DNA of 53,218 nt, taken from NCBI GenBank assembly GCA_017472605.1, contig JAFUPV010000060.1, positions 1 to 53,218 on the forward strand, in the 5' to 3' direction. Each line of letters starts with the position of its first letter. The stretch's first letter is position 1. The DNA comes from Lachnospiraceae bacterium (GTDB lineage: Bacteria > Bacillota > Clostridia > Lachnospirales > Lachnospiraceae). The notes beneath the pieces are model-generated. The model did no database searches. It saw only the letters and a program-made list of their open reading frames with translations, and had not been told where the DNA came from. The position numbers and the translations under genes are program-made. Below are positions 1 to 53,218 of this stretch, in pieces.

Positions 1-19
1 CCGTTTATTAAGGTGCGCC

Positions 20-65
20 AAAAACCGGCTAAGATATCCACAAATGATATCTCGACCGGGTTTTC
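20..65. terminator. stem-loop, likely terminator
   Basis: An interrupted inverted repeat pairs AAAACCGG with CCGGGTTTT and GATATC with GATATC around a 7-nt loop. It is followed by TTTT on the plus strand and, read leftward, by TTTTT on the minus strand. It probably ends a gene lying left of the window and may work in both directions. Confidence 0.55.
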
Positions 66-99
66 TAAGAGAAAAGGGAAGGAGCGTTGCTCCTGCCCC
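66..99 (-). terminator. terminator of the ABC exporter operon
   Basis: Read on the minus strand, a stem made of GGG..GGAGC and GCTCC..CCC with a 3-nt loop is followed by TTTTCTCTT. It lies just over 100 bases after the exporter stop codon, and no gene lies between. It is the probable end of the leftward transcript. Confidence 0.5.
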
Positions 100-203
100 G
101 AAATCATTCTGATTTCAGGTCATTGTGCAACACTCCCTTTTTTTGCAACACGGCAGTGAATCAGGTAAGTATGCCGGTGTGAAAATACTTCGATTTATGT
201 CGG

Positions 204-1976
204 CTAAAATTGTTCCATCAATTCCTGAATCTCCTGAGCAGATAGCACATGACATTTCTTATCGCTGATCTGATAAACCCGGTCACACATGGAAAGTACC
301 GTCGGGCGGTGTGTGGTAACGATGCAGGAACGGGGATGGTCATCTGTCATGATGTTTTTCAAGACCTGTCGCTCGGTTGCAACGTCCAGTGCAGAGGTTG
401 CCTCATCGAGAAGCAGGATGGGCGCCTTTCGCAGCAGTGCCCTGGCAATCGAAAGCCGCTGTGCCTGACCTTCGGAAAAGCCGCCGCCCCGTTCTTTGAC
501 TTCGCTGTGAATTCCATCAGGAAGCTTTTCGACAAACTCCCAGGCGCAGGCCTGCTTCAGCGCATCAATGATTTCCTGATCGGAGGCATCCGGTTTCACA
601 TTTCGCATATTTTCGGCAATCGTGCCGGAGAACATGGTATTTCCCTGCGGTACATAGGAGAAGAGCCTGCGCGTGGAGGGAGTCAGCGCAAGGGAATCCG
701 TTGCGTTCGGATGATTGCCGGGAGTCAGAATGGCCTCTCCGTCCTGTGGGCGCAGGAGAGACAGAATCAGGCGAAGCATGGTTGTCTTTCCTTCGCCGGA
801 TGGGCCTACCAGCGCAATGATTTCATGGGGATGCGCTTCAATGCCGGCATCGGTAAAGACGCGGGTACCGTTTTGATAGGAATAGTTGATGCCGCGCAGC
901 GACAGGCTGAGTCCTTCTTCCTGATAGTTCTGCTGAAAAGCCAGTACCTCGTCGTCATGGCTGTAGTCTTCCTGAGGCATGTTCAGAATGTCCATCAGAC
1001 GGCCGGCAGAGGTGGTCAGGCTGATCGCAGTCGGCACAAGAGAAATCAGCGAGTTGAGCGTTGAAGTCAGAGAGCCGGACAGGGAGAGAAACATGGTCAT
1101 TGTACCATAGCTGATCGCGCCGCTCCACACCCGGTAAATTCCCCAGCCATAGGAACTGTAGGAGACAAGAAGGCCGACAAGAGACATCAGGATGGAGGTT
1201 GCCATTGACATGCGCTGAAAGTCCATTTTCATCGTGATGTATTCGGACTGAAGCTGACGCAGGCGCTCTGTGTACAGGCGAATCAGGTCAAAGGCTTTGA
1301 TTGTCTGAATGTTGGAAAATGCTTCCTGATTAAAACCGGACATTTTCGCGCTCATAGCGGCACTTCGTTTGTTGTTATTCTGCATGCGTTTCATCAGCTT
1401 TCTTGACATCAGGATGCTTACCGGAAGTCCAAGAAGCGCAAAAGCTGCGAACGAGGCATCGTAATAAATCACAATGGCAAACGCGCTGATGAACCGGAAC
1501 AGGTAGATGATCAGATTGGGAATCCAGCTGAGAATTCCATTGGAAATCGTGGAGGCATCGCTGCTCCAGCGGGTCAGAAGGTCACCCGTGTGATAGGTGG
1601 TAATCGACTCCCAGTCAGTAATCAGCATCTTTGAAAAAATATCAGCTTTAATTTCTGTATCGACCTTCAGGCTGATCCAGCTCGAAGCATAATTGGACAG
1701 CTGAGTCATCAGCGTATTTCCGATGGAAAAGCCGATGACCAGACAGAACGTTTTCAGCAGCTCTCCGGTCTGATGACCGGTAATGATGTCGATCAGATTA
1801 CGGGAAACCAGACTGGATCCCAGCGAAACAACGGTTCCTGTCAGACCGAGGAGCGTATAGAAAACCATAGCTTTCCAGTATCTTCTGGCATATTGGTAGA
1901 TCCATTTGGTTTCTTTCCACATTTCCTGGAGCATTCCTTCCCGGATCCGATTCCAGATGTGTTTTAAGGCATTCAT
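204..1976 (-). CDS. ABC transporter, fused permease-ATPase (exporter type)
   Basis: This 590-aa protein is an ABC exporter half-transporter: an N-terminal transmembrane domain (about residues 30-320, with helices near 35-60, 70-95, 150-190 and 255-310) fused to an ATPase domain (about 360-585). Walker A reads GPSGEGKTT, Walker B ILLLDEATSAL, and the signature is FSEGQ instead of LSGGQ. I know this variant from peptide-exporter-like ABC proteins of Clostridia. It would work as a homodimer in the membrane; the substrate cannot be read from sequence. Its start lies 3 nt after the stop of the PqqD/HprK-like gene, with GAGGAA inside that gene's end, so the two are translationally coupled. That pairing suggests export of a modified peptide, but no precursor gene is visible beside it. 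Confidence 0.9.
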   Translation of the reverse strand: MNALKHIWNRIREGMLQEMWKETKWIYQYARRYWKAMVFYTLLGLTGTVVSLGSSLVSRNLIDIITGHQTGELLKTFCLVIGFSIGNTLMTQLSNYASSWISLKVDTEIKADIFSKMLITDWESITTYHTGDLLTRWSSDASTISNGILSWIPNLIIYLFRFISAFAIVIYYDASFAAFALLGLPVSILMSRKLMKRMQNNNKRSAAMSAKMSGFNQEAFSNIQTIKAFDLIRLYTERLRQLQSEYITMKMDFQRMSMATSILMSLVGLLVSYSSYGWGIYRVWSGAISYGTMTMFLSLSGSLTSTLNSLISLVPTAISLTTSAGRLMDILNMPQEDYSHDDEVLAFQQNYQEEGLSLSLRGINYSYQNGTRVFTDAGIEAHPHEIIALVGPSGEGKTTMLRLILSLLRPQDGEAILTPGNHPNATDSLALTPSTRRLFSYVPQGNTMFSGTIAENMRNVKPDASDQEIIDALKQACAWEFVEKLPDGIHSEVKERGGGFSEGQAQRLSIARALLRKAPILLLDEATSALDVATERQVLKNIMTDDHPRSCIVTTHRPTVLSMCDRVYQISDKKCHVLSAQEIQELMEQF

Positions 1977-1979
1977 ATT

Positions 1980-3140
1980 TTATTCCTCGTGATTCATAAA
2001 TAAATCAATCTGCGTTTTGATTGCATGGACAGCAGATGGTTCTTTGGTACATTGCAGCTGGAAGACAGGAACGCAGGAAGAAAGCTGCGCCGCAGCATGC
2101 AGATTCCGATCCAGCATCTTCTCTGTCCACGACGGAGAAATGAAACGCTGCATGACCATTAGCTGCTTCTTATCACCGGCTAATTCCAGGCAGGCATCTT
2201 CCTTCGCCTGCTTCAGCAGAACGATTCCACCAAGAGGGTGAGAGTCCAAAGCGGCAAGTCCGGAGGTACCGCACCAGGGAAGTCCATGGATTATCGGTTT
2301 TCCATCTGAAAAAGCAAGCAGATTCAGATCGCCATTGAGAATCGGCGTATCAAGAAGCCGGTTCCAGAGATTGGTGTGTGTGGATTTCCCGGTGCCTGAG
2401 GGACCGGAAAAGAGCCAGGCCTTCTGGCGATAGAGAATCGAGGCGGAATGCAGAACTACCATGCCGTGAAGCTGGGCCAGATAGAGAAAGGGAAGGCGGA
2501 TTGCATGGAAGAGCTCGCTGCGGAAATCTTCAGTAAAGGGTGGGAGACAGTAGAAGTCGGCAGAGGAGCCGTCTTTTGCCAGATGGGCTTCCCGAATCTG
2601 CGGATTCTTTGGGAAGAGCAGCAGAAAGTGTCTGTCATGCTCGCAGATCATCAGCTCATCATTGCGAACCAGGAGCTGACCGTTAAACTGTCTGGGCGGC
2701 AGTGTGCTGTGAATGGAAATTGTCTGATCGATGGAAGAACTTTCTGTTTGGGTAAAGGAATCAAACGCAGAGGAAAACGCGTAGGACGGACCCTTCAGCT
2801 GCAGGGAAAGCCCACCGATTTTCAGCGTGCAAAAAAGAGGAAGGGAGCCGGACTGTTCCGAGTTGTCCCATTCCAGCATCCGGTAGGACGCAAGATGCCG
2901 CAGAAACTGTTTTAAATCTGCCTCCAGTTCTTCTTTATAGTCTTCCATATCAGGAAGATGCTCCAGATAACGGGAGAGAAGCTGTTCCCAGGTCTGTTCC
3001 TGACGGAGCAGATTCCAGATCAGCACACCGGTTTCGTTCAGAGAAATTCCCCGTCTGTGATCAGCAATAAGCTGACCGCAGGGTAAAAGGTAGGAAACAC
3101 CGGCCAGTTCTTTTAAGACAAACCCATCATTTCGCTTCAT
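1980..3140 (-). CDS. PqqD-like / HprK-like P-loop kinase fusion
   Basis: A 386-aa protein whose first about 95 residues look like a PqqD-type winged-helix (the RiPP recognition fold: GVSYLLP, ISLNETGVLIWNLL). The rest resembles the HPr kinase/PEPCK-like ATPase family, with HSASI, a P-loop GPSGTGKST at about 246-254 and an acidic ILNGDLNLL. HprK-like proteins occur in some RiPP clusters as peptide-modifying kinases, and PqqD-like domains bind leader peptides, so a role in handling a peptide exported by the next gene is plausible but inferred. I chose the ATG that has GGAGG five bases upstream; an in-frame ATG eight codons earlier lacks such a site. The promoter is shared back to back with the next rightward gene. 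Confidence 0.75.
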   Translation of the reverse strand: MKRNDGFVLKELAGVSYLLPCGQLIADHRRGISLNETGVLIWNLLRQEQTWEQLLSRYLEHLPDMEDYKEELEADLKQFLRHLASYRMLEWDNSEQSGSLPLFCTLKIGGLSLQLKGPSYAFSSAFDSFTQTESSSIDQTISIHSTLPPRQFNGQLLVRNDELMICEHDRHFLLLFPKNPQIREAHLAKDGSSADFYCLPPFTEDFRSELFHAIRLPFLYLAQLHGMVVLHSASILYRQKAWLFSGPSGTGKSTHTNLWNRLLDTPILNGDLNLLAFSDGKPIIHGLPWCGTSGLAALDSHPLGGIVLLKQAKEDACLELAGDKKQLMVMQRFISPSWTEKMLDRNLHAAAQLSSCVPVFQLQCTKEPSAVHAIKTQIDLFMNHEE

Positions 3141-3167
3141 AGCAACCTCCACGAATAAAATCAATTT

Positions 3168-3200
3168 ATTATAGCATTTTCAGAGAAAAAATGCTACTAT
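3168..3200. promoter_or_regulatory. divergent promoter pair built on an inverted repeat
   Basis: A perfect 9-bp inverted repeat (TAGCATTTT, 7-nt spacer, AAAATGCTA) carries one extended -10 on each strand: TGCTATAAT reading left at 3168-3173 and TGCTACTAT reading right at 3195-3200. No strong -35 is evident on either side, which fits extended -10 promoters. The symmetry suggests one regulator could cover both starts. Confidence 0.55.
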
Positions 3201-3240
3201 AGTTATGACAAATTCACGTATTCAGTAAGAGGATTATACC

Positions 3241-3696
3241 ATGGGAGAGATTCAGATTGAACAGTTATTGGATCAGGGAAACACCGTTTCCATCAAACCG
3301 CAGGGTCACAGCATGTACCCCATGTTCATTCCGGGAAGAGATGAAGCGATTCTGGAAAAGGCAGAGCCGTCCCGGTTAAAAAGAGGCGATGTGGTTCTCT
3401 ACCGCAGGGATCAGGGAATCCTGGTGATCCACCGGATCATTCGCAGCACAGAAGAAGGATTTTATCTGGTTGGTGATAATCAGCATGAAATCGAAGGACC
3501 GCTTCGGCCGGATCAGATGAAAGGCGTTCTGACTGCGTTCATTCGGAATGGACGATATGTATCGGTCAGAAATCCGGTTTACCGGGCGGCAAGCCATCTG
3601 TGGCTTTTTCTGTGTCCGGTCCGTGTGCCGTTAAAGAATTTTGTCGCTTCGTGGAAACGGCGGATCCGGGGAAGAAGAGAAGGAAAGCGGGAATGA
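3241..3696 (+). CDS. S24/S26 family peptidase, SipW-like Ser/His type
   Basis: A 151-aa protein of the signal peptidase I-like fold. The serine box is GHSMYPMF (Ser24). The position that is Lys in classical bacterial signal peptidases is His64 in VIHRII, as in the ER/SipW type. A GDN motif (LVGDNQ) follows. There is no clear N-terminal anchor, while a hydrophobic stretch near 115-130 and a basic tail could bind membrane. It starts at the beginning of a divergent transcript opposite the PqqD/HprK-like fusion. Small peptidases of this type often sit beside PqqD-like genes in Clostridia, so leader-peptide cleavage is a reasonable guess. A role independent of the peptide genes cannot be excluded. 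Confidence 0.75.
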   Translation: MGEIQIEQLLDQGNTVSIKPQGHSMYPMFIPGRDEAILEKAEPSRLKRGDVVLYRRDQGILVIHRIIRSTEEGFYLVGDNQHEIEGPLRPDQMKGVLTAFIRNGRYVSVRNPVYRAASHLWLFLCPVRVPLKNFVASWKRRIRGRREGKRE

Positions 3697-3815
3697 ATTC
3701 AGATATTTACAAGGTCTGATTCTAGTGATATATTTATATATAAAAAGGGAAAAAGAAAGACAGCGTGCGGCTTCTTTTGCAGAGAGAGCCGGTGCTGTTG
3801 TGCAGGAGAAACAAA

Positions 3816-4199
3816 ATGGGAACGGGTGATTTACTTCGCGTATTTTTGATTGCGGCAGGAATCGTTTTTCTGTATCTGACGATCATGTCGCTTGCAAAGC
3901 GCCGAATGACGGAGGTTTTCTGTCTGGCATGGGGGCTGCTTTCGGTTCTGCTGGTTCTGGCCGGGATTCTTCTTCAGCCGTCTGAGCTGAACCGCTTTAT
4001 CAGCGTCGCCGGTCTGGTACTGGCACTGATGACAGTAAGCGCAGTCCTCTGCGGCGCCTTCTTCCTCAGCGTGCGCGTGTCGCAGCTGATGCGCCAGACC
4101 TACGAGCTGGCGATTCAGGTTTCGCTCCTGAACCAGGAAAATGAGCGGATCATGGGTGTTCTTTCCGAGCTGACCGGACGGGCGAAGGTGGATCTGTAA
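3816..4199 (+). CDS. DUF2304 family small membrane protein
   Basis: A 127-aa protein with three hydrophobic helices (about residues 5-25, 33-55 and 63-90) and an amphipathic C-terminal segment rich in Leu/Gln/Glu (MRQTYELAIQVSLLNQENERI). This is the usual shape of DUF2304 proteins, which are found next to GT2 glycosyltransferases and are thought to help membrane sugar transfer. I chose the ATG preceded by GGAG at about 8 nt; a longer reading upstream has no ribosome-binding site. It is followed by a GT4 and a GT2 gene on the same strand, matching the family's usual neighbourhood. About 120 nt separate it from the peptidase gene. Confidence 0.75.
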   Translation: MGTGDLLRVFLIAAGIVFLYLTIMSLAKRRMTEVFCLAWGLLSVLLVLAGILLQPSELNRFISVAGLVLALMTVSAVLCGAFFLSVRVSQLMRQTYELAIQVSLLNQENERIMGVLSELTGRAKVDL

Positions 4200-4245
4200 G
4201 ATTGACCGCGATCAGTGGAAAACTGACCGGTAAGGATGGACGGAA

Positions 4246-5454
4246 ATGAAAAAGAAAGTACTCTTTGTGATAAATACGCTCAGCCGCGCGGGGGCGGAAA
4301 CGGCGCTGCTGGAGCTTTTGCGGAACCTGGATCCGAACCGGTACGAGATTTCTCTGTTTGTCCTGACCGGTCAGGGGGAGCTGATTTCGGATGTGCCGCC
4401 GGGAATCCGGCTGCTGAACAGGGACTATGAGCAGGAATCCGTCCTGAGTGCATCCGGAAAGAAACGGCTGATGCGCCTTGTGCTTCGCGGTCTGGTCCGG
4501 AATGGAAACGGAATCCGGCTGGCCGGATACCTGATCCGGGGACTGGCTGACATGATAAAAAAGAGAAAGCTGGCGCCGGATAAGCTGTTCTGGCGCGTTC
4601 TTTCCGACAGCGCAATGCAGATTGAAGAATCGTTTGATCTGGCTGTCGCCTACATCGAGGGCGGTTCCGCCTACTATGTTGCCGACCATGTAAACGCGAA
4701 AAGGAAGGCTGCTTTTATCCACATTGACTATCCAATGGCAGGCTATACCAGGCAGCTGGATCAGGACTGCTATCGAAAGTACGACCGGATTTTCGCTGTT
4801 TCCGGGGAAGTGCGGTCCCGGTTTCTGGAAGTCTATCCGGAGCACAGGGAGAAAGCCGATGTGTTCCACAATCTGCTGAACCGGGAGGAAATCCAGAGAA
4901 AGGCAGGAATGGACGGCGGTTTTACCGATGACTATGCGGGAAATCGGATCCTGACGGTTGGGCGTCTGACACAGCAGAAGGCGTTTGAGGTTTCCATTGA
5001 AGCCATGAGGCTGCTGAAAGAAAAGGGAGCAAACGTCCGCTGGTATGTGCTTGGAGAGGGCGATCAGAGAGAAAAACTGGAGGCGAAAATCCGCCGTCTT
5101 GGTCTGGAAGCGGATTTTCTGCTGCCGGGAGCCGTGGAGAATCCCTATCCCTATTTTGCCCAGACCGATCTCTATGTTCATGCGTCCAGATACGAGGGAA
5201 AGAGCATCGCGATCCAGGAGGCTCAGACGCTTGGCTGCACGATCCTTGTCTCCGACTGTCCGGGAAACCGGGAGCAGGTGACAGACGGTGTGGATGGGCG
5301 GATGTGCAGCTTTTCTCCGGAGGCAATCTGCGATGCGGTCATCTGGCTTCTGGAGCATCCGAACGAGCGAAAGCAGTATGCAGAAGCTGCAAAAGAAAAG
5401 CAGGCCGGTACAGACAGGGAACTGGAAAAACTGACGGGAATGCTGGACGTTTGA
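4246..5454 (+). CDS. glycosyltransferase family 4 (GT-B)
   Basis: A 402-aa retaining glycosyltransferase of the GT-B fold. The N-terminal half starts KKVLFVINTLSRAGAE, the glycine-rich acceptor loop. The C-terminal donor domain carries GRLTQQKAF, YVLGEGD and the E-x7-E motif in RYEGKSIAIQEAQ. It transfers a sugar from a nucleotide-sugar donor, probably at the cytoplasmic membrane face during cell-wall or exopolysaccharide assembly; the exact donor and acceptor are unknown. It lies between a DUF2304 gene and a GT2 gene in one direction with short gaps. The start has only a weak upstream GGA, but the N-terminal motif begins right there. Confidence 0.88.
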   Translation: MKKKVLFVINTLSRAGAETALLELLRNLDPNRYEISLFVLTGQGELISDVPPGIRLLNRDYEQESVLSASGKKRLMRLVLRGLVRNGNGIRLAGYLIRGLADMIKKRKLAPDKLFWRVLSDSAMQIEESFDLAVAYIEGGSAYYVADHVNAKRKAAFIHIDYPMAGYTRQLDQDCYRKYDRIFAVSGEVRSRFLEVYPEHREKADVFHNLLNREEIQRKAGMDGGFTDDYAGNRILTVGRLTQQKAFEVSIEAMRLLKEKGANVRWYVLGEGDQREKLEAKIRRLGLEADFLLPGAVENPYPYFAQTDLYVHASRYEGKSIAIQEAQTLGCTILVSDCPGNREQVTDGVDGRMCSFSPEAICDAVIWLLEHPNERKQYAEAAKEKQAGTDRELEKLTGMLDV

Positions 5455-5539
5455 TGCGGGCAGATTCCGGAACTGTTAAGGAATCGATTGGAGAGCAGGG
5501 AGCGAAAGTCTGCGTTTTCAGAAGATAAAAGGGGAACTT

Positions 5540-6325
5540 ATGAAATACAAAAAGACAAAAGAGCTGTTGATTATCATACCAACTTACAACGAAGAGAAAC
5601 ATATTAACCAGCTGCTGGATCAGCTGGAAAAGCCGGAAATCGCAAGTATTGCGGACATTCTGGTCATGGATGACGGTTCGACAGACGGAACAAACTGGAT
5701 CGTTAAAAGCCGGAATCATGCGCTTGTAACCCATATTTTTAATCTGGGCTATGGCGGCGCGCTTCAGCTTGGCTACAAATATGCGATTCGCCGCGGTTAT
5801 AAATATGTGATCCAGATGGATGCGGACGGCCAGCATGATCCGTGCAATGTGCCGCTTCTGTACCACTACCTGAAGACGGAAGATGAAAACGGGCACTGTC
5901 CCGACATCGTGCTTGGCTCCCGTTTTCTCAAAGGAGGAGAATCCTTCTACCTTTCGCCAATCAAGCGGTTTGCGATCGGTCTGTTCCGGAAAGTAATTAA
6001 ATGGGCAACAAAGAAGGATATCACCGATCCGACAACAGGACTGCAGGGACTGAGCAAGCGCGCTGTCCTCTACTATTCCAGGTATCTCCATTTTGACAAT
6101 CAGTACCCGGACGCAAACATGATCATGCAGATGCTTCTGCTTGGTTTCCGGGTGGAGGAGGTTCCTGCGATCATGCATGCGAGGGAAACCGGTGTCAGCA
6201 TGCATTCCGGACTGAAACCAATCATATACATGCTCCACATGGCCTATTCTCTGCTGGCCGTCTGGATTCGGATCAAGGTTCTGAAGAAAGATCTGGGAGC
6301 AGTGAACGACATTCTCCTGAGCTGA
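5540..6325 (+). CDS. glycosyltransferase family 2 (GT-A)
   Basis: A 261-aa GT2 enzyme similar to dolichyl/polyprenyl-phosphate sugar transferases. It shows IIPTYNEE near the N terminus, VMDDGSTDGT for nucleotide binding, the metal-binding DADGQHDP, and a later RFAIGLFRKV segment. A hydrophobic stretch near the C terminus (MLHMAYSLLAVWIRI) may contact the membrane. GT2 enzymes of this kind often pair with DUF2304 proteins, and one is encoded two genes upstream. A GGGGAA ribosome-binding site lies just before the ATG. It ends the polysaccharide-related group; the next gene is a conserved rRNA methyltransferase. Confidence 0.88.
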   Translation: MKYKKTKELLIIIPTYNEEKHINQLLDQLEKPEIASIADILVMDDGSTDGTNWIVKSRNHALVTHIFNLGYGGALQLGYKYAIRRGYKYVIQMDADGQHDPCNVPLLYHYLKTEDENGHCPDIVLGSRFLKGGESFYLSPIKRFAIGLFRKVIKWATKKDITDPTTGLQGLSKRAVLYYSRYLHFDNQYPDANMIMQMLLLGFRVEEVPAIMHARETGVSMHSGLKPIIYMLHMAYSLLAVWIRIKVLKKDLGAVNDILLS

Positions 6326-6383
6326 CAGGAAACATGCAGGCACAGACTGCAGGAATATGAAAAAACAACAAAACGAGGTTACT

Positions 6384-7538
6384 ATGAAAACATACGAACT
6401 GATCGCGCCCTGCCATTTTGGCCTTGAGGCGGTATTGAAAAGAGAAATTGATGATCTTGGCTACGATATCAGCAAAGTAGAGGACGGACGCGTTACCTTC
6501 ATCGGAGACATGGAAGCGATTTGCCGCGCCAATGTGTTTCTTCGTTCTGCGGAGCGTGTTCTGCTGAAGGTGGGAAGCTTCAAAGCCTACACCTTTGACG
6601 AGCTGTTTGAAAAGACAAAGGCGCTGGACTGGGCTGCCTTTGTGCCGAAGGACGGAAAGTGCTGGGTTACAAAAGCATCCAGCGTGAAGAGTAAGCTGTT
6701 TTCTTCATCGGATATTCAGTCCATCATGAAAAAAGCAATTGTGGATAAGCTGAAAGCATCATACCGGGTGGATGTGATCCCGGAGACAGGCGCCAGCTAT
6801 CCGCTGCGCGTGTTTGCCATGAAGGACGAGTTCACCGTGGGAATTGATACTACGGGAGACAGTCTCCATAAAAGAGGATATCGTCAGAGCACCACAAAGG
6901 CGCCGATCAGTGAGACACTGGCAAGTGCGCTTCTGATGCTGACTCCGTGGAAGAGTGACCGGATTCTGGTTGACCCGTTCTGCGGAAGCGGAACCTTTGC
7001 CATTGAAGCTGCCATGATGGCTGCCAACATGGCACCAGGAATGAACCGCAGCTTCCTTTCGGAGGAATGGAATAACCTGATTCCGAGAAAACTCTGGTAT
7101 GACACCATGGATGAGGCAAACGATCTGGTTGATCTTTCTGTGAAGACCGATATCCAGGGCTATGATATTGACCCGTCTGCAGTCCGGATGGCACGTGAGA
7201 ATGCGGAGCGTGCCGGTGTGACAGATCTGATCCATCTGCAGGAGCGGGATGTGTCAAGACTGTCCCACTCCGGAAAATATGGTTTCATTGTAACCAATCC
7301 GCCTTACGGAGAGCGTCTGGAGGAAAAGGCAGCGCTGCCGGCACTTTACCGGACGTTAGGAAGACGGTTTGAAGCACTGGATTCCTGGTCCATGTATGTG
7401 ATTACTTCCTATGAGGATGCTCAGCGCGATCTTGGCCGTCAGGCGGATCGGAACCGGAAGATTTATAATGGTATGCTGAAAACCTATTATTATCAGTATC
7501 TGGGACCGAAGCCGCCCAGAAGGGAGCCGAAGGAGTGA
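6384..7538 (+). CDS. THUMP-domain rRNA (guanine-N2) methyltransferase, RlmL/YpsC-like
   Basis: A 384-aa SAM-dependent RNA methyltransferase. The N terminus (about 1-165) holds the ferredoxin-like and THUMP RNA-binding region, with LIAPCHFGLEAVLKREI at the start. The C-terminal Rossmann domain carries DPFCGSGTFAIEAA for SAM binding and the catalytic NPPYGERL. The family methylates N2 of a guanosine in 23S rRNA in the cytoplasm. I prefer the second ATG because GAGG lies five bases before it; the upstream ATG would add nine residues. Its stop overlaps the GTG of the following peptidase gene by 4 nt, so the two are probably cotranscribed although their functions look unrelated. Confidence 0.88.
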   Translation: MKTYELIAPCHFGLEAVLKREIDDLGYDISKVEDGRVTFIGDMEAICRANVFLRSAERVLLKVGSFKAYTFDELFEKTKALDWAAFVPKDGKCWVTKASSVKSKLFSSSDIQSIMKKAIVDKLKASYRVDVIPETGASYPLRVFAMKDEFTVGIDTTGDSLHKRGYRQSTTKAPISETLASALLMLTPWKSDRILVDPFCGSGTFAIEAAMMAANMAPGMNRSFLSEEWNNLIPRKLWYDTMDEANDLVDLSVKTDIQGYDIDPSAVRMARENAERAGVTDLIHLQERDVSRLSHSGKYGFIVTNPPYGERLEEKAALPALYRTLGRRFEALDSWSMYVITSYEDAQRDLGRQADRNRKIYNGMLKTYYYQYLGPKPPRREPKE

Positions 7539-9262
7539 AACGAAGCTACTATTACATGATAAGCATAATCGCCCTTCTGTTTCTCGGTGTGCTGTGTCTC
7601 TATCAGCCTCAGGTCAGCCCCATGGTCCGCGCCGGTTATTCCGAAGGCGTCATGGCGGCAGAGTGGGATTCCAGGATTGCTTCTCTGACCAATCAGTCCG
7701 GAATCTCTCTGGTTGCGGACGGAAGCCCGTGGCAGTCGGAATCCCCGGCTGTATTCATGAATGAAGAGCGCCAGCTGATGGTTCCTGTGAAAGCACTGAA
7801 GACGCTCTTTCACTGCAATGCAGGCGTCTATGAGCAGTCAAAGCTGAAGGTATACCGGAATACAAAAACCATTTTTGCCAGTCTGGACAGCGATACCGTT
7901 CTTCTGTCCGGGGAGGAATATACCTTTCCTTCTCCGTTTGTTCAGGTCGGTGACGAATACTATGTGTCTGCGCAGGTGATTGCAGAAGGTCTTGGCTATC
8001 GGTTCAGCTGGAGCGACGAGGAACGGCTTCTTCAGATGGCGGATATTACACCGCTGAATGCCAGACTTCCGGTGTCCTATGACGGCAGAGTCTACAAAAG
8101 AGTGCCTCAGGTGCGGGATCAGGGAACGCTTGGCACCTGTTGGGCGTTTGCGGCCGTCAGCGCTCTGGAAGCGTCGCTGCTCCCGGAGGAAACCTGGGAA
8201 TTTTCCATTGACCACATGAGCCTGAATAATTTTTTCGGGCGTTCGCAGGAAATCGGCGGTGAGTATACGATGGCAATGTCCTATCTGCTGGCGTGGCAGG
8301 GACCGGTGCTGGAATCGGAGGATCCCTACGGAGACGGAAAGACAAACGTGATGGTTCAGCCCCGGAAGCATGTACAGGAGATTCAGATCATCCCACAGAA
8401 AGACATGGAGGGAATTAAGGAGGCAGTCTACCTCTACGGCGGTGTGCAGACGTCGCTGTATTCTGCGCTGACCAGTGCGACCAGTGTGTCCGAGTTCTAT
8501 AATCCGGAGACAGCAGCCTATTACTATGTCGGTACGGAAAAGATGAATCATGATGTGCTGATTGTTGGCTGGGATGATAATTACCCGAAGGAGAATTTCA
8601 ATACGGCACCGGAAGGAAACGGCGCGTTTCTCTGTCTCAACAGCTGGGGAAGCCGGTTTGGCGATGACGGTTATTTCTGGGTGTCCTATTTTGATTCTTC
8701 CATCGGCATCTATAACATTGTATATACCGGCGTGGAAGAAGCGGATAACTATGACAACATTTATCAGAGCGATCTCTGCGGCTGGATCGGCCAGCTGGGA
8801 TATGGAGAGGAGAGTGCCTATTTTGCCAATGCCTATACGGCGAAGGCGGAGGAGACGCTGGAAGCGGTTGGCTTCTATGCGGTAGGAAGCAATACGGACT
8901 ATGAAATCTATCTGGTGAATGATTTTAACGGAAAGGATGATCTTTCCTACGAGAATCGGGTGGCACAGGGCAGCTTCTCCAATCCAGGCTACTATACAGT
9001 CCGGCTGAACGAGGCACAGGCTCTGAAAGCGGGAGAGAAATTTGCGGTCATCATTTACATCCGCACGCCGGGTGAGGAACGGCCCATCGCAGTGGAATAT
9101 AACAATGAAGAGGAACATGTGGAGGCGGATCTGACAGATGGTGAGGGCTATATCAGTCTGAAGGGTACCGCGTGGCAGTCTGCGGAGGAGAATCAGAAGT
9201 GCAATTTGTGTCTGAAAGTCTATACAAAGGGCGAGGCAGAGAATCCAAAGACCGGTCATTAA
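7535..9262 (+). CDS. exported C1 (papain-like) cysteine peptidase with lectin-like domain
   Basis: A 575-aa protein. An N-terminal hydrophobic segment (about 8-22) acts as signal or anchor. Residues about 60-170 resemble the copper-amine-oxidase-N-type stalk domain seen in clostridial surface proteins. The papain-like domain has the full set of catalytic residues: Gln196, Cys202 (TCWAF), His339 (NHDVLIVGWDD) and Asn369 (LNSWG). The last about 170 residues match the lectin-like domain that often follows C1 peptidases in Clostridia (SAYFANAYTA, LEAVGFYA). It likely acts outside the cell on proteins or wall-bound substrates. It starts at GTG, overlapping the upstream stop by 4 nt, with GGGAG 8 nt before. 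An exported protease between two housekeeping genes is unusual context. Confidence 0.87.
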   Translation: MKRSYYYMISIIALLFLGVLCLYQPQVSPMVRAGYSEGVMAAEWDSRIASLTNQSGISLVADGSPWQSESPAVFMNEERQLMVPVKALKTLFHCNAGVYEQSKLKVYRNTKTIFASLDSDTVLLSGEEYTFPSPFVQVGDEYYVSAQVIAEGLGYRFSWSDEERLLQMADITPLNARLPVSYDGRVYKRVPQVRDQGTLGTCWAFAAVSALEASLLPEETWEFSIDHMSLNNFFGRSQEIGGEYTMAMSYLLAWQGPVLESEDPYGDGKTNVMVQPRKHVQEIQIIPQKDMEGIKEAVYLYGGVQTSLYSALTSATSVSEFYNPETAAYYYVGTEKMNHDVLIVGWDDNYPKENFNTAPEGNGAFLCLNSWGSRFGDDGYFWVSYFDSSIGIYNIVYTGVEEADNYDNIYQSDLCGWIGQLGYGEESAYFANAYTAKAEETLEAVGFYAVGSNTDYEIYLVNDFNGKDDLSYENRVAQGSFSNPGYYTVRLNEAQALKAGEKFAVIIYIRTPGEERPIAVEYNNEEEHVEADLTDGEGYISLKGTAWQSAEENQKCNLCLKVYTKGEAENPKTGH

Positions 9263-9293
9263 CATGGAAATCAGAAAAAAACAAGGAGAGCAG

Positions 9294-9893
9294 ATGAAGA
9301 AGATTATTTTTGCAACCTCCAATGAGGGAAAGATGAAAGAAATCCGCATGATCCTGGACGGCTGCGGCTGTGAGGTGCTGTCCCTGAAGGAAGCAGGAAT
9401 TCGTGTGGATATCGAAGAAAACGGAACGACGTTTGAGGAGAATGCCGTAATTAAAGTGAAAGCAATCCGTCCGCTGACGGATGCCATCGTCCTTGCCGAC
9501 GATTCTGGTCTGGAGGTTGACTGGCTTGGAAAGGCACCGGGCGTGTATTCCGCCCGCTACATGGGCGAGGACACTTCCTATGAGATCAAGAATCAGGCGA
9601 TCATTGATCAGCTGGAAGGAGTGGAAGGTGCAGACCGCAGCGCGCGTTTTGTCTGTGTCATCGCAGCTTCTCTGCCGGACGGATCCATTCTGACGACACG
9701 GGGCACCATCGAGGGCGAAATTGCGAAAACACCGGCCGGTGCAGGCGGGTTCGGCTATGACCCTATTGTCTATGTGCCGGAGTTTGGAATGACTACTGCC
9801 GAGCTGTCCGCTGAGGCGAAAAATGAAGTCAGCCACCGCGGGAAGGGCCTTCGCGCTATGAAGGCGAAACTGGCAGAAAACGGATGGATATAA
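9294..9893 (+). CDS. rdgB: XTP/dITP diphosphatase (HAM1/RdgB)
   Basis: A 199-aa cytoplasmic house-cleaning enzyme that hydrolyses XTP, dITP and ITP to the monophosphate and pyrophosphate, keeping deaminated purines out of DNA and RNA. Family motifs are all present: ATSNEGKMKEI at the N terminus, ADDSGLEVD with the metal-binding acidic residues, GVYSARYMG, GFGYDPI, and SHRGK near the end. I chose the ATG preceded by AAGGAGA; an upstream ATG adds ten charged residues before the conserved start. The length is normal for the family. The next gene, a phosphoesterase, follows within 90 nt; this rdgB-phosphoesterase pairing is common in Clostridia. Confidence 0.94.
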   Translation: MKKIIFATSNEGKMKEIRMILDGCGCEVLSLKEAGIRVDIEENGTTFEENAVIKVKAIRPLTDAIVLADDSGLEVDWLGKAPGVYSARYMGEDTSYEIKNQAIIDQLEGVEGADRSARFVCVIAASLPDGSILTTRGTIEGEIAKTPAGAGGFGYDPIVYVPEFGMTTAELSAEAKNEVSHRGKGLRAMKAKLAENGWI

Positions 9894-9982
9894 AACAGTC
9901 AGTGACAGGTATGCTTTGCGGGAGCCGATCTGCAAAACGGGAGAACCGGTCACGGGGCAAAGAGGAAGAGCAGGAGCAGACA

Positions 9983-10504
9983 ATGCAGCAGGAAGAAAAC
10001 AGATGGGACGGAAAGCGGGAGCCGAAGCGGGTACTGGTCGTCAGTGATACCCACGGAAGGATTGCCAACCTGCAGGAGGTATGGAAGCGATTTGATTTTC
10101 TGGATCTGACCATTCATCTGGGCGATCTGGAAGGGGGAGAGCAGCTTTTGCGAAAGCTGGCGCCCTGCCCGATGGAAATTGTGGCAGGCAACAATGACTA
10201 TTTTACGCAGCTGCCGCAGAACCGGGTAATCAAGCTTGGAAAATACCGGATTTTTCTGACCCATGGCCATCGCTATCATGTGCACTATGGAAATGATGTG
10301 CTGATCGAGGAGGCAAGGCTTCGGGACTGTCAGATTGCCATGTACGGTCACACCCATTCGCCGGAGATTAGGCACTATCCGGGGATTACCGTGCTCAATC
10401 CGGGAAGCATCACCTGTCCCCGCCCGGCAACAAAGCCGCCGTCCTACATTCTGATCGATTTTGACCGGGATGGGGAGGCACATTTTACCATTTGTACATT
10501 ATAG
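9983..10504 (+). CDS. MJ0936/YfcE-type metallophosphoesterase
   Basis: A 173-aa calcineurin-like phosphoesterase. Metal-ligand motifs run in order: VVSDTHGR (Asp, His), HLGDLE, VAGNNDY, LTHGHRY and YGHTHSPEI. The family hydrolyses phosphodiester bonds in small substrates such as model phosphodiesters; the real substrate is unsettled. I placed the start at the ATG with GGAG six bases upstream. A longer reading would begin ten bases inside rdgB and add 33 mostly charged residues that the family does not usually have. It follows rdgB in the same direction and is followed by a large perfect palindrome. Confidence 0.88.
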   Translation: MQQEENRWDGKREPKRVLVVSDTHGRIANLQEVWKRFDFLDLTIHLGDLEGGEQLLRKLAPCPMEIVAGNNDYFTQLPQNRVIKLGKYRIFLTHGHRYHVHYGNDVLIEEARLRDCQIAMYGHTHSPEIRHYPGITVLNPGSITCPRPATKPPSYILIDFDRDGEAHFTICTL

Positions 10505-10506
10505 AA

Positions 10507-10557
10507 TTTATCCATCCGACCGAACGTGTCATTGGCACGTTCGGTCGGATGGATAAA
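10507..10557. repeat. dispersed palindromic repeat, copy 1 (22-bp perfect stem)
   Basis: A perfect 22-bp inverted repeat starts TTTATCCATCCGACCG, has the 7-nt loop TCATTGG and ends CGGTCGGATGGATAAA. Its core (GAACGTG, loop, CACGTTC) recurs in three other intergenic spots of this window, at 20234-20279, 23605-23659 and 31412-31463. There is no T-run on the plus strand, so it is not a typical terminator. It begins only 3 bases after the phosphoesterase stop. Confidence 0.75.
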
Positions 10558-10563
10558 AAGGAA

Positions 10564-10608
10564 AATCAGCCGCAGGAATCCGATTTCAGTGGAAGCCTGC
10601 GGCTGATT
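10564..10608. repeat. intergenic hairpin
   Basis: A 13-bp perfect inverted repeat AATCAGCCGCAGG / CCTGCGGCTGATT with a 19-nt loop. On the minus strand it is followed by TTTTCCTTTTT, so it could be a second terminator for the leftward tRNA operon. On the plus strand it has no T-run. Confidence 0.5.
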
Positions 10609-10613
10609 GGTTG

Positions 10614-10638
10614 AAAAAAGCACCTCAAAAGAGGTGCT
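10614..10638 (-). terminator. terminator of the tRNA operon
   Basis: On the minus strand the stem GCACCTC / GAGGTGC with a TTTT loop is followed by TTTTTT. It lies ten bases after the 3' end of tRNA-Lys, the last tRNA of the leftward operon. Stem, tight loop and T-run are those of an intrinsic terminator. Confidence 0.85.
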
Positions 10639-10647
10639 TAAAGTTCA

Positions 10648-10720
10648 TGAGACACGCGGGATTCGAACCCGCGACACCTTGATTAAAAGTCAAGTGCTCT
10701 ACCGACTGAGCTAGTATCCC
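10648..10720 (-). tRNA. tRNA-Lys (anticodon TTT)
   Basis: A 73-nt cloverleaf. The acceptor GGGATAC pairs with GTGTCTC, the D arm is GCTC..GAGC, and the anticodon arm is CTTGA-CTTTTAA-TCAAG. The T arm is GCGGG-TTCGAAT-CCCGC and the discriminator is A. CCA is not encoded. It is the last gene of a four-tRNA operon read leftward. Confidence 0.95.
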
Positions 10721-10723
10721 AGA

Positions 10724-10796
10724 CTGGGCTAGTTGGATTCGAACCAACGTAGTGCAGGAGTCAAAGTCCTGTGCCTTACCGCTTGGCGATAGCCCA
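10724..10796 (-). tRNA. tRNA-Gln (anticodon TTG)
   Basis: A 73-nt cloverleaf. The acceptor TGGGCTA pairs with TAGCCCA, the anticodon arm is CAGGA-CTTTGAC-TCCTG, the T arm carries GTTCGAAT and the discriminator is G. It lies 3 nt upstream of tRNA-Lys in the same transcript. CCA is not encoded. Confidence 0.94.
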
Positions 10797-10863
10797 AGAA
10801 ACAGCAGGCAATAATCTCTACAGACAAAACTCCGTGTAGTCAGCAGGAATAAAGAACCTGCAG

Positions 10864-10938
10864 GGTGGGTACAGGGATTCGAACCCTGGGCCTCCAGAGC
10901 CACAATCTGGCGCGCTAACCAACTGCGCTATACCCACC
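10864..10938 (-). tRNA. tRNA-His (anticodon GTG)
   Basis: A cloverleaf with acceptor GTGGGTA / TACCCAC. An extra G at the 5' end (the G-1 identity element of tRNA-His) stands opposite a C discriminator. The anticodon arm is CCAGA-TTGTGGC-TCTGG and the T loop is TTCGAAT. About 67 nt without a visible gene separate it from tRNA-Gln. Confidence 0.94.
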
Positions 10939-10965
10939 ATACTGAACGTTTGAAAGAAAATCGAG

Positions 10966-11040
10966 TCGGGGTGACAGGATTCGAACCTGCGGCCTCCTGG
11001 TCCCAAACCAGGCGCTCTAGCCAAGCTGAGCCACACCCCG
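10966..11040 (-). tRNA. tRNA-Pro (anticodon TGG)
   Basis: A cloverleaf with acceptor CGGGGTG / CACCCCG, anticodon arm CCTGG-TTTGGGA-CCAGG, T loop TTCGAAT and discriminator A. It is the first tRNA after the operon promoter. CCA is not encoded. Confidence 0.95.
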
Positions 11041-11079
11041 CTTTAAGACGCGCTCGGAAACTCTCTCAACGCAAGGAAG

Positions 11080-11108
11080 ATTATATCTTATAATCGAGAG
11101 AATGTCAA
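11080..11108 (-). promoter_or_regulatory. sigma-A promoter of the tRNA operon
   Basis: On the minus strand a consensus -35 TTGACA (11103-11108), a 17-bp spacer and a consensus -10 TATAAT (11080-11085) lie about 40 bases before tRNA-Pro. Both hexamers are perfect matches, as expected for a stable-RNA promoter. Confidence 0.92.
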
Positions 11109-11154
11109 GAGAAAATTTAAAAAAAATTAAAACAATTTAGCCGGCAGAAATGGG

Positions 11155-11183
11155 TGGATAAAAACGTGGAATTATGATAAGAT
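11155..11183 (+). promoter_or_regulatory. candidate promoter of the two-component genes
   Basis: TGGATA, a 17-bp spacer and TAAGAT preceded by TGA (extended -10, TGATAAGAT). It lies about 115 bases before the histidine kinase start. Each hexamer matches consensus at four of six positions, so this is a moderate call. Confidence 0.5.
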
Positions 11184-11298
11184 AGAAACAGATTTTGCGT
11201 GCAGTGTTTCTGTTTGTGATTGTTGTTGCTGCTGTACATAAGTGACGGGATATACGTTTCTGAGTTTGAAGTATTTAATTTGACACAAGAGGTGTTTT

Positions 11299-13023
11299 AT
11301 GAAAAAGAAAATATCGGCAAAAAGTATTCTGTTTCGCATCTTAATGATTTTTGTGATTCCGTTTCTTCTGTTCCTGATTGGCTTAAATATCTATTGGGGA
11401 CAGAATCACCGCGATCAGATCTATGAAAAGAACATGGGAAAGCTTACCATGTATCAGAGTTCTCTGGAGGAAACGCTGAAGCGTGTTGATTACTATCTGT
11501 CAGACTGCGCCGTCAATGACAAAGCGTTTGAATGTCTCCGGTATCCGCTCAGTGAGGTGGAAAACTATCTTCATCTTTATAATCTGCAGGAGAAAATGAG
11601 ATCGGTTGTGCTGACGGTGGATACGATTGACGCGCTCTATATCATGACGCTCCAGGATGACATGTATGGTTCCACCTACAATACACGAATGACAATGGAT
11701 GAAAAAGAAAACATGCTGAGCTATCTGCGGAGGCTGTTAAGTGAAGAAGAAGACCGGGCAATCAGTGACTGGGACATCCATGAGGTGGAGGGACGGAACT
11801 ATTTTATCAAGGTAATTGGCGGAAAAGGTGTCTACTGCATTGGTGTGATGGACGCGGAATATATTTCGCAGGTAAGTACCCAGGATGAGGAGAAAAGCTA
11901 TATTCTCTTCGCAAGAGAAAACCAGTTTCTCTCACACAGAGAGCAGATGGAAGACCAGGGGATTAGACTGCCGGATCAGGAGAGATTTTGCATCAGCGGG
12001 ACACATGATGAATGGATGGTCATTCAGAGTGCTTCCCATTATCTGAACTGCGATCTGGTACTGGTTGAGGCGTATGAGGGAATCTGGGCAGCAGAGACAA
12101 CGCCGTTTTTCCTTCTTGTCGCCCCGTTTCTGTTTGGCTGCCTGATGCTCTTCTGCTACCATCTGCTGGAAAAGAAATTCCTGGCACCGCTGCGCCAGAT
12201 GGTAATGACAATGGATCAGATTGCGGAAGGCGAGCTGACTGTGCGGCTCGACGCAAAGACGGATATCATCGAATATGATACGGTAAACCGGACATTTAAT
12301 CACATGATTGAGCAGATCAGTGAGCTGAAGATTCTTGCATATGACCGCCTGATTCAGGCACAGCAGGCACAGCTTCAATACTATCAGATACAGATTCGTC
12401 CCCATTTCTTCCTGAATTGCATGAAAAACCTGTATGCGATGACGGCGTCCGGGAACTATCAGCAGATGCAGGAGATGATCCTCGTTCTGTCGGACTATCT
12501 TCGGTCTGTGTTCAAGGAGCATGCGGCAATGATTCCTCTGAGAAAAGAAGTGGAAAGCGCGGAATTTTATGTCCGACTGCAGCAGATGGTCTGTCCGGTT
12601 CCGCCGCTTCTGTTTCTGGATATTGAGGAAGAACTGCTTGATTTTCCGCTGCCGCCAATGTCGGTTCTGACATTTGTGGAAAATTCCCTGCGCTATCCAA
12701 AAGAGGCGGATTCTGTCTTTCAGATGCATATCAGTGCCCATAAACGGATGGACGGAGAGCATGAGATTGTGAATCTGACAATCATGGATAACGGAAGCGG
12801 CTTTGAGGAAGAATCGCTGAAGATTCTCAACGATCCGCAGAAACGGATGCCGGAGAACCACATTGGAATTTATAACGTGAAAAAGCGGTTTGAATTGATT
12901 TACGGGCAGAAATGCAGCTTTGTGTTCAGCAACATGAACGGAGCCTGTGTTGATATTTTCATTCCGTACCAGCTGGATGGGAAAGAGCTGGCGGGGGAGG
13001 TGAGCAGCTATGAAGCAGAATAA
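11299..13023 (+). CDS. YesM-type sensor histidine kinase
   Basis: A 574-aa membrane histidine kinase of the YesM family. An N-terminal helix (about 12-32) and a second helix (about 268-288) enclose an extracytoplasmic sensor of about 230 residues. A HAMP linker follows (about 290-345), then the phosphoacceptor box IQIRPHFFLN with His369, and an ATPase domain with N-box ENSLRY (Asn462) and DNGSGFEEE. The family senses sugars outside the cell and phosphorylates an AraC-type regulator. That regulator is the next gene, overlapping by 14 nt. The sugar importer and two glycosidases that follow point to an oligosaccharide signal. AGAGG precedes the ATG at good spacing. Confidence 0.92.
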   Translation: MKKKISAKSILFRILMIFVIPFLLFLIGLNIYWGQNHRDQIYEKNMGKLTMYQSSLEETLKRVDYYLSDCAVNDKAFECLRYPLSEVENYLHLYNLQEKMRSVVLTVDTIDALYIMTLQDDMYGSTYNTRMTMDEKENMLSYLRRLLSEEEDRAISDWDIHEVEGRNYFIKVIGGKGVYCIGVMDAEYISQVSTQDEEKSYILFARENQFLSHREQMEDQGIRLPDQERFCISGTHDEWMVIQSASHYLNCDLVLVEAYEGIWAAETTPFFLLVAPFLFGCLMLFCYHLLEKKFLAPLRQMVMTMDQIAEGELTVRLDAKTDIIEYDTVNRTFNHMIEQISELKILAYDRLIQAQQAQLQYYQIQIRPHFFLNCMKNLYAMTASGNYQQMQEMILVLSDYLRSVFKEHAAMIPLRKEVESAEFYVRLQQMVCPVPPLLFLDIEEELLDFPLPPMSVLTFVENSLRYPKEADSVFQMHISAHKRMDGEHEIVNLTIMDNGSGFEEESLKILNDPQKRMPENHIGIYNVKKRFELIYGQKCSFVFSNMNGACVDIFIPYQLDGKELAGEVSSYEAE

Positions 13024-14611
13024 CCAGACGATAAACTGGTCTGTGCTGGTTGTGGATGATCAGATCAATGTGGTGGAAGGCGTAATCCGCGGAATTAACT
13101 GGGAACAGCTCGGTGTGAAAAAGGTCCACCGCGCCTACAGCGCATCGGAGGCAAAGACGATTCTGCTCCAGAATCCGGTTGACATCATGCTCTGTGACAT
13201 TGAGATGCCCCGGGAAAACGGACTTTCGCTGTTCCGATGGACAAGAGATCAGTCAATCCCGCTGGAATGCATCTTCCTGACATCCCATGCGGATTTTCTC
13301 TATGCGAAAAGCGCAATTCAGCTGGGCAGTTTTGACTACATTCTGCAGCCTGCCCGCTATTCGGAGATTGAAAGTGCGCTTTTGAAGGCTGCACAGAAAA
13401 TTCTGGCACGGAGGGAGCAGGAAAAATATTGCGAACTGGGAAAGTCTGTGTTTGAGAACCAGATCCGCGTGACGGATGATCTGTTTCGCAGCTGGTATCT
13501 GGATCCGCTTGACGCGGTGAAACAGGAAAAACTCAGAATCTGTCTCAATGAAACCGACAGAAATCTGTATGGAAGCACACAGGTTGAGCCGATTCTGCTC
13601 CAGGTATTCAGCTGGCACAAAGGCATCTGGGAAAAGGAACTGTTCCGTTATTCCTGCCGCAACGTTCTGGAAGAATTGTTTAACGGAAAGAACGTGAGCA
13701 TCCTTTGCCACTGTCTGGAAGCGGACTTCTGGGGATTCTGGCTTTGGAGTGAGGACGGAGAATGGAACGAAGATGGAATCGGAATTCTGGAGCAGTTTCA
13801 TCAGGTAGCCAGCAGCTTCTTTGGCTGCGATATGGCAGTCTATGTAGGAAAGAAAACGGAATTTCAATCGGCAGGAGCCGTTCTGACGGAGCTGATCCGA
13901 CAAAAAGAAAATAATGTGGCGATGAAATCACGACTGTTTCTGCCGGATGAAGCCGTGTCACCAGGGAAGAAAGCGGTAATATCGGAGCCGGATTACCATA
14001 CCTGGGAAGTCCTTTTGCAGCAGAACTGCGGTCAGGGTGTCTGCGCGGACGCAGTCGGCTATCTGGATAAGGCGGCCGCCGCGGAGCTTCTGGATGCCAA
14101 TCGCCTTCAGGCATTTTACCATCGGTTTGTGCGGATGCTGATCCGGGTTGAGGAGGCAGCTTCCGTGAAGCATGAAGAAATTTTTCCGACGGAACAGCAG
14201 AGAGAGGATTACCTGAACGCCTATGAAAATCTGGTATCCATGAAAGAACTGATCAAGACGGCCTGCTCCTTTTTCGCCGGTGAAGAGGATGAGAAAAAGA
14301 CTGCTGTCCAGATCGAGCAGATTCGCGAATATGTCTATCACCATCTGGATCAGGAGATACGCCGTGAGGATGTGGCTGCTGCCGTGTTCCTGAATCCATC
14401 CTATGTATCCAGAATCTTCAAAAAAGAGACAGGGATATCTCTGAAGGATTTTATTCTTCAGGAAAAGATGAAAATGGCAAGAATTCTGCTGAAAAGCACG
14501 GCTCTTCCAATCAGCATCGTTGCTCAGCGCGTCGGGTACACCAATTTTTCTCATTTTTCACAGGTTTACCGGAAAATATACGGAATCAGTCCAACTGAGG
14601 AGCGAAAATAA
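13010..14611 (+). CDS. YesN-type response regulator, AraC DNA-binding domain
   Basis: A 533-aa response regulator. The receiver domain (about 10-125) has the acidic pair VVDDQ, phosphoacceptor Asp63 in LCDIEMPREN, and a Thr/Ser in LTSHAD. A long middle region (about 130-420) without clear motifs follows, as in other YesN proteins. The C-terminal AraC-type double helix-turn-helix (about 430-530) contains NPSYVSRIFKKETG and VGYTNFSHFSQVYRKIYG, ending ISPTEER. It is translationally coupled to the kinase gene. Its likely target is the solute-binding-protein promoter right downstream, where two 10-bp direct repeats lie 22 bp apart. Confidence 0.93.
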   Translation: MKQNNQTINWSVLVVDDQINVVEGVIRGINWEQLGVKKVHRAYSASEAKTILLQNPVDIMLCDIEMPRENGLSLFRWTRDQSIPLECIFLTSHADFLYAKSAIQLGSFDYILQPARYSEIESALLKAAQKILARREQEKYCELGKSVFENQIRVTDDLFRSWYLDPLDAVKQEKLRICLNETDRNLYGSTQVEPILLQVFSWHKGIWEKELFRYSCRNVLEELFNGKNVSILCHCLEADFWGFWLWSEDGEWNEDGIGILEQFHQVASSFFGCDMAVYVGKKTEFQSAGAVLTELIRQKENNVAMKSRLFLPDEAVSPGKKAVISEPDYHTWEVLLQQNCGQGVCADAVGYLDKAAAAELLDANRLQAFYHRFVRMLIRVEEAASVKHEEIFPTEQQREDYLNAYENLVSMKELIKTACSFFAGEEDEKKTAVQIEQIREYVYHHLDQEIRREDVAAAVFLNPSYVSRIFKKETGISLKDFILQEKMKMARILLKSTALPISIVAQRVGYTNFSHFSQVYRKIYGISPTEERK

Positions 14612-14625
14612 AGGCAGCAGGTCAT

Positions 14626-14657
14626 AAAATGAACAGATTATGGTAACAAAATGAACA
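14626..14657 (+). promoter_or_regulatory. direct repeats, candidate AraC/YesN operator
   Basis: AAAATGAACA occurs twice (14626-14635 and 14648-14657) with a 22-bp period, two helical turns, which is the spacing AraC-family proteins favour. The pair lies just after the regulator gene and about 95 bp before the likely -10 of the transporter operon. The role is inferred from spacing and position. Confidence 0.5.
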
Positions 14658-14747
14658 ATCAAAACAGATAACAGTTGCTTTTTTAGAATCATGTCATTTT
14701 TTTGACAGGATGTGGTCACGTTGCTGGCAGAGAGAATGGCCGTTTTC

Positions 14748-14756
14748 TGCTATACT
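14748..14756 (+). promoter_or_regulatory. extended -10 of the transporter operon
   Basis: TGCTATACT is a good extended -10 without a clear -35 at 17 bp, as expected for a promoter that needs an activator. It lies about 105 bases before the solute-binding-protein start and downstream of the candidate operator. Confidence 0.5.
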
Positions 14757-14862
14757 GAGTTCACATCAACAAACAGACGGAACTCAAAAACAAAGCAGAA
14801 GCATCCGGGCTATGCCGGCTTTGCGCGGCTGTCTCTGCGGCACACAGGAAAGGAAAAACGAT

Positions 14863-16329
14863 ATGAAGAGAAAACTGGCAGCACTTATGACGATGACAAT
14901 GGCACTCAGCTCCATGGCAGTGGTTCCTGCAATGGCAGATAACGATGAAGAGCCTTATGTATGTAAAATTGTCTGCGTCGGCGACGCAACAACAGAAGCA
15001 TGTGACGCGGTTGCAGAAGCAGCTTCCGAAATCCTTCTGGAAAAGTATAACATTGAGATCGAACTGGTGAGACTGGGCTATGGTACCTTCTATAACGAAG
15101 TGAACCTGATGCTTTCTTCCGGCGAAAAGCTGGATCTGATTCCGAACTTTGCGTTTAACACGATGACAGCAGTAAATACCGGACAGATTCTTGAACTGGA
15201 TGACCTTCTGGATGAATATGGACAGGGAATCAAGGAGATCGTTTCCGAGGGCGAGTGGAACTGTGTAACCTTTGACGGAAGCATTTTCGCAGTTCCGAAT
15301 AACAAGGAAAAGGCACAGGGCTTCGGTATTGCAATGAGAAAAGACATGCTGGATGCAGTTGATTTTGATCTGGATACCATCGAGACAGAAGAAGATCTGG
15401 AAGCACTCTATGCAGCAATCAAGGAAGAATTCCCGGATGTTTATCCGCTGGCATCTGACCAGGGACAGATGGGCTATCACATGATCGAGCGCGACGATCT
15501 GGGCGGCGATTATGGTGTGATCATCAATCCGTCAACAGCAGAAGAGGCAGTCGTTGTCAACTACTATGAGACAGAAGAGTATCAGGAGATGGTAAAGCGT
15601 CATTATGACTGGGCGCAGAAGGGTTACATTCTTCCGGATGCCACCAACCATACCGAGGATGCTGGAACTCTGATCGGCGCAGGCAAGTGCTTTGCTTATT
15701 ACACAAACACAAAGCCGGGCATCGAGTCCGAGTGGGAAAGAAAGACCGGTGTAGAAATGGTTGTAAAGGAAATCGTAAGTCCGTTCCAGACCACATCCGG
15801 TGTTTCCAATCAGTGGTATATCGCATACCAGAGTGAGGATCCGGCAAAGGCAATGCAGGTACTGAACGAGATTTATACCAATCCGGATCTGTCCAACCTG
15901 CTGATTAACGGTATCGAAGGCGAACACTATGTGAAGAATGACGACGGAACCATTTCCTATCCGGAAGGCGTTGATTCTGCAAATACGACATACAGCAGCG
16001 TTGCATGGGTATGGCCGAACGAGCTGATCACCACTCCGTGGAGCGCAGACGGCGCGGATGTATGGGAGCTGACCGATGAATTCAACAAGTCTGCAAACGA
16101 ATCGATTGCTCTTGGATTTACCTGGGATAACGCAAATGTACTCAATGAAATCACTGCATGCAACAATGTAAAGGCAAAATATGAAAACGCTCTTAACTGC
16201 GGTATGATCGATCCGGAGGAAGCGCTTCCGAAGATGATTGAAGAACTGAAATCTGCTGGTCTTGAAGCAATTATTGAAGAGAAACAGGCACAGCTGGATG
16301 ACTGGATGGCTGGTAAAGCGGAAGAATAA
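14863..16329 (+). CDS. sugar ABC transporter solute-binding protein (LplA-like)
   Basis: A 488-aa extracellular solute-binding protein. The signal peptide (about 1-25) ends in AMA-D, a signal peptidase I site. There is no Cys at a lipobox, which is odd for a Gram-positive binding protein. The C-terminal part (LGFTWDNANVLNEITACNNV and the following helices) resembles DUF3502, typical of LplA/YtcQ-type lipoproteins that feed two-permease importers without a local ATPase. It likely binds an oligosaccharide released by outside enzymes. I chose the ATG at the signal-peptide start, with AAAGGAAAAA upstream; a longer in-frame reading adds 51 residues that do not look like a signal. A strong hairpin follows the gene. 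Confidence 0.9.
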   Translation: MKRKLAALMTMTMALSSMAVVPAMADNDEEPYVCKIVCVGDATTEACDAVAEAASEILLEKYNIEIELVRLGYGTFYNEVNLMLSSGEKLDLIPNFAFNTMTAVNTGQILELDDLLDEYGQGIKEIVSEGEWNCVTFDGSIFAVPNNKEKAQGFGIAMRKDMLDAVDFDLDTIETEEDLEALYAAIKEEFPDVYPLASDQGQMGYHMIERDDLGGDYGVIINPSTAEEAVVVNYYETEEYQEMVKRHYDWAQKGYILPDATNHTEDAGTLIGAGKCFAYYTNTKPGIESEWERKTGVEMVVKEIVSPFQTTSGVSNQWYIAYQSEDPAKAMQVLNEIYTNPDLSNLLINGIEGEHYVKNDDGTISYPEGVDSANTTYSSVAWVWPNELITTPWSADGADVWELTDEFNKSANESIALGFTWDNANVLNEITACNNVKAKYENALNCGMIDPEEALPKMIEELKSAGLEAIIEEKQAQLDDWMAGKAEE

Positions 16330-16338
16330 TCAGTTGAT

Positions 16339-16366
16339 AAGGGGGTGACATCACCCCCTTGTTTGT
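16339..16366 (+). terminator. hairpin between binding protein and permeases
   Basis: AAGGGGGTGA / TCACCCCCTT with a 2-nt loop is followed by GTTTGT, a poor T-run. It probably attenuates transcription or protects the upstream mRNA end, so the binding protein is made in excess over the permeases. This is a common arrangement in such operons. Confidence 0.65.
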
Positions 16367-16452
16367 ATCGGATGCGCCGGACGGCGCAATGTTTCGCTGT
16401 ATGTGGCCTGACGGTCCCGTCTGCATGGCACGCAGCAATATGAGGACTTCCT

Positions 16453-17379
16453 ATGAAAAAAAGCATAATTAAGAGAATAAAAAGCAAAAAACGTTTCTTT
16501 CCGCTGTACCTGATGCTTTTGCCCGGTATGGTATATCTGTTTATCAATAACTACATTCCCATGGGCGGCATTATTATTGCATTCAAGCAGTACAATTACC
16601 GGAAAGGTATTTTCGGCAGTGCATGGAACGGGTTAAAAAACTTTGTTTTTCTGTTTAAAACCAATGACGCCTGGATTATTACCAGAAACACTCTCTGTTA
16701 TAATCTGGTGTTCATTATTCTTGGTACAACGGCTGCAATTGCCGTTTCCATCCTGCTTAGTGAGATTCGGAAGGAACGGGCGAAAAAGACGTATCAGGTT
16801 GTTATCCTGCTGCCGTATCTGATCTCAATCGTTGTTGTCAGCTACATTGTCTATGGATTTCTCAGTTCGGAATATGGCTGCATGAACCATCTTCTTCCGT
16901 GGCTGGGAGGCGATAAGGTGATGTGGTATTCCACACCGACTTACTGGCCGGTGATCCTGGTCATCGTCAACCTCTGGAAAAATATCGGATATAACACAGT
17001 TCTGTACTATGCAACTCTGATTGGAATTGATCCTTCCTATTATGAGGCTGCCGTGGTGGATGGAGCAACCCGTTGGCAGCGGATCCGCTACATAACGATT
17101 CCGTCACTGATTCCGACCATCAGCATTCTGACGCTGATGGCGATCTCCAAAATCTTCTATTCTGATTTCGGCCTGTTCTATCAGGTACCGATGAACAGCG
17201 GTCCGCTGATCGATGTAACAAATACCATTGATACCTATGTTTACCGCGGCTTAATGGAAACAAGCAACATCGGAATGTCTGCCGCAGCCGGTGTCTATCA
17301 GTCTGTGGTAGGATTTGTTCTGGTGGTAGCAGCGAACTGGATCGTAGGCAGATTTGATAAGGAAAGCACATTGTTCTAA
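16453..17379 (+). CDS. ABC sugar permease, LplB-like
   Basis: A 308-aa inner-membrane permease of the sugar-import (MalF/LplB) group with six predicted helices and a basic N terminus. The coupling loop reads YYEAAVVDGATRWQRI, matching the EAA motif that docks on the ATPase. It forms a heterodimer with the next gene product and imports the sugar delivered by the binding protein encoded upstream. No ATPase gene is in the locus; in this family a shared MsmX-type ATPase encoded elsewhere is usual. The next permease starts 12 nt after its stop. Confidence 0.93.
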   Translation: MKKSIIKRIKSKKRFFPLYLMLLPGMVYLFINNYIPMGGIIIAFKQYNYRKGIFGSAWNGLKNFVFLFKTNDAWIITRNTLCYNLVFIILGTTAAIAVSILLSEIRKERAKKTYQVVILLPYLISIVVVSYIVYGFLSSEYGCMNHLLPWLGGDKVMWYSTPTYWPVILVIVNLWKNIGYNTVLYYATLIGIDPSYYEAAVVDGATRWQRIRYITIPSLIPTISILTLMAISKIFYSDFGLFYQVPMNSGPLIDVTNTIDTYVYRGLMETSNIGMSAAAGVYQSVVGFVLVVAANWIVGRFDKESTLF

Positions 17380-17391
17380 GGAGGAGACGCT

Positions 17392-18276
17392 ATGGTAGAA
17401 CGAAGTAAAACATTTCAGATTGTGGCAAACTGCATCATGATTCTGCTTTGCCTGTTCTGTATTCTTCCGCTGTGGCTGCTGTTTGCCTCCTCAATTACGG
17501 AAGAACGGGCACTGCTGGATTACGGATATGCATTTTTCCCGCGTGTGATCGATTTCTCAGCCTATCACTATGTGCTGGTGGAATCAACGCAGCTGGTGCG
17601 GGGCTATTTCCTGTCGGCGTTTACCACACTGGTAGGAACGGTGTGCAACCTGACACTGACCACGTTGTTTGCTTACCCGCTGATGCACAAAAATCTGCCG
17701 GGAAGAAAATTCATTTCCTTTTTTGTATTCTTTACCATGCTGTTTAACGGCGGCCTCGTCCCCTCCTACATCATGTGGACCCAGACCTTCCAGATTAAGA
17801 ATACAATTGCAGCACTGATTGTTCCCAATCTGCTGCTGAACGCGTTTAATATCATCATGATGCGGACTTATCTGACTACAAACATTCCGGAAGAAATCAT
17901 GGACGCTGCCCGCATCGACGGTGCAGGCGAATGCACAATCCTTCTGCGGATCGTGATTCCCATGTCCAAGTCCATTCTTTCCACACTGGCGCTTCTGGTC
18001 GGTCTCGGATACTGGAATGACTGGCAGAATGGTCTCTACTACATCAACAAGGACTATTTATACAGCACACAGGTACTGCTGAACAAGATGCTGATGGATA
18101 CCCAGTTTCTGATGAGCAGCGCGAGCCAGGGACTGAGCATTGATACCAGCGCGCTGCCGTCCACGGGAATTAAGATGGCAATTGCAGTCATGGGTATTCT
18201 GCCGGTTCTGGTGGTTTATCCGTTTCTGCAGAAATATCTGGTGAAAGGCATTACCATCGGCGCGGTGAAGGGATGA
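17392..18276 (+). CDS. ABC sugar permease, LplC/YtcP-like
   Basis: A 294-aa permease of the MalG/LplC group with six predicted helices. The EAA loop reads EIMDAARIDGAGECTILLRI. It ends KGITIGAVKG, the usual C terminus of this group. AGGAGA precedes the ATG. It pairs with the permease encoded just upstream to form the membrane channel. About 90 nt further downstream the GH5 gene begins, so sugar import and hydrolysis are probably in one transcript. Confidence 0.93.
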   Translation: MVERSKTFQIVANCIMILLCLFCILPLWLLFASSITEERALLDYGYAFFPRVIDFSAYHYVLVESTQLVRGYFLSAFTTLVGTVCNLTLTTLFAYPLMHKNLPGRKFISFFVFFTMLFNGGLVPSYIMWTQTFQIKNTIAALIVPNLLLNAFNIIMMRTYLTTNIPEEIMDAARIDGAGECTILLRIVIPMSKSILSTLALLVGLGYWNDWQNGLYYINKDYLYSTQVLLNKMLMDTQFLMSSASQGLSIDTSALPSTGIKMAIAVMGILPVLVVYPFLQKYLVKGITIGAVKG

Positions 18277-18366
18277 CTGTTTGGGAAACGGGCGAACGGT
18301 GCGTCGGATGACCGGAGGACGCAGGTGTGCAGGATGAGAACAGAAGATCGGAGAAAGGAAAAACGT

Positions 18367-20028
18367 ATGATAAATGGATTTTTACATACCGAAGGGAAAA
18401 AGATTGTTGACGGCCAGGGGAAGGAAGTTCTGCTGACCGGCTGGGGACTTGGAAACTGGCTGCTGATGGAAGGCTATATGTGGCTTGGTGGACAGGCGCG
18501 TTTTGACCGGCCCCGCAGAATCGAAGCGGTTCTGGAGGAACTGGCAGGCCGCGAGTACATGGAACAGTTCTGGAAAACGTTCCGCAGAGATTACATCCGC
18601 CGTGAGGATATTCAGTACATGGCGCAGCTGGGGTACAATTCTGTCCGCATCCCCATCAACTGGCGCGTCCTGATGGAAGAGGGACCGGGAATCCGCTGGA
18701 AGGAGGATGGATTCCGGCTGCTGGACAACTGTCTGGAATGGTGCGAGGAAGCAGGAATGTATGCGTTTTTTGACCTGCACGGCGCGCCTGGCGGACAGAC
18801 CGGCGCCAACATCGATGACAGCATTGATGACGTTCCCCGCCTTTTTATTGACGAAGACAGCCGACAGAAGGCGCTGGCGCTCTGGAGAGAGTTGGCGGTC
18901 CGCTATGGAAGCCGTGAAGTGGTGGGCGGCTATGATCTGCTGAATGAGCCGATTGCGCCGTACTATCCGGGACGGAAGGATTTTGATCATCTGATCCCGG
19001 CTCTGGCTCAGTTTTACCGGGATGCCATTGCCGTGATCCGGCAGGTGGACAAGGTTCATCTGTTCAGTCTGGAAGGTCCGCACTGGGCGACTGCTCTTGA
19101 TGTTTTTAACGAGAAATATGACGATAACATGGTTCTCCATTTCCACCGCTATGCCGAGCTTCCTCACCGGAAGATTCTGGACGCTTACATCAAAAAAGCG
19201 GAGGAATGGAACATCCCGCTGTGGCTGGGAGAGACCGGTGAGAATTTGAACGAGTGGTATGCGGCATTGTATCCCCTCTGCATCTCCCTTGGAATTGGTT
19301 ATAACCTGTGGCCGTGGAAAAAGATGGCATGCACCAATTCGCCCTGCAGCATCCGCAAGCCAAAGGACTATGATCTGCTGATGCAGTATGTGGAGGGCGG
19401 ACCGCATCCGGGCTTTGAGAAGGCGCAGGAAATTCTGAACGAATATCTGGAGCTGATCCGTCTGGAGAACTGCGATCTGCACCCGGAGGTAACGGGACAT
19501 GTGTTCCGTCAGGTTCCGTTTTCCATGCTGGCAGCGGACTTTGATGAGCTGCCGGGAAAGGGAATCTCCTACAGCGGTACCGCAGAGGAAAATCCGGCGA
19601 CGGATTACCGCGAAGGCTGCGGCATGTATCTGGCTGAACGGGATGTTGTCTGGGAGAAACGGTTTGCCTTTGACTGCGGAGCAGACCGGTATGCGCTGAA
19701 GCTGACAGCCGGAGAATTTGCGGAATATACGATCAGCGGCTGTGAGAAGCTGACCGTCCGGCTGACTGTGACGGCTGGCGCAGCAGGAAGTGTTTTAGTT
19801 TCTGTCAGACCGACCGGCTGGGCAGATGAGGGACAGAAGATGTGTGAGACCATTGCGCAGAAGGAATGTGTGATCGGTGCGGGCGAGACATCAGTGGAGG
19901 CTTCGTTTGAGCTGGCAGCTGCGCCGGATCGCCTGGCTGCGTTTGACCGGCAGGCGGATGACCGGCTGACGGTTCGGATTGCCGGTCTGGAAGGATGCGT
20001 AATTCTGGAACGCCTTTCCTTTGAATGA
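18367..20028 (+). CDS. glycoside hydrolase family 5, cytoplasmic
   Basis: A 553-aa enzyme. The (beta/alpha)8 GH5 domain spans about 1-345 with the acid/base Glu194 in LLNEPIAP and nucleophile Glu289 in WLGETGEN. Other conserved parts are RIPINWR, FDLHGAPGGQ and HFHRY. The last about 170 residues form a beta-rich domain that may be carbohydrate-binding (about 385-553). There is no signal peptide, so it acts inside the cell on imported beta-linked oligosaccharides; the exact linkage cannot be told from sequence. I chose the ATG after AAAGGAAAAA; an upstream ATG adds fourteen charged residues. It sits between the importer and a GH3 gene. Confidence 0.88.
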   Translation: MINGFLHTEGKKIVDGQGKEVLLTGWGLGNWLLMEGYMWLGGQARFDRPRRIEAVLEELAGREYMEQFWKTFRRDYIRREDIQYMAQLGYNSVRIPINWRVLMEEGPGIRWKEDGFRLLDNCLEWCEEAGMYAFFDLHGAPGGQTGANIDDSIDDVPRLFIDEDSRQKALALWRELAVRYGSREVVGGYDLLNEPIAPYYPGRKDFDHLIPALAQFYRDAIAVIRQVDKVHLFSLEGPHWATALDVFNEKYDDNMVLHFHRYAELPHRKILDAYIKKAEEWNIPLWLGETGENLNEWYAALYPLCISLGIGYNLWPWKKMACTNSPCSIRKPKDYDLLMQYVEGGPHPGFEKAQEILNEYLELIRLENCDLHPEVTGHVFRQVPFSMLAADFDELPGKGISYSGTAEENPATDYREGCGMYLAERDVVWEKRFAFDCGADRYALKLTAGEFAEYTISGCEKLTVRLTVTAGAAGSVLVSVRPTGWADEGQKMCETIAQKECVIGAGETSVEASFELAAAPDRLAAFDRQADDRLTVRIAGLEGCVILERLSFE

Positions 20029-20233
20029 CTCGGATAGACAGAGTCTTGCCTGTGACTGATCTGCCTGCCGCGAACCCTGCCTGTAACCGGTCTGTCTGGT
20101 GCAGAGGGGATACCGCTACATGGCAATTCGTCGCAAGGTGAAAATGGGAGAGTTAAATCGGCGGTTCTGGTGAAAATATGTCTCTTTTTTTATCGGTGCA
20201 GTTATGATAGAATGGAGTCGATACCAATGATGA

Positions 20234-20279
20234 AACCCGACCGAACATGTCACTGGCACGTTGGTCTGGATGCATAAGC
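20234..20279 (-). repeat. dispersed palindromic repeat, copy 2
   Basis: Read on the minus strand it begins GCTTATGCATCC and contains CAACGTGCCAGTGACATGTT followed by CGGTCGGG. It is a less perfect version of the palindrome at 10507-10557. It lies between GH5 and GH3, in a 324-nt gap that also holds an A/T-rich stretch (TTATGATAGAAT near 20211-20222) that could be a promoter. Confidence 0.65.
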
Positions 20280-20287
20280 AATACCGG

Positions 20288-20325
20288 TATCCTGCCTTGT
20301 CCGAATGTGAGAACAGGGCAGGATA
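20288..20325 (+). promoter_or_regulatory. leader hairpin before the GH3 gene
   Basis: TATCCTGCCTTGT pairs with AACAGGGCAGGATA around an 11-nt loop, ending 27 bases before the start codon and about ten bases before the GGAGG ribosome-binding site. It has no T-run. It may set translation or mRNA stability. Confidence 0.45.
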
Positions 20326-20352
20326 TTAATCTTTGTATGCTGGAGGAATAAA

Positions 20353-23181
20353 ATGGCTGGATATACATTGGACTGGAAGAAATATGTAGCGCTGGCAGTA
20401 GAGACAGCGGCGGAAGGCTGTGTCCTGCTGGAAAACAGGGGACAGGCGCTCCCGATCCGGGAAGGTGAAACCTGCGCTGTGTTTGGAAGAATTCAGAGCT
20501 ATTACTACAAGAGCGGAACCGGATCCGGCGGCATGGTGAATACCAACTATGTCCATGGAATTCTGGACGGACTGAAGGCGGAGTCCTCGATTCATGTGGA
20601 TGAGGAACTGGTTTCTGTCTATCAGGAATGGGAGAAAATCAATCCCATCGAAAAGGGAAAAGGCTGGGGTCAGGAGCCATGGAGCCAGGAGGAAATGCCG
20701 TTGACGGACGAGCTGGTGGAAGCCTGCGCGAAGCGGGATCAGGTGGCTGTTGTGCTGATTGGAAGAACAGCCGGTGAGGATCAGGATAACCGGGCAGGCG
20801 CCGGAAGCTACTGTCTGTCGGACGGCGAACTGGCAATGATCGAAGTTGTCTGCCGCCATTTTGAGCGGACGGCAGTTGTTCTAAATGTGGGCAATATCAT
20901 CGACATGAGCTGGGTGAAGAAGTACCAGCCCGCTGCAGTGCTTTACGCATGGCAGGGCGGCATGGAAGGCGGTATCGGTACGGCGAAGGTGCTGACCGGT
21001 GAGATCACGCCAAGCGGAAAGCTGCCGGATACCATTGCAAAAACGCTGAGCGACTATCCGTCGGATGCCAATTTCTATGAAGGAGATGACCTGGTGTACC
21101 AGGAGGATATCTATGTTGGCTACCGTTACTTTGAGACGGCGGCAAAAGACCGGGTTGTCTATCCCTTTGGCTATGGCCTGTCCTATACTGCTTTTTCTGT
21201 GAACTCTTCTTTGGAGGAGAAGACAGTGGGGACGGATGAAAGCGCAGCCAGCGGAGCTGCAGTGTGTGAGACTGGCACGGCTGACACTGTAAAATCAGGG
21301 CTCGGCGAGCTTGTCATCCGCAGCTGCGTGAAGAATACAGGAAGCTGTGCCGGAAAAGAGGTCGTTCAGGTTTACGTCCAGGCACCGCAGGGAAAGCTTG
21401 GTCAGCCCCTTCGCAGGCTGGTTGCCTTTGAGAAGACAAAGAACCTGCAGCCGGGTGAGGAAGAAACACTGGTGATGTCTGTTGAGAAGGAAGCACTTGC
21501 CTCCTATGATGACAGCGGTGTGACCGGAAATCCCTACTGCTATGTTCTGGAAGCGGGAACCTATGTGATTTACGCGGGCACCGATGTCAGAAGCTGTGAG
21601 CCGGTTGGCGAGTATGTGGTGGAAGAGACAATCGTGACGGAGCGCTGCAGCCAGCGGATGGCTCCCGGCCATTCTTTCACCAGAATGAAGCCGGTGGTCA
21701 AAGCGGACGGTACGGTGCAGATGACAGAAGAACCGGTTCCGGTCCGCGGCGCACAGGAAGAAGCGAAGCTTCCCGACTGCCTGCCCTATACCGGTGACAT
21801 GGGCTGGAAGCTGAAGGATGTCTATGAGAAAACGGTGAGTCTGGATGCGTTCATCGCCCAGCTGTCTGACAAAGAGCTTTGCGAGATCGTCCGCGGCGAG
21901 GGAATGAGCAGTCCCCGTGTAACACCGGGAACAGCGGCAGCCTTCGGCGGTGTTTCCGATGGTCTGACCGGCTTTGGAATCCCGGCAGCCTGCTGTACCG
22001 ACGGTCCTTCCGGCATGCGTCTGGACAGCGGAACCAATGCGTTCAGTCTGCCCAATGGTACTCTGCTGGCATGTACCTTCAACCGCCAGCTGGTAGCAGA
22101 TCTCTATGAAATGGAAGGTCTGGAAATGCGCAACAATCGCATCGACACCCTTCTCGGACCGGGAATGAACATTCATCGTCACCCGCTCAACGGAAGAAAC
22201 TTTGAGTATTTCTCCGAGGATCCCTATCTGAGCGGCCAGATTGCAGCTGCCCAGTTACAGGGAATGGCGCGTGTCGGTGTGACAGGAACCATCAAGCATT
22301 TCTGCGCCAACAACCGTGAGTTCCGCCGCCGTTTTGTCAACAGCATTGTGTCGGAACGTGCGCTGCGTGAAATCTATCTGAAGGGCTTCGAAATCGCTGT
22401 GAAGGAGGGCGGTGCCTATTCCATCATGACGACCTACGGTGCGGTCAATGGTCTGTGGACAGCCGGACTTTACGATCAGAACACAGCCATCCTGCGTGAT
22501 GAATGGGGCTATGACGGCATTGTGATGACAGACTGGTGGGCCGAGATCAACAACCGAGAGGGCGAAGAGGCTACCAGAGAAAATCTGGCAATGATGGTAA
22601 AATCCCAGAATGACGTTTACATGGTAACAAGAAGCGCGTCGGAAAATGTGGATGATCTGGAAACAGCACTGGCAGAGGGACGTCTGACAAGAGGCGAGCT
22701 GGCAAGATGTGCGGCAAACACGCTCCGCTTCATCCTGCGTTCTCCGGTCATGGAGCGCCAAATCGGACAGGAACAGAAGGTGGAAATCATCAACGCGCCT
22801 GCGGATCAGAAGCTGACTACGGATTTCAGCGTTCAGTATCATCGCGTTGTCGGTCCGACAGAAATCAGCCTGTCCGATGTTCCCCATGAGGCGGGAGATT
22901 CCCACATTCTCGGAGTTAGCACACGAGTGATGGGAAACATGCGGATTTCTCTGACCGCTGCCTCTGACTTCGACGATCTGGCCCAGATGTCGGTTTCCGT
23001 TTTCGTGGATAATACGATTTTTGGCACCTACACCTTCCATGGTTCCAACGGAGAGCCGGTAACCATCTCCAGAGAAAACAATATCTTTGGATACAATCAC
23101 TATGTGAAGCTCTATTTTGCCCAGAGCGGTCTGACACCGATTTCCATGAAGGTGGAGATGTTGGAGGATAAGATGATGTGA
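20353..23181 (+). CDS. glycoside hydrolase family 3, domain-permuted beta-glucosidase type
   Basis: A 942-aa GH3 enzyme with swapped domain order. The C-type alpha/beta sandwich comes first (about 15-240, with GRTAGEDQDN and GYGLSYTAF). A fibronectin III-like domain follows (about 275-420). The catalytic TIM-barrel domain is last (about 495-810), with KHFCANN and nucleophile Asp727 in GIVMTDWWAE. A further C-terminal beta-rich tail follows. This reversed order is known from Ruminococcus albus and Butyrivibrio beta-glucosidases. There is no signal peptide, so it probably hydrolyses imported oligosaccharides after or beside GH5. GGAGG lies six bases before the ATG. Confidence 0.92.
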   Translation: MAGYTLDWKKYVALAVETAAEGCVLLENRGQALPIREGETCAVFGRIQSYYYKSGTGSGGMVNTNYVHGILDGLKAESSIHVDEELVSVYQEWEKINPIEKGKGWGQEPWSQEEMPLTDELVEACAKRDQVAVVLIGRTAGEDQDNRAGAGSYCLSDGELAMIEVVCRHFERTAVVLNVGNIIDMSWVKKYQPAAVLYAWQGGMEGGIGTAKVLTGEITPSGKLPDTIAKTLSDYPSDANFYEGDDLVYQEDIYVGYRYFETAAKDRVVYPFGYGLSYTAFSVNSSLEEKTVGTDESAASGAAVCETGTADTVKSGLGELVIRSCVKNTGSCAGKEVVQVYVQAPQGKLGQPLRRLVAFEKTKNLQPGEEETLVMSVEKEALASYDDSGVTGNPYCYVLEAGTYVIYAGTDVRSCEPVGEYVVEETIVTERCSQRMAPGHSFTRMKPVVKADGTVQMTEEPVPVRGAQEEAKLPDCLPYTGDMGWKLKDVYEKTVSLDAFIAQLSDKELCEIVRGEGMSSPRVTPGTAAAFGGVSDGLTGFGIPAACCTDGPSGMRLDSGTNAFSLPNGTLLACTFNRQLVADLYEMEGLEMRNNRIDTLLGPGMNIHRHPLNGRNFEYFSEDPYLSGQIAAAQLQGMARVGVTGTIKHFCANNREFRRRFVNSIVSERALREIYLKGFEIAVKEGGAYSIMTTYGAVNGLWTAGLYDQNTAILRDEWGYDGIVMTDWWAEINNREGEEATRENLAMMVKSQNDVYMVTRSASENVDDLETALAEGRLTRGELARCAANTLRFILRSPVMERQIGQEQKVEIINAPADQKLTTDFSVQYHRVVGPTEISLSDVPHEAGDSHILGVSTRVMGNMRISLTAASDFDDLAQMSVSVFVDNTIFGTYTFHGSNGEPVTISRENNIFGYNHYVKLYFAQSGLTPISMKVEMLEDKMM

Positions 23182-23200
23182 TTTCTTTTGTATACAGCAG

Positions 23201-23229
23201 TTGACTTTAACCAGAAAAGCGTCTATAAT
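23201..23229 (+). promoter_or_regulatory. promoter of the B12 operon
   Basis: TTGACT, a 17-bp spacer and a perfect TATAAT, ending about 20 bases before the cobalamin riboswitch. It starts 20 bases after the GH3 stop, so the B12 operon has its own start. Confidence 0.88.
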
Positions 23230-23249
23230 GCAAACGAATGATAACGAAA

Positions 23250-23426
23250 ATATGGTTCGAGGGCAATGCCCGGGACGAGAGAGGGAATCCGGTGAGAATC
23301 CGGAGCAACCACCATTACTGTATTTGACTGATCAAAGGCATCAATACCATTGGAAGGAATTCTGAGAAGGGATGCGTTTGGTGGCGTTTTGCCACAGGTC
23401 ATAAGTCAGGAGACCTGCCATGTTTG
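23250..23426 (+). promoter_or_regulatory. cobalamin (B12) riboswitch
   Basis: The aptamer shows the conserved B12-box pieces in order: GGGAATCCGGTGAGAATCCG with its short helix, an ACTGT segment, a GGCG..GCCAC hairpin loop and AAGTCAGGAGACCTGCC at the 3' side. The ends pair through ATATGG and CCATGT. It binds adenosyl- or other cobalamins and lowers expression of downstream genes. An intrinsic terminator lies about 140 bases on, so control is probably by premature termination. Confidence 0.9.
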
Positions 23427-23563
23427 AGTAATTCGGCTTAACACAGCTTGGGTGAGAAGGGTGCAGCCGGTTTATCGTTGTACGTGCAGGTTCGGCAAAG
23501 GATTGTCACGGATTCGTGACCAGATTTGTCGGAGCTCTGTTTGCATACGCGGATAAATCAGTT

Positions 23564-23601
23564 GGGCTCTTTCGAATGGAATGTTCGGAGGAGCCTTTTT
23601 A
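23564..23601 (+). terminator. riboswitch-linked intrinsic terminator
   Basis: GGCTC and GAGCC enclose a partly paired stem (TTTCGAA / TTCGGA) followed by TTTTT. It lies in the 5' leader, between the aptamer and the first gene, and would end transcripts when B12 is bound. The mutually exclusive fold was not modelled. Confidence 0.75.
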
Positions 23602-23604
23602 ATT

Positions 23605-23694
23605 GCTTAGCCGTCCTGGCGGATGTGTCGGCGACACGTTCCGTTGGATGTATGAGAGCGGTGAGTCCGATGAGGGCGCTTGCGCCTCATTCGG
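23605..23694 (+). repeat. dispersed palindromic repeat, copy 3, with second hairpin
   Basis: The first 50 bases align with copies 2 and 4 (starting GCTTA, core GCGACACGTT, then TTGGATGTATGAG). Then comes a strong hairpin, CCGATGAGGGCGC and GCGCCTCATTCGG with a 2-nt loop, at 23667-23694. It sits in the leader of the B12 operon, after the terminator and about 105 bases before the first start codon. Confidence 0.6.
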
Positions 23695-23799
23695 TGAGCG
23701 CCGCGATAACGAGAGAAACGTGCGCAGACAAAAAGACATGTGATACCGGAAGGAGCAAATTCGGACACTCAGAGTAAGTACAGAAAGGAAGAGGTATTT

Positions 23800-25191
23800 A
23801 TGATGAAGAAGAGAATTGCAGTGGGAGCAGCAATGCTGCTTGCAACAGGAACAATTGGAATGCAGGTGATGGCAGCGGAAGCAGCGGACGTTTCCGTGGA
23901 ACCGATCGAGGTCTATGTGACGATCGCGGACAGCGAAGGCGCGCTTGCGCTGGCACAGGAACCGGTTGCGGTGACGGATATGGATGACGATGGTGTTCTG
24001 ACGATTAATGACGCACTGTACTGTGCCCATGAAGCGTGCTACGAAGGCGGGGCAGAAGCAGGCTATGGCTCTGCGTTTGGCGACTACGGACTGAGCATGA
24101 CGAAGCTCTGGGGAGCGGAAAATGGCGGAAGCTATGGCTACCGTGTCAACGATCAGTCGGCGTGGAGTCTGGAAGATCCGGTCGCGGACGGGGACTATGT
24201 CAATGCCTATGTCTATACCGATCTGACCGCATGGTCTGATACGTATTGCTATTTTGATGCACCAATTGGCCTGGCAGAGAAAGAGGAGGAAATCACACTT
24301 GTCCTGAATGCAGCAGGGTACGATGAAGCATACAATCCGATTGCTGTTCCGGTTGCAGGCGCGGTGATCACGGTTGATGGAGAAGCAACGGAATTTGTGA
24401 CGGATGAAGAGGGAAAGGTGACTCTGACTCTGGATGAGGAAGGAATCCATGTAATCAGTGCACAGTCTGAGACGCAGAATCTGGTACCGCCGGTCTGCAC
24501 CGCTGCCGTTGGTTTTAAGGCGGTTACTGTGACGATTTCCGATGATACGGGAGCGCTTGTCCTGATTCAGGAACCTGTCCTTGTCAATGATGCCGATGAA
24601 GATGGAGCAATCACGATCCATGATGCGCTCTTCTGTGCCCATGAGCAGAACTATGAGGGCGGGGCAGAGGCAGGCTACGCGTCCGAAGAAGGAGAGTATG
24701 GCCTGAGCATGACACTGCTTTGGGGCGTTGATAATGGCGGAAGCTATGGCTACTATGTGAACGACGTGTCTGCATGGAGTCTTCTGGATCCGGTTGCAAC
24801 CGGTGACTGCATTAATGCCTATGCGTTTACCGATCTGACCGCCTGGTCTGACACCTATTGCTACTTTAACAGCAGGGAGATGGATGTTACAGTCGGTGAT
24901 GCAGCAGAACTGGTTCTTCTGGCAGCTGCCTTTGACAGCGATTACAATCCGATCACCGTTCCGGTTGAAGGTGCAGTGCTTGTGGTTGACGGTGAGGCAA
25001 CCGATATCGTGACGGATGCGGAAGGAAAAGCCGTATTTACCGTTGAGAAGGAAGGTTTGTACATAGTCAGCGCTGTTTCTGACAGCCAGACACTGGTACC
25101 GCCGGTATGCCTGATCCATGCGCAGGAAACGGAAGTGACTGCAGAGGGAGTTGCAGATGGTTCCGCAGAGGAGACGGCTGACGGGGAATAA
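23800..25191 (+). CDS. secreted protein with two transcobalamin-like beta modules and EF-hand loops
   Basis: A 463-aa protein. The signal peptide (about 1-26) ends VMAAEA. Two tandem modules follow (about 35-235 and 236-450), each with four parts. First comes an EF-hand-like calcium loop (DMDDDGVLTIND at 60-71, DADEDGAITIHD at 264-275). Then a GLSMT..LWG..NGGSYGY..VND..AWSL..PV..GD segment resembles DUF4430, the transcobalamin beta domain. A DLTAWSDTYCYF segment follows, and last an Ig-like stretch (PVAGAVITVDGEATEFV). There is no LPXTG or C-terminal helix, so it is free or held by another surface protein. It is the first gene after the B12 riboswitch. Cobalamin or corrinoid capture is the natural inference, not shown. 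AAGGAAGAGG precedes the ATG. Confidence 0.75.
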   Translation: MMKKRIAVGAAMLLATGTIGMQVMAAEAADVSVEPIEVYVTIADSEGALALAQEPVAVTDMDDDGVLTINDALYCAHEACYEGGAEAGYGSAFGDYGLSMTKLWGAENGGSYGYRVNDQSAWSLEDPVADGDYVNAYVYTDLTAWSDTYCYFDAPIGLAEKEEEITLVLNAAGYDEAYNPIAVPVAGAVITVDGEATEFVTDEEGKVTLTLDEEGIHVISAQSETQNLVPPVCTAAVGFKAVTVTISDDTGALVLIQEPVLVNDADEDGAITIHDALFCAHEQNYEGGAEAGYASEEGEYGLSMTLLWGVDNGGSYGYYVNDVSAWSLLDPVATGDCINAYAFTDLTAWSDTYCYFNSREMDVTVGDAAELVLLAAAFDSDYNPITVPVEGAVLVVDGEATDIVTDAEGKAVFTVEKEGLYIVSAVSDSQTLVPPVCLIHAQETEVTAEGVADGSAEETADGE

Positions 25192-25217
25192 GAGGAAACG
25201 AAGCGTGGGAAGGATTT

Positions 25218-25281
25218 GATGCCGGAAGAGAAAGCTTTTGATGCCGGCAGGGCGAGAGTCGATGCCGGCAGGGGGAAACTC
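25218..25281 (+). repeat. three short direct repeats (21-22 nt)
   Basis: GATGCCGGAAGAG, GATGCCGGCAGGG and GATGCCGGCAGGG begin three adjacent units of 22, 21 and 21 bases in the gap between the two B12-linked surface genes. No coding role is supported; they precede the ribosome-binding site of the next gene by about 50 bases. Confidence 0.55.
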
Positions 25282-25342
25282 TGTTTTGCGGAGATCAACA
25301 GAAAAAACGGCAAACGATGTGCCGACAGCAGAAAAGGTATCT

Positions 25343-27097
25343 ATGAAAAAGCGAATTTTATCGATAATCAGTTCTTTCTTATTAATAATCATACTCACTG
25401 TCAGCCCTGCATTGGCAGCGGCTGGCAGTGATGCCGGTATCGTCGGTGAAGCGCAGGAACTCATCGACGATATTCTGCGTTATAAGCAGGAGCAGGCAGG
25501 AGCAGATTCGGTTCAGGAATGGATCGATACCGGACTGACAGAGAAAGCAGGAACTTCGGCAGAGTGGTATGTTCTTGCCCTGAGTCAGAGCGGAGCATAT
25601 GATTTTTCCTCCTATCAGAGGGCACTGCTTTCTTATCTGGAGCAGAAAACGGTAAGCAACGCGTCAACCCGCCAGAAATATGCGATTGCGCTGCTTGTCT
25701 CAGGCAGCGCGGATTCCTATGTGACGCAGGTTATGGAGGATTCCATCGGCCAGCTTGGAATCATGAGCTGGGTCTATGGGCTCCATCTGATGAACAATGG
25801 ATGCAGGAGCAGTCAGGTGAGCGAAGAAGAAGTCATCCAGACGCTGCTTGATCTGCAGCTGGAGGATGGAGGCTGGAGCCTGCGGGGAACTTCAGCGGAG
25901 ACGGATGTGACAGCGATGGTGATTCAGGCGCTGGCTCCCCATTGCGAAGCGGAGACGTCGGTGGAAGCGGCGGTGGAAAAAGCACTTGAACTTCTTTCCT
26001 CCAGACAGCTGGAAGGCGGAGATTTTGCCAGCTATGGGGTGGAAAATCCGGAGAGTACCGCGCAGGTGCTGACGGCAATTTCCGCCCTTGGCATGGATGC
26101 CGGAGCCGACGAACGCTTTATTAAGCAGGGAAACACGTTGATTGACGGCCTGAGAAAGTATCAGCTGGAGGATGGAAGCTTCAGCCATACGGTTGGATCC
26201 GGATTCAGTGAGTCGGCGACCGTTCAGACGCTGTACTCCCTGGTTTCCTATGTGCGGATGGCGGAGGGGAAGAGCGGACTGTATCTGTTTGACAGTCAGG
26301 TGTCGGAAGGACTGCCGGGAGATGAAGAGTCAGCGGCAGAGGCAGAGCAAATACCGGAATCGGTTTCTGAGGAGAGAACAGAAAGCTTCGGAACCGGCGA
26401 CACGAAAGACGATGCAGCTTCAGAATGCAGTATGAATTCAGTGGAAAACGTGTATTCAGAGGACAGCACAAATTCTGAAGAAAACGCAGCTTCAGAGGCG
26501 GGGAATGGATTTGGCTATAAAGGTCTGGTATCCGGTATCATTGTGATTCTGGCAGCTGCGGCATGCATCTTCTTTTTTGCAGCTGGAAAACGGAACCGGA
26601 AAAATTTCCTGGCAACCGCAGTATTCGCAGCGCTTGCAATTCTTTTTGTGCAGCTAACCGACTTCCAGTCCGCCGACAGCTATTATAACGGCGGCGATGT
26701 AAAGAAGGAGAATCCGACAGGAACTGTTACTATGACGATCCGCTGCGACACGGTAACCGGTCTTTCCGATTCGGAATACATTCCTGCGGATGGCATTGTG
26801 TTGAAAGAGACAGAATTTGTCATTGACAGCGACGATACCGCTTTCGACATTCTGGTGGAAGCAGCACGGAAATATAACATTCAGATGGAAAACAGCGGTG
26901 CAGAAGGAATGGCCTATATTGCCGGGATCAACTATCTCTATGAATATGATTTCGGAGAATTCTCCGGCTGGATGTACTATGTGAACCGGAAAGCACCGTC
27001 TGTGGGCTGTGATCAGTATGTCCTGTCAGACGGTGATGTAATTGAGTGGCTGTACAGCTGCGAACTTGGAAAGGATCTGGACCGGAAACGGGAGTAA
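25343..27097 (+). CDS. membrane-anchored transcobalamin/intrinsic-factor-like protein
   Basis: A 584-aa protein. A signal peptide (about 1-25, ending ALAAA) leads an alpha/alpha-toroid region (about 30-335) with prenyltransferase/squalene-cyclase-type repeats: LEDGGWSLRG, EGGDFASYG and LEDGSFSHTV. An acidic, Ser/Glu-rich linker follows, then two helices (about 394-415 and 422-442), then a DUF4430 domain (about 458-576; DTAFDILVEAARKYNI, FSGWMYYVNRKAP). Toroid plus DUF4430 in this order is the architecture of animal intrinsic factor and transcobalamin. The helix pair puts both domains outside the cell. It sits between a second DUF4430-like protein and an ECF transporter under a B12 riboswitch. 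AAAGG precedes the chosen ATG; upstream ATGs lack a signal sequence. Confidence 0.8.
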   Translation: MKKRILSIISSFLLIIILTVSPALAAAGSDAGIVGEAQELIDDILRYKQEQAGADSVQEWIDTGLTEKAGTSAEWYVLALSQSGAYDFSSYQRALLSYLEQKTVSNASTRQKYAIALLVSGSADSYVTQVMEDSIGQLGIMSWVYGLHLMNNGCRSSQVSEEEVIQTLLDLQLEDGGWSLRGTSAETDVTAMVIQALAPHCEAETSVEAAVEKALELLSSRQLEGGDFASYGVENPESTAQVLTAISALGMDAGADERFIKQGNTLIDGLRKYQLEDGSFSHTVGSGFSESATVQTLYSLVSYVRMAEGKSGLYLFDSQVSEGLPGDEESAAEAEQIPESVSEERTESFGTGDTKDDAASECSMNSVENVYSEDSTNSEENAASEAGNGFGYKGLVSGIIVILAAAACIFFFAAGKRNRKNFLATAVFAALAILFVQLTDFQSADSYYNGGDVKKENPTGTVTMTIRCDTVTGLSDSEYIPADGIVLKETEFVIDSDDTAFDILVEAARKYNIQMENSGAEGMAYIAGINYLYEYDFGEFSGWMYYVNRKAPSVGCDQYVLSDGDVIEWLYSCELGKDLDRKRE

Positions 27098-27168
27098 GGA
27101 AGATTTTTTCAAGAGCAGGGCGCGGGACGGGAGTGAGCGGTTTTGCGCAGGATGAGAGGAGGATGGAA

Positions 27169-28041
27169 ATGAGAACAATTGCAGAATATAACCCATTTGC
27201 GGTAACGGTCTATTTTCTGGCAGTCGCAGGCACGACCATGTTTTCTATGAATCCGGTGATTCTGGTGCTGTCTCTTGCAGGTGCGCTGAGTTATTTCTTT
27301 GTACGGAACGGTTTTCGGGAAATGAAAAGCCATCTGGCGTTCTTTCTGATGTTTCTTTTCATGGCGCTGCTGAATCCGCTGATCTCTCACAACGGTGTGA
27401 CGGTTCTTTTTGTCATGAACAACAATCCGGTAACGCTGGAAGCGCTTGTTTACGGAATTGCGGCGGCAGCGATGATTCTTGCAGTTCTGTACTGGTTCCG
27501 TTCCTATTCCCAGATCATGACCAGCGATAAGCTGCTCTATGTGTTCGGCGTGCTCTCGCCCAGGCTTGCGCTGATTCTTTCCATGGCAATCCGCTATGTG
27601 CCGCTGTTTGGAAGCCAGGTAAAAAAGGTAAACCAGGCACAGAAGGCGCTGGGGCTCTACAAAGAGGATAATCTGGTGGACAGCTTCCGCGGCGGAGTCC
27701 GTGTCTTCTCTGTCATGGTTACCTGGGCGCTGGAAAATGGAATCATTACTGCGGACAGCATGACGGCAAGGGGCTATGGATCCGGGAAGCGGTCCCACTA
27801 TTCCACCTTCTGCTTTCGCAGAGGCGACTGGATCCTTATGGGAATCAGCTGCGTCCTTCTGATTGTGACATGGATCGGACTGGGTGATTTTACCTTCAAC
27901 TATTATCCGGCGCTGAAGGTGTCGGCGCTTCAAAAAACAGGACTTATTGGCTGCATATCTTATGGGCTGCTGGCATTTCTTCCTGTCATCATCGAAGAAA
28001 AGGAGACACTGAAATGGAATTGCTTACAATCGAAAATCTGA
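27169..28041 (+). CDS. ECF transporter transmembrane (T) component
   Basis: A 290-aa membrane protein of the EcfT/CbiQ family with about six helices. The cytoplasmic coupling motif TARGYGSGKR (Ala-Arg-Gly near residue 200) marks the site that contacts the ATPases. It joins the ATPase dimer to the substrate-binding S protein. Two ATGs lie close together; AGGAGG abuts the first and is six bases from the second, so I chose the second. Its 3' end overlaps the ATPase gene by 28 nt. The rightward gene order T, A-A, S under a B12 riboswitch fits a cobalamin importer of the CbrTUV kind, from memory of that family. Confidence 0.87.
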   Translation: MRTIAEYNPFAVTVYFLAVAGTTMFSMNPVILVLSLAGALSYFFVRNGFREMKSHLAFFLMFLFMALLNPLISHNGVTVLFVMNNNPVTLEALVYGIAAAAMILAVLYWFRSYSQIMTSDKLLYVFGVLSPRLALILSMAIRYVPLFGSQVKKVNQAQKALGLYKEDNLVDSFRGGVRVFSVMVTWALENGIITADSMTARGYGSGKRSHYSTFCFRRGDWILMGISCVLLIVTWIGLGDFTFNYYPALKVSALQKTGLIGCISYGLLAFLPVIIEEKETLKWNCLQSKI

Positions 28042-30023
28042 GCTTTACCTATCCGCTTTGCAGTACACCGGCGGTAACGGATGTCTCTTTTTCCGTGAAA
28101 AAGGGAGAATTTGTTTCCATCTGCGGTGCGACCGGAAGCGGAAAATCAACCCTGCTTCGTCTGCTGAAGCGGGAACTGGCTCCGCTTGGCGAGCGCTCGG
28201 GACAGGTTTATCTGGACGGTACATCGCAGGAAGCGCTGTCCGCTGATCAGGCGGCCCGCTCTATTGGCTTTGTCATGCAGCGCCCGGAGCATCAGCTGGT
28301 AACAGACAAGGTCTGGCATGAGCTGGCGTTTGGTCTGGAGAATATGGGAACGCCGCAGTCGGTAATCGCACGCCGCATCGCGGAAATGGCTTCCTATTTT
28401 GGCATTGAAGACTGGTTTGAAAAAAATGTAACGGAACTTTCCGGCGGCCAGAAGCAGCTGCTGAATCTGGCGGCTGTGATGATCATGAATCCGAAAATCC
28501 TGATTCTGGATGAGCCGACCGCTCAGCTGGATCCCATTGCCGCCTCAGACTTCATTGCAACGCTGAGAAAGCTGAACCGGGAGCTTTCCCTGACGATTCT
28601 GATCGTGGAGCATCGGCTGGAAGAAGTCATTCCGATCAGTGACCGGCTTCTTGTGATGGAGAAAGGAAGGCTTCTTGCCTATGATGAGCCGCGTGCGGTG
28701 ATCGAGGGACTGAAAGAGAAACCGGAACTGCTGTGTGCCATGCCTGCGGCTGCAAGACTGTACCATGCCGTGCAGGGAACCGGGGAATGTCCGCTGGATA
28801 TCAGTGAAGGAAGAGCCTATATTCAGGCAAATTTCGGAAATCAGATCCGCAGACTGCCGGACAAGGTGGATGGATCAGGGAAACCGGGAGCCGTTGGAAT
28901 TGTGACAGAGTCGGGGAAACCGGGAGCCGTTGGAATTGTGGCAGAGTCGGGGAAATCGGGAGCCGTAGGAAGCGCGGCAGAGTCGGAGAAGTCGGGAGCC
29001 GCAGGAAGCGCGGTAGGGATTGCGGCAGAGTCAGGAAGAACGAAAACAGGAGAAAACGCGATACAGACGGGAAGAATCGGTCGAGCGGCAAAATCAGATA
29101 AAACAGCCCTCGAACTGGAGAATGTCTATTTCCGGTACGGAAAGCATCTGCCGGATGTGCTTCATGGACTGAATCTGAAGGTGTATGAAAATGAGATTTT
29201 CTGCCTTCTCGGCGGAAACGGTTCCGGAAAAAGCACAACACTTTCGGCATCTGCCGGTCTTCTGAAGCCTTACAGCGGTAAGGTTCGTGTCTTTGGAAAG
29301 CGTCTGAAGGAGTATAAAAACCAGTCACTCTATCGGGAGTGCCTGACCATGCTGCCTCAGGATGTGCAGACGGTTTTTCTGAAAAACACCGTCCGTGAGG
29401 AACTGGAGGAAGCAAAAGCGGAAGTGTCCATGCTTCCGTTTGATATCACCTGTCTGTATGAGAAACACCCCTATGATCTGTCTGGCGGAGAACAGCAGCT
29501 GGTGGCTCTGGCAAAGGTTCTTGCCACAAAACCGAAGCTTCTTCTTCTGGATGAGCCGACCAAGGGACTGGATGCCCATGCGAAGCTTGGTTTTATCCGG
29601 ATCATGAAGGAATTGAAAGCAAAGGGAATGACCATCGTTGCCGTTACACATGATGTGGAGTTTGCGGCCCTCTGTGCCGATCGCTGCGCTCTGTTTTTCC
29701 GTGGAAATGTTGTGTCTGACGGTGTGCCTGCGGACTTCTTCTCTGAGAATCATTTTTATACAACAAGCGCTTACCGGATGGCAGGAGATTACTATGACCG
29801 TGCCGTTACCATTGAGGAGGTTGCAGCACTTTGCCGGCTGAACCGGAAGGAGGCAATCCAGCCGGGCTGGAAAGGAATGAGCAGTGCAGCCGGGAAGCAT
29901 GGGGCAGAAAAAATGGCCGAGGCCGGGAAGATGACTGAAGCCGGGAAGACAGAAGAGGCAGGAAAGATGGCTGAGGAAGAGAAGACAACCGGAGCAACAG
30001 AGAGGACTGGTGGCAGCAGATGA
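28014..30023 (+). CDS. ECF transporter fused double ATPase (A-A')
   Basis: A 669-aa protein with two complete ABC ATPase domains. The first (about 1-235) has GATGSGKST, LSGGQKQ and ILILDEPTAQLD. The second (about 365-605) has GGNGSGKST (401-409), LSGGEQQ and LLLLDEPTKGLD. ECF systems normally use two separate ATPases; here they are one chain. The linker holds four 12-16-residue repeats (SGKPGAVGIVTE type), and the tail is a low-complexity Ala/Gly/Lys/Glu stretch (EAGKMTEAGK). It powers the importer from the cytoplasm. It overlaps the S gene by ATGA and the T gene by 28 nt, so all three are translationally coupled. Confidence 0.92.
   Translation: MELLTIENLSFTYPLCSTPAVTDVSFSVKKGEFVSICGATGSGKSTLLRLLKRELAPLGERSGQVYLDGTSQEALSADQAARSIGFVMQRPEHQLVTDKVWHELAFGLENMGTPQSVIARRIAEMASYFGIEDWFEKNVTELSGGQKQLLNLAAVMIMNPKILILDEPTAQLDPIAASDFIATLRKLNRELSLTILIVEHRLEEVIPISDRLLVMEKGRLLAYDEPRAVIEGLKEKPELLCAMPAAARLYHAVQGTGECPLDISEGRAYIQANFGNQIRRLPDKVDGSGKPGAVGIVTESGKPGAVGIVAESGKSGAVGSAAESEKSGAAGSAVGIAAESGRTKTGENAIQTGRIGRAAKSDKTALELENVYFRYGKHLPDVLHGLNLKVYENEIFCLLGGNGSGKSTTLSASAGLLKPYSGKVRVFGKRLKEYKNQSLYRECLTMLPQDVQTVFLKNTVREELEEAKAEVSMLPFDITCLYEKHPYDLSGGEQQLVALAKVLATKPKLLLLDEPTKGLDAHAKLGFIRIMKELKAKGMTIVAVTHDVEFAALCADRCALFFRGNVVSDGVPADFFSENHFYTTSAYRMAGDYYDRAVTIEEVAALCRLNRKEAIQPGWKGMSSAAGKHGAEKMAEAGKMTEAGKTEEAGKMAEEEKTTGATERTGGSR
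28875..29030 (+). repeat. in-frame 36-nt tandem repeat in the ATPase linker
   Basis: Three 36-nt units and one 48-nt unit encode SGKPGAVGIVTE, SGKPGAVGIVAE, SGKSGAVGSAAE and SEKSGAAGSAVGIAAE. The first two differ by two bases only, showing recent duplication. Copy number may vary between strains. Confidence 0.8.
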
Positions 30024-30706
30024 TTGTAATCAAGAGCAAAAAAGTCCGGACAGTCCTGAAAATTTCAATTCCTTTTGCGGCAATCCCGCTTCTTGTGCTT
30101 CTTGGAGCTGTTGCGTTTCCGCAAAAACAGCATCTGCTTGTGTCCTTTGGTGTGGCGGTGCTGGCAGTCCTTCTGTTTCTGACCGGTTTTGAGCGGAAGA
30201 TAGTGGGATCCAGGCGAATGGTAATTGTCGCAGTCATGACGGCACTGTGCATTGCCGGGCGTTTCATTCCGCTGTTCAAACCGGTGACAACGCTGACCAT
30301 TCTGACTGCCATGTATCTTGGCGGCGAGGCCGGATTCCTCGTCGGCGCGTTGGCAGCGCTGCTGTCCAATTTCTATTTCGGACAGGGTCCATGGACACCG
30401 TTCCAGATGCTGGCATGGGGAATGATTGGGCTCCTGGCCGGATTTCTGGCAAAGCCCCTGAAGAAGAGCAGGGCATTTCTGCTTGTGTTTGGTGTCCTGT
30501 CCGGTGCTGTATTCTCCTTCATCATGGACATCTGGACCATTCTCTGGTATAACGGAAGCTTTCAGCTGGAACGCTACCTGCCGGTTCTCGTGACCGCAAT
30601 TCCCCATACTGTGATGTATGCGGTGTCCAATTTCCTGTTTCTGTGGATGTTTGCGAAGCCGTTTGGGGAGAAGCTGGAGCGGGTGAAGGTGAAGTATGGG
30701 GTGTGA
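30020..30706 (+). CDS. ECF transporter substrate-binding (S) component, putative cobalamin type
   Basis: A 228-aa membrane protein. Two N-terminal helices (about 12-58) precede an S-component core with MVIVAVMTALCIAGRFIP, TAMYLGGEAGFLVGALAALLSNFYFGQGPW and three or four further helices. The GPWTPFQMLAWG segment is typical of S proteins such as CbrT/ThiW-like ones. It binds the vitamin in the membrane and hands it to the T/A module encoded just upstream. Substrate by context: cobalamin or a precursor, because the operon starts with a B12 riboswitch. The ATG overlaps the ATPase stop (ATGA). Confidence 0.8.
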   Translation: MIVIKSKKVRTVLKISIPFAAIPLLVLLGAVAFPQKQHLLVSFGVAVLAVLLFLTGFERKIVGSRRMVIVAVMTALCIAGRFIPLFKPVTTLTILTAMYLGGEAGFLVGALAALLSNFYFGQGPWTPFQMLAWGMIGLLAGFLAKPLKKSRAFLLVFGVLSGAVFSFIMDIWTILWYNGSFQLERYLPVLVTAIPHTVMYAVSNFLFLWMFAKPFGEKLERVKVKYGV

Positions 30707-30873
30707 CTGGCGTTTTGCCCGGGAGAAAATGATCCGATATCAGTTATCCGATTGAAAAAGATGTGCGTTGACTTACCTTAAAAAAACGTTTGAATATTAA
30801 AATAGTGAAAATAAATCAAGTGAAGTGGAATTGAGGCAACAGTAAGAGATCGTGATGGTTGAAGGAGAATAAT

Positions 30874-31053
30874 GTGTCAAGTATAGAGGCAATCAGAGAA
30901 TTATATGAACGGTGTAAGGAATTGGATCTCGATGAAAGTACGGAACTTGCACTGCGTGCGGAGACAATAGAAGAGCAGGATTTTTTTGAAATGGTTAGTA
31001 ATTATTTTTTACAGATTAGACAGCGAAAAGTGATTCTGGAAGGGAAATTTTGA
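30874..31053 (+). CDS. 59-aa hypothetical protein
   Basis: A short, mostly helical, acidic protein (starting SSIEAIRELYERC, with ALRAETIEEQDFFEMVSNYF near the middle and a basic end RQRKVILEGKF). I do not recognise the family. A GTG start is supported by AAGGAG six bases upstream. The gene has its own leader, with TTGACT near 30768 but no convincing -10, and a clear terminator. Base use is A/T-richer than in the ECF genes. It stands alone between the B12 operon and a leftward short gene. Confidence 0.6.
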   Translation: MSSIEAIRELYERCKELDLDESTELALRAETIEEQDFFEMVSNYFLQIRQRKVILEGKF

Positions 31054-31063
31054 GGAAGATACT

Positions 31064-31108
31064 GATAAGGGGAGCATATCAATGATTGATATGCCCCCTT
31101 ATCTTTCT
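31064..31108 (+). terminator. intrinsic terminator after the 59-aa gene
   Basis: GATAAGGGGAGCATATCA pairs with TTGATATGCCCCCTTATC around ATGA, followed by TTTCT. It lies 10 bases after the stop codon. The 57 bases beyond it up to the leftward short gene hold nothing I can identify. Confidence 0.85.
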
Positions 31109-31166
31109 ATATTCAGGCGAGCACGCAGATTCCATCCTCGATTTGCTGCTCCCAATCAGTCAACGC

Positions 31167-31331
31167 TTAATAACGCCCCCGTCTGTCATCCCTGCGGTCG
31201 TCCCGCCTGTCATCCCTGCGGTCGTCCCGTCTGTCATCTCTGCGGTCACGTCTGTCGTCCCGACGGTCATCTCTGCCGCAGCGGCAGGGCGGGCAGTCAC
31301 GGCGCCAGCGATTGTCAAAGTTATCAGGCAT
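31167..31331 (-). CDS. 54-aa Arg/Asp-repeat peptide
   Basis: A short open frame with a strong ribosome-binding site (AAAAGGAG, six bases before ATG). The peptide starts MPDNFDNRWRRDCPPCRCG, with three Cys, and then is almost only Arg and Asp in DDRR units (about residues 20-51), ending GRY. In the DNA this appears as imperfect repeats of about 12 and 24 bases. The charge is balanced, so it is a mixed-charge polyampholyte. I know no family for it. The Cys-Pro-Pro-Cys-x-Cys head could bind metal or a partner. No promoter was clear; a copy of the dispersed palindrome lies upstream. Expression is untested, so the call rests on the ribosome-binding site and the clean repeat frame. Confidence 0.6.
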   Translation of the reverse strand: MPDNFDNRWRRDCPPCRCGRDDRRDDRRDRRDDRRDDRRDDRRDDRRDDRRGRY

Positions 31332-31411
31332 AGCGGACTCCTTTTCCTTTTTTTACAGAATATGCAGGAAGTGGACGAAGCGTTCCCCGGAACGAGAAGA
31401 AACACGATGTT

Positions 31412-31463
31412 CGCGTACATCCGATCAAACGTGTCACTGGCATGTTCATCCGGATGCATAAGC
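31412..31463 (-). repeat. dispersed palindromic repeat, copy 4
   Basis: On the minus strand it starts GCTTATGCATCCGGATGAAC, then has GCCAGTGACACGTTTG and ATCGGATGTACGCG. It matches copies 2 and 3 over about 50 bases. It lies between the galE terminator and the Arg/Asp peptide gene. Confidence 0.7.
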
Positions 31464-31465
31464 AA

Positions 31466-31546
31466 AACGAAAAAGAAGCCGCATCTGTGAACCGCTTTCC
31501 CAAAGGAAAGATTTGGGCGGATTTCACAGATGTGGCTTCTTTTAAA
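31466..31546 (-). terminator. terminator of galK-galE
   Basis: On the minus strand AAGAAGCCACATCTGTGAA pairs with TTCACAGATGCGGCTTCTT (two mismatched positions), with a second hairpin (CCGC..GCGG, CCAAA..TTTGG) in the loop, followed by TTTTTCGTTTT. It begins two bases past the galE stop. Confidence 0.88.
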
Positions 31547-31548
31547 AA

Positions 31549-32565
31549 TTAATCATTGTATCCGTTCGGATTCTTTGACTGCCAGTTCCAGGAATCGGCG
31601 CACATCTCATCGATGTCGTACTCAGCCTTCCAGCCAAGCTCAGCCTCAGCCTTATCGCATTTGGAATAGCAGGTGGCGATGTCGCCCGGGCGGCGCTCCT
31701 TGATCTCGTAGGGCAGTGTCTTGCCGCAGGCCTTTTCAAACGCATGAAGCACTTCCATCACGCTGTTTCCCTTGCCGGTACCGAGGTTGTAAACGTTGAC
31801 GCCATCCTTGTCAGCAAGCTTTTTGATTGCCTTTACATGGCCTCTTGCCAGGTCAACCACATGGATGTAGTCGCGGACACCGGTTCCGTCCGGAGTGTTG
31901 TAGTCGTTGCCGAAGACGCCGAGCTTTTCCCGCTTGCCGATGGCAACCTGAGCGATGTAGGGCAGGAGATTGTTGGGAATTCCCTTGGGATCCTCGCCGA
32001 TCAGGCCGCTCTTGTGAGCACCGATGGGGTTGAAGTAACGCAGCAGGATTACATTCCACTCCGGATCGGAGGTGTGGATGTCGGTCAGTACCTGCTCCAG
32101 CATGCTCTTGGTCCAGCCGTAGGGGTTGGTCGGAGTTCCCTTCGGACAATCCTCAGTGATCGGAATCTGAGCCGGGTCGCCGTAGACAGTGGCAGAAGAA
32201 CTGAAGATGATGTCCTTCACGCCATGCTTTCTCATCTCGTCGCAGAGAATCAGGGTTCCGGTGATGTTATTGTGGTAGTATTCGATCGGCTTGGCAACGG
32301 ATTCACCAACTGCCTTCAGACCGGCAAAGTGAATAACCGCATCAATCGCTTCCTTCTCGAAAATCTCGTGAACGCCCTCACGGTCAAGCATGTCTGTCTG
32401 ATAGAAAGTCAGCGTCTTGCCGGTGATCTGCTCAACGCGCTCCAGTGCCTTTTCGCTGGCATTATAGAGGTTATCCATGACAACAACCTCATAGCCTTCG
32501 TTTAACAATTCCACACAGGTATGGCTGCCGATGTATCCGGCGCCGCCGGTTACTAAAATCTTCAT
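31549..32565 (-). CDS. galE: UDP-glucose 4-epimerase
   Basis: A 338-aa extended short-chain dehydrogenase. It has [10 protein letters not shown] for NAD binding at the N terminus, [10 protein letters not shown] with the catalytic Ser/Thr, and the Tyr-x3-Lys pair in NPYGWTKSM. The C-terminal substrate loop is present ([10 protein letters not shown]). It interconverts UDP-galactose and UDP-glucose in the cytoplasm. The ATG follows GGAGG. It lies 14 nt downstream of galK in one leftward transcript. Epimerase gives UDP-galactose for cell-surface glycans as well as for galactose breakdown. No galT is present in the window. Confidence 0.96.
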
Positions 32566-32579
32566 AGAGTCCTCCTTTA

Positions 32580-33749
32580 TTACTTCAGAACACCTGCTCC
32601 GTCTCCGATGTCCACAACATAGAACGTAGCTGCATAGCCGATGGCCGCCTCATACTCGGCGCCAACCTTCTCGATAAAGGCATCAACGGCTTCCGTCTTA
32701 ACAATGCTGACGGTACATCCGCCGAAGCCTGCACCGGTCATGCGGGAACCGATCACACCGTCACACTTCCATGCTGCGTCAACCAGGGCATCCAGCTCCT
32801 TGCCGGTAACCTCATAGTCATCACGCAGAGAAACGTGGGACGCGTTCATCAGCAGACCGAACTCAGCTACATTGCCAGCCTGAAGAGCCTCAACTGCCTT
32901 GATGGTGCGCTCATTCTCATAAACGGCATGCTTTGCTCTCTTCTGGCGAACCGGATCCTTGATGGCATCCTTAATCTCCTCAAATTCAACGGAGCTCAGC
33001 TCACCAAGACTCCTGATGTCTTTCACCTTCTGCAGTTCTGCAAGAGCCGTCTCACATTCGCTGCGGCGCTCATTGTACTTGGAATCACCAAGACCGCGCT
33101 TTTTGTTGCTGCATGCGATGACGATTTTTGCGCCTTCCAGCTTCAGCGGCGCGTAGGTATAGGAAAGGTCAGCTGTGTCAAGGAAAATCGCATGATCCTT
33201 CTTGCCCATGGCGATGGAGAACTGGTCCATGATTCCGCAGTTGACGCCGTTGTAGCGGTTTTCGGAGAACTGACCGTAGAGAGCAAGGTCGATCATGGAG
33301 ATGGAATCGAATCCGAACATGTCGCGGAGCATCACACCGGTAACCACTTCCAGAGACGCGGAAGAGGAGAGACCGGAACCGTTGGGGATGTTGCCGTAAA
33401 GAACGATGTCAAAGCCCTTGTCAAAGGTGAAGCCCTTCTGGTGGAACGCCCACATCACACCCTTCGGGTACTGTGTCCAATTGTTCTCCTTGCCCATCAG
33501 GAACTGATCCAGGGAAGACTCAACAACGCCGGTGCGCTCAAAGTTCATGGAATAGAAGCGAAGCCTGTTATCCTCTCTCTTGCGGGCTGCCATGTAAGTA
33601 CCGATGGTCAGCGCGCATGGGAAAACGTGGCCTCCGTTGTAGTCGGTATGCTCACCGATCAGGTTCACACGGCCCGGCGCAAAGTAAGTGCGGATGTCGC
33701 CCTCGCTTCCGAATTTCTCGTAGAAACATTCCAATACATTCTTAATCAT
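32580..33749 (-). CDS. galK: galactokinase
   Basis: A 389-aa GHMP-family kinase that phosphorylates galactose to galactose-1-phosphate with ATP. Signature parts: [15 protein letters not shown] near the N terminus, [12 protein letters not shown] (phosphate loop), NCGIMDQF with the catalytic Asp, and [12 protein letters not shown] near the C terminus. AAAGGGG precedes the ATG. It is first in the leftward galKE operon, with its own promoter, facing a divergent AraC regulator that probably controls it. Confidence 0.96.
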
Positions 33750-33797
33750 TTGAAAACCCCTTTCTTCATAAATCTTCGTATAACTCTTGTAATTATG

Positions 33798-33826
33798 ATT
33801 ATAATGAGGTAAGATAAAACAGGCAA
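33798..33826 (-). promoter_or_regulatory. galKE promoter
   Basis: On the minus strand TTGCCT (33821-33826), a 17-bp spacer and TATAAT (33798-33803), about 50 bases before galK. The -10 region reads ATTATAAT, so it also holds TATAAT on the plus strand and may serve the AraC gene too, though no good -35 is seen there. Confidence 0.78.
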
Positions 33827-33827
33827 C

Positions 33828-33857
33828 AACAATATTAGCGGATTTTATAACAATATT
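33828..33857 (+). promoter_or_regulatory. direct repeats, candidate AraC operator
   Basis: AACAATATT occurs twice (33828-33836 and 33849-33857), 21 bp apart, directly upstream of the galKE -35 and just before the AraC gene start. Spacing and place fit an AraC-type activator site that could also repress the regulator's own gene. Confidence 0.55.
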
Positions 33858-33869
33858 GAGGAGTTCACC

Positions 33870-34832
33870 ATGTTAGGAACAAAACAGCTGCAAACGGATT
33901 CAGACCGGAGAGAACTGAAGAGTCATGGAAGCTATCAGTTCCCTGTTTACGTGGACTGCAAGAAGCTTTCCTCCTATGAACGAAGCGCTTTCAACTGGCA
34001 CTGGCACCCGGAAATTGAGCTGACCCTGTTTCTGGAAGGCGGCATGATCTACCAGGTCAACGACAAAACCTACCATGTCCGGGAGGGGCAGGGGCTGTTC
34101 TGCAACACGAATGCCCTCCATGCCGGATACATGCAGGACAATGAGGACTGTCGCTACGTTTCCATCACCTTCCATCCACGGATGGTCTACGGGTTTGAGG
34201 GAAGTCTGATTCAGCGGGAATTTGCGGATCCAATTCTGCGCAATCTTGCGGTCGGGTCACGGCTGTTTACCGGGAAGGAAGCCTGGGAGCGGGAAATCCT
34301 GGCAGACATGAAAACGATCTTTGAGGAAATGGAACAGGAGAAGGAAACGTCTCCGCTGCTCATTCAGGAATGCATCCTGCGGATCTGGCGGAATCTGTTT
34401 GAATCCGGCATTTCCGGAAATCCGGAAAACGAGGCGGCTGCCGAAGGCAGAGATGTGGAGCGGATCCGTCAGGTTCTGGACTATCTTCACGGCCATTACG
34501 CGGAACATATTACGCTGGAACAGATTGCGGGGCAGATGAATCTCTGCCGGAGCGAGAGCTGCCGTTTTTTCAAAAAGTATATGAAGCAGTCGGTCTTTGA
34601 ATACCTGCAGAACTATCGGATCGAGAAGAGTATTGCGCTTTTGTCTGAGGAGCGGTATTCAATCACAGAAGTGGCGCTTTTGTGCGGGTTTGCCAGCCCT
34701 GCATATTTTGCAAAAATCTTTAAGGCACAGATGAAGTGCACGCCGATGAACTACCGGAAACTGTGCCGGGCAAGGGGCGGGCAGGAAATGGAAGAAGCGG
34801 AAGAAACGGTACCGACCGAAGCGGGAAGATGA
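33870..34832 (+). CDS. AraC-family regulator, cupin sensor
   Basis: A 320-aa transcription regulator. The N-terminal cupin-like sensor (about 30-110) has HWHPEIELTLFLEG and EGQGLFCNTNALHAG. The C-terminal AraC double helix-turn-helix (about 195-290) has ITLEQIAGQMNLCRSESCRFFKKYM and VALLCGFASPAYFAKIFKAQM. It probably binds a sugar and acts at the nearby AACAATATT repeats to control galKE. GAGGAG precedes the ATG. Its last codons are part of a 39-nt tandem duplication; the stop codon is in the first copy, so the second copy is untranslated. Confidence 0.9.
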   Translation: MLGTKQLQTDSDRRELKSHGSYQFPVYVDCKKLSSYERSAFNWHWHPEIELTLFLEGGMIYQVNDKTYHVREGQGLFCNTNALHAGYMQDNEDCRYVSITFHPRMVYGFEGSLIQREFADPILRNLAVGSRLFTGKEAWEREILADMKTIFEEMEQEKETSPLLIQECILRIWRNLFESGISGNPENEAAAEGRDVERIRQVLDYLHGHYAEHITLEQIAGQMNLCRSESCRFFKKYMKQSVFEYLQNYRIEKSIALLSEERYSITEVALLCGFASPAYFAKIFKAQMKCTPMNYRKLCRARGGQEMEEAEETVPTEAGR

Positions 34833-34874
34833 AAAGCGGAAGAAGCGGCACCGACTGAAGCGGGAAGATGAAAA
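34797..34874 (+). repeat. 39-nt tandem duplication across the AraC stop codon
   Basis: Two units starting GCGGAAGAA and ending GGGAAGATGAAAA are 39 bases each with three mismatches. Because 39 is a multiple of three, both units carry TGA in the same frame. A partial third start (CGGAAGAAAACGC) follows. The duplication fills most of the gap to the next gene. Confidence 0.8.
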
Positions 34875-34931
34875 CGGAAGAAAACGCTTATGCGGAAAAA
34901 GGAAAATGATAGAAACAGAAAGGAACGAATT

Positions 34932-37139
34932 ATGGAAAGAGAACAGTTACAGGCTCTGCTTGCCGACATGAGCCTTGAAGAAAAAATCGGCCAGATGGTT
35001 CAGCTGAATGCCAGCTTTCTGGGAAACAATGATACGCTGATCACCGGTCCCATGGGTACCGTGTCTGTGGATGCGGACGAGGTGAAGCTCTGCGGAACCA
35101 TCCTTGGAACAGCGGGAGCGGATAAGCTGAAAGAGCTGCAGAAGCAGGCAATGGAGGGACAGCCGCACCACATCCCCATGCTGTTTATGATGGATGTAAT
35201 CAATGGATTTCAGACCATCTTCCCCATCCCGCTGGCTCAGGGCTGCAGTTTTGAACCGGAGCTGGCAAAGCAGGGGGCACAAATCGCGGCAAAGGAAGCG
35301 GCAGCTGCCGGCCTTCATGTAACGTTTACGCCGATGCTGGATCTGACCAGGGATGCCAGATGGGGCCGTGTCATGGAATCACCAGGTGAGGATCCCTACC
35401 TGAACAGCTGCTTTGCAAAAGCCATGGTCGAAGGCTTCCAGGGAAGCAGCCTGAGCGAAAAGGGACGGATTTCCGCCTGCCTGAAGCACTTTGCCGCGTA
35501 TGGTTATCCGGAAGGCGGCAGAGAATATGATAATGTAGAGTTGTCCGAGCGCACCTTCCGTCAGGACTATCTGACCGGCTATCAGGGTGCAGTGGATGCC
35601 AACTGCCGCATGGCAATGACCTCCTTCAACTCCTTAAACCGTGTGCCGTCCACTGCGAACCGCTGGCTGATGCGCGATGTGCTGCGCGGTGAGATGGGAT
35701 TTGACGGTGTCCTGATTTCCGACTACGCTGCAGTCGAGGAGCTGATTCCCCATGGAATCGCCGCAGACAAGCGAGAGGCGGCAAAGCTGGCACTGGAAGC
35801 TGGTGTTGACATTGACATGATGTCCGATGTATATCTTCATTATTTAAAAGATGCCGTAGAAGCCAAAGAAGTGGATGAGGCGCTGATTGATGAGGCAGTC
35901 ATGCGCATCCTTACCTTAAAGAATGACCTTGGCCTGTTTGAAAATCCGGATAAGGATGCCAGCGCAGAAGACGAAAAAGCGCTGATCCTCTGTGATGCCC
36001 ATCGTCAGGCAGCCTGCGAAGCGGCAGTAAAGACCTTCGTTCTTCTGAAAAATGAAGCGCAGATTCTTCCGCTGGCGAAGGAGGAGGCGGATGGTCTTCT
36101 TGTTTCCGGACCATATGCCGACAGTCGTCTGCTTTGCGGTTCCTGGTCCTTCCCGTCCACCTACGACAACATTCCGACGATCCGCGAACGGATGACGGAA
36201 GCGGTATCCGGTCAGAAGATCACGTTCACAGAAGGCTGCAGCCTGTTTTATGACGGAGAAATCGTGAAGGACCATACCATGGAAGGAATGAATCCGGAAC
36301 AGATGGAAGCTGCCATTGCAGAGACGGTGGAAGCAGCAAAGAAAGCAAAGAATGTGGTGCTCTGTCTCGGTGAGTATTATACGCAGACAGGAGAAGGCTC
36401 CAGCCGCACCAGCCTGCAGATCTCACAAAACCAGATGGAGCTGCTGCGCCGTGTATCGGAAGTGAATGAAAATGTAATCACGGTGATTTTCTCCGGCCGT
36501 CCGCTGGAGATGACAGAAATTGAAGCATTGTCAAAGGCGGTTCTCTATGTCTGGATGCCCGGTACGGAAGGTGCGAAGGCAATCACCGATGTTCTCTTTG
36601 GCGAGAAAGAGCCGACAGGCCGTCTTTCCATGAGCTTCCCTCACCGTGCTGCGCAGGAACCGCTCTATTACAGCCGTTTCCAGGGCGGACGTCCCCGCAC
36701 ACCGCAGGAACCGAGAGGTTTCCGGATCGGCTACATTGACATCGAGTACCGCCCGTACCATTCCTTCGGCTATGGTCTCAGCTACAGCACGTTTAACTAT
36801 TCTCCGGTTTCTCTGGACAGCAGCGAGATGACCGCCAACAGCCGGATCACCGCAAAGGTGACACTGACCAACACAGGAAACCGCCGCGCAACGGAAACCG
36901 TTCAGATGTACCTGCGTGATGTAAGCGGCAGCGTGATCCGTCCCATGCGTGAGCTGAAGGGATTTGAGAAAGTGACGCTGGATCCGGGGGAGAGCCGTGA
37001 CATTTCCTTTGTCATTGAGGAGCCGATGCTGCGGTTCGTGCGGATGGATATGAGCGTAGGCAGCGAGCCGGGCCGCTTTGAGGTGTTCATCGGCGCGGAC
37101 AGCACGACGGAGAATGGGACTGCATTTGTGCTGAAGTGA
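34932..37139 (+). CDS. glycoside hydrolase family 3, canonical order
   Basis: A 735-aa beta-glycosidase (beta-glucosidase/xylosidase type). The TIM-barrel domain comes first (about 1-310), with KHFAAYG and nucleophile Asp264 in GVLISDYAAVEE. The alpha/beta sandwich follows (about 370-580, with GEYYTQTGEGSSRTS), then GYGLSYSTF and a fibronectin III-like domain (about 640-730). There is no signal peptide, so it is cytoplasmic. I chose the ATG with AAAGGA at good spacing; an earlier ATG adds fourteen basic residues. It contrasts with the domain-swapped GH3 upstream and follows the gal regulator in the same direction, possibly cotranscribed. Confidence 0.94.
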   Translation: MEREQLQALLADMSLEEKIGQMVQLNASFLGNNDTLITGPMGTVSVDADEVKLCGTILGTAGADKLKELQKQAMEGQPHHIPMLFMMDVINGFQTIFPIPLAQGCSFEPELAKQGAQIAAKEAAAAGLHVTFTPMLDLTRDARWGRVMESPGEDPYLNSCFAKAMVEGFQGSSLSEKGRISACLKHFAAYGYPEGGREYDNVELSERTFRQDYLTGYQGAVDANCRMAMTSFNSLNRVPSTANRWLMRDVLRGEMGFDGVLISDYAAVEELIPHGIAADKREAAKLALEAGVDIDMMSDVYLHYLKDAVEAKEVDEALIDEAVMRILTLKNDLGLFENPDKDASAEDEKALILCDAHRQAACEAAVKTFVLLKNEAQILPLAKEEADGLLVSGPYADSRLLCGSWSFPSTYDNIPTIRERMTEAVSGQKITFTEGCSLFYDGEIVKDHTMEGMNPEQMEAAIAETVEAAKKAKNVVLCLGEYYTQTGEGSSRTSLQISQNQMELLRRVSEVNENVITVIFSGRPLEMTEIEALSKAVLYVWMPGTEGAKAITDVLFGEKEPTGRLSMSFPHRAAQEPLYYSRFQGGRPRTPQEPRGFRIGYIDIEYRPYHSFGYGLSYSTFNYSPVSLDSSEMTANSRITAKVTLTNTGNRRATETVQMYLRDVSGSVIRPMRELKGFEKVTLDPGESRDISFVIEEPMLRFVRMDMSVGSEPGRFEVFIGADSTTENGTAFVLK

Positions 37140-37259
37140 GACGGATGCGGAAATGAGTGGCACGCGGATATGTGAAGCCATGCAAAGATATGGATACACA
37201 GACATATGTCCGCAATGAAGGAACGGAATCAAAGAAATTCAGGAAGGGAATCAGATAAA

Positions 37260-39020
37260 ATGAATAAAGAATGGGCACTGGACGTGATCTATAAGAGCTA
37301 TGATGATCCGGCATATCAGCAGGATATGGAAACGCTGAAAACGCTGATCGGCGGACTGGAAACAGAGATGAAATCGTATCAGCAGCTGGAGCCGAAGGAA
37401 GGACTGGAGAAAAGCATTCTTCTGATGGAAAAGCTGACCGGCTATGCGGAAAAGCTTGGAAACTACATTTCCCTGAGCCAGTCGGTCAACACAACGGACA
37501 GCCGGACCAACAATGAAATGGCGATTTTTGATAAAGTGGCAACCGGCTCCACCCGCGGTGAGGTGGTTTTCCGCAAATATGTGGCTTCCATTGAGAACCT
37601 GGATGAGGTGATCCAGTCCTCAGATCTTCTGAAGGAATATGAATACATGCTGAAAGAGACAAAGAAGGCGGCATCGCACCTGTTCTCCGATGACATGGAA
37701 GAGATGATTGCAAAAATGAACCTGACCGGCGGCTCTGCCTGGTCCAATCTGTTCAGTTACCTGACATCTACCGTCAAGGTTGATTATGAGGGCAGGACTG
37801 TCAACCTGCCGACGATCCGCAACCTGGCGTACAGCGGTGATCGGGCAGTCAGAAAGGCAGCCTATGAGGCAGAGCTGGCCGCCTATGACAAGATCGCAGA
37901 CTCCATCGCATTTGCACTGAACAACATCAAATCTCAGGTAACCATGCTGACAGAGGCCCGCGGCTATGCCAGCCCGCTGGACATGACGCTGGAGCAGAAC
38001 CACATGAAGCGGGAAACGCTGGAGGCAATGCTGACAGCCATGAAAGAGTATCTGCCCAAATTCTGGGAATATCTGAAGGCAAAAGCGCACTACCTTGGTC
38101 ATGAGGGCAGCATGCCGTGGTATGACATGTTTGCGCCGGTCGGAAGCATGGAGAAGGAGTATACCGCGGAAGAAGCAGGAGAGCTTCTGGTAAACAGCTT
38201 TTCCGAGTTTTCACAGGACATGGCAGACATGATGGCAGCTGCGTTCGCAGACCGCTGGATCGACTTCCTGCCTCATGAGGGCAAGGTGGGCGGCGCCTTC
38301 TGTGCCGGTGTTTCCTGCCTGAAGGAAAGCCGCATTCTCACCAACTTTAACGGCAGCTTCGACGCCATCATCACTCTGGCTCATGAGCTGGGCCACGCAT
38401 ACCACAATCTGCATACCTTCTCTCACCGCGCACTGAACCGTGACTATTCCATGCCGGTTGCGGAGACTGCTTCTACCTTCAATGAAACGGTAATCACTAT
38501 GAACGCCATCCGCAAGGCGCAGAGCAGGGAAGAGAAGCTGGCTCTTATCGAGACAATTCTCATGGGAACCACGCAGATCATCTGCGACATCTATTCCCGT
38601 TTCCTGTTCGAGGATCGTGTGTTTGCGGCTTGCAGCAGTCAGTTTCTGATGAGCGGCGATCTGAAGGAAATCATGCTGGGCGCGCAGAAGGAAGCCTACG
38701 GCGACGGACTGGATCATGAGTTCCTGCACCCCTACATGTGGACCTGTAAGAGCCACTACTATTCCGCCGGCCTCAGCTACTACAACTTCCCTTACGCCTT
38801 CGGCGGTCTGTTTGCCATGGGTCTTTACAGCATCTACCAGAAAGAAGGAGAATCCTTCGTTCCCAAATATCAGGCGCTGCTTCATGCAACACCGGTCATG
38901 AGTGTTGAGGATGTGGCGAAGATGGCAGACATCGATCTGACAAGCCCGGATTTCTGGCGCGAGAGCCTGAAAGCGTTCGGCGAACTGATTGATGAGTTTG
39001 TGGAGCTGGCACAGGCATAA
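37260..39020 (+). CDS. pepF: oligoendopeptidase F, M3 family
   Basis: A 586-aa zinc metallopeptidase. The zinc motif HELGH (375-379, in ITLAHELGHAYHN) and a downstream Glu-containing segment (PVAETASTFNETV) are present. The N-terminal helical domain is typical of PepF (KAAYEAELAAYD, NNIKSQV). It cuts oligopeptides in the cytoplasm. Length and order are normal for the family. I chose the ATG after GGAAGGGA; an upstream ATG would add eighteen polar residues. A gap of 120 nt separates it from the GH3 gene. Confidence 0.94.
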   Translation: MNKEWALDVIYKSYDDPAYQQDMETLKTLIGGLETEMKSYQQLEPKEGLEKSILLMEKLTGYAEKLGNYISLSQSVNTTDSRTNNEMAIFDKVATGSTRGEVVFRKYVASIENLDEVIQSSDLLKEYEYMLKETKKAASHLFSDDMEEMIAKMNLTGGSAWSNLFSYLTSTVKVDYEGRTVNLPTIRNLAYSGDRAVRKAAYEAELAAYDKIADSIAFALNNIKSQVTMLTEARGYASPLDMTLEQNHMKRETLEAMLTAMKEYLPKFWEYLKAKAHYLGHEGSMPWYDMFAPVGSMEKEYTAEEAGELLVNSFSEFSQDMADMMAAAFADRWIDFLPHEGKVGGAFCAGVSCLKESRILTNFNGSFDAIITLAHELGHAYHNLHTFSHRALNRDYSMPVAETASTFNETVITMNAIRKAQSREEKLALIETILMGTTQIICDIYSRFLFEDRVFAACSSQFLMSGDLKEIMLGAQKEAYGDGLDHEFLHPYMWTCKSHYYSAGLSYYNFPYAFGGLFAMGLYSIYQKEGESFVPKYQALLHATPVMSVEDVAKMADIDLTSPDFWRESLKAFGELIDEFVELAQA

Positions 39021-39091
39021 ATAATTCACAAAATCCTAAGAAAAAATGAAAGAAAGTTTTCATAGTTTTTACACATAATTTATGATATACT

Positions 39092-39137
39092 AAGTAAGCT
39101 GTTTTCTGTCATGGGTTTGGGAGGAAGCAGCTTACTT
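39092..39137 (+). promoter_or_regulatory. leader hairpin before the LTA synthase-like gene
   Basis: AAGTAAGCTG and CAGCTTACTT form a 10-bp stem with a 26-nt loop, followed by TTCTT, about 63 bases before the start codon. A -10-like TATACT lies just upstream (39086-39091) without a good -35. It could be an attenuator or a protein-binding leader; nothing matches a riboswitch I know. Confidence 0.45.
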
Positions 39138-39199
39138 TTCTTATGTTTCTGTTGTGTTTTGTCCGGGGAATCTCCCCATGTGAAGAAAGGTATGAAGAA

Positions 39200-41179
39200 A
39201 TGAGTTTTGTACATGTTCATCTGCCGTCAGGACTCCACAGCTGGAGAGAACAGATCGCGATCCGAAAGAGCCGGAGCGCAAAGATTCTGGCGGCCGTTTT
39301 CTCTCTTGTCTACGTCGGCCTCGGTGTTTCGGCGACCAGGCTGAACGGGGTGTCGCCAATCGGTCTGACGGTGCTGATTGCGGCCGGTCTGGTCGGACTT
39401 CTTGTTTTTATGACAGATGTTCCGGTTCACTGGACGTTTCGTCTGCTGTTTGCCCTTGCCGTTCCGGCGCTGACCTTTGTGCTGCTGGAAAGCTTTACCC
39501 ATGAGCTGACGACTTTCGAAGGAAATGCGGTTCGTCTGAATCTGATTCTGTACTATCTGTTCTACGCGCTGATTTTCTTTATCAGCGGCAGGATCTGGCT
39601 GACCTGTGTGGTGGTTACAAGCCTTCTGATGATCTGTGGAATTGCCAACTACTTTGTCCTGCTGTTCCGCTCCGCGCCGATTGTTCCGTGGGACTTCTAT
39701 TCCATCAGCACCGCAATGAGTGTAGCCGGTCAGCAGCAGTTTACCTTTGATACGAAATTTGCGGTCATCTGCGCGCTGTTCCTTACCATGCTTCTGATAT
39801 CGGCAAGACTTGGACTGCATCTGAAATGGAAGATCTTCCGCGGATTTGCAGCGGCTCTGTTTGCGGCAACTCTGACCGGAATGGGCGTTTACCTTCTTGA
39901 CCCGGCAACGCCGGAAAAGGAAGGCGTAGAGGACAGTCTCTGGATCGCTAAGAATACATATAAGAAAAACGGTTTTGTACTGGCCTTTACCATGAGTCTT
40001 CGCTTCATGAGTGTTTCCGAACCGGAAGGCTATGAAATTGCCGATGCAGAGGAGATTCTGTCGTCCCAGACGACTGCTTTGACACAGCTTCCCGAGGAAT
40101 TGCCAAACGTTGTTGTGATCATGAGTGAGACCTTCAGTGATCCGGCAGTCATTGGAGAATTCCAGGTGAACCAGGATTACATGCCTTTCATCCGCAGTCT
40201 GATGGACGGTGCAGAAAACACCATCAGCGGCTACACCTACGTTTCCATCGTCGGCGGCAACACAGCAAACTCCGAGTTCGAGTTTCTGACCGGAAACAGC
40301 ATGAAGTTCTTCCCGGTCGGTTCTGTTCCTTACCAGCAGTACATCCACAACGATGTGGATTCCGTTGTCGATGATTTCAAGGAATGGGGTTACCGCGCAA
40401 TTTCTCTTCACCCATACAAAGAGGGCGGCTGGAAACGTAACATTGTTTATCCGTTCATGGGCTTTGATGACATGCTGTTTCAGAATGACATGTCCTTCAA
40501 AACAAAGTTACGAAACTACATCAGCGATGCCAGCGACTATCTGAACCTGTTAAGCCTTCTTGACAAGAATGAGGAACCGGTTTTCATCCATAACGTAACA
40601 ATGCAGAATCACAGTGCCTACGGCGGAAGCTATGACAATTTTGATCCGCAGATCGTAACCGATTTCCGGCTGACCAAGTCCATCAAGTACCTGGACAACT
40701 ATCTGTCACTGATGTATGAGACGGATATGGCGACGGAGGATCTGCTGCGCAAGCTGTCTGAGAGTGACGAGAAAACCATCGTCTGCTTCTTCGGCGACCA
40801 TCAGCCTAATGACTATGTCATCAAGGCGATTTATCGTGAAAACGGCATGGACATCGAAAACCAGACGCTGGAACAGCAGCAGAACCGTCAGATGACACCG
40901 TTCTTTATCTGGGCAAACTATGACATCGAAGAAGAGCAGGGGATTGAAATCAGCACAAACTATCTCTGCAACCTGCTTCTGCAGGCAGCAGGGCTTCCGT
41001 TAGACGAGTACCGGACCTATCTGGAATCAGTTCGTGAGGTGTTCCCGGTTATGAACACGGTGGGTTACTTCAATGAGAATGGAGTCCTGAAATCCTGGAA
41101 CGCGCTGACAGAGGAAGAGCAGGAAGTGCTGGATACCTATGAAAAGGTGCAGTATTATCACATGTTTGACAGTGAATAA
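39200..41179 (+). CDS. LTA synthase-family phosphotransferase (sulfatase fold)
   Basis: A 659-aa membrane enzyme. The N-terminal about 250 residues hold at least five helices; the rest is an extracellular alkaline-phosphatase/sulfatase-like domain. Conserved parts are VVVIMSETFSDP (metal-binding Glu), the nucleophile Thr355 in GGNTANSEFEF, NVTMQNHSAY and FFGDHQPND near the end. The family moves glycerol-phosphate (or similar) from lipid donors to surface glycolipids. AAAGG precedes the ATG at 9 nt. It is followed by a strong terminator, so it is a single-gene unit. Confidence 0.9.
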   Translation: MSFVHVHLPSGLHSWREQIAIRKSRSAKILAAVFSLVYVGLGVSATRLNGVSPIGLTVLIAAGLVGLLVFMTDVPVHWTFRLLFALAVPALTFVLLESFTHELTTFEGNAVRLNLILYYLFYALIFFISGRIWLTCVVVTSLLMICGIANYFVLLFRSAPIVPWDFYSISTAMSVAGQQQFTFDTKFAVICALFLTMLLISARLGLHLKWKIFRGFAAALFAATLTGMGVYLLDPATPEKEGVEDSLWIAKNTYKKNGFVLAFTMSLRFMSVSEPEGYEIADAEEILSSQTTALTQLPEELPNVVVIMSETFSDPAVIGEFQVNQDYMPFIRSLMDGAENTISGYTYVSIVGGNTANSEFEFLTGNSMKFFPVGSVPYQQYIHNDVDSVVDDFKEWGYRAISLHPYKEGGWKRNIVYPFMGFDDMLFQNDMSFKTKLRNYISDASDYLNLLSLLDKNEEPVFIHNVTMQNHSAYGGSYDNFDPQIVTDFRLTKSIKYLDNYLSLMYETDMATEDLLRKLSESDEKTIVCFFGDHQPNDYVIKAIYRENGMDIENQTLEQQQNRQMTPFFIWANYDIEEEQGIEISTNYLCNLLLQAAGLPLDEYRTYLESVREVFPVMNTVGYFNENGVLKSWNALTEEEQEVLDTYEKVQYYHMFDSE

Positions 41180-41230
41180 GCGAGCTGTTTCCGCTGTTTG
41201 CGGAACAAAATGAAATCTGATTTTTTGAAT

Positions 41231-41273
41231 GGCTGTGTGCCAATGTGCGGAACATTGGTGCGCGGCCTTTTTT
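41231..41273 (+). terminator. intrinsic terminator after the LTA synthase-like gene
   Basis: GGCTGTGTGCCAATGT pairs with ACATTGGTGCGCGGCC (G-T pairs allowed) around a short loop, followed by TTTTTT. It starts about 50 bases after the stop codon. Confidence 0.9.
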
Positions 41274-41636
41274 CGTTACTTTTTACGCTTTTCCAGATAG
41301 GATTCTTTCAGCCGATCAATGGTCATCTCTGGACTCAGCGTATGGTACATGAGATAGAGTTTCACTCAAAAGAAACCAGACTTTTGTGATGGATGTATGA
41401 ACAAATACGAAAAGTAATTGATTCTTCTGCGTTTATATGGCATATTAATACTGCTGTTCACAATGGAAATGTGTAACAATAACATAATAGCTTTGTTAGC
41501 AGCCACGATTGGATTATGCATGAATGTTTTGGGAAGATATTTGGAAAGAATAGATCTATGATAGACTGTAATTCAGAAGGCTCCGTTTGGAATCAGGAAA
41601 TGGAGCAGAAGTTCAGGTATGATGGAGGTATTCACG
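41274..41636. other. intergenic region with a possible gene remnant
   Basis: No full gene is seen. On the minus strand, 41276-41365 encodes 29 codons from a GTG (KLYLMYHTLSPEMTID..ESYLEKRKK then stop), which looks like the tail of a protein but has no ribosome-binding site or start region. Toward the right, TTGATT near 41429 with CATATT 17 bases on is a weak promoter candidate for the recombinase. The A/T content is high, as often at insertion sites. Confidence 0.35.
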
Positions 41637-42476
41637 ATGACAGAAAGAATATTGACAATGAAACATGTTCAGGAATTTTATCAGCATCTGGTGCGGGAAG
41701 AAAAAAGCCATGTAACGATTGCGAAATATTACCGCGATGCGCAGACCTTTCTGCGCTTCACCGAAGGAAAAGCAGTTACCAGAGAGATGGTGATTGCATA
41801 TAAAAACAGTTTGATGGAACGTGCCTATGCCGTTCGTTCCATCAATTCCATGCTGGCAGGCATGAACAGTCTTTTTTCATTTATGGGCTGGAATGATTAC
41901 CGGGTAAAGAGCATCCGGATGCAGCGCCAGATTTACAGCGCGGAAGAGAAGGAACTGACAAAGGCGGAATATATGCGGCTTCTGGACGCGTCCCGCGCCA
42001 ACGAACAGCTGAATCTGGTTTTGCAGACCATCTGCGGAACCGGAATCCGCGTGTCCGAGCTTCGCTATTTCACGGTGGAATCGGTAAAAACAGGGGAGGT
42101 AACTGTTGACTGCAAAAACAAGACACGGACAATTCTCGTTCCGGGACGTCTGAAGAGCCTTCTTCTAAGCTTTGCAAAGCGGCGGAAAATCACCGCAGGG
42201 GCAATCTTCATCACCAGAAGCGGAAAAAATCTGGATCGGAGCAACATCTGGTCTTCCATGAAAAAGCTTTGCAATGCCGCCAATGTGAAAGCATCCAAAG
42301 TGTTTCCTCACAATCTGCGCAAGCTCTTTGCAAGAACTTTTTACTGCCTGGAAAAGGACATTGCCAAGCTTGCGGACATCCTTGGCCACAGCAGCATCAA
42401 CACAACCCGGATCTACATCATGACAACCGGTGTTGAACACCGCAGGAAGATCGAGCGGTTGGGGCTGGTGGTGTAG
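41637..42476 (+). CDS. tyrosine recombinase (XerC/integrase family)
   Basis: A 279-aa tyrosine recombinase. An N-terminal SAM-like core-binding domain (about 5-85) is followed by the catalytic domain with Arg138 (GTGIRVSEL), His225 and Arg228 (HNLRKLF), His251 (LGHSSINTT) and Tyr260 (TRIYI). All catalytic residues are present. It breaks and joins DNA at short sites with a phosphotyrosine intermediate. Two inverted copies of a recombinase-type site lie right after its stop, before a giant surface gene, so control of a DNA inversion is likely. GGAGG lies eight bases before the chosen ATG. It is not near phage or plasmid genes here. Confidence 0.92.
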   Translation: MTERILTMKHVQEFYQHLVREEKSHVTIAKYYRDAQTFLRFTEGKAVTREMVIAYKNSLMERAYAVRSINSMLAGMNSLFSFMGWNDYRVKSIRMQRQIYSAEEKELTKAEYMRLLDASRANEQLNLVLQTICGTGIRVSELRYFTVESVKTGEVTVDCKNKTRTILVPGRLKSLLLSFAKRRKITAGAIFITRSGKNLDRSNIWSSMKKLCNAANVKASKVFPHNLRKLFARTFYCLEKDIAKLADILGHSSINTTRIYIMTTGVEHRRKIERLGLVV

Positions 42477-42486
42477 GAAAAGAAAA

Positions 42487-42512
42487 AACCACATAATGCG
42501 TATTATGTGGTT
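42487..42512 (+). repeat. inverted recombinase-type site, left
   Basis: Two 10-bp arms, AACCACATAA and TTATGTGGTT (perfect inverted copies), flank the 6-bp centre TGCGTA. Arm-centre-arm is the layout of tyrosine recombinase core sites (for example Xer-type 11-6-11). It starts 11 bases after the recombinase stop. The minus strand continues in a T-run, so it could also act as a weak leftward terminator. Confidence 0.7.
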
Positions 42513-42533
42513 GGAAATCATGGTTACATTCAT

Positions 42534-42562
42534 AGCATACACCCAGATCGTGAAAAAATCAA
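42534..42562 (-). promoter_or_regulatory. candidate leftward promoter inside the segment
   Basis: On the minus strand TTGATT, a 17-bp spacer and TATGCT. As drawn it points at the recombinase gene's end. After inversion it would lie about 120 bases before the giant gene and point into it. Both hexamers match consensus at four of six positions, so it is a tentative call. Confidence 0.4.
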
Positions 42563-42926
42563 GCATTATCTACATAAATCAGTATTTTAACCGCAGAAAC
42601 AGCTACTTACATAAGACACAAAATGTAGATAAAAGCCCGCCATCTCACTGGGAAGAGAGCAAACGGGTAGTTTCGTATACCTTTTTTTAACAAGTTCTGT
42701 CATTCTTCGCGGATTTCGAGGAGACAAATTGTTTCCGTCAATGGAAGCGCAGGCAGTTCTCTTTTTGTCATAATACCTTCTGAAAAATCATCACATCAAC
42801 CACAATCGCTTCGTTCCCATATCGAAAATTTGCCATTCTTCCATACGATAGTATCAAAAATCCACTGTTTTTACGCTCAATTTTACTTGTCAATTCGCTG
42901 CAGTCTTCCTTACATGCCATCTCTTT

Positions 42927-42952
42927 TACTACTTAATACGCATTATGTAGTT
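42927..42952 (-). repeat. inverted recombinase-type site, right
   Basis: Arms TACTACTTAA and TTATGTAGTT (eight of ten positions pair) flank the centre TACGCA, the exact reverse complement of the left centre TGCGTA. Fifteen bases, TAATACGCATTATGT, match the reverse complement of the left site without a break. It ends about 80 bases before the giant gene. Confidence 0.7.
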
Positions 42953-43034
42953 GAAAATGGAATAGATACTGACTTATTGATCCACCGGATATCTACAGTG
43001 AATCAGAAGTCTGCAAAGAAAGGATGAGGAGAAA

Positions 43035-46000
43035 ATGAAAGGAAAGGTAAGACGGTTTCTTAGTCTGTTTCTGACAGTACTGATGATTGTTTCTCCGATG
43101 TCGTCCTCCATTCTCGGATCAGGACTTGGTGTGACAACTGTTACAAAGGTTGTTGCAGGTGAGATCGAGACGGGTGTGAGCGATGCAACCGTGGAGACTG
43201 CGGTTGTTGAAACGACGGTCGCGGAGACAACGTCAGAAGCGGAAGAGGAAGAAACAACAACGACAACGGCTGCAGAAGTATCGGTGTCGGATTCGAGTGA
43301 AACGACAGCGGCATCGACCGGTGCAGGGGAGAGCCTGTCTGACACACCACTGGAAAATGGTGGTGCAGAGGATGTGCCTGCAGCGGATCCGGCTGACAAT
43401 GGTAATGAGGAAAATGGAGCCGGTGAGAGTTCTGCCGCCGATGAAAACCCGGGAAGTGAGTCGGTTGTGACGAGTAGTTCTGCTGGTGAAGCTGCTTCTG
43501 TTTCGACAGAGGAAACAGCGGGAACGACGAGCAGTTCTGCGGAGGTTGAGACGACAACTGAAAACCAGTATCCGATAAGTCAGCTGGGTGAGGCAGAGGG
43601 AAGTGGCTCAGAGAATGTGCCTTCCGAATCATTGACATCTGCAGCTGATAATCAGGTAGCATCGATTGCTGACGGTGAAACAGAAATAGATAGTGTCATT
43701 GATACGGAAACAGAGCTGAGATCAGCACTCGCAGCAGGCGGTAGCGTTGCGATTGGAGGGAATATCTCTGTTAACAATGCAATTGAAATTCCGGAAGGAA
43801 TTACTGTAACTCTTGATTTGGCAGGATATACGATTACTGGTGGATGGAACGGAGAGAGCCAAACGAATCATATTTATGTGCTGACCAATTATGGTTCGTT
43901 AACGGTTTTAGATTCAATGGCTGAAGGAAAGATTGTTTCTCGTGGTGTGTATAACTATGGAACAATGATTCTGAACAGCGGAACAATCGAAGCCTGTGAT
44001 GGAAATGGCGGGTATGCGGTAAATAATGAAAGTGGTTCCACATTTACGATGAATGGAGGAACTGTTGTTGCAAGCTATGAAGACGGTGATGCTGCTGTTG
44101 CAGGAAATTATGATGCAACAGCATTGGATGTTCCGGATGGATGTATAGTTGTTATTAATGGTGGAACGATAAAAAATGTAAGTAACTACACATATGCAAT
44201 TGAGTCCTACGGAACGTTGGCAGTTAGCAACAGTTCGGTAACAGTTGAAGGCAATCATGGTGCAGTGGCTGTTCACGGGGGAACAGTAAGTATTGCTGAT
44301 GGTAATTTCTACTGCAATGGTGTAAGCGGTCAGTCAGATCATGTGATGTATCTGTCAGATGCCGGTAAGATTTGTGTAGATGGAGGTAGATTTTATCACA
44401 GAGGATGCGACAGCGGTGCTGCCAATGGTGCAGCTGTCTATGTCGATGGGGATGCAGCGGTAGTAACAATCAATTCTGGTGAATTTATGGGAATGGACAT
44501 GACTGTATCCGGTAATGCGAATACAGCGATTTATGGAGGCTCTTTTACTACAGCTGTTACCAGAAGTGAGACAGATTGTATTGAAGAGTATGTAGCAGAA
44601 GGCGCAGTTATTACCCTTAGCGGCTCTGTGTATCCTCCTTCTGCAATCCAGTATATCAACATGGAGAATGGATCATGTACAATTACATCGGATAGCATTT
44701 ATTACATAACGGGAACAGCAACGAATTCTCTTACAGTAAAAAGCGATGCTACTATTACACTGGATAATCTGACGATTAATGCGGAAGCAGGAAGTTCTGC
44801 AATCAGCATTGAAAGTGGTAATGTAACATTGATTGTGCAGGGAAACGTCAATCTGACTGGTGGCGATAATGGAGCTGGTATTTATGTGGCTGAAGGTGCT
44901 TCTGTAACGATTCAGACGGCATGTACGGACAGTGATTGTCTTACTGCGGTCGGAAATAACGGAATCGATGATGCAAGCGGCGCAGCTGGTATTGGCGGCA
45001 CTTATGAAGCAGGAAAAAGTGGTACAATTATCATTGATTGTGCTACTGTTATTGCGAAGGGATATGGCGCCCATGCTTCCGGTATCGGATCCGGATATGG
45101 AAGTACATGCGGATCGATTACTATCAAGAATGGATCAAACGTTACCGCATATGGCGGCTACTATGCGGAAGGAGGACTTTTGCAGACTTCATATGGAAGC
45201 GGCGATCCGGAAGGTGGTGCCGCAATCGGTGGAGGTGCAAAGACAAATGCGGTAAATGCTCCGATTACGATTGATGGAAGCCTGGTAAAAGCATATGGCG
45301 GATCAAAGGCAGCGGGTATTGGAGCAGCGTTTTGGGCAAGCTGTGAAGCAATAACTATCAGTGGCTATAGTGATATTGAAGCATATGGAGGAAGTTCTTC
45401 TGCCGGCATTGGTACAAGCCGTGCAGGAAGCAACGGTGTTTATGCTAATATTTCCATTATTAATTCAGAAGTAACTGCCATTGGAGGAGAGTATGGATCC
45501 GGTATTGGAGGCGGATATAACGGAGATTCTCTTTCTACGCTTCCAAAAACAACGATTACCATTGAAAACGGTACTGTAGAAGCAACAGGTGTAAATGGCG
45601 GAGCTGGTATCGGAGGTGGATACAAGACGAATAATCTGGATATCAGGATTACCGGTAATGCGGTTGTGACGGCTACGGCAGGGGTTTTGGAAGATGGAAG
45701 TAATAAAACCATCGCACAGAAGTGTGCATCTGCAATTGGAAGCGGTGCAAACGGAAGCGGTACATTTACAGGTGCAACAGTTGAAGTATCTGATGGCACA
45801 ACTGTAACAGTAAATACTTATAGGGGCGGCAAGGCTGCAATTGAAGGGCTCAGCGTAATACCTGAAAATGTTGAAATTAATGCACTTGCATATGGTGCAG
45901 CGTTTATTACGGCAAATGATGGCGAAGAAGTAGCGTATATGACCATCGAATCGGCTCTTATGGCGGTGAAAGAGGGAGAAACAGTAACTGTTTATGCGGG

Positions 46001-49000
46001 CAGTTATAATATGGGTACAACCAATTTTACTCTTCCTGCAAACGTAACAATCGTTGGTGAGACCGATGAGAATGGTGAAAATCTTGTTACCATTAATAAC
46101 AGTCTGAGCCTGAATGCAGGCAATGTTACATTGAAAAATGTTAATATTGTGTCAACCGGAGACGCATTTCAAATTTCGGGAACCGGTATCATCAAAGGCT
46201 GTTCTCTGACTGGTGCGAATGGTACACGCTGGTGCTATGCAAATGGCGGAGAAGTGGAGTTTGCTGACTGTATTATTACCGGTTCTACTTATGGTGTTCA
46301 CTTTGACGGCGGAAACGGTGAAGCGGATTCGGTTACGATCAGTAACTGTGTCATTACCGGTTGGACAAGCTTTGCCAGAACGGTTGAATCAGTTTCTATC
46401 ACAGGAACAACCTTCGCGGATGGTGCTTTTGATTATGTTCGTTTCTTCCAGAATGCAGAAATGAAGGACTGTGCATTCGAATCAGCGGATATGGCAGTTG
46501 ATGTTTCTGATAGTGTAGAAATCACAGTAACTGCAGAAAATCTGGTTTATGCAGATAAAAGCGATGCCGCAGATGTCTTCGACAACAGGGATGCATATTT
46601 CAATGATATTTACTATAACGGCGAAAAAATCGTGATTCAGGCGGTAATCACAGACACCAGTGAGGAGACTGATGATGTGTATTACAGGACATTGGCACAG
46701 GCGTTGGCAGACTGTAAAAACAAAGAGACTGTAACTCTGTTGGCTGACATTGATCTGACTGACATTGCCTGGACACCTGTTGAAAGTTTTACCGGTACGT
46801 TTGACGGTAATGGCTATGTAATCAGCAATCTGAAGATTGAAGGTGAAGAAAATGCGGCACTGATTGCGAAGGCTTCCAACACGGTGATCCAGAACATAAC
46901 TATTGAAAATGCAAAAGTGACAGGAACAAAAAATGTCGGTGCGCTGGTTGGCTCTTTAGGTGGTTCAACAAAGGTAATTAACTGCCATCTGGATGGAGTT
47001 ATTGAGATTGCGGGCAATTATAAGGTTGGCGGTCTGGTCGGAGAAGGATACGCAAGATTTGAAAATTGTTCTGTACAGGCAGATTCCGGTTCTTATGTGA
47101 AAGGTATGTATTCGGCAGTTGATTTGGAAGGTGATAATGTCGGTGGTTTAACCGGATTCCATGGCGAGGGCAGTCAGGCATCGTTTACCAACTGTTCCGT
47201 ATCCGGTCTGACGATTGAAGGAACCAGAAAAGTCGGCGGTATCGTGGGATCTGCATTCCAGAATAATGTGATTGAGAGCTGCACAGTAACTGACACAGTA
47301 ATCGGCACAAATGCAGACACAGCATATGCAGATGCAAATGCGAAGACGATGGGTATCGGAGGTATCGTTGGTCTGTACACAGCAGATGGTTCCAATGATG
47401 GTTCCATGAATAACTGTTATGTGAAGAATGTTACATTCACCAATGAAAACGCGGTAGAAGGTAACACTGGTATCATGACCGGCGGTCTGCGGGGAAGCGA
47501 AACACCGGTTGAGCCGGTCGTATCTTATGGAAACAATACATTTGCATCCTGTACCGGCTATGAGAATGAGTATCTGATCCGTTATTTTGTCCAGGTAACT
47601 GATTCGGAGGGCAATGCAACAAATTACTTTACTGTTAAGAATGCAGTGAATGCTGCATCGGCAGATTCTGTAATTACCCTGCTCGGTGATGTGAAAGAAA
47701 ATGTTTCTGTGACAAAGAAACTTATTCTGGATCTGAACGGATACACATGGACAGCGCCGGAGTCAAACTCCGCAATCGATGTGTTAGTAGCTGACGGTAA
47801 TTTTACTGTGCGGGATACCAGTGAAGCAGGTACCGGTGCAATTGTCTCTGAGACCTCTGGCTGGGAAACGATTTATGTGAAAAATGGAACGGTGACACTG
47901 GAAAGCGGAACATTGACCGGTTTGGATTATGGCGTATATGTTTCTGCAAATGGTACCCTTAACGTAAACGGAGGTACGATTGAAGTCGGCGATGGCTATG
48001 GCATCGTAATCATGAATGAAGGCGCTGCAGTCAATGTGAATGGCGGCAAGGTTATCTCGGAAGGATACGGTATTTTCGGCAATGGAATGGAGGAGTATTC
48101 CGGTACGGCTATTCATGTGACAGGTGGTACGATTACAGGTACGCTTGCAGGAATTTACCATCCGCAGGGCGGAGAATTGAAGGTAAGCGGCGGTACTATC
48201 AGTGGAGGAACCGGTATTTATGCAAAGTCCGGTACGATTCAGGTAACGGGAGGTACTATTCTTGGAAACGGAGCAGAAACAGATTATGTATATGATCCGA
48301 ACACCGATGGATGTCAGCCGACCGGAGACGGAATTGTGATTGACTGCTGGTCCTATCCGTGCGGAAATGCGACCATCAAGATCACAAACGGAACAATCAA
48401 GTCAGTGAATGCAAACGCAGTTGCTGTTTATGTAAGCAAGGATAACAGCGGCGAGATTCCTGAGAAATTTATCAGTGGCGGAATGTATTCTTCTGATGTA
48501 AGTGCGTATACAGCAACCGGTCTGACCTGTGTTGCAGATGGTACCGGAATGTACACCATCAAGGCAGCACTGGAAGTTATGAAAATTTCAGGCGGTGTTC
48601 CATATTTCTATGCAACTCTGAAGGCTGCACTGGAAGATGCGGAAGATGGAGATATGCTGTATCTTCTTGGCAATGTAACTTCTTCGGAAGCACTTACTGT
48701 TGATACGGATGTTACCATCATGGGACAGGGATTAAGCATTACATTCTCTGGTCATCAGGGCTTTGTAGTTACAGAAGATGTGGCATTTACGCTGGAAAAT
48801 GTAACACTTGTAAACAATAACATGCCTCACAGAGGCGCAACCCATCCGCAGCTGATCGACATTAAGGCAGCAGCAGATGTAACGCTCAATGACGTAGCAA
48901 CAGGTAAGGGAACACACTATGTGGTGAACATGAGAGGTGCATCCAGTGGCGCAGACCTGAAAATTAATGATTCAGAACTGTATGGTTCCAATGTTCTGAA

Positions 49001-52000
49001 CATCTGGGGCAGTGATCATGATATCATTATCGAAGGTTCTGAACTTACCAGCACAAGCCTGTATGAATATGAGTTCGGTGCGGTTGCATTTAATGGAAAC
49101 AGCAGCTATGTGAGCAATCAGAATACACTTTCTGTCGATGCAGAAAGTACACTGACAGCAGTACGGTCCAGTGATGAGAATTACAGCTATCTTGTGATTA
49201 TGCCGGAGAGCGATAACAATGGTGTTACTGTTGTTGTGGAGGAAGGTGCAGTCCTGAATCGATTAAGTGAAGGTGACGCACTGGTAGCCAACGCAGCTGC
49301 CAGAATTGGTAATGTATATTACAGCAGCTTAACAGCAGCTCTGGAGGCCGCAAAAGATGGCGAAACAATCATTCTTGTTGCTGATATTACAGCAGAGTCA
49401 TTCACTGTCGATGGAAAAGAGCTCACCATTGATCTGAATGGACATACCATGTCTGTGGACGGTGACAATAAGTTCATCAATGATGCAGATGTTACCATTA
49501 AAAACGGTACACTGGATTTGGACAATGCGAAAGCAGAAGGCGATGCAATTTTCTGTGTAGGAAATTACAGCACAACAGCAGCCCTGACATTAGATGGTGT
49601 TACCGTAACAGGCGATGGTTACAGTTCTGCATATGCAGTATTCTATGTTTACGGAACCAGTGAACTGGAAATTACGGCCAGTGAAGCGACGCTGTCAAAC
49701 GATCAGGCGGAAGCAGGAGGATTCATCAAAGCAGAGTCCGGTGCAGACGGTGTGGTAAATCTGAAGGATTCTACAATCAACCTGACGAATGCACAGATTG
49801 GTTTCCTGGATGGAACCGTAACGATGAATGATGTTGAACTGACCATTAAAGGCGGAAAGAATGCGATTAACCAGTCTGCGTTGACCGTGATCGATTCCAC
49901 CATCGTAATTACTGACTGTGACGGACGGGCACTGACTTTGAAAGACGGTAATGTAACGGTTACAAATTCTACTCTGGATTTCTCCGGTGCAACAGAGGGG
50001 GAGATTCGGTTTAAGGAAGCGGTTGAACTGACGATTGATGATGCATCTTCCATCACCACATGCAATGTATATGCGGATGCAGTTGGAGGAGGACTGGTTA
50101 ATGGTCAGATTGTGACAGGAACAGAGAAAAATCCGTCAATCGTATATGAGAACGAGGTCAGTGAAGCAGTTCTCGAGAATCCGGCATGGACAGCAGCAGT
50201 TATCACAGTGGATGACGAAGGTACAGAAACTGTGACCGGTTACTACATGACTCTGGCAGAAGCAGTTGCAGCAGCAAAAAGCGGATCAGTGGTTACAATT
50301 TTGACTACAGGTACTTATACCGTACCGTCCTTTACGAATAAGGAATTGACAATCCAGGGCGGAACCGGAGATGCAGCGGATGTTGTTCTTGACATGAGCA
50401 ATGAAGTTATACTGACTGGATCTGATGTAACCTTTAAGGATCTGACACTTACTTTTACAGATGACTCTACTTATAAAGGATTCCATCATGTAAGTTCTGA
50501 AACCTATGAAAACTGTATTATTAACGGACAGATGTTTACGTATGGTGATGCTGTATTTACCGACTGTACCTTCAATCAGACAAGCAGCGATAGTTATAAT
50601 CTCTGGACATATGGTGCGGAAACGGTTGAATTGATTGATTGTACGTTTAACTGTGCTGGAAAATCGGTGCTTTTGTATAATGAAGGTAACAATGTAACCG
50701 ATCTGACAGTTACTTCCTGTGAATTCATTGCATCCAGTGCAGTGGAGGGAAAAGCTGCGATTGAGATTGATACCAGCCTGATGCAGAACAAATTGCCGGA
50801 CAAAACCAGTCACATCGTGATTGATTCGGAGACAACTGCAACCGGTTTTGCGTCTGGTTCTGTAAGCGGAAGTTCTCTGTGGAACGACAAGAAGACTCAG
50901 ACCAACCTGACTGTTACAGTGGATGACGTTCATGTATGGCCAATGGAGGTTGCTGAGATTGGCGATATTCGATACTATACTCTTCAGTCTGCAGTCGATG
51001 CGGCAGAAGTGGGTGATACGATTTGCTTGCTTACCAATGTAAATCTCAGAGAAGGAACGGTGAAGGTTGCTAAAGATGATTCGATCATTCTGGATCTGAA
51101 CGGATGGACAATTACCGGAGAGACAAAAACGACATTAACTGCAAATCATCAGATGATTCTGAATCAGGGTAATCTGACGATTATAGATAGCAGTGAATCT
51201 GGAAATGGAACAATTTCATATACTTATTCTGGTGACAGCACGAATTATTCCTGTTATGCCAATACGATTTCGAACGTTCAGGGTACTCTGACAATCGAAG
51301 GCGGAAGATTTGAGAATAATACCCGTGTTGAAAGTCAGATCAGTTATGTAATTGATAACCTGACCAATGGTTCTCTTGGCGATGCAGTACTGACGATTAA
51401 AGACGGAATCTTCTCTTCTCCGAATTATATCTGTGTACGCGGCTTTGCAAATTCGACCAGCTGCACAAACAGCATTACCATCGAAGACGGTACCTTTACC
51501 GGCCGTGTTCAGCTGCATGATGCCAATGCAAATGCCAATAAGGCAGAGCTTAAAATCAGCGGTGGTACATTCAATGCAAACTCGGAAGAGGGGGATGCAT
51601 TCTACATTTATGCGCAGGGCGACAGCTCCGAACTGACGGTAAGCGTTACCGGCGGTGATTTTACCGGTAATGTGAGAACAGTGAACGGAAGCGGTGATGC
51701 GGTGAATGGATTCATTACCGGCGGTACTTATAGCATTGACGTGACAGAGATGTGTGCGGAAGGGTATGAGGCTGTGGAGAGTGAGGATGGAAGATTTTTC
51801 GTAGCAAAGGCAGTTTGCTTTAATCGTTCAATGCAGGCATTCTTGAGTTTAGAGTCAGAAGTTTATTTAAATATAGCTTTTAGGCTTGATAATTTGAATG
51901 ATATTGATCCAGTTAGCATTGAAAATAAAGTTGGTTTACTAATTTGGGATGCAGATTCTTTGCCTGAAGATCCAACTATCAATAATTGTGAATACATTAT

Positions 52001-52820
52001 TGGTAGTGCTGCTTATAACGTAGAGAATAGTAGATTTGAAGCGAGAACCTTAGGTATTCCTGCGAAGGAATTGGGAGATGCAATTTCATTTAGGGCATAT
52101 TTTGAATGCGAGGATGGATCATATATTTATAGCCGCGTTATTATTAATTATAGTCCGAAGACGTACTGCTATAATATGATTAATAATGACGATACACGAG
52201 ATGATGCATTGATGGTTGCAATATTAAATTATGGTGCGTCTGCCCAGAAATATTTTAAATATGACACAGATAATTTGATGAATGCAAAATTAAGTGAAGA
52301 ACAAAAAATGCTTATTTGGGATGATTCGCTTGTACGTACAGACTGGACTGTACCGACAGTCAAAGAAGGCGAATTAGGACGCGCTACATCGATTATTTCT
52401 AGAGGTGCATATCTAAGTTTGCTTGGTGCCATTGATTATAATTATTATGTTAAGGTCGAGGATTCTGTTGCGGTCGCAAAGGCTGAGATTTTATGCTGGA
52501 CTGAATCTGATTATAGTAAAGTGGATGTGCTTTCAATAGAGAATGCGTCATCTGCTCATACAATGGAGTATACAGAGGATAACAAGCGATACGAGTTCAA
52601 GTATGATGGATTAGCTGCGAAAGAAATGTTCTCGCCAATATATGCATGCGCGATGATAACCGATGATAATGGTACTGTTTATTACAGTGGAGTTGTTGCA
52701 TATTGTCCTGAGCGTTTTGCGTATATTAATGCTGCTAATTCTAGTGTAACTGAAGCAGAGCTGGCGAAGCGAATCGTTATCTATGGCGATGCTGCTAGAA
52801 CATTTTTTAGCAATTATTAA
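43035..52820 (+). CDS. giant secreted beta-helix surface protein
   Basis: A 3261-aa protein. The signal peptide (about 1-30) leads a Thr/Ser/Glu-rich low-complexity region (about 45-215). A very long right-handed beta-helix-type region follows (about 220-2920). It has eight module starts of the form (Y)xTLxxALxxAxxGDTIxLLxxI, near residues 230, 970, 1219, 1532, 1859, 2097, 2405 and 2648. Several continue into LDLNGYTI-type turns. GLUG-like VGGLVGE repeats lie at about 1250-1480. The last 335 residues are a different domain (RSMQAFLSLESEV, LNYGASAQKYFKYDTDNLM) with more A/T-rich codons. There is no LPXTG or C-terminal helix. Such proteins often bind glycans or other cells; no catalytic motif is visible. 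GGAG precedes the ATG at three to four bases. Confidence 0.85.
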   Translation: MKGKVRRFLSLFLTVLMIVSPMSSSILGSGLGVTTVTKVVAGEIETGVSDATVETAVVETTVAETTSEAEEEETTTTTAAEVSVSDSSETTAASTGAGESLSDTPLENGGAEDVPAADPADNGNEENGAGESSAADENPGSESVVTSSSAGEAASVSTEETAGTTSSSAEVETTTENQYPISQLGEAEGSGSENVPSESLTSAADNQVASIADGETEIDSVIDTETELRSALAAGGSVAIGGNISVNNAIEIPEGITVTLDLAGYTITGGWNGESQTNHIYVLTNYGSLTVLDSMAEGKIVSRGVYNYGTMILNSGTIEACDGNGGYAVNNESGSTFTMNGGTVVASYEDGDAAVAGNYDATALDVPDGCIVVINGGTIKNVSNYTYAIESYGTLAVSNSSVTVEGNHGAVAVHGGTVSIADGNFYCNGVSGQSDHVMYLSDAGKICVDGGRFYHRGCDSGAANGAAVYVDGDAAVVTINSGEFMGMDMTVSGNANTAIYGGSFTTAVTRSETDCIEEYVAEGAVITLSGSVYPPSAIQYINMENGSCTITSDSIYYITGTATNSLTVKSDATITLDNLTINAEAGSSAISIESGNVTLIVQGNVNLTGGDNGAGIYVAEGASVTIQTACTDSDCLTAVGNNGIDDASGAAGIGGTYEAGKSGTIIIDCATVIAKGYGAHASGIGSGYGSTCGSITIKNGSNVTAYGGYYAEGGLLQTSYGSGDPEGGAAIGGGAKTNAVNAPITIDGSLVKAYGGSKAAGIGAAFWASCEAITISGYSDIEAYGGSSSAGIGTSRAGSNGVYANISIINSEVTAIGGEYGSGIGGGYNGDSLSTLPKTTITIENGTVEATGVNGGAGIGGGYKTNNLDIRITGNAVVTATAGVLEDGSNKTIAQKCASAIGSGANGSGTFTGATVEVSDGTTVTVNTYRGGKAAIEGLSVIPENVEINALAYGAAFITANDGEEVAYMTIESALMAVKEGETVTVYAGSYNMGTTNFTLPANVTIVGETDENGENLVTINNSLSLNAGNVTLKNVNIVSTGDAFQISGTGIIKGCSLTGANGTRWCYANGGEVEFADCIITGSTYGVHFDGGNGEADSVTISNCVITGWTSFARTVESVSITGTTFADGAFDYVRFFQNAEMKDCAFESADMAVDVSDSVEITVTAENLVYADKSDAADVFDNRDAYFNDIYYNGEKIVIQAVITDTSEETDDVYYRTLAQALADCKNKETVTLLADIDLTDIAWTPVESFTGTFDGNGYVISNLKIEGEENAALIAKASNTVIQNITIENAKVTGTKNVGALVGSLGGSTKVINCHLDGVIEIAGNYKVGGLVGEGYARFENCSVQADSGSYVKGMYSAVDLEGDNVGGLTGFHGEGSQASFTNCSVSGLTIEGTRKVGGIVGSAFQNNVIESCTVTDTVIGTNADTAYADANAKTMGIGGIVGLYTADGSNDGSMNNCYVKNVTFTNENAVEGNTGIMTGGLRGSETPVEPVVSYGNNTFASCTGYENEYLIRYFVQVTDSEGNATNYFTVKNAVNAASADSVITLLGDVKENVSVTKKLILDLNGYTWTAPESNSAIDVLVADGNFTVRDTSEAGTGAIVSETSGWETIYVKNGTVTLESGTLTGLDYGVYVSANGTLNVNGGTIEVGDGYGIVIMNEGAAVNVNGGKVISEGYGIFGNGMEEYSGTAIHVTGGTITGTLAGIYHPQGGELKVSGGTISGGTGIYAKSGTIQVTGGTILGNGAETDYVYDPNTDGCQPTGDGIVIDCWSYPCGNATIKITNGTIKSVNANAVAVYVSKDNSGEIPEKFISGGMYSSDVSAYTATGLTCVADGTGMYTIKAALEVMKISGGVPYFYATLKAALEDAEDGDMLYLLGNVTSSEALTVDTDVTIMGQGLSITFSGHQGFVVTEDVAFTLENVTLVNNNMPHRGATHPQLIDIKAAADVTLNDVATGKGTHYVVNMRGASSGADLKINDSELYGSNVLNIWGSDHDIIIEGSELTSTSLYEYEFGAVAFNGNSSYVSNQNTLSVDAESTLTAVRSSDENYSYLVIMPESDNNGVTVVVEEGAVLNRLSEGDALVANAAARIGNVYYSSLTAALEAAKDGETIILVADITAESFTVDGKELTIDLNGHTMSVDGDNKFINDADVTIKNGTLDLDNAKAEGDAIFCVGNYSTTAALTLDGVTVTGDGYSSAYAVFYVYGTSELEITASEATLSNDQAEAGGFIKAESGADGVVNLKDSTINLTNAQIGFLDGTVTMNDVELTIKGGKNAINQSALTVIDSTIVITDCDGRALTLKDGNVTVTNSTLDFSGATEGEIRFKEAVELTIDDASSITTCNVYADAVGGGLVNGQIVTGTEKNPSIVYENEVSEAVLENPAWTAAVITVDDEGTETVTGYYMTLAEAVAAAKSGSVVTILTTGTYTVPSFTNKELTIQGGTGDAADVVLDMSNEVILTGSDVTFKDLTLTFTDDSTYKGFHHVSSETYENCIINGQMFTYGDAVFTDCTFNQTSSDSYNLWTYGAETVELIDCTFNCAGKSVLLYNEGNNVTDLTVTSCEFIASSAVEGKAAIEIDTSLMQNKLPDKTSHIVIDSETTATGFASGSVSGSSLWNDKKTQTNLTVTVDDVHVWPMEVAEIGDIRYYTLQSAVDAAEVGDTICLLTNVNLREGTVKVAKDDSIILDLNGWTITGETKTTLTANHQMILNQGNLTIIDSSESGNGTISYTYSGDSTNYSCYANTISNVQGTLTIEGGRFENNTRVESQISYVIDNLTNGSLGDAVLTIKDGIFSSPNYICVRGFANSTSCTNSITIEDGTFTGRVQLHDANANANKAELKISGGTFNANSEEGDAFYIYAQGDSSELTVSVTGGDFTGNVRTVNGSGDAVNGFITGGTYSIDVTEMCAEGYEAVESEDGRFFVAKAVCFNRSMQAFLSLESEVYLNIAFRLDNLNDIDPVSIENKVGLLIWDADSLPEDPTINNCEYIIGSAAYNVENSRFEARTLGIPAKELGDAISFRAYFECEDGSYIYSRVIINYSPKTYCYNMINNDDTRDDALMVAILNYGASAQKYFKYDTDNLMNAKLSEEQKMLIWDDSLVRTDWTVPTVKEGELGRATSIISRGAYLSLLGAIDYNYYVKVEDSVAVAKAEILCWTESDYSKVDVLSIENASSAHTMEYTEDNKRYEFKYDGLAAKEMFSPIYACAMITDDNGTVYYSGVVAYCPERFAYINAANSSVTEAELAKRIVIYGDAARTFFSNY

Positions 52821-52837
52821 GGAAGGAGGAAAAAGGA

Positions 52838-52945
52838 ATGGAGAAGTTTGAAACACCAGAAATTAAAATTGAATTATTTTCAATTGAAGATGTTGTGACG
52901 ACAAGTAATAATGGTGATAATAATACTTGGGATGATGAGCTGTAA
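52838..52945 (+). CDS. 35-aa peptide, possible secreted or modified peptide precursor
   Basis: A short frame starting 17 bases after the giant gene's stop, with AAGGAGGAAAAAGGA upstream. The peptide starts MEKFETPEIKIELFSIEDV, then VTTSNNGDNNTWDDEL. The head (PEIKIELFSIEDVVTTS) is like short clostridial peptides I remember as M-x-K-x-E-x-P-E-hydrophobic-DV-TTS, often annotated as hypothetical. A conserved head with a variable polar tail is the shape of RiPP precursors, but no modifying enzyme lies beside it. It is clearly cotranscribed with the giant gene. Confidence 0.6.
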   Translation: MEKFETPEIKIELFSIEDVVTTSNNGDNNTWDDEL

Positions 52946-52990
52946 AATCACATCAAAAATGTAAAATGTGAATATTTTAAGGTAAAAAAG

Positions 52991-53022
52991 AAAGCTCTTG
53001 GGAATCTATTTCCAAGGGCTTT
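52991..53022. terminator. hairpin after the surface-protein operon
   Basis: AAAGCTCTTGG and CCAAGGGCTTT form an 11-bp stem with a 10-nt loop. On the minus strand a CTTTTTTA tract follows; on the plus strand T-rich sequence begins only 15 bases further on. It probably ends the rightward operon and may work for a leftward one too. Confidence 0.6.
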
Positions 53023-53171
53023 CGAGTAAAATCGAGTGTTTTCTTTTTTGTAATTAGAATCTATATATGAGCAGTAGATGGAGACCTGCTATGAAAAGTC
53101 AAGTATGAATTGAGAAAGATTTTACCGAAAATTCCAATCCGCTATCGTAGGCAAAAAAGGGTAACCTTAAT

Positions 53172-53195
53172 AAAGCTCCCTACAGGTGCTTTTTT
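53172..53195 (+). terminator. small hairpin with T-run near the right edge
   Basis: AAAGC..CC and GG..GCTTT enclose a short loop, followed by a T-run. The 150 bases between it and the previous hairpin hold no recognisable gene. It may belong to a gene starting outside the window. Confidence 0.4.
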
Positions 53196-53218
53196 AAAAG
53201 CTATCGATTGTGGATATC

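What the first reader, a model, noticed from the sequence alone, without database searches (positions are those of the whole stretch)
23201..30706. B12-riboswitch operon joining transcobalamin-like surface proteins to an ECF importer
A consensus promoter, a cobalamin aptamer and an intrinsic terminator precede five genes in one direction. Two encode exported proteins with DUF4430-like (transcobalamin beta) domains, and three encode the T, fused A-A and S parts of an ECF transporter. The 584-aa protein has alpha/alpha toroid then DUF4430, the order in animal intrinsic factor and transcobalamin. Known: DUF4430 is the transcobalamin-type C-terminal domain; B12 riboswitches mark cobalamin genes. 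Inferred: these proteins catch cobalamin outside the cell and pass it to the S component.
Basis: partly seen in the sequence, partly recalled or inferred. Interest (0 to 1): 0.88.

Follow-up and report, generated by a model that had tools for sequence, protein, structure and literature searches.

The report
Bacterial intrinsic-factor-like vitamin B12 importer
A bacterium carries, behind a vitamin-B12-sensing RNA switch, a surface protein whose predicted shape is closest to our own B12 carriers intrinsic factor and transcobalamin, next to genes for a B12-type membrane importer; such systems were predicted in 2007, and this case makes the idea directly testable.

Summary
The operon is real. A near-consensus promoter, a cobalamin riboswitch (RF00174, 92 bits; the only one found in the genome) and an intrinsic terminator precede five genes. 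Gene 2 has an alpha/alpha toroid, a two-helix hydrophobic hairpin and DUF4430. Its AlphaFold2 model (pLDDT 87) was compared with 350,542 PDB chains: the 15 best Foldseek hits are all intrinsic factor, transcobalamin or haptocorrin entries. Genes 3-5 are T, fused A-A and S parts of an ECF importer; the closest solved relative of S is in 6FNP, the B12 importer ECF-CbrT. In 66 related loci with at least 8 kb before S, DUF4430 is present in 64, the toroid in 62, a cobalamin-type riboswitch in 58. The genome has B12-binding-domain proteins and no CbiD match. A second layout, riboswitch, short DUF4430 protein, lone S gene, recurs in the same family. Gene 1 is a conserved surface protein, but DUF4430 in it is not shown. 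The idea is not new: Burroughs et al. 2007 predicted B12 scavenging by toroid/SLBB proteins in CbiO/CbiQ operons. The riboswitch link, full-length fold match, hairpin and lone-S layout go beyond the passages I read. Cobalamin binding and hand-over to S remain inferred.

The parts
23201..23229 (+). sigma-70-type promoter, TTGACT-17-TATAAT
   Evidence: consensus scan, 11 of 12 matches; 2 promoter-like sites in the region against 0.8 +/- 1.0 in shuffles
23236..23436 (+). cobalamin riboswitch aptamer (RF00174)
   Evidence: 92.1 bits, E 1.3e-21, full-length model match
23564..23596 (+). intrinsic terminator, probable expression platform
   Evidence: 15-pair stem plus T run; 23558-23606 folds at -21.4 kcal/mol, z -4.45. 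That it works as the switch is inferred
23800..25191 (+). gene 1: 463-aa protein with signal-like start, two copies of a conserved domain each followed by a beta-sandwich; function unknown, probable accessory capture or scaffold protein
   Evidence: homologue found in 52 of 66 long loci; alignment A4; DUF4430 not shown
25343..27097 (+). gene 2: 584-aa intrinsic factor/transcobalamin-like protein
   Evidence: model pLDDT 87.4; top 15 PDB fold matches are IF, TC, HC entries
25343..25420 (+). signal-peptide-like N terminus of gene 2
   Evidence: read from the sequence; no signal-peptide predictor was run
25433..26263 (+). alpha/alpha toroid domain of gene 2 (approximate ends)
   Evidence: SQHop_cyclase_C over cut-off, Prenyltrans below it; helices 5-281 of the model
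26516..26656 (+). two-helix hydrophobic hairpin between the two domains of gene 2
   Evidence: model helices 366-387 and 393-412 with the basic stretch KRNRK at 390-394; membrane location inferred from hydrophobicity, no predictor run
26831..27058 (+). DUF4430 (transcobalamin beta-type) domain of gene 2
   Evidence: 62.7 bits; all 59 members of A3 match at E up to 1, best 2.1e-19
27163..28041 (+). gene 3: ECF T component
   Evidence: CbiQ PF02361 30.4 bits, cut-off 25 (searched from 27160)
28014..30023 (+). gene 4: fused A-A ECF ATPase
   Evidence: two ABC_tran stretches, TIGR04520 350 bits, cut-off 315
30020..30706 (+). gene 5: ECF S component, CbrT-like
   Evidence: PF07155 and PF12822 over cut-off; best solved relative 6FNP chain A, E 2.4e-9, entry 6FNP being ECF-CbrT

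Best explanation
This is a B12-repressed cobalamin (or corrinoid) uptake operon. When intracellular B12 is low the riboswitch lets transcription pass the terminator. The 584-aa protein is held at the outer face of the membrane by a two-helix hairpin, so that its toroid and its DUF4430 domain both face out and close on a corrinoid between them, as the alpha and beta domains of intrinsic factor and transcobalamin do. The corrinoid is then handed to the CbrT-like S component and enters, powered by the T and fused A-A parts. Gene 1 is probably a second surface protein helping capture or positioning. Shown by computation: the riboswitch, the gene set, the fold match, the family of S, and the conserved linkage. 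Inferred: ligand, binding, topology of the hairpin, hand-over, and the sign of regulation.
For: RF00174 at 92 bits with promoter and terminator. S relates to chain A of 6FNP, the ECF-CbrT entry, which carries B12 and cobinamide (passages of PMC5997447). The gene-2 model's top 15 hits of 350,542 PDB chains are IF, TC and HC entries with alignments of 561-597 columns, gaps included, best E 2.5e-7; the isolated TC beta domain 5NO0 (rank 41) matches at target TM 0.74. DUF4430 profile: 3U7Z E 1.2e-4; 3U7Z and the TC and IF beta domains share one CATH superfamily (passages of PMC13385337), and a DUF4430 domain at the C terminus of transcobalamins is stated in PMC4350170 (passage). Linkage: of 66 S loci with at least 8 kb upstream, DUF4430 64, toroid 62 (55 in one ORF), T 65, riboswitch 58. 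Model R1 finds 57 elements at E below 0.01 in 1.30 Mb, all at the head of this operon, the next match having E 0.4 (27 of the 57 trained the model). Rfam calls at gathering score, independent of R1: RF00174 in the operon in 17 of 50 loci given and in L107, AdoCbl-II in 5 of 8 loci chosen for their compact element. From the DUF4430 side: 27 of the 30 best-scoring DUF4430 loci of the own family have a T, A or S homologue within about 1.5 kb (L012 and L031 by the ATPase alone); 17 of 47 DUF4430 places in 36 genomes, the window included, have a riboswitch under 10 kb upstream on the same strand. The genome has three B12-binding-domain places and no CbiD match.
Against: No binding or transport data. 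ECF-CbrT transports B12 in liposomes as a purified complex (passages), so a capture protein is not needed in principle. The toroid resembles terpene cyclases by sequence, IF/TC not being found for it; Pfam's eukaryotic Cobalamin_bind model is not among the 25 families shown of 124. The sequence hits of the DUF4430 profile to Transcobalamin-1 (E 0.14) and -2 (E 1.4) are not significant, and unrelated proteins score between them. Whole-chain superposition is loose (rmsd 9.5-13.7, query TM 0.38-0.42), which I put down to different domain placement; 60 residues, nearly all in the linker, have pLDDT under 50. The Latilactobacillus curvatus version has no Rfam hit at gathering score and no R1 hit; its toroid rests on tblastn alone, Pfam finds none. 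8 of 66 long loci lack a riboswitch by R1 or RF00174 (RF00174 was not run on all of them). L110 has T-A-S without toroid or DUF4430, and L065 an S gene without T. Gene 1 is missing from 14 of 66. A BtuFCD importer in the own genome was not searched for.
Confidence: 0.8

Rival explanations
1. The operon imports another corrinoid or a B12 precursor (cobinamide, a different cobamide, pseudo-B12) rather than cobalamin itself; the mechanism is otherwise the same.
For: ECF-CbrT also carries cobinamide (passages of PMC5997447); gut bacteria make many cobamides (general knowledge); the genome has no CbiD match, and late salvage genes were not searched.
Against: The S relative and the riboswitch point to corrinoids in general and do not favour precursors.
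Confidence: 0.3
2. The toroid is a terpene-cyclase or prenyltransferase-like enzyme acting outside the cell, and its neighbourhood with the importer is incidental.
For: Significant PDB hits of the A3 profile are terpene and squalene cyclases only; 55 of 59 members hit SQHop_cyclase_C at E up to 1.
Against: In the fold search IF, TC and HC entries outrank every cyclase shown; conserved linkage to S, T and the riboswitch, toroid in 62 of 66 loci; signal-like N terminus; in L. curvatus the toroid-like protein carries a Gram-positive anchor.
Confidence: 0.05
3. The surface proteins do not bind free vitamin but dock host B12 carriers or other bacteria's corrinoid proteins and strip the vitamin from them.
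For: Gene 1 is a multi-domain surface protein of beta-sandwich type; many related loci come from gut or rumen assemblies by their record titles.
Against: Nothing in the sequences points to docking; gene 1 is missing from 14 of 66 loci.
Confidence: 0.07
4. The importer carries cobalt or another metal, the DUF4430 protein being a metal-binding protein.
For: T matches CbiQ; 3U7Z is titled putative metal binding protein.
Against: S is CbrT-like, and Pfam lists no CbiM or CbiN match for genes 1, 2, 3 and 5; the 3U7Z superfamily includes TC and IF.
Confidence: 0.05

Closest known systems
Transcobalamin-type SLBB proteins of Gram-positive bacteria (Burroughs et al. 2007, PMC1796856)
   Same: Exported toroid plus transcobalamin-type beta-grasp domain, operon with CbiO-like ATPase and CbiQ-like protein, at times a second extracellular SLBB protein, hosts usually lacking key B12 synthesis genes, proposed B12 scavenging (passages read).
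   Different: The main text holds no occurrence of the word riboswitch, and the passages I read name no CbrT-like S gene and no membrane hairpin. They rest on sequence profiles, structure comparison of transcobalamin itself, and genome context.
Animal intrinsic factor, transcobalamin, haptocorrin
   Same: Toroid then beta domain; best fold matches in the PDB, alignments 561-597 columns long.
   Different: Secreted soluble proteins read by receptors (general knowledge); here a hydrophobic hairpin joins the two domains, identity 10-12% in those 15 hits, and there are no B12-binding data.
ECF-CbrT (CbrUVT) vitamin B12 transporter
   Same: S component related to chain A of 6FNP (E 2.4e-9; 6FNP is ECF-CbrT); same T-A-S gene set as the plasmid genes called CbrV, CbrU, CbrT in L. 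plantarum MF1298 (passage), whose S gene is hit by ours at 35%.
   Different: L. delbrueckii CbrT lies in a nrdJ-cbrS-cbrT-pduO cluster (passage), and the purified complex transports by itself. The MF1298 plasmid does carry a DUF4430 gene second downstream of S.
RUMGNA_00854 (PDB 3U7Z; Ruminococcus gnavus by recall of the locus prefix)
   Same: Closest solved relative of the DUF4430 domains (E 1.2e-4) and of the short DUF4430 protein of the lone-S layout (E 7.5e-12).
   Different: A 101-residue chain without toroid; titled putative metal binding protein.

Membership tests
Intrinsic factor/transcobalamin/haptocorrin-like fold | N-terminal alpha/alpha toroid followed by transcobalamin-type beta domain | tested here: met
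   Domain calls, model, top 15 fold matches with alignments of 561-597 columns
Intrinsic factor/transcobalamin/haptocorrin-like fold | Sequence membership of the toroid in the animal carrier family | tested here: not met
   PDB profile search with A3 lists cyclases, not IF/TC/HC; so it is filed as a fold relative, not as a member of the animal family
Intrinsic factor/transcobalamin/haptocorrin-like fold | High-affinity cobalamin binding between the two domains | not testable with these tools
   needs protein
Transcobalamin-type SLBB / DUF4430 (PF14478) | Gene 2: match over the curated score | tested here: met
   58.9 bits, cut-off 23.8; 59 of 59 members of A3 match at E up to 1
Transcobalamin-type SLBB / DUF4430 (PF14478) | Gene 1 also a member | tested here: inconclusive
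   not listed by Pfam for the window's gene 1; profile comparison marginal; fold search uninformative; compatible order of strands and helix
CbrT-type ECF B12 transporter | S component homologous to CbrT | tested here: met
   6FNP chain A E 2.4e-9 over residues 65-227, second hit E 0.12; 6FNP is ECF-CbrT
CbrT-type ECF B12 transporter | T and two ATPase parts present | tested here: met
CbrT-type ECF B12 transporter | Transports cobalamin | not testable with these tools
   needs uptake assay
Cobalamin riboswitch RF00174 | Covariance-model score over gathering threshold | tested here: met
   92.1 against 31.5 bits
Cobalamin riboswitch RF00174 | Ligand-dependent control of the operon | not testable with these tools
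   terminator present, no RNA data

The most novel reading that the evidence does not exclude
A class of ECF importers works with a dedicated outside capture protein. The transcobalamin-type domain, with a toroid joined by a membrane hairpin, or alone as a short exported protein beside a lone S gene, loads the S component, against the usual picture that ECF S components catch their vitamin unaided. The animal B12 carriers would then be descended from, or structurally modelled on, a bacterial ECF feeder protein.
Probability: 0.4. Interest if true: 0.8.

Novelty: new member of a known kind. Interest (0 to 1): 0.55.

Why it matters
Identifying the B12 transport systems of many human gut bacteria is stated to be an open problem (PMC6593275, passage). 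A capture protein built like intrinsic factor, tied by conserved operons and cobalamin riboswitches to a CbrT-like importer, would explain uptake in many bacteria whose records are titled Lachnospiraceae, Oscillospiraceae, Ruminococcus and the like, predict direct competition with the host carrier for corrinoids, give a function to the orphan structure 3U7Z, and bear on a bacterial source of the animal carriers, as proposed in 2007.

Tried and rejected
Gene 1 as DUF4430: the sequence pattern looks alike by eye, but hhalign gave probability 1.7; on cleaner alignments the score is reached by 8 of up to 200 column shuffles (mean 12.8, sd 2.4, observed 17.4) and exceeded by the reversed profile; Pfam does not list it for the window; fold search uninformative. 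Left open, not claimed.

Finding IF/TC by sequence from gene 2: failed; only the fold search reached them.

First riboswitch survey with RF00174 alone (50 of the 80 loci; 30 not given) looked mixed, and the hits were mapped to loci by coordinates only. I accepted 17 hits over the gathering score whose letters end in a B12-box-like stretch just upstream of the operon, set aside three below it (L054, L064, L084), left out what look like coordinate coincidences from other contigs, and left out L063 as ambiguous. The compact elements, mainly of Ruminococcus, were then found by a motif script and model R1. I first thought them a new class; Rfam places them with AdoCbl-II (over its gathering score in 5 of 8 loci) or, below threshold, with AdoCbl (L051, 34.9 bits against 50), so this novelty was dropped. 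R1 was trained on 27 of the elements it finds, so its counts are partly circular.

Literature: none of the 6 papers that hold the word DUF4430 (listing only, save passages of PMC4350170) is listed as being about ECF uptake, but Burroughs et al. 2007, which uses the name SLBB, is clear prior art; this lowered my novelty rating.
Full report
WHAT IS THERE. The + strand of 23201-30706 holds a promoter-like site (23201-23229, 11 of 12 matches), a cobalamin aptamer (23236-23436, RF00174, 92.1 bits, E 1.3e-21), an intrinsic terminator (23564-23596) and five genes. The scan's counts of promoters and terminators are not above its shuffles; position, near-perfect hexamers and the fold of the terminator (z -4.45) carry the argument. 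The aptamer is the only RF00174 hit in the 3.68-Mb genome, and DUF4430 has one place in that genome, in gene 2. Gene 2 (584 aa) has a signal-like start, toroid repeats, a two-helix hairpin and DUF4430 at 497-572. Genes 3, 4 and 5 are the T component, a fused pair of ECF ATPases, and an S component.

THE S COMPONENT. A phmmer search of solved structures gives 6FNP chain A as the only significant hit, E 2.4e-9 over residues 65-227; the next is E 0.12. 6FNP is the entry of ECF-CbrT, shown to carry B12 and cobinamide in liposomes (passages of PMC5997447). In plasmids our S gene hits 11 records, among them pMF1298-5 of Lactiplantibacillus plantarum, whose ECF genes were named CbrV, CbrU, CbrT by its authors (passage) and which carries nrdJ, an adenosyltransferase, cobS and a DUF4430 gene nearby.

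THE INTRINSIC-FACTOR-LIKE PROTEIN. A 59-row alignment of gene 2 with 58 relatives was folded: mean pLDDT 87.4, pTM 0.73, 60 residues under 50, nearly all in the linker. Against 350,542 PDB chains Foldseek ranks 2PMV (human intrinsic factor) first, E 2.5e-7, and the 15 best of 602 matches are all intrinsic factor, transcobalamin or haptocorrin entries, with alignments of 561-597 columns, gaps included, so spanning both domains (residue ranges are not printed). Ranks 16-28 are terpene or squalene cyclases; later ranks also hold prenyltransferases and other toroid enzymes. Superposition of the whole chain is loose (rmsd 9.5-13.7, query TM 0.38-0.42), while the isolated transcobalamin beta domain 5NO0 (rank 41) fits at target TM 0.74, rmsd 4.0. 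By sequence the toroid reaches only cyclases significantly, so it is a fold relative and not a sequence member of the animal family. The DUF4430 profile finds 3U7Z (E 1.2e-4); Transcobalamin-1 (E 0.14, second of 14) and Transcobalamin-2 (E 1.4, eleventh) follow, not significant and with unrelated proteins between them, but aligned at their C-terminal domains. A single short DUF4430 protein, L117, gives 3U7Z E 7.5e-12 and Transcobalamin-1 E 0.042. A recent paper places 3U7Z, transcobalamin and intrinsic factor beta domains in one CATH superfamily (passages of PMC13385337), and PMC4350170 speaks of DUF4430 at the C terminus of transcobalamins (passage).

LINKAGE, STARTING FROM S. A scan of the 84,980-species collection with S found 86 relatives and kept 80 loci. 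In the 66 loci that hold at least 8 kb before S, DUF4430 is found in 64, the toroid in 62 (in the same ORF as DUF4430 in 55, in a separate ORF in 7), T in 65, gene 1 in 52, and a cobalamin-type riboswitch in 58 (tblastn E 1e-4). All 66 have an ATPase hit, but that of L065 is a distant ABC protein (28%). L113 has the order riboswitch, T, A-A, S, gene 1, gene 2. L065 has S without T, and L110 has T-A-S without the surface proteins. The 14 loci with less DNA before S were not counted.

RIBOSWITCHES. A covariance model built from 27 compact elements and run over 82 sources, 1.30 Mb, gives 57 matches at E below 0.01 (window and 56 loci), all on the + strand at the head of this operon (in L109 two further ORFs lie between it and the toroid gene); the next match has E 0.4. 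27 of the 57 trained the model. Independent of it, Rfam calls at gathering score: RF00174 in the operon in 17 of 50 loci given; in L041 (one of the 17) and L107 of the 8 loci; AdoCbl-II (RF01689) in 5 of 8 loci chosen for their compact element. So the operon is under at least two architectures of cobalamin riboswitch. The Latilactobacillus curvatus copy has the order LPXTG protein, DUF4430, T, A-A, S; the LPXTG protein is toroid-like by tblastn with gene 2 but has no toroid hit in Pfam, and no riboswitch was found there.

LINKAGE, STARTING FROM DUF4430. Of the 30 best DUF4430 loci (one per genome), 27 have a T, A or S homologue within about 1.5 kb; L010, L022 and L028 do not, and L012 and L031 rest on the ATPase alone. 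Of the 150 DUF4430 and 151 riboswitch places copied from the listings (both listings cut by the tools; the window's riboswitch added), 36 genomes have both; 17 of their 47 DUF4430 places have a riboswitch less than 10 kb upstream on the same strand, the window being one of the 17. By my own estimate, about 0.1 would be expected by chance.

A SECOND LAYOUT. Of 12 such regions fetched, seven (L115-L120, L126) show a lone S-like gene of 160-208 aa near the riboswitch; in five of them (L116-L119, L126) a short ORF of 144-166 aa with a DUF4430 profile match stands directly before it (weakest L119, E 4.8e-7). In L115 and L120 the DUF4430 place is there but its ORF was not in my list. The starts of the L117 and L126 proteins look like lipoprotein signals (read from sequence; sub-threshold lipoprotein hits). 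The lone S proteins are related to the operon S (hhalign probability 95.4, E 2e-8); the only PDB hit of L117 S is 6FNP, E 0.026, which is weak.

HOST NEED. The own genome has three B12-binding-domain places (by my reading of the translations they look like a corrinoid protein beside methyltransferase-like genes, MetH, and a third protein), no CbiD match and no BtuR/CobA-type adenosyltransferase match. It therefore looks like a B12 user that cannot make the corrin ring. The assembly is 95% complete; PduO-type adenosyltransferase and BtuFCD were not searched, and absence is provisional.

GENE 1. It is conserved (52 of 66 long loci), with a signal-like start, often with a C-terminal anchor-like end in relatives by eye (Pfam Gram_pos_anchor in 3 of 25); the window's copy is doubled and lacks that end. 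Its model (pLDDT 81.8, second half lower) shows in each half two strands, a helix, then strands, followed by a beta-sandwich. The order of elements is what a transcobalamin-type domain would have, but sequence tests and fold search do not support it.

MECHANISM. Most likely: low B12 opens the terminator; gene 2 catches a corrinoid between toroid and DUF4430 at the outer membrane face; S takes it over; T and A-A drive entry. The hairpin, with its short basic loop (KRNRK) between two hydrophobic helices, would keep both domains outside by the positive-inside rule (general knowledge). Binding, hand-over and regulation are inferred. Against the need for a capture protein stands the fact that purified ECF-CbrT transports by itself.

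PRIOR ART AND NOVELTY. Burroughs, Balaji, Iyer and Aravind 2007 (PMC1796856; passages read) defined the transcobalamin-type SLBB clade, described bacterial fusions to toroids, operons with CbiO-like and CbiQ-like genes, hosts usually lacking key B12 synthesis genes, proposed B12 scavenging, and proposed transfer to animals. The word riboswitch does not occur in the main text held. The system is therefore a new member of a known, predicted and as far as I found untested kind. What goes beyond the passages I read: the riboswitch linkage, the CbrT-like S, the full-length fold match, the membrane hairpin, and the short DUF4430 plus lone S layout. My ten literature searches cover open-licence papers only; most subscription papers and preprints are not held, so the absence of a later report is not established.

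Noticed in passing
28014-30023: The fused ATPase is 669 aa, while many relatives' ORFs are near 550 aa (stop-to-stop lengths); the extra length is repeat-like (GKPGAVGIV-type units between the two ATPase domains, EAGKM-type units at the C terminus).
   Followed up: no
23800-25191: Gene 1 is internally duplicated here and lacks the C-terminal anchor-like end seen by eye in many relatives.
   Followed up: partly
L060 3543-3618, L086 3584-3659, L089 3583-3658, L059 3036-3111, L114 3287-3364: AdoCbl-II riboswitches head the operon in these Ruminococcus-titled records; other compact elements fall below Rfam thresholds (e.g. L051), and many are followed by a similar hairpin-like stretch (CGTTTTTGGACAATGAAAAACG type).
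   Followed up: partly
L116-L119, L126: Two-gene units of short DUF4430 protein plus lone ECF S gene close to a cobalamin riboswitch; they suggest a role for PDB 3U7Z.
   Followed up: partly
L130 14575-16396, L131 3553-5437: In two Lactobacillus-group plasmids a gene annotated fucose-binding lectin II sits beside a DUF4430 gene near the ECF set.
   Followed up: no
genome G260 (same genus as the window): It has a cobalamin riboswitch but no DUF4430 match, so the operon may be patchy within the genus.
   Followed up: no
43035-52820: A single + strand ORF of 3261 aa, not examined.
   Followed up: no
10648-11040: Four tRNA genes in a row on the - strand.
   Followed up: no
L110 6507-9696: A T-A-S set related to this one without toroid, DUF4430 or R1 riboswitch hit; possibly another substrate.
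   Followed up: partly
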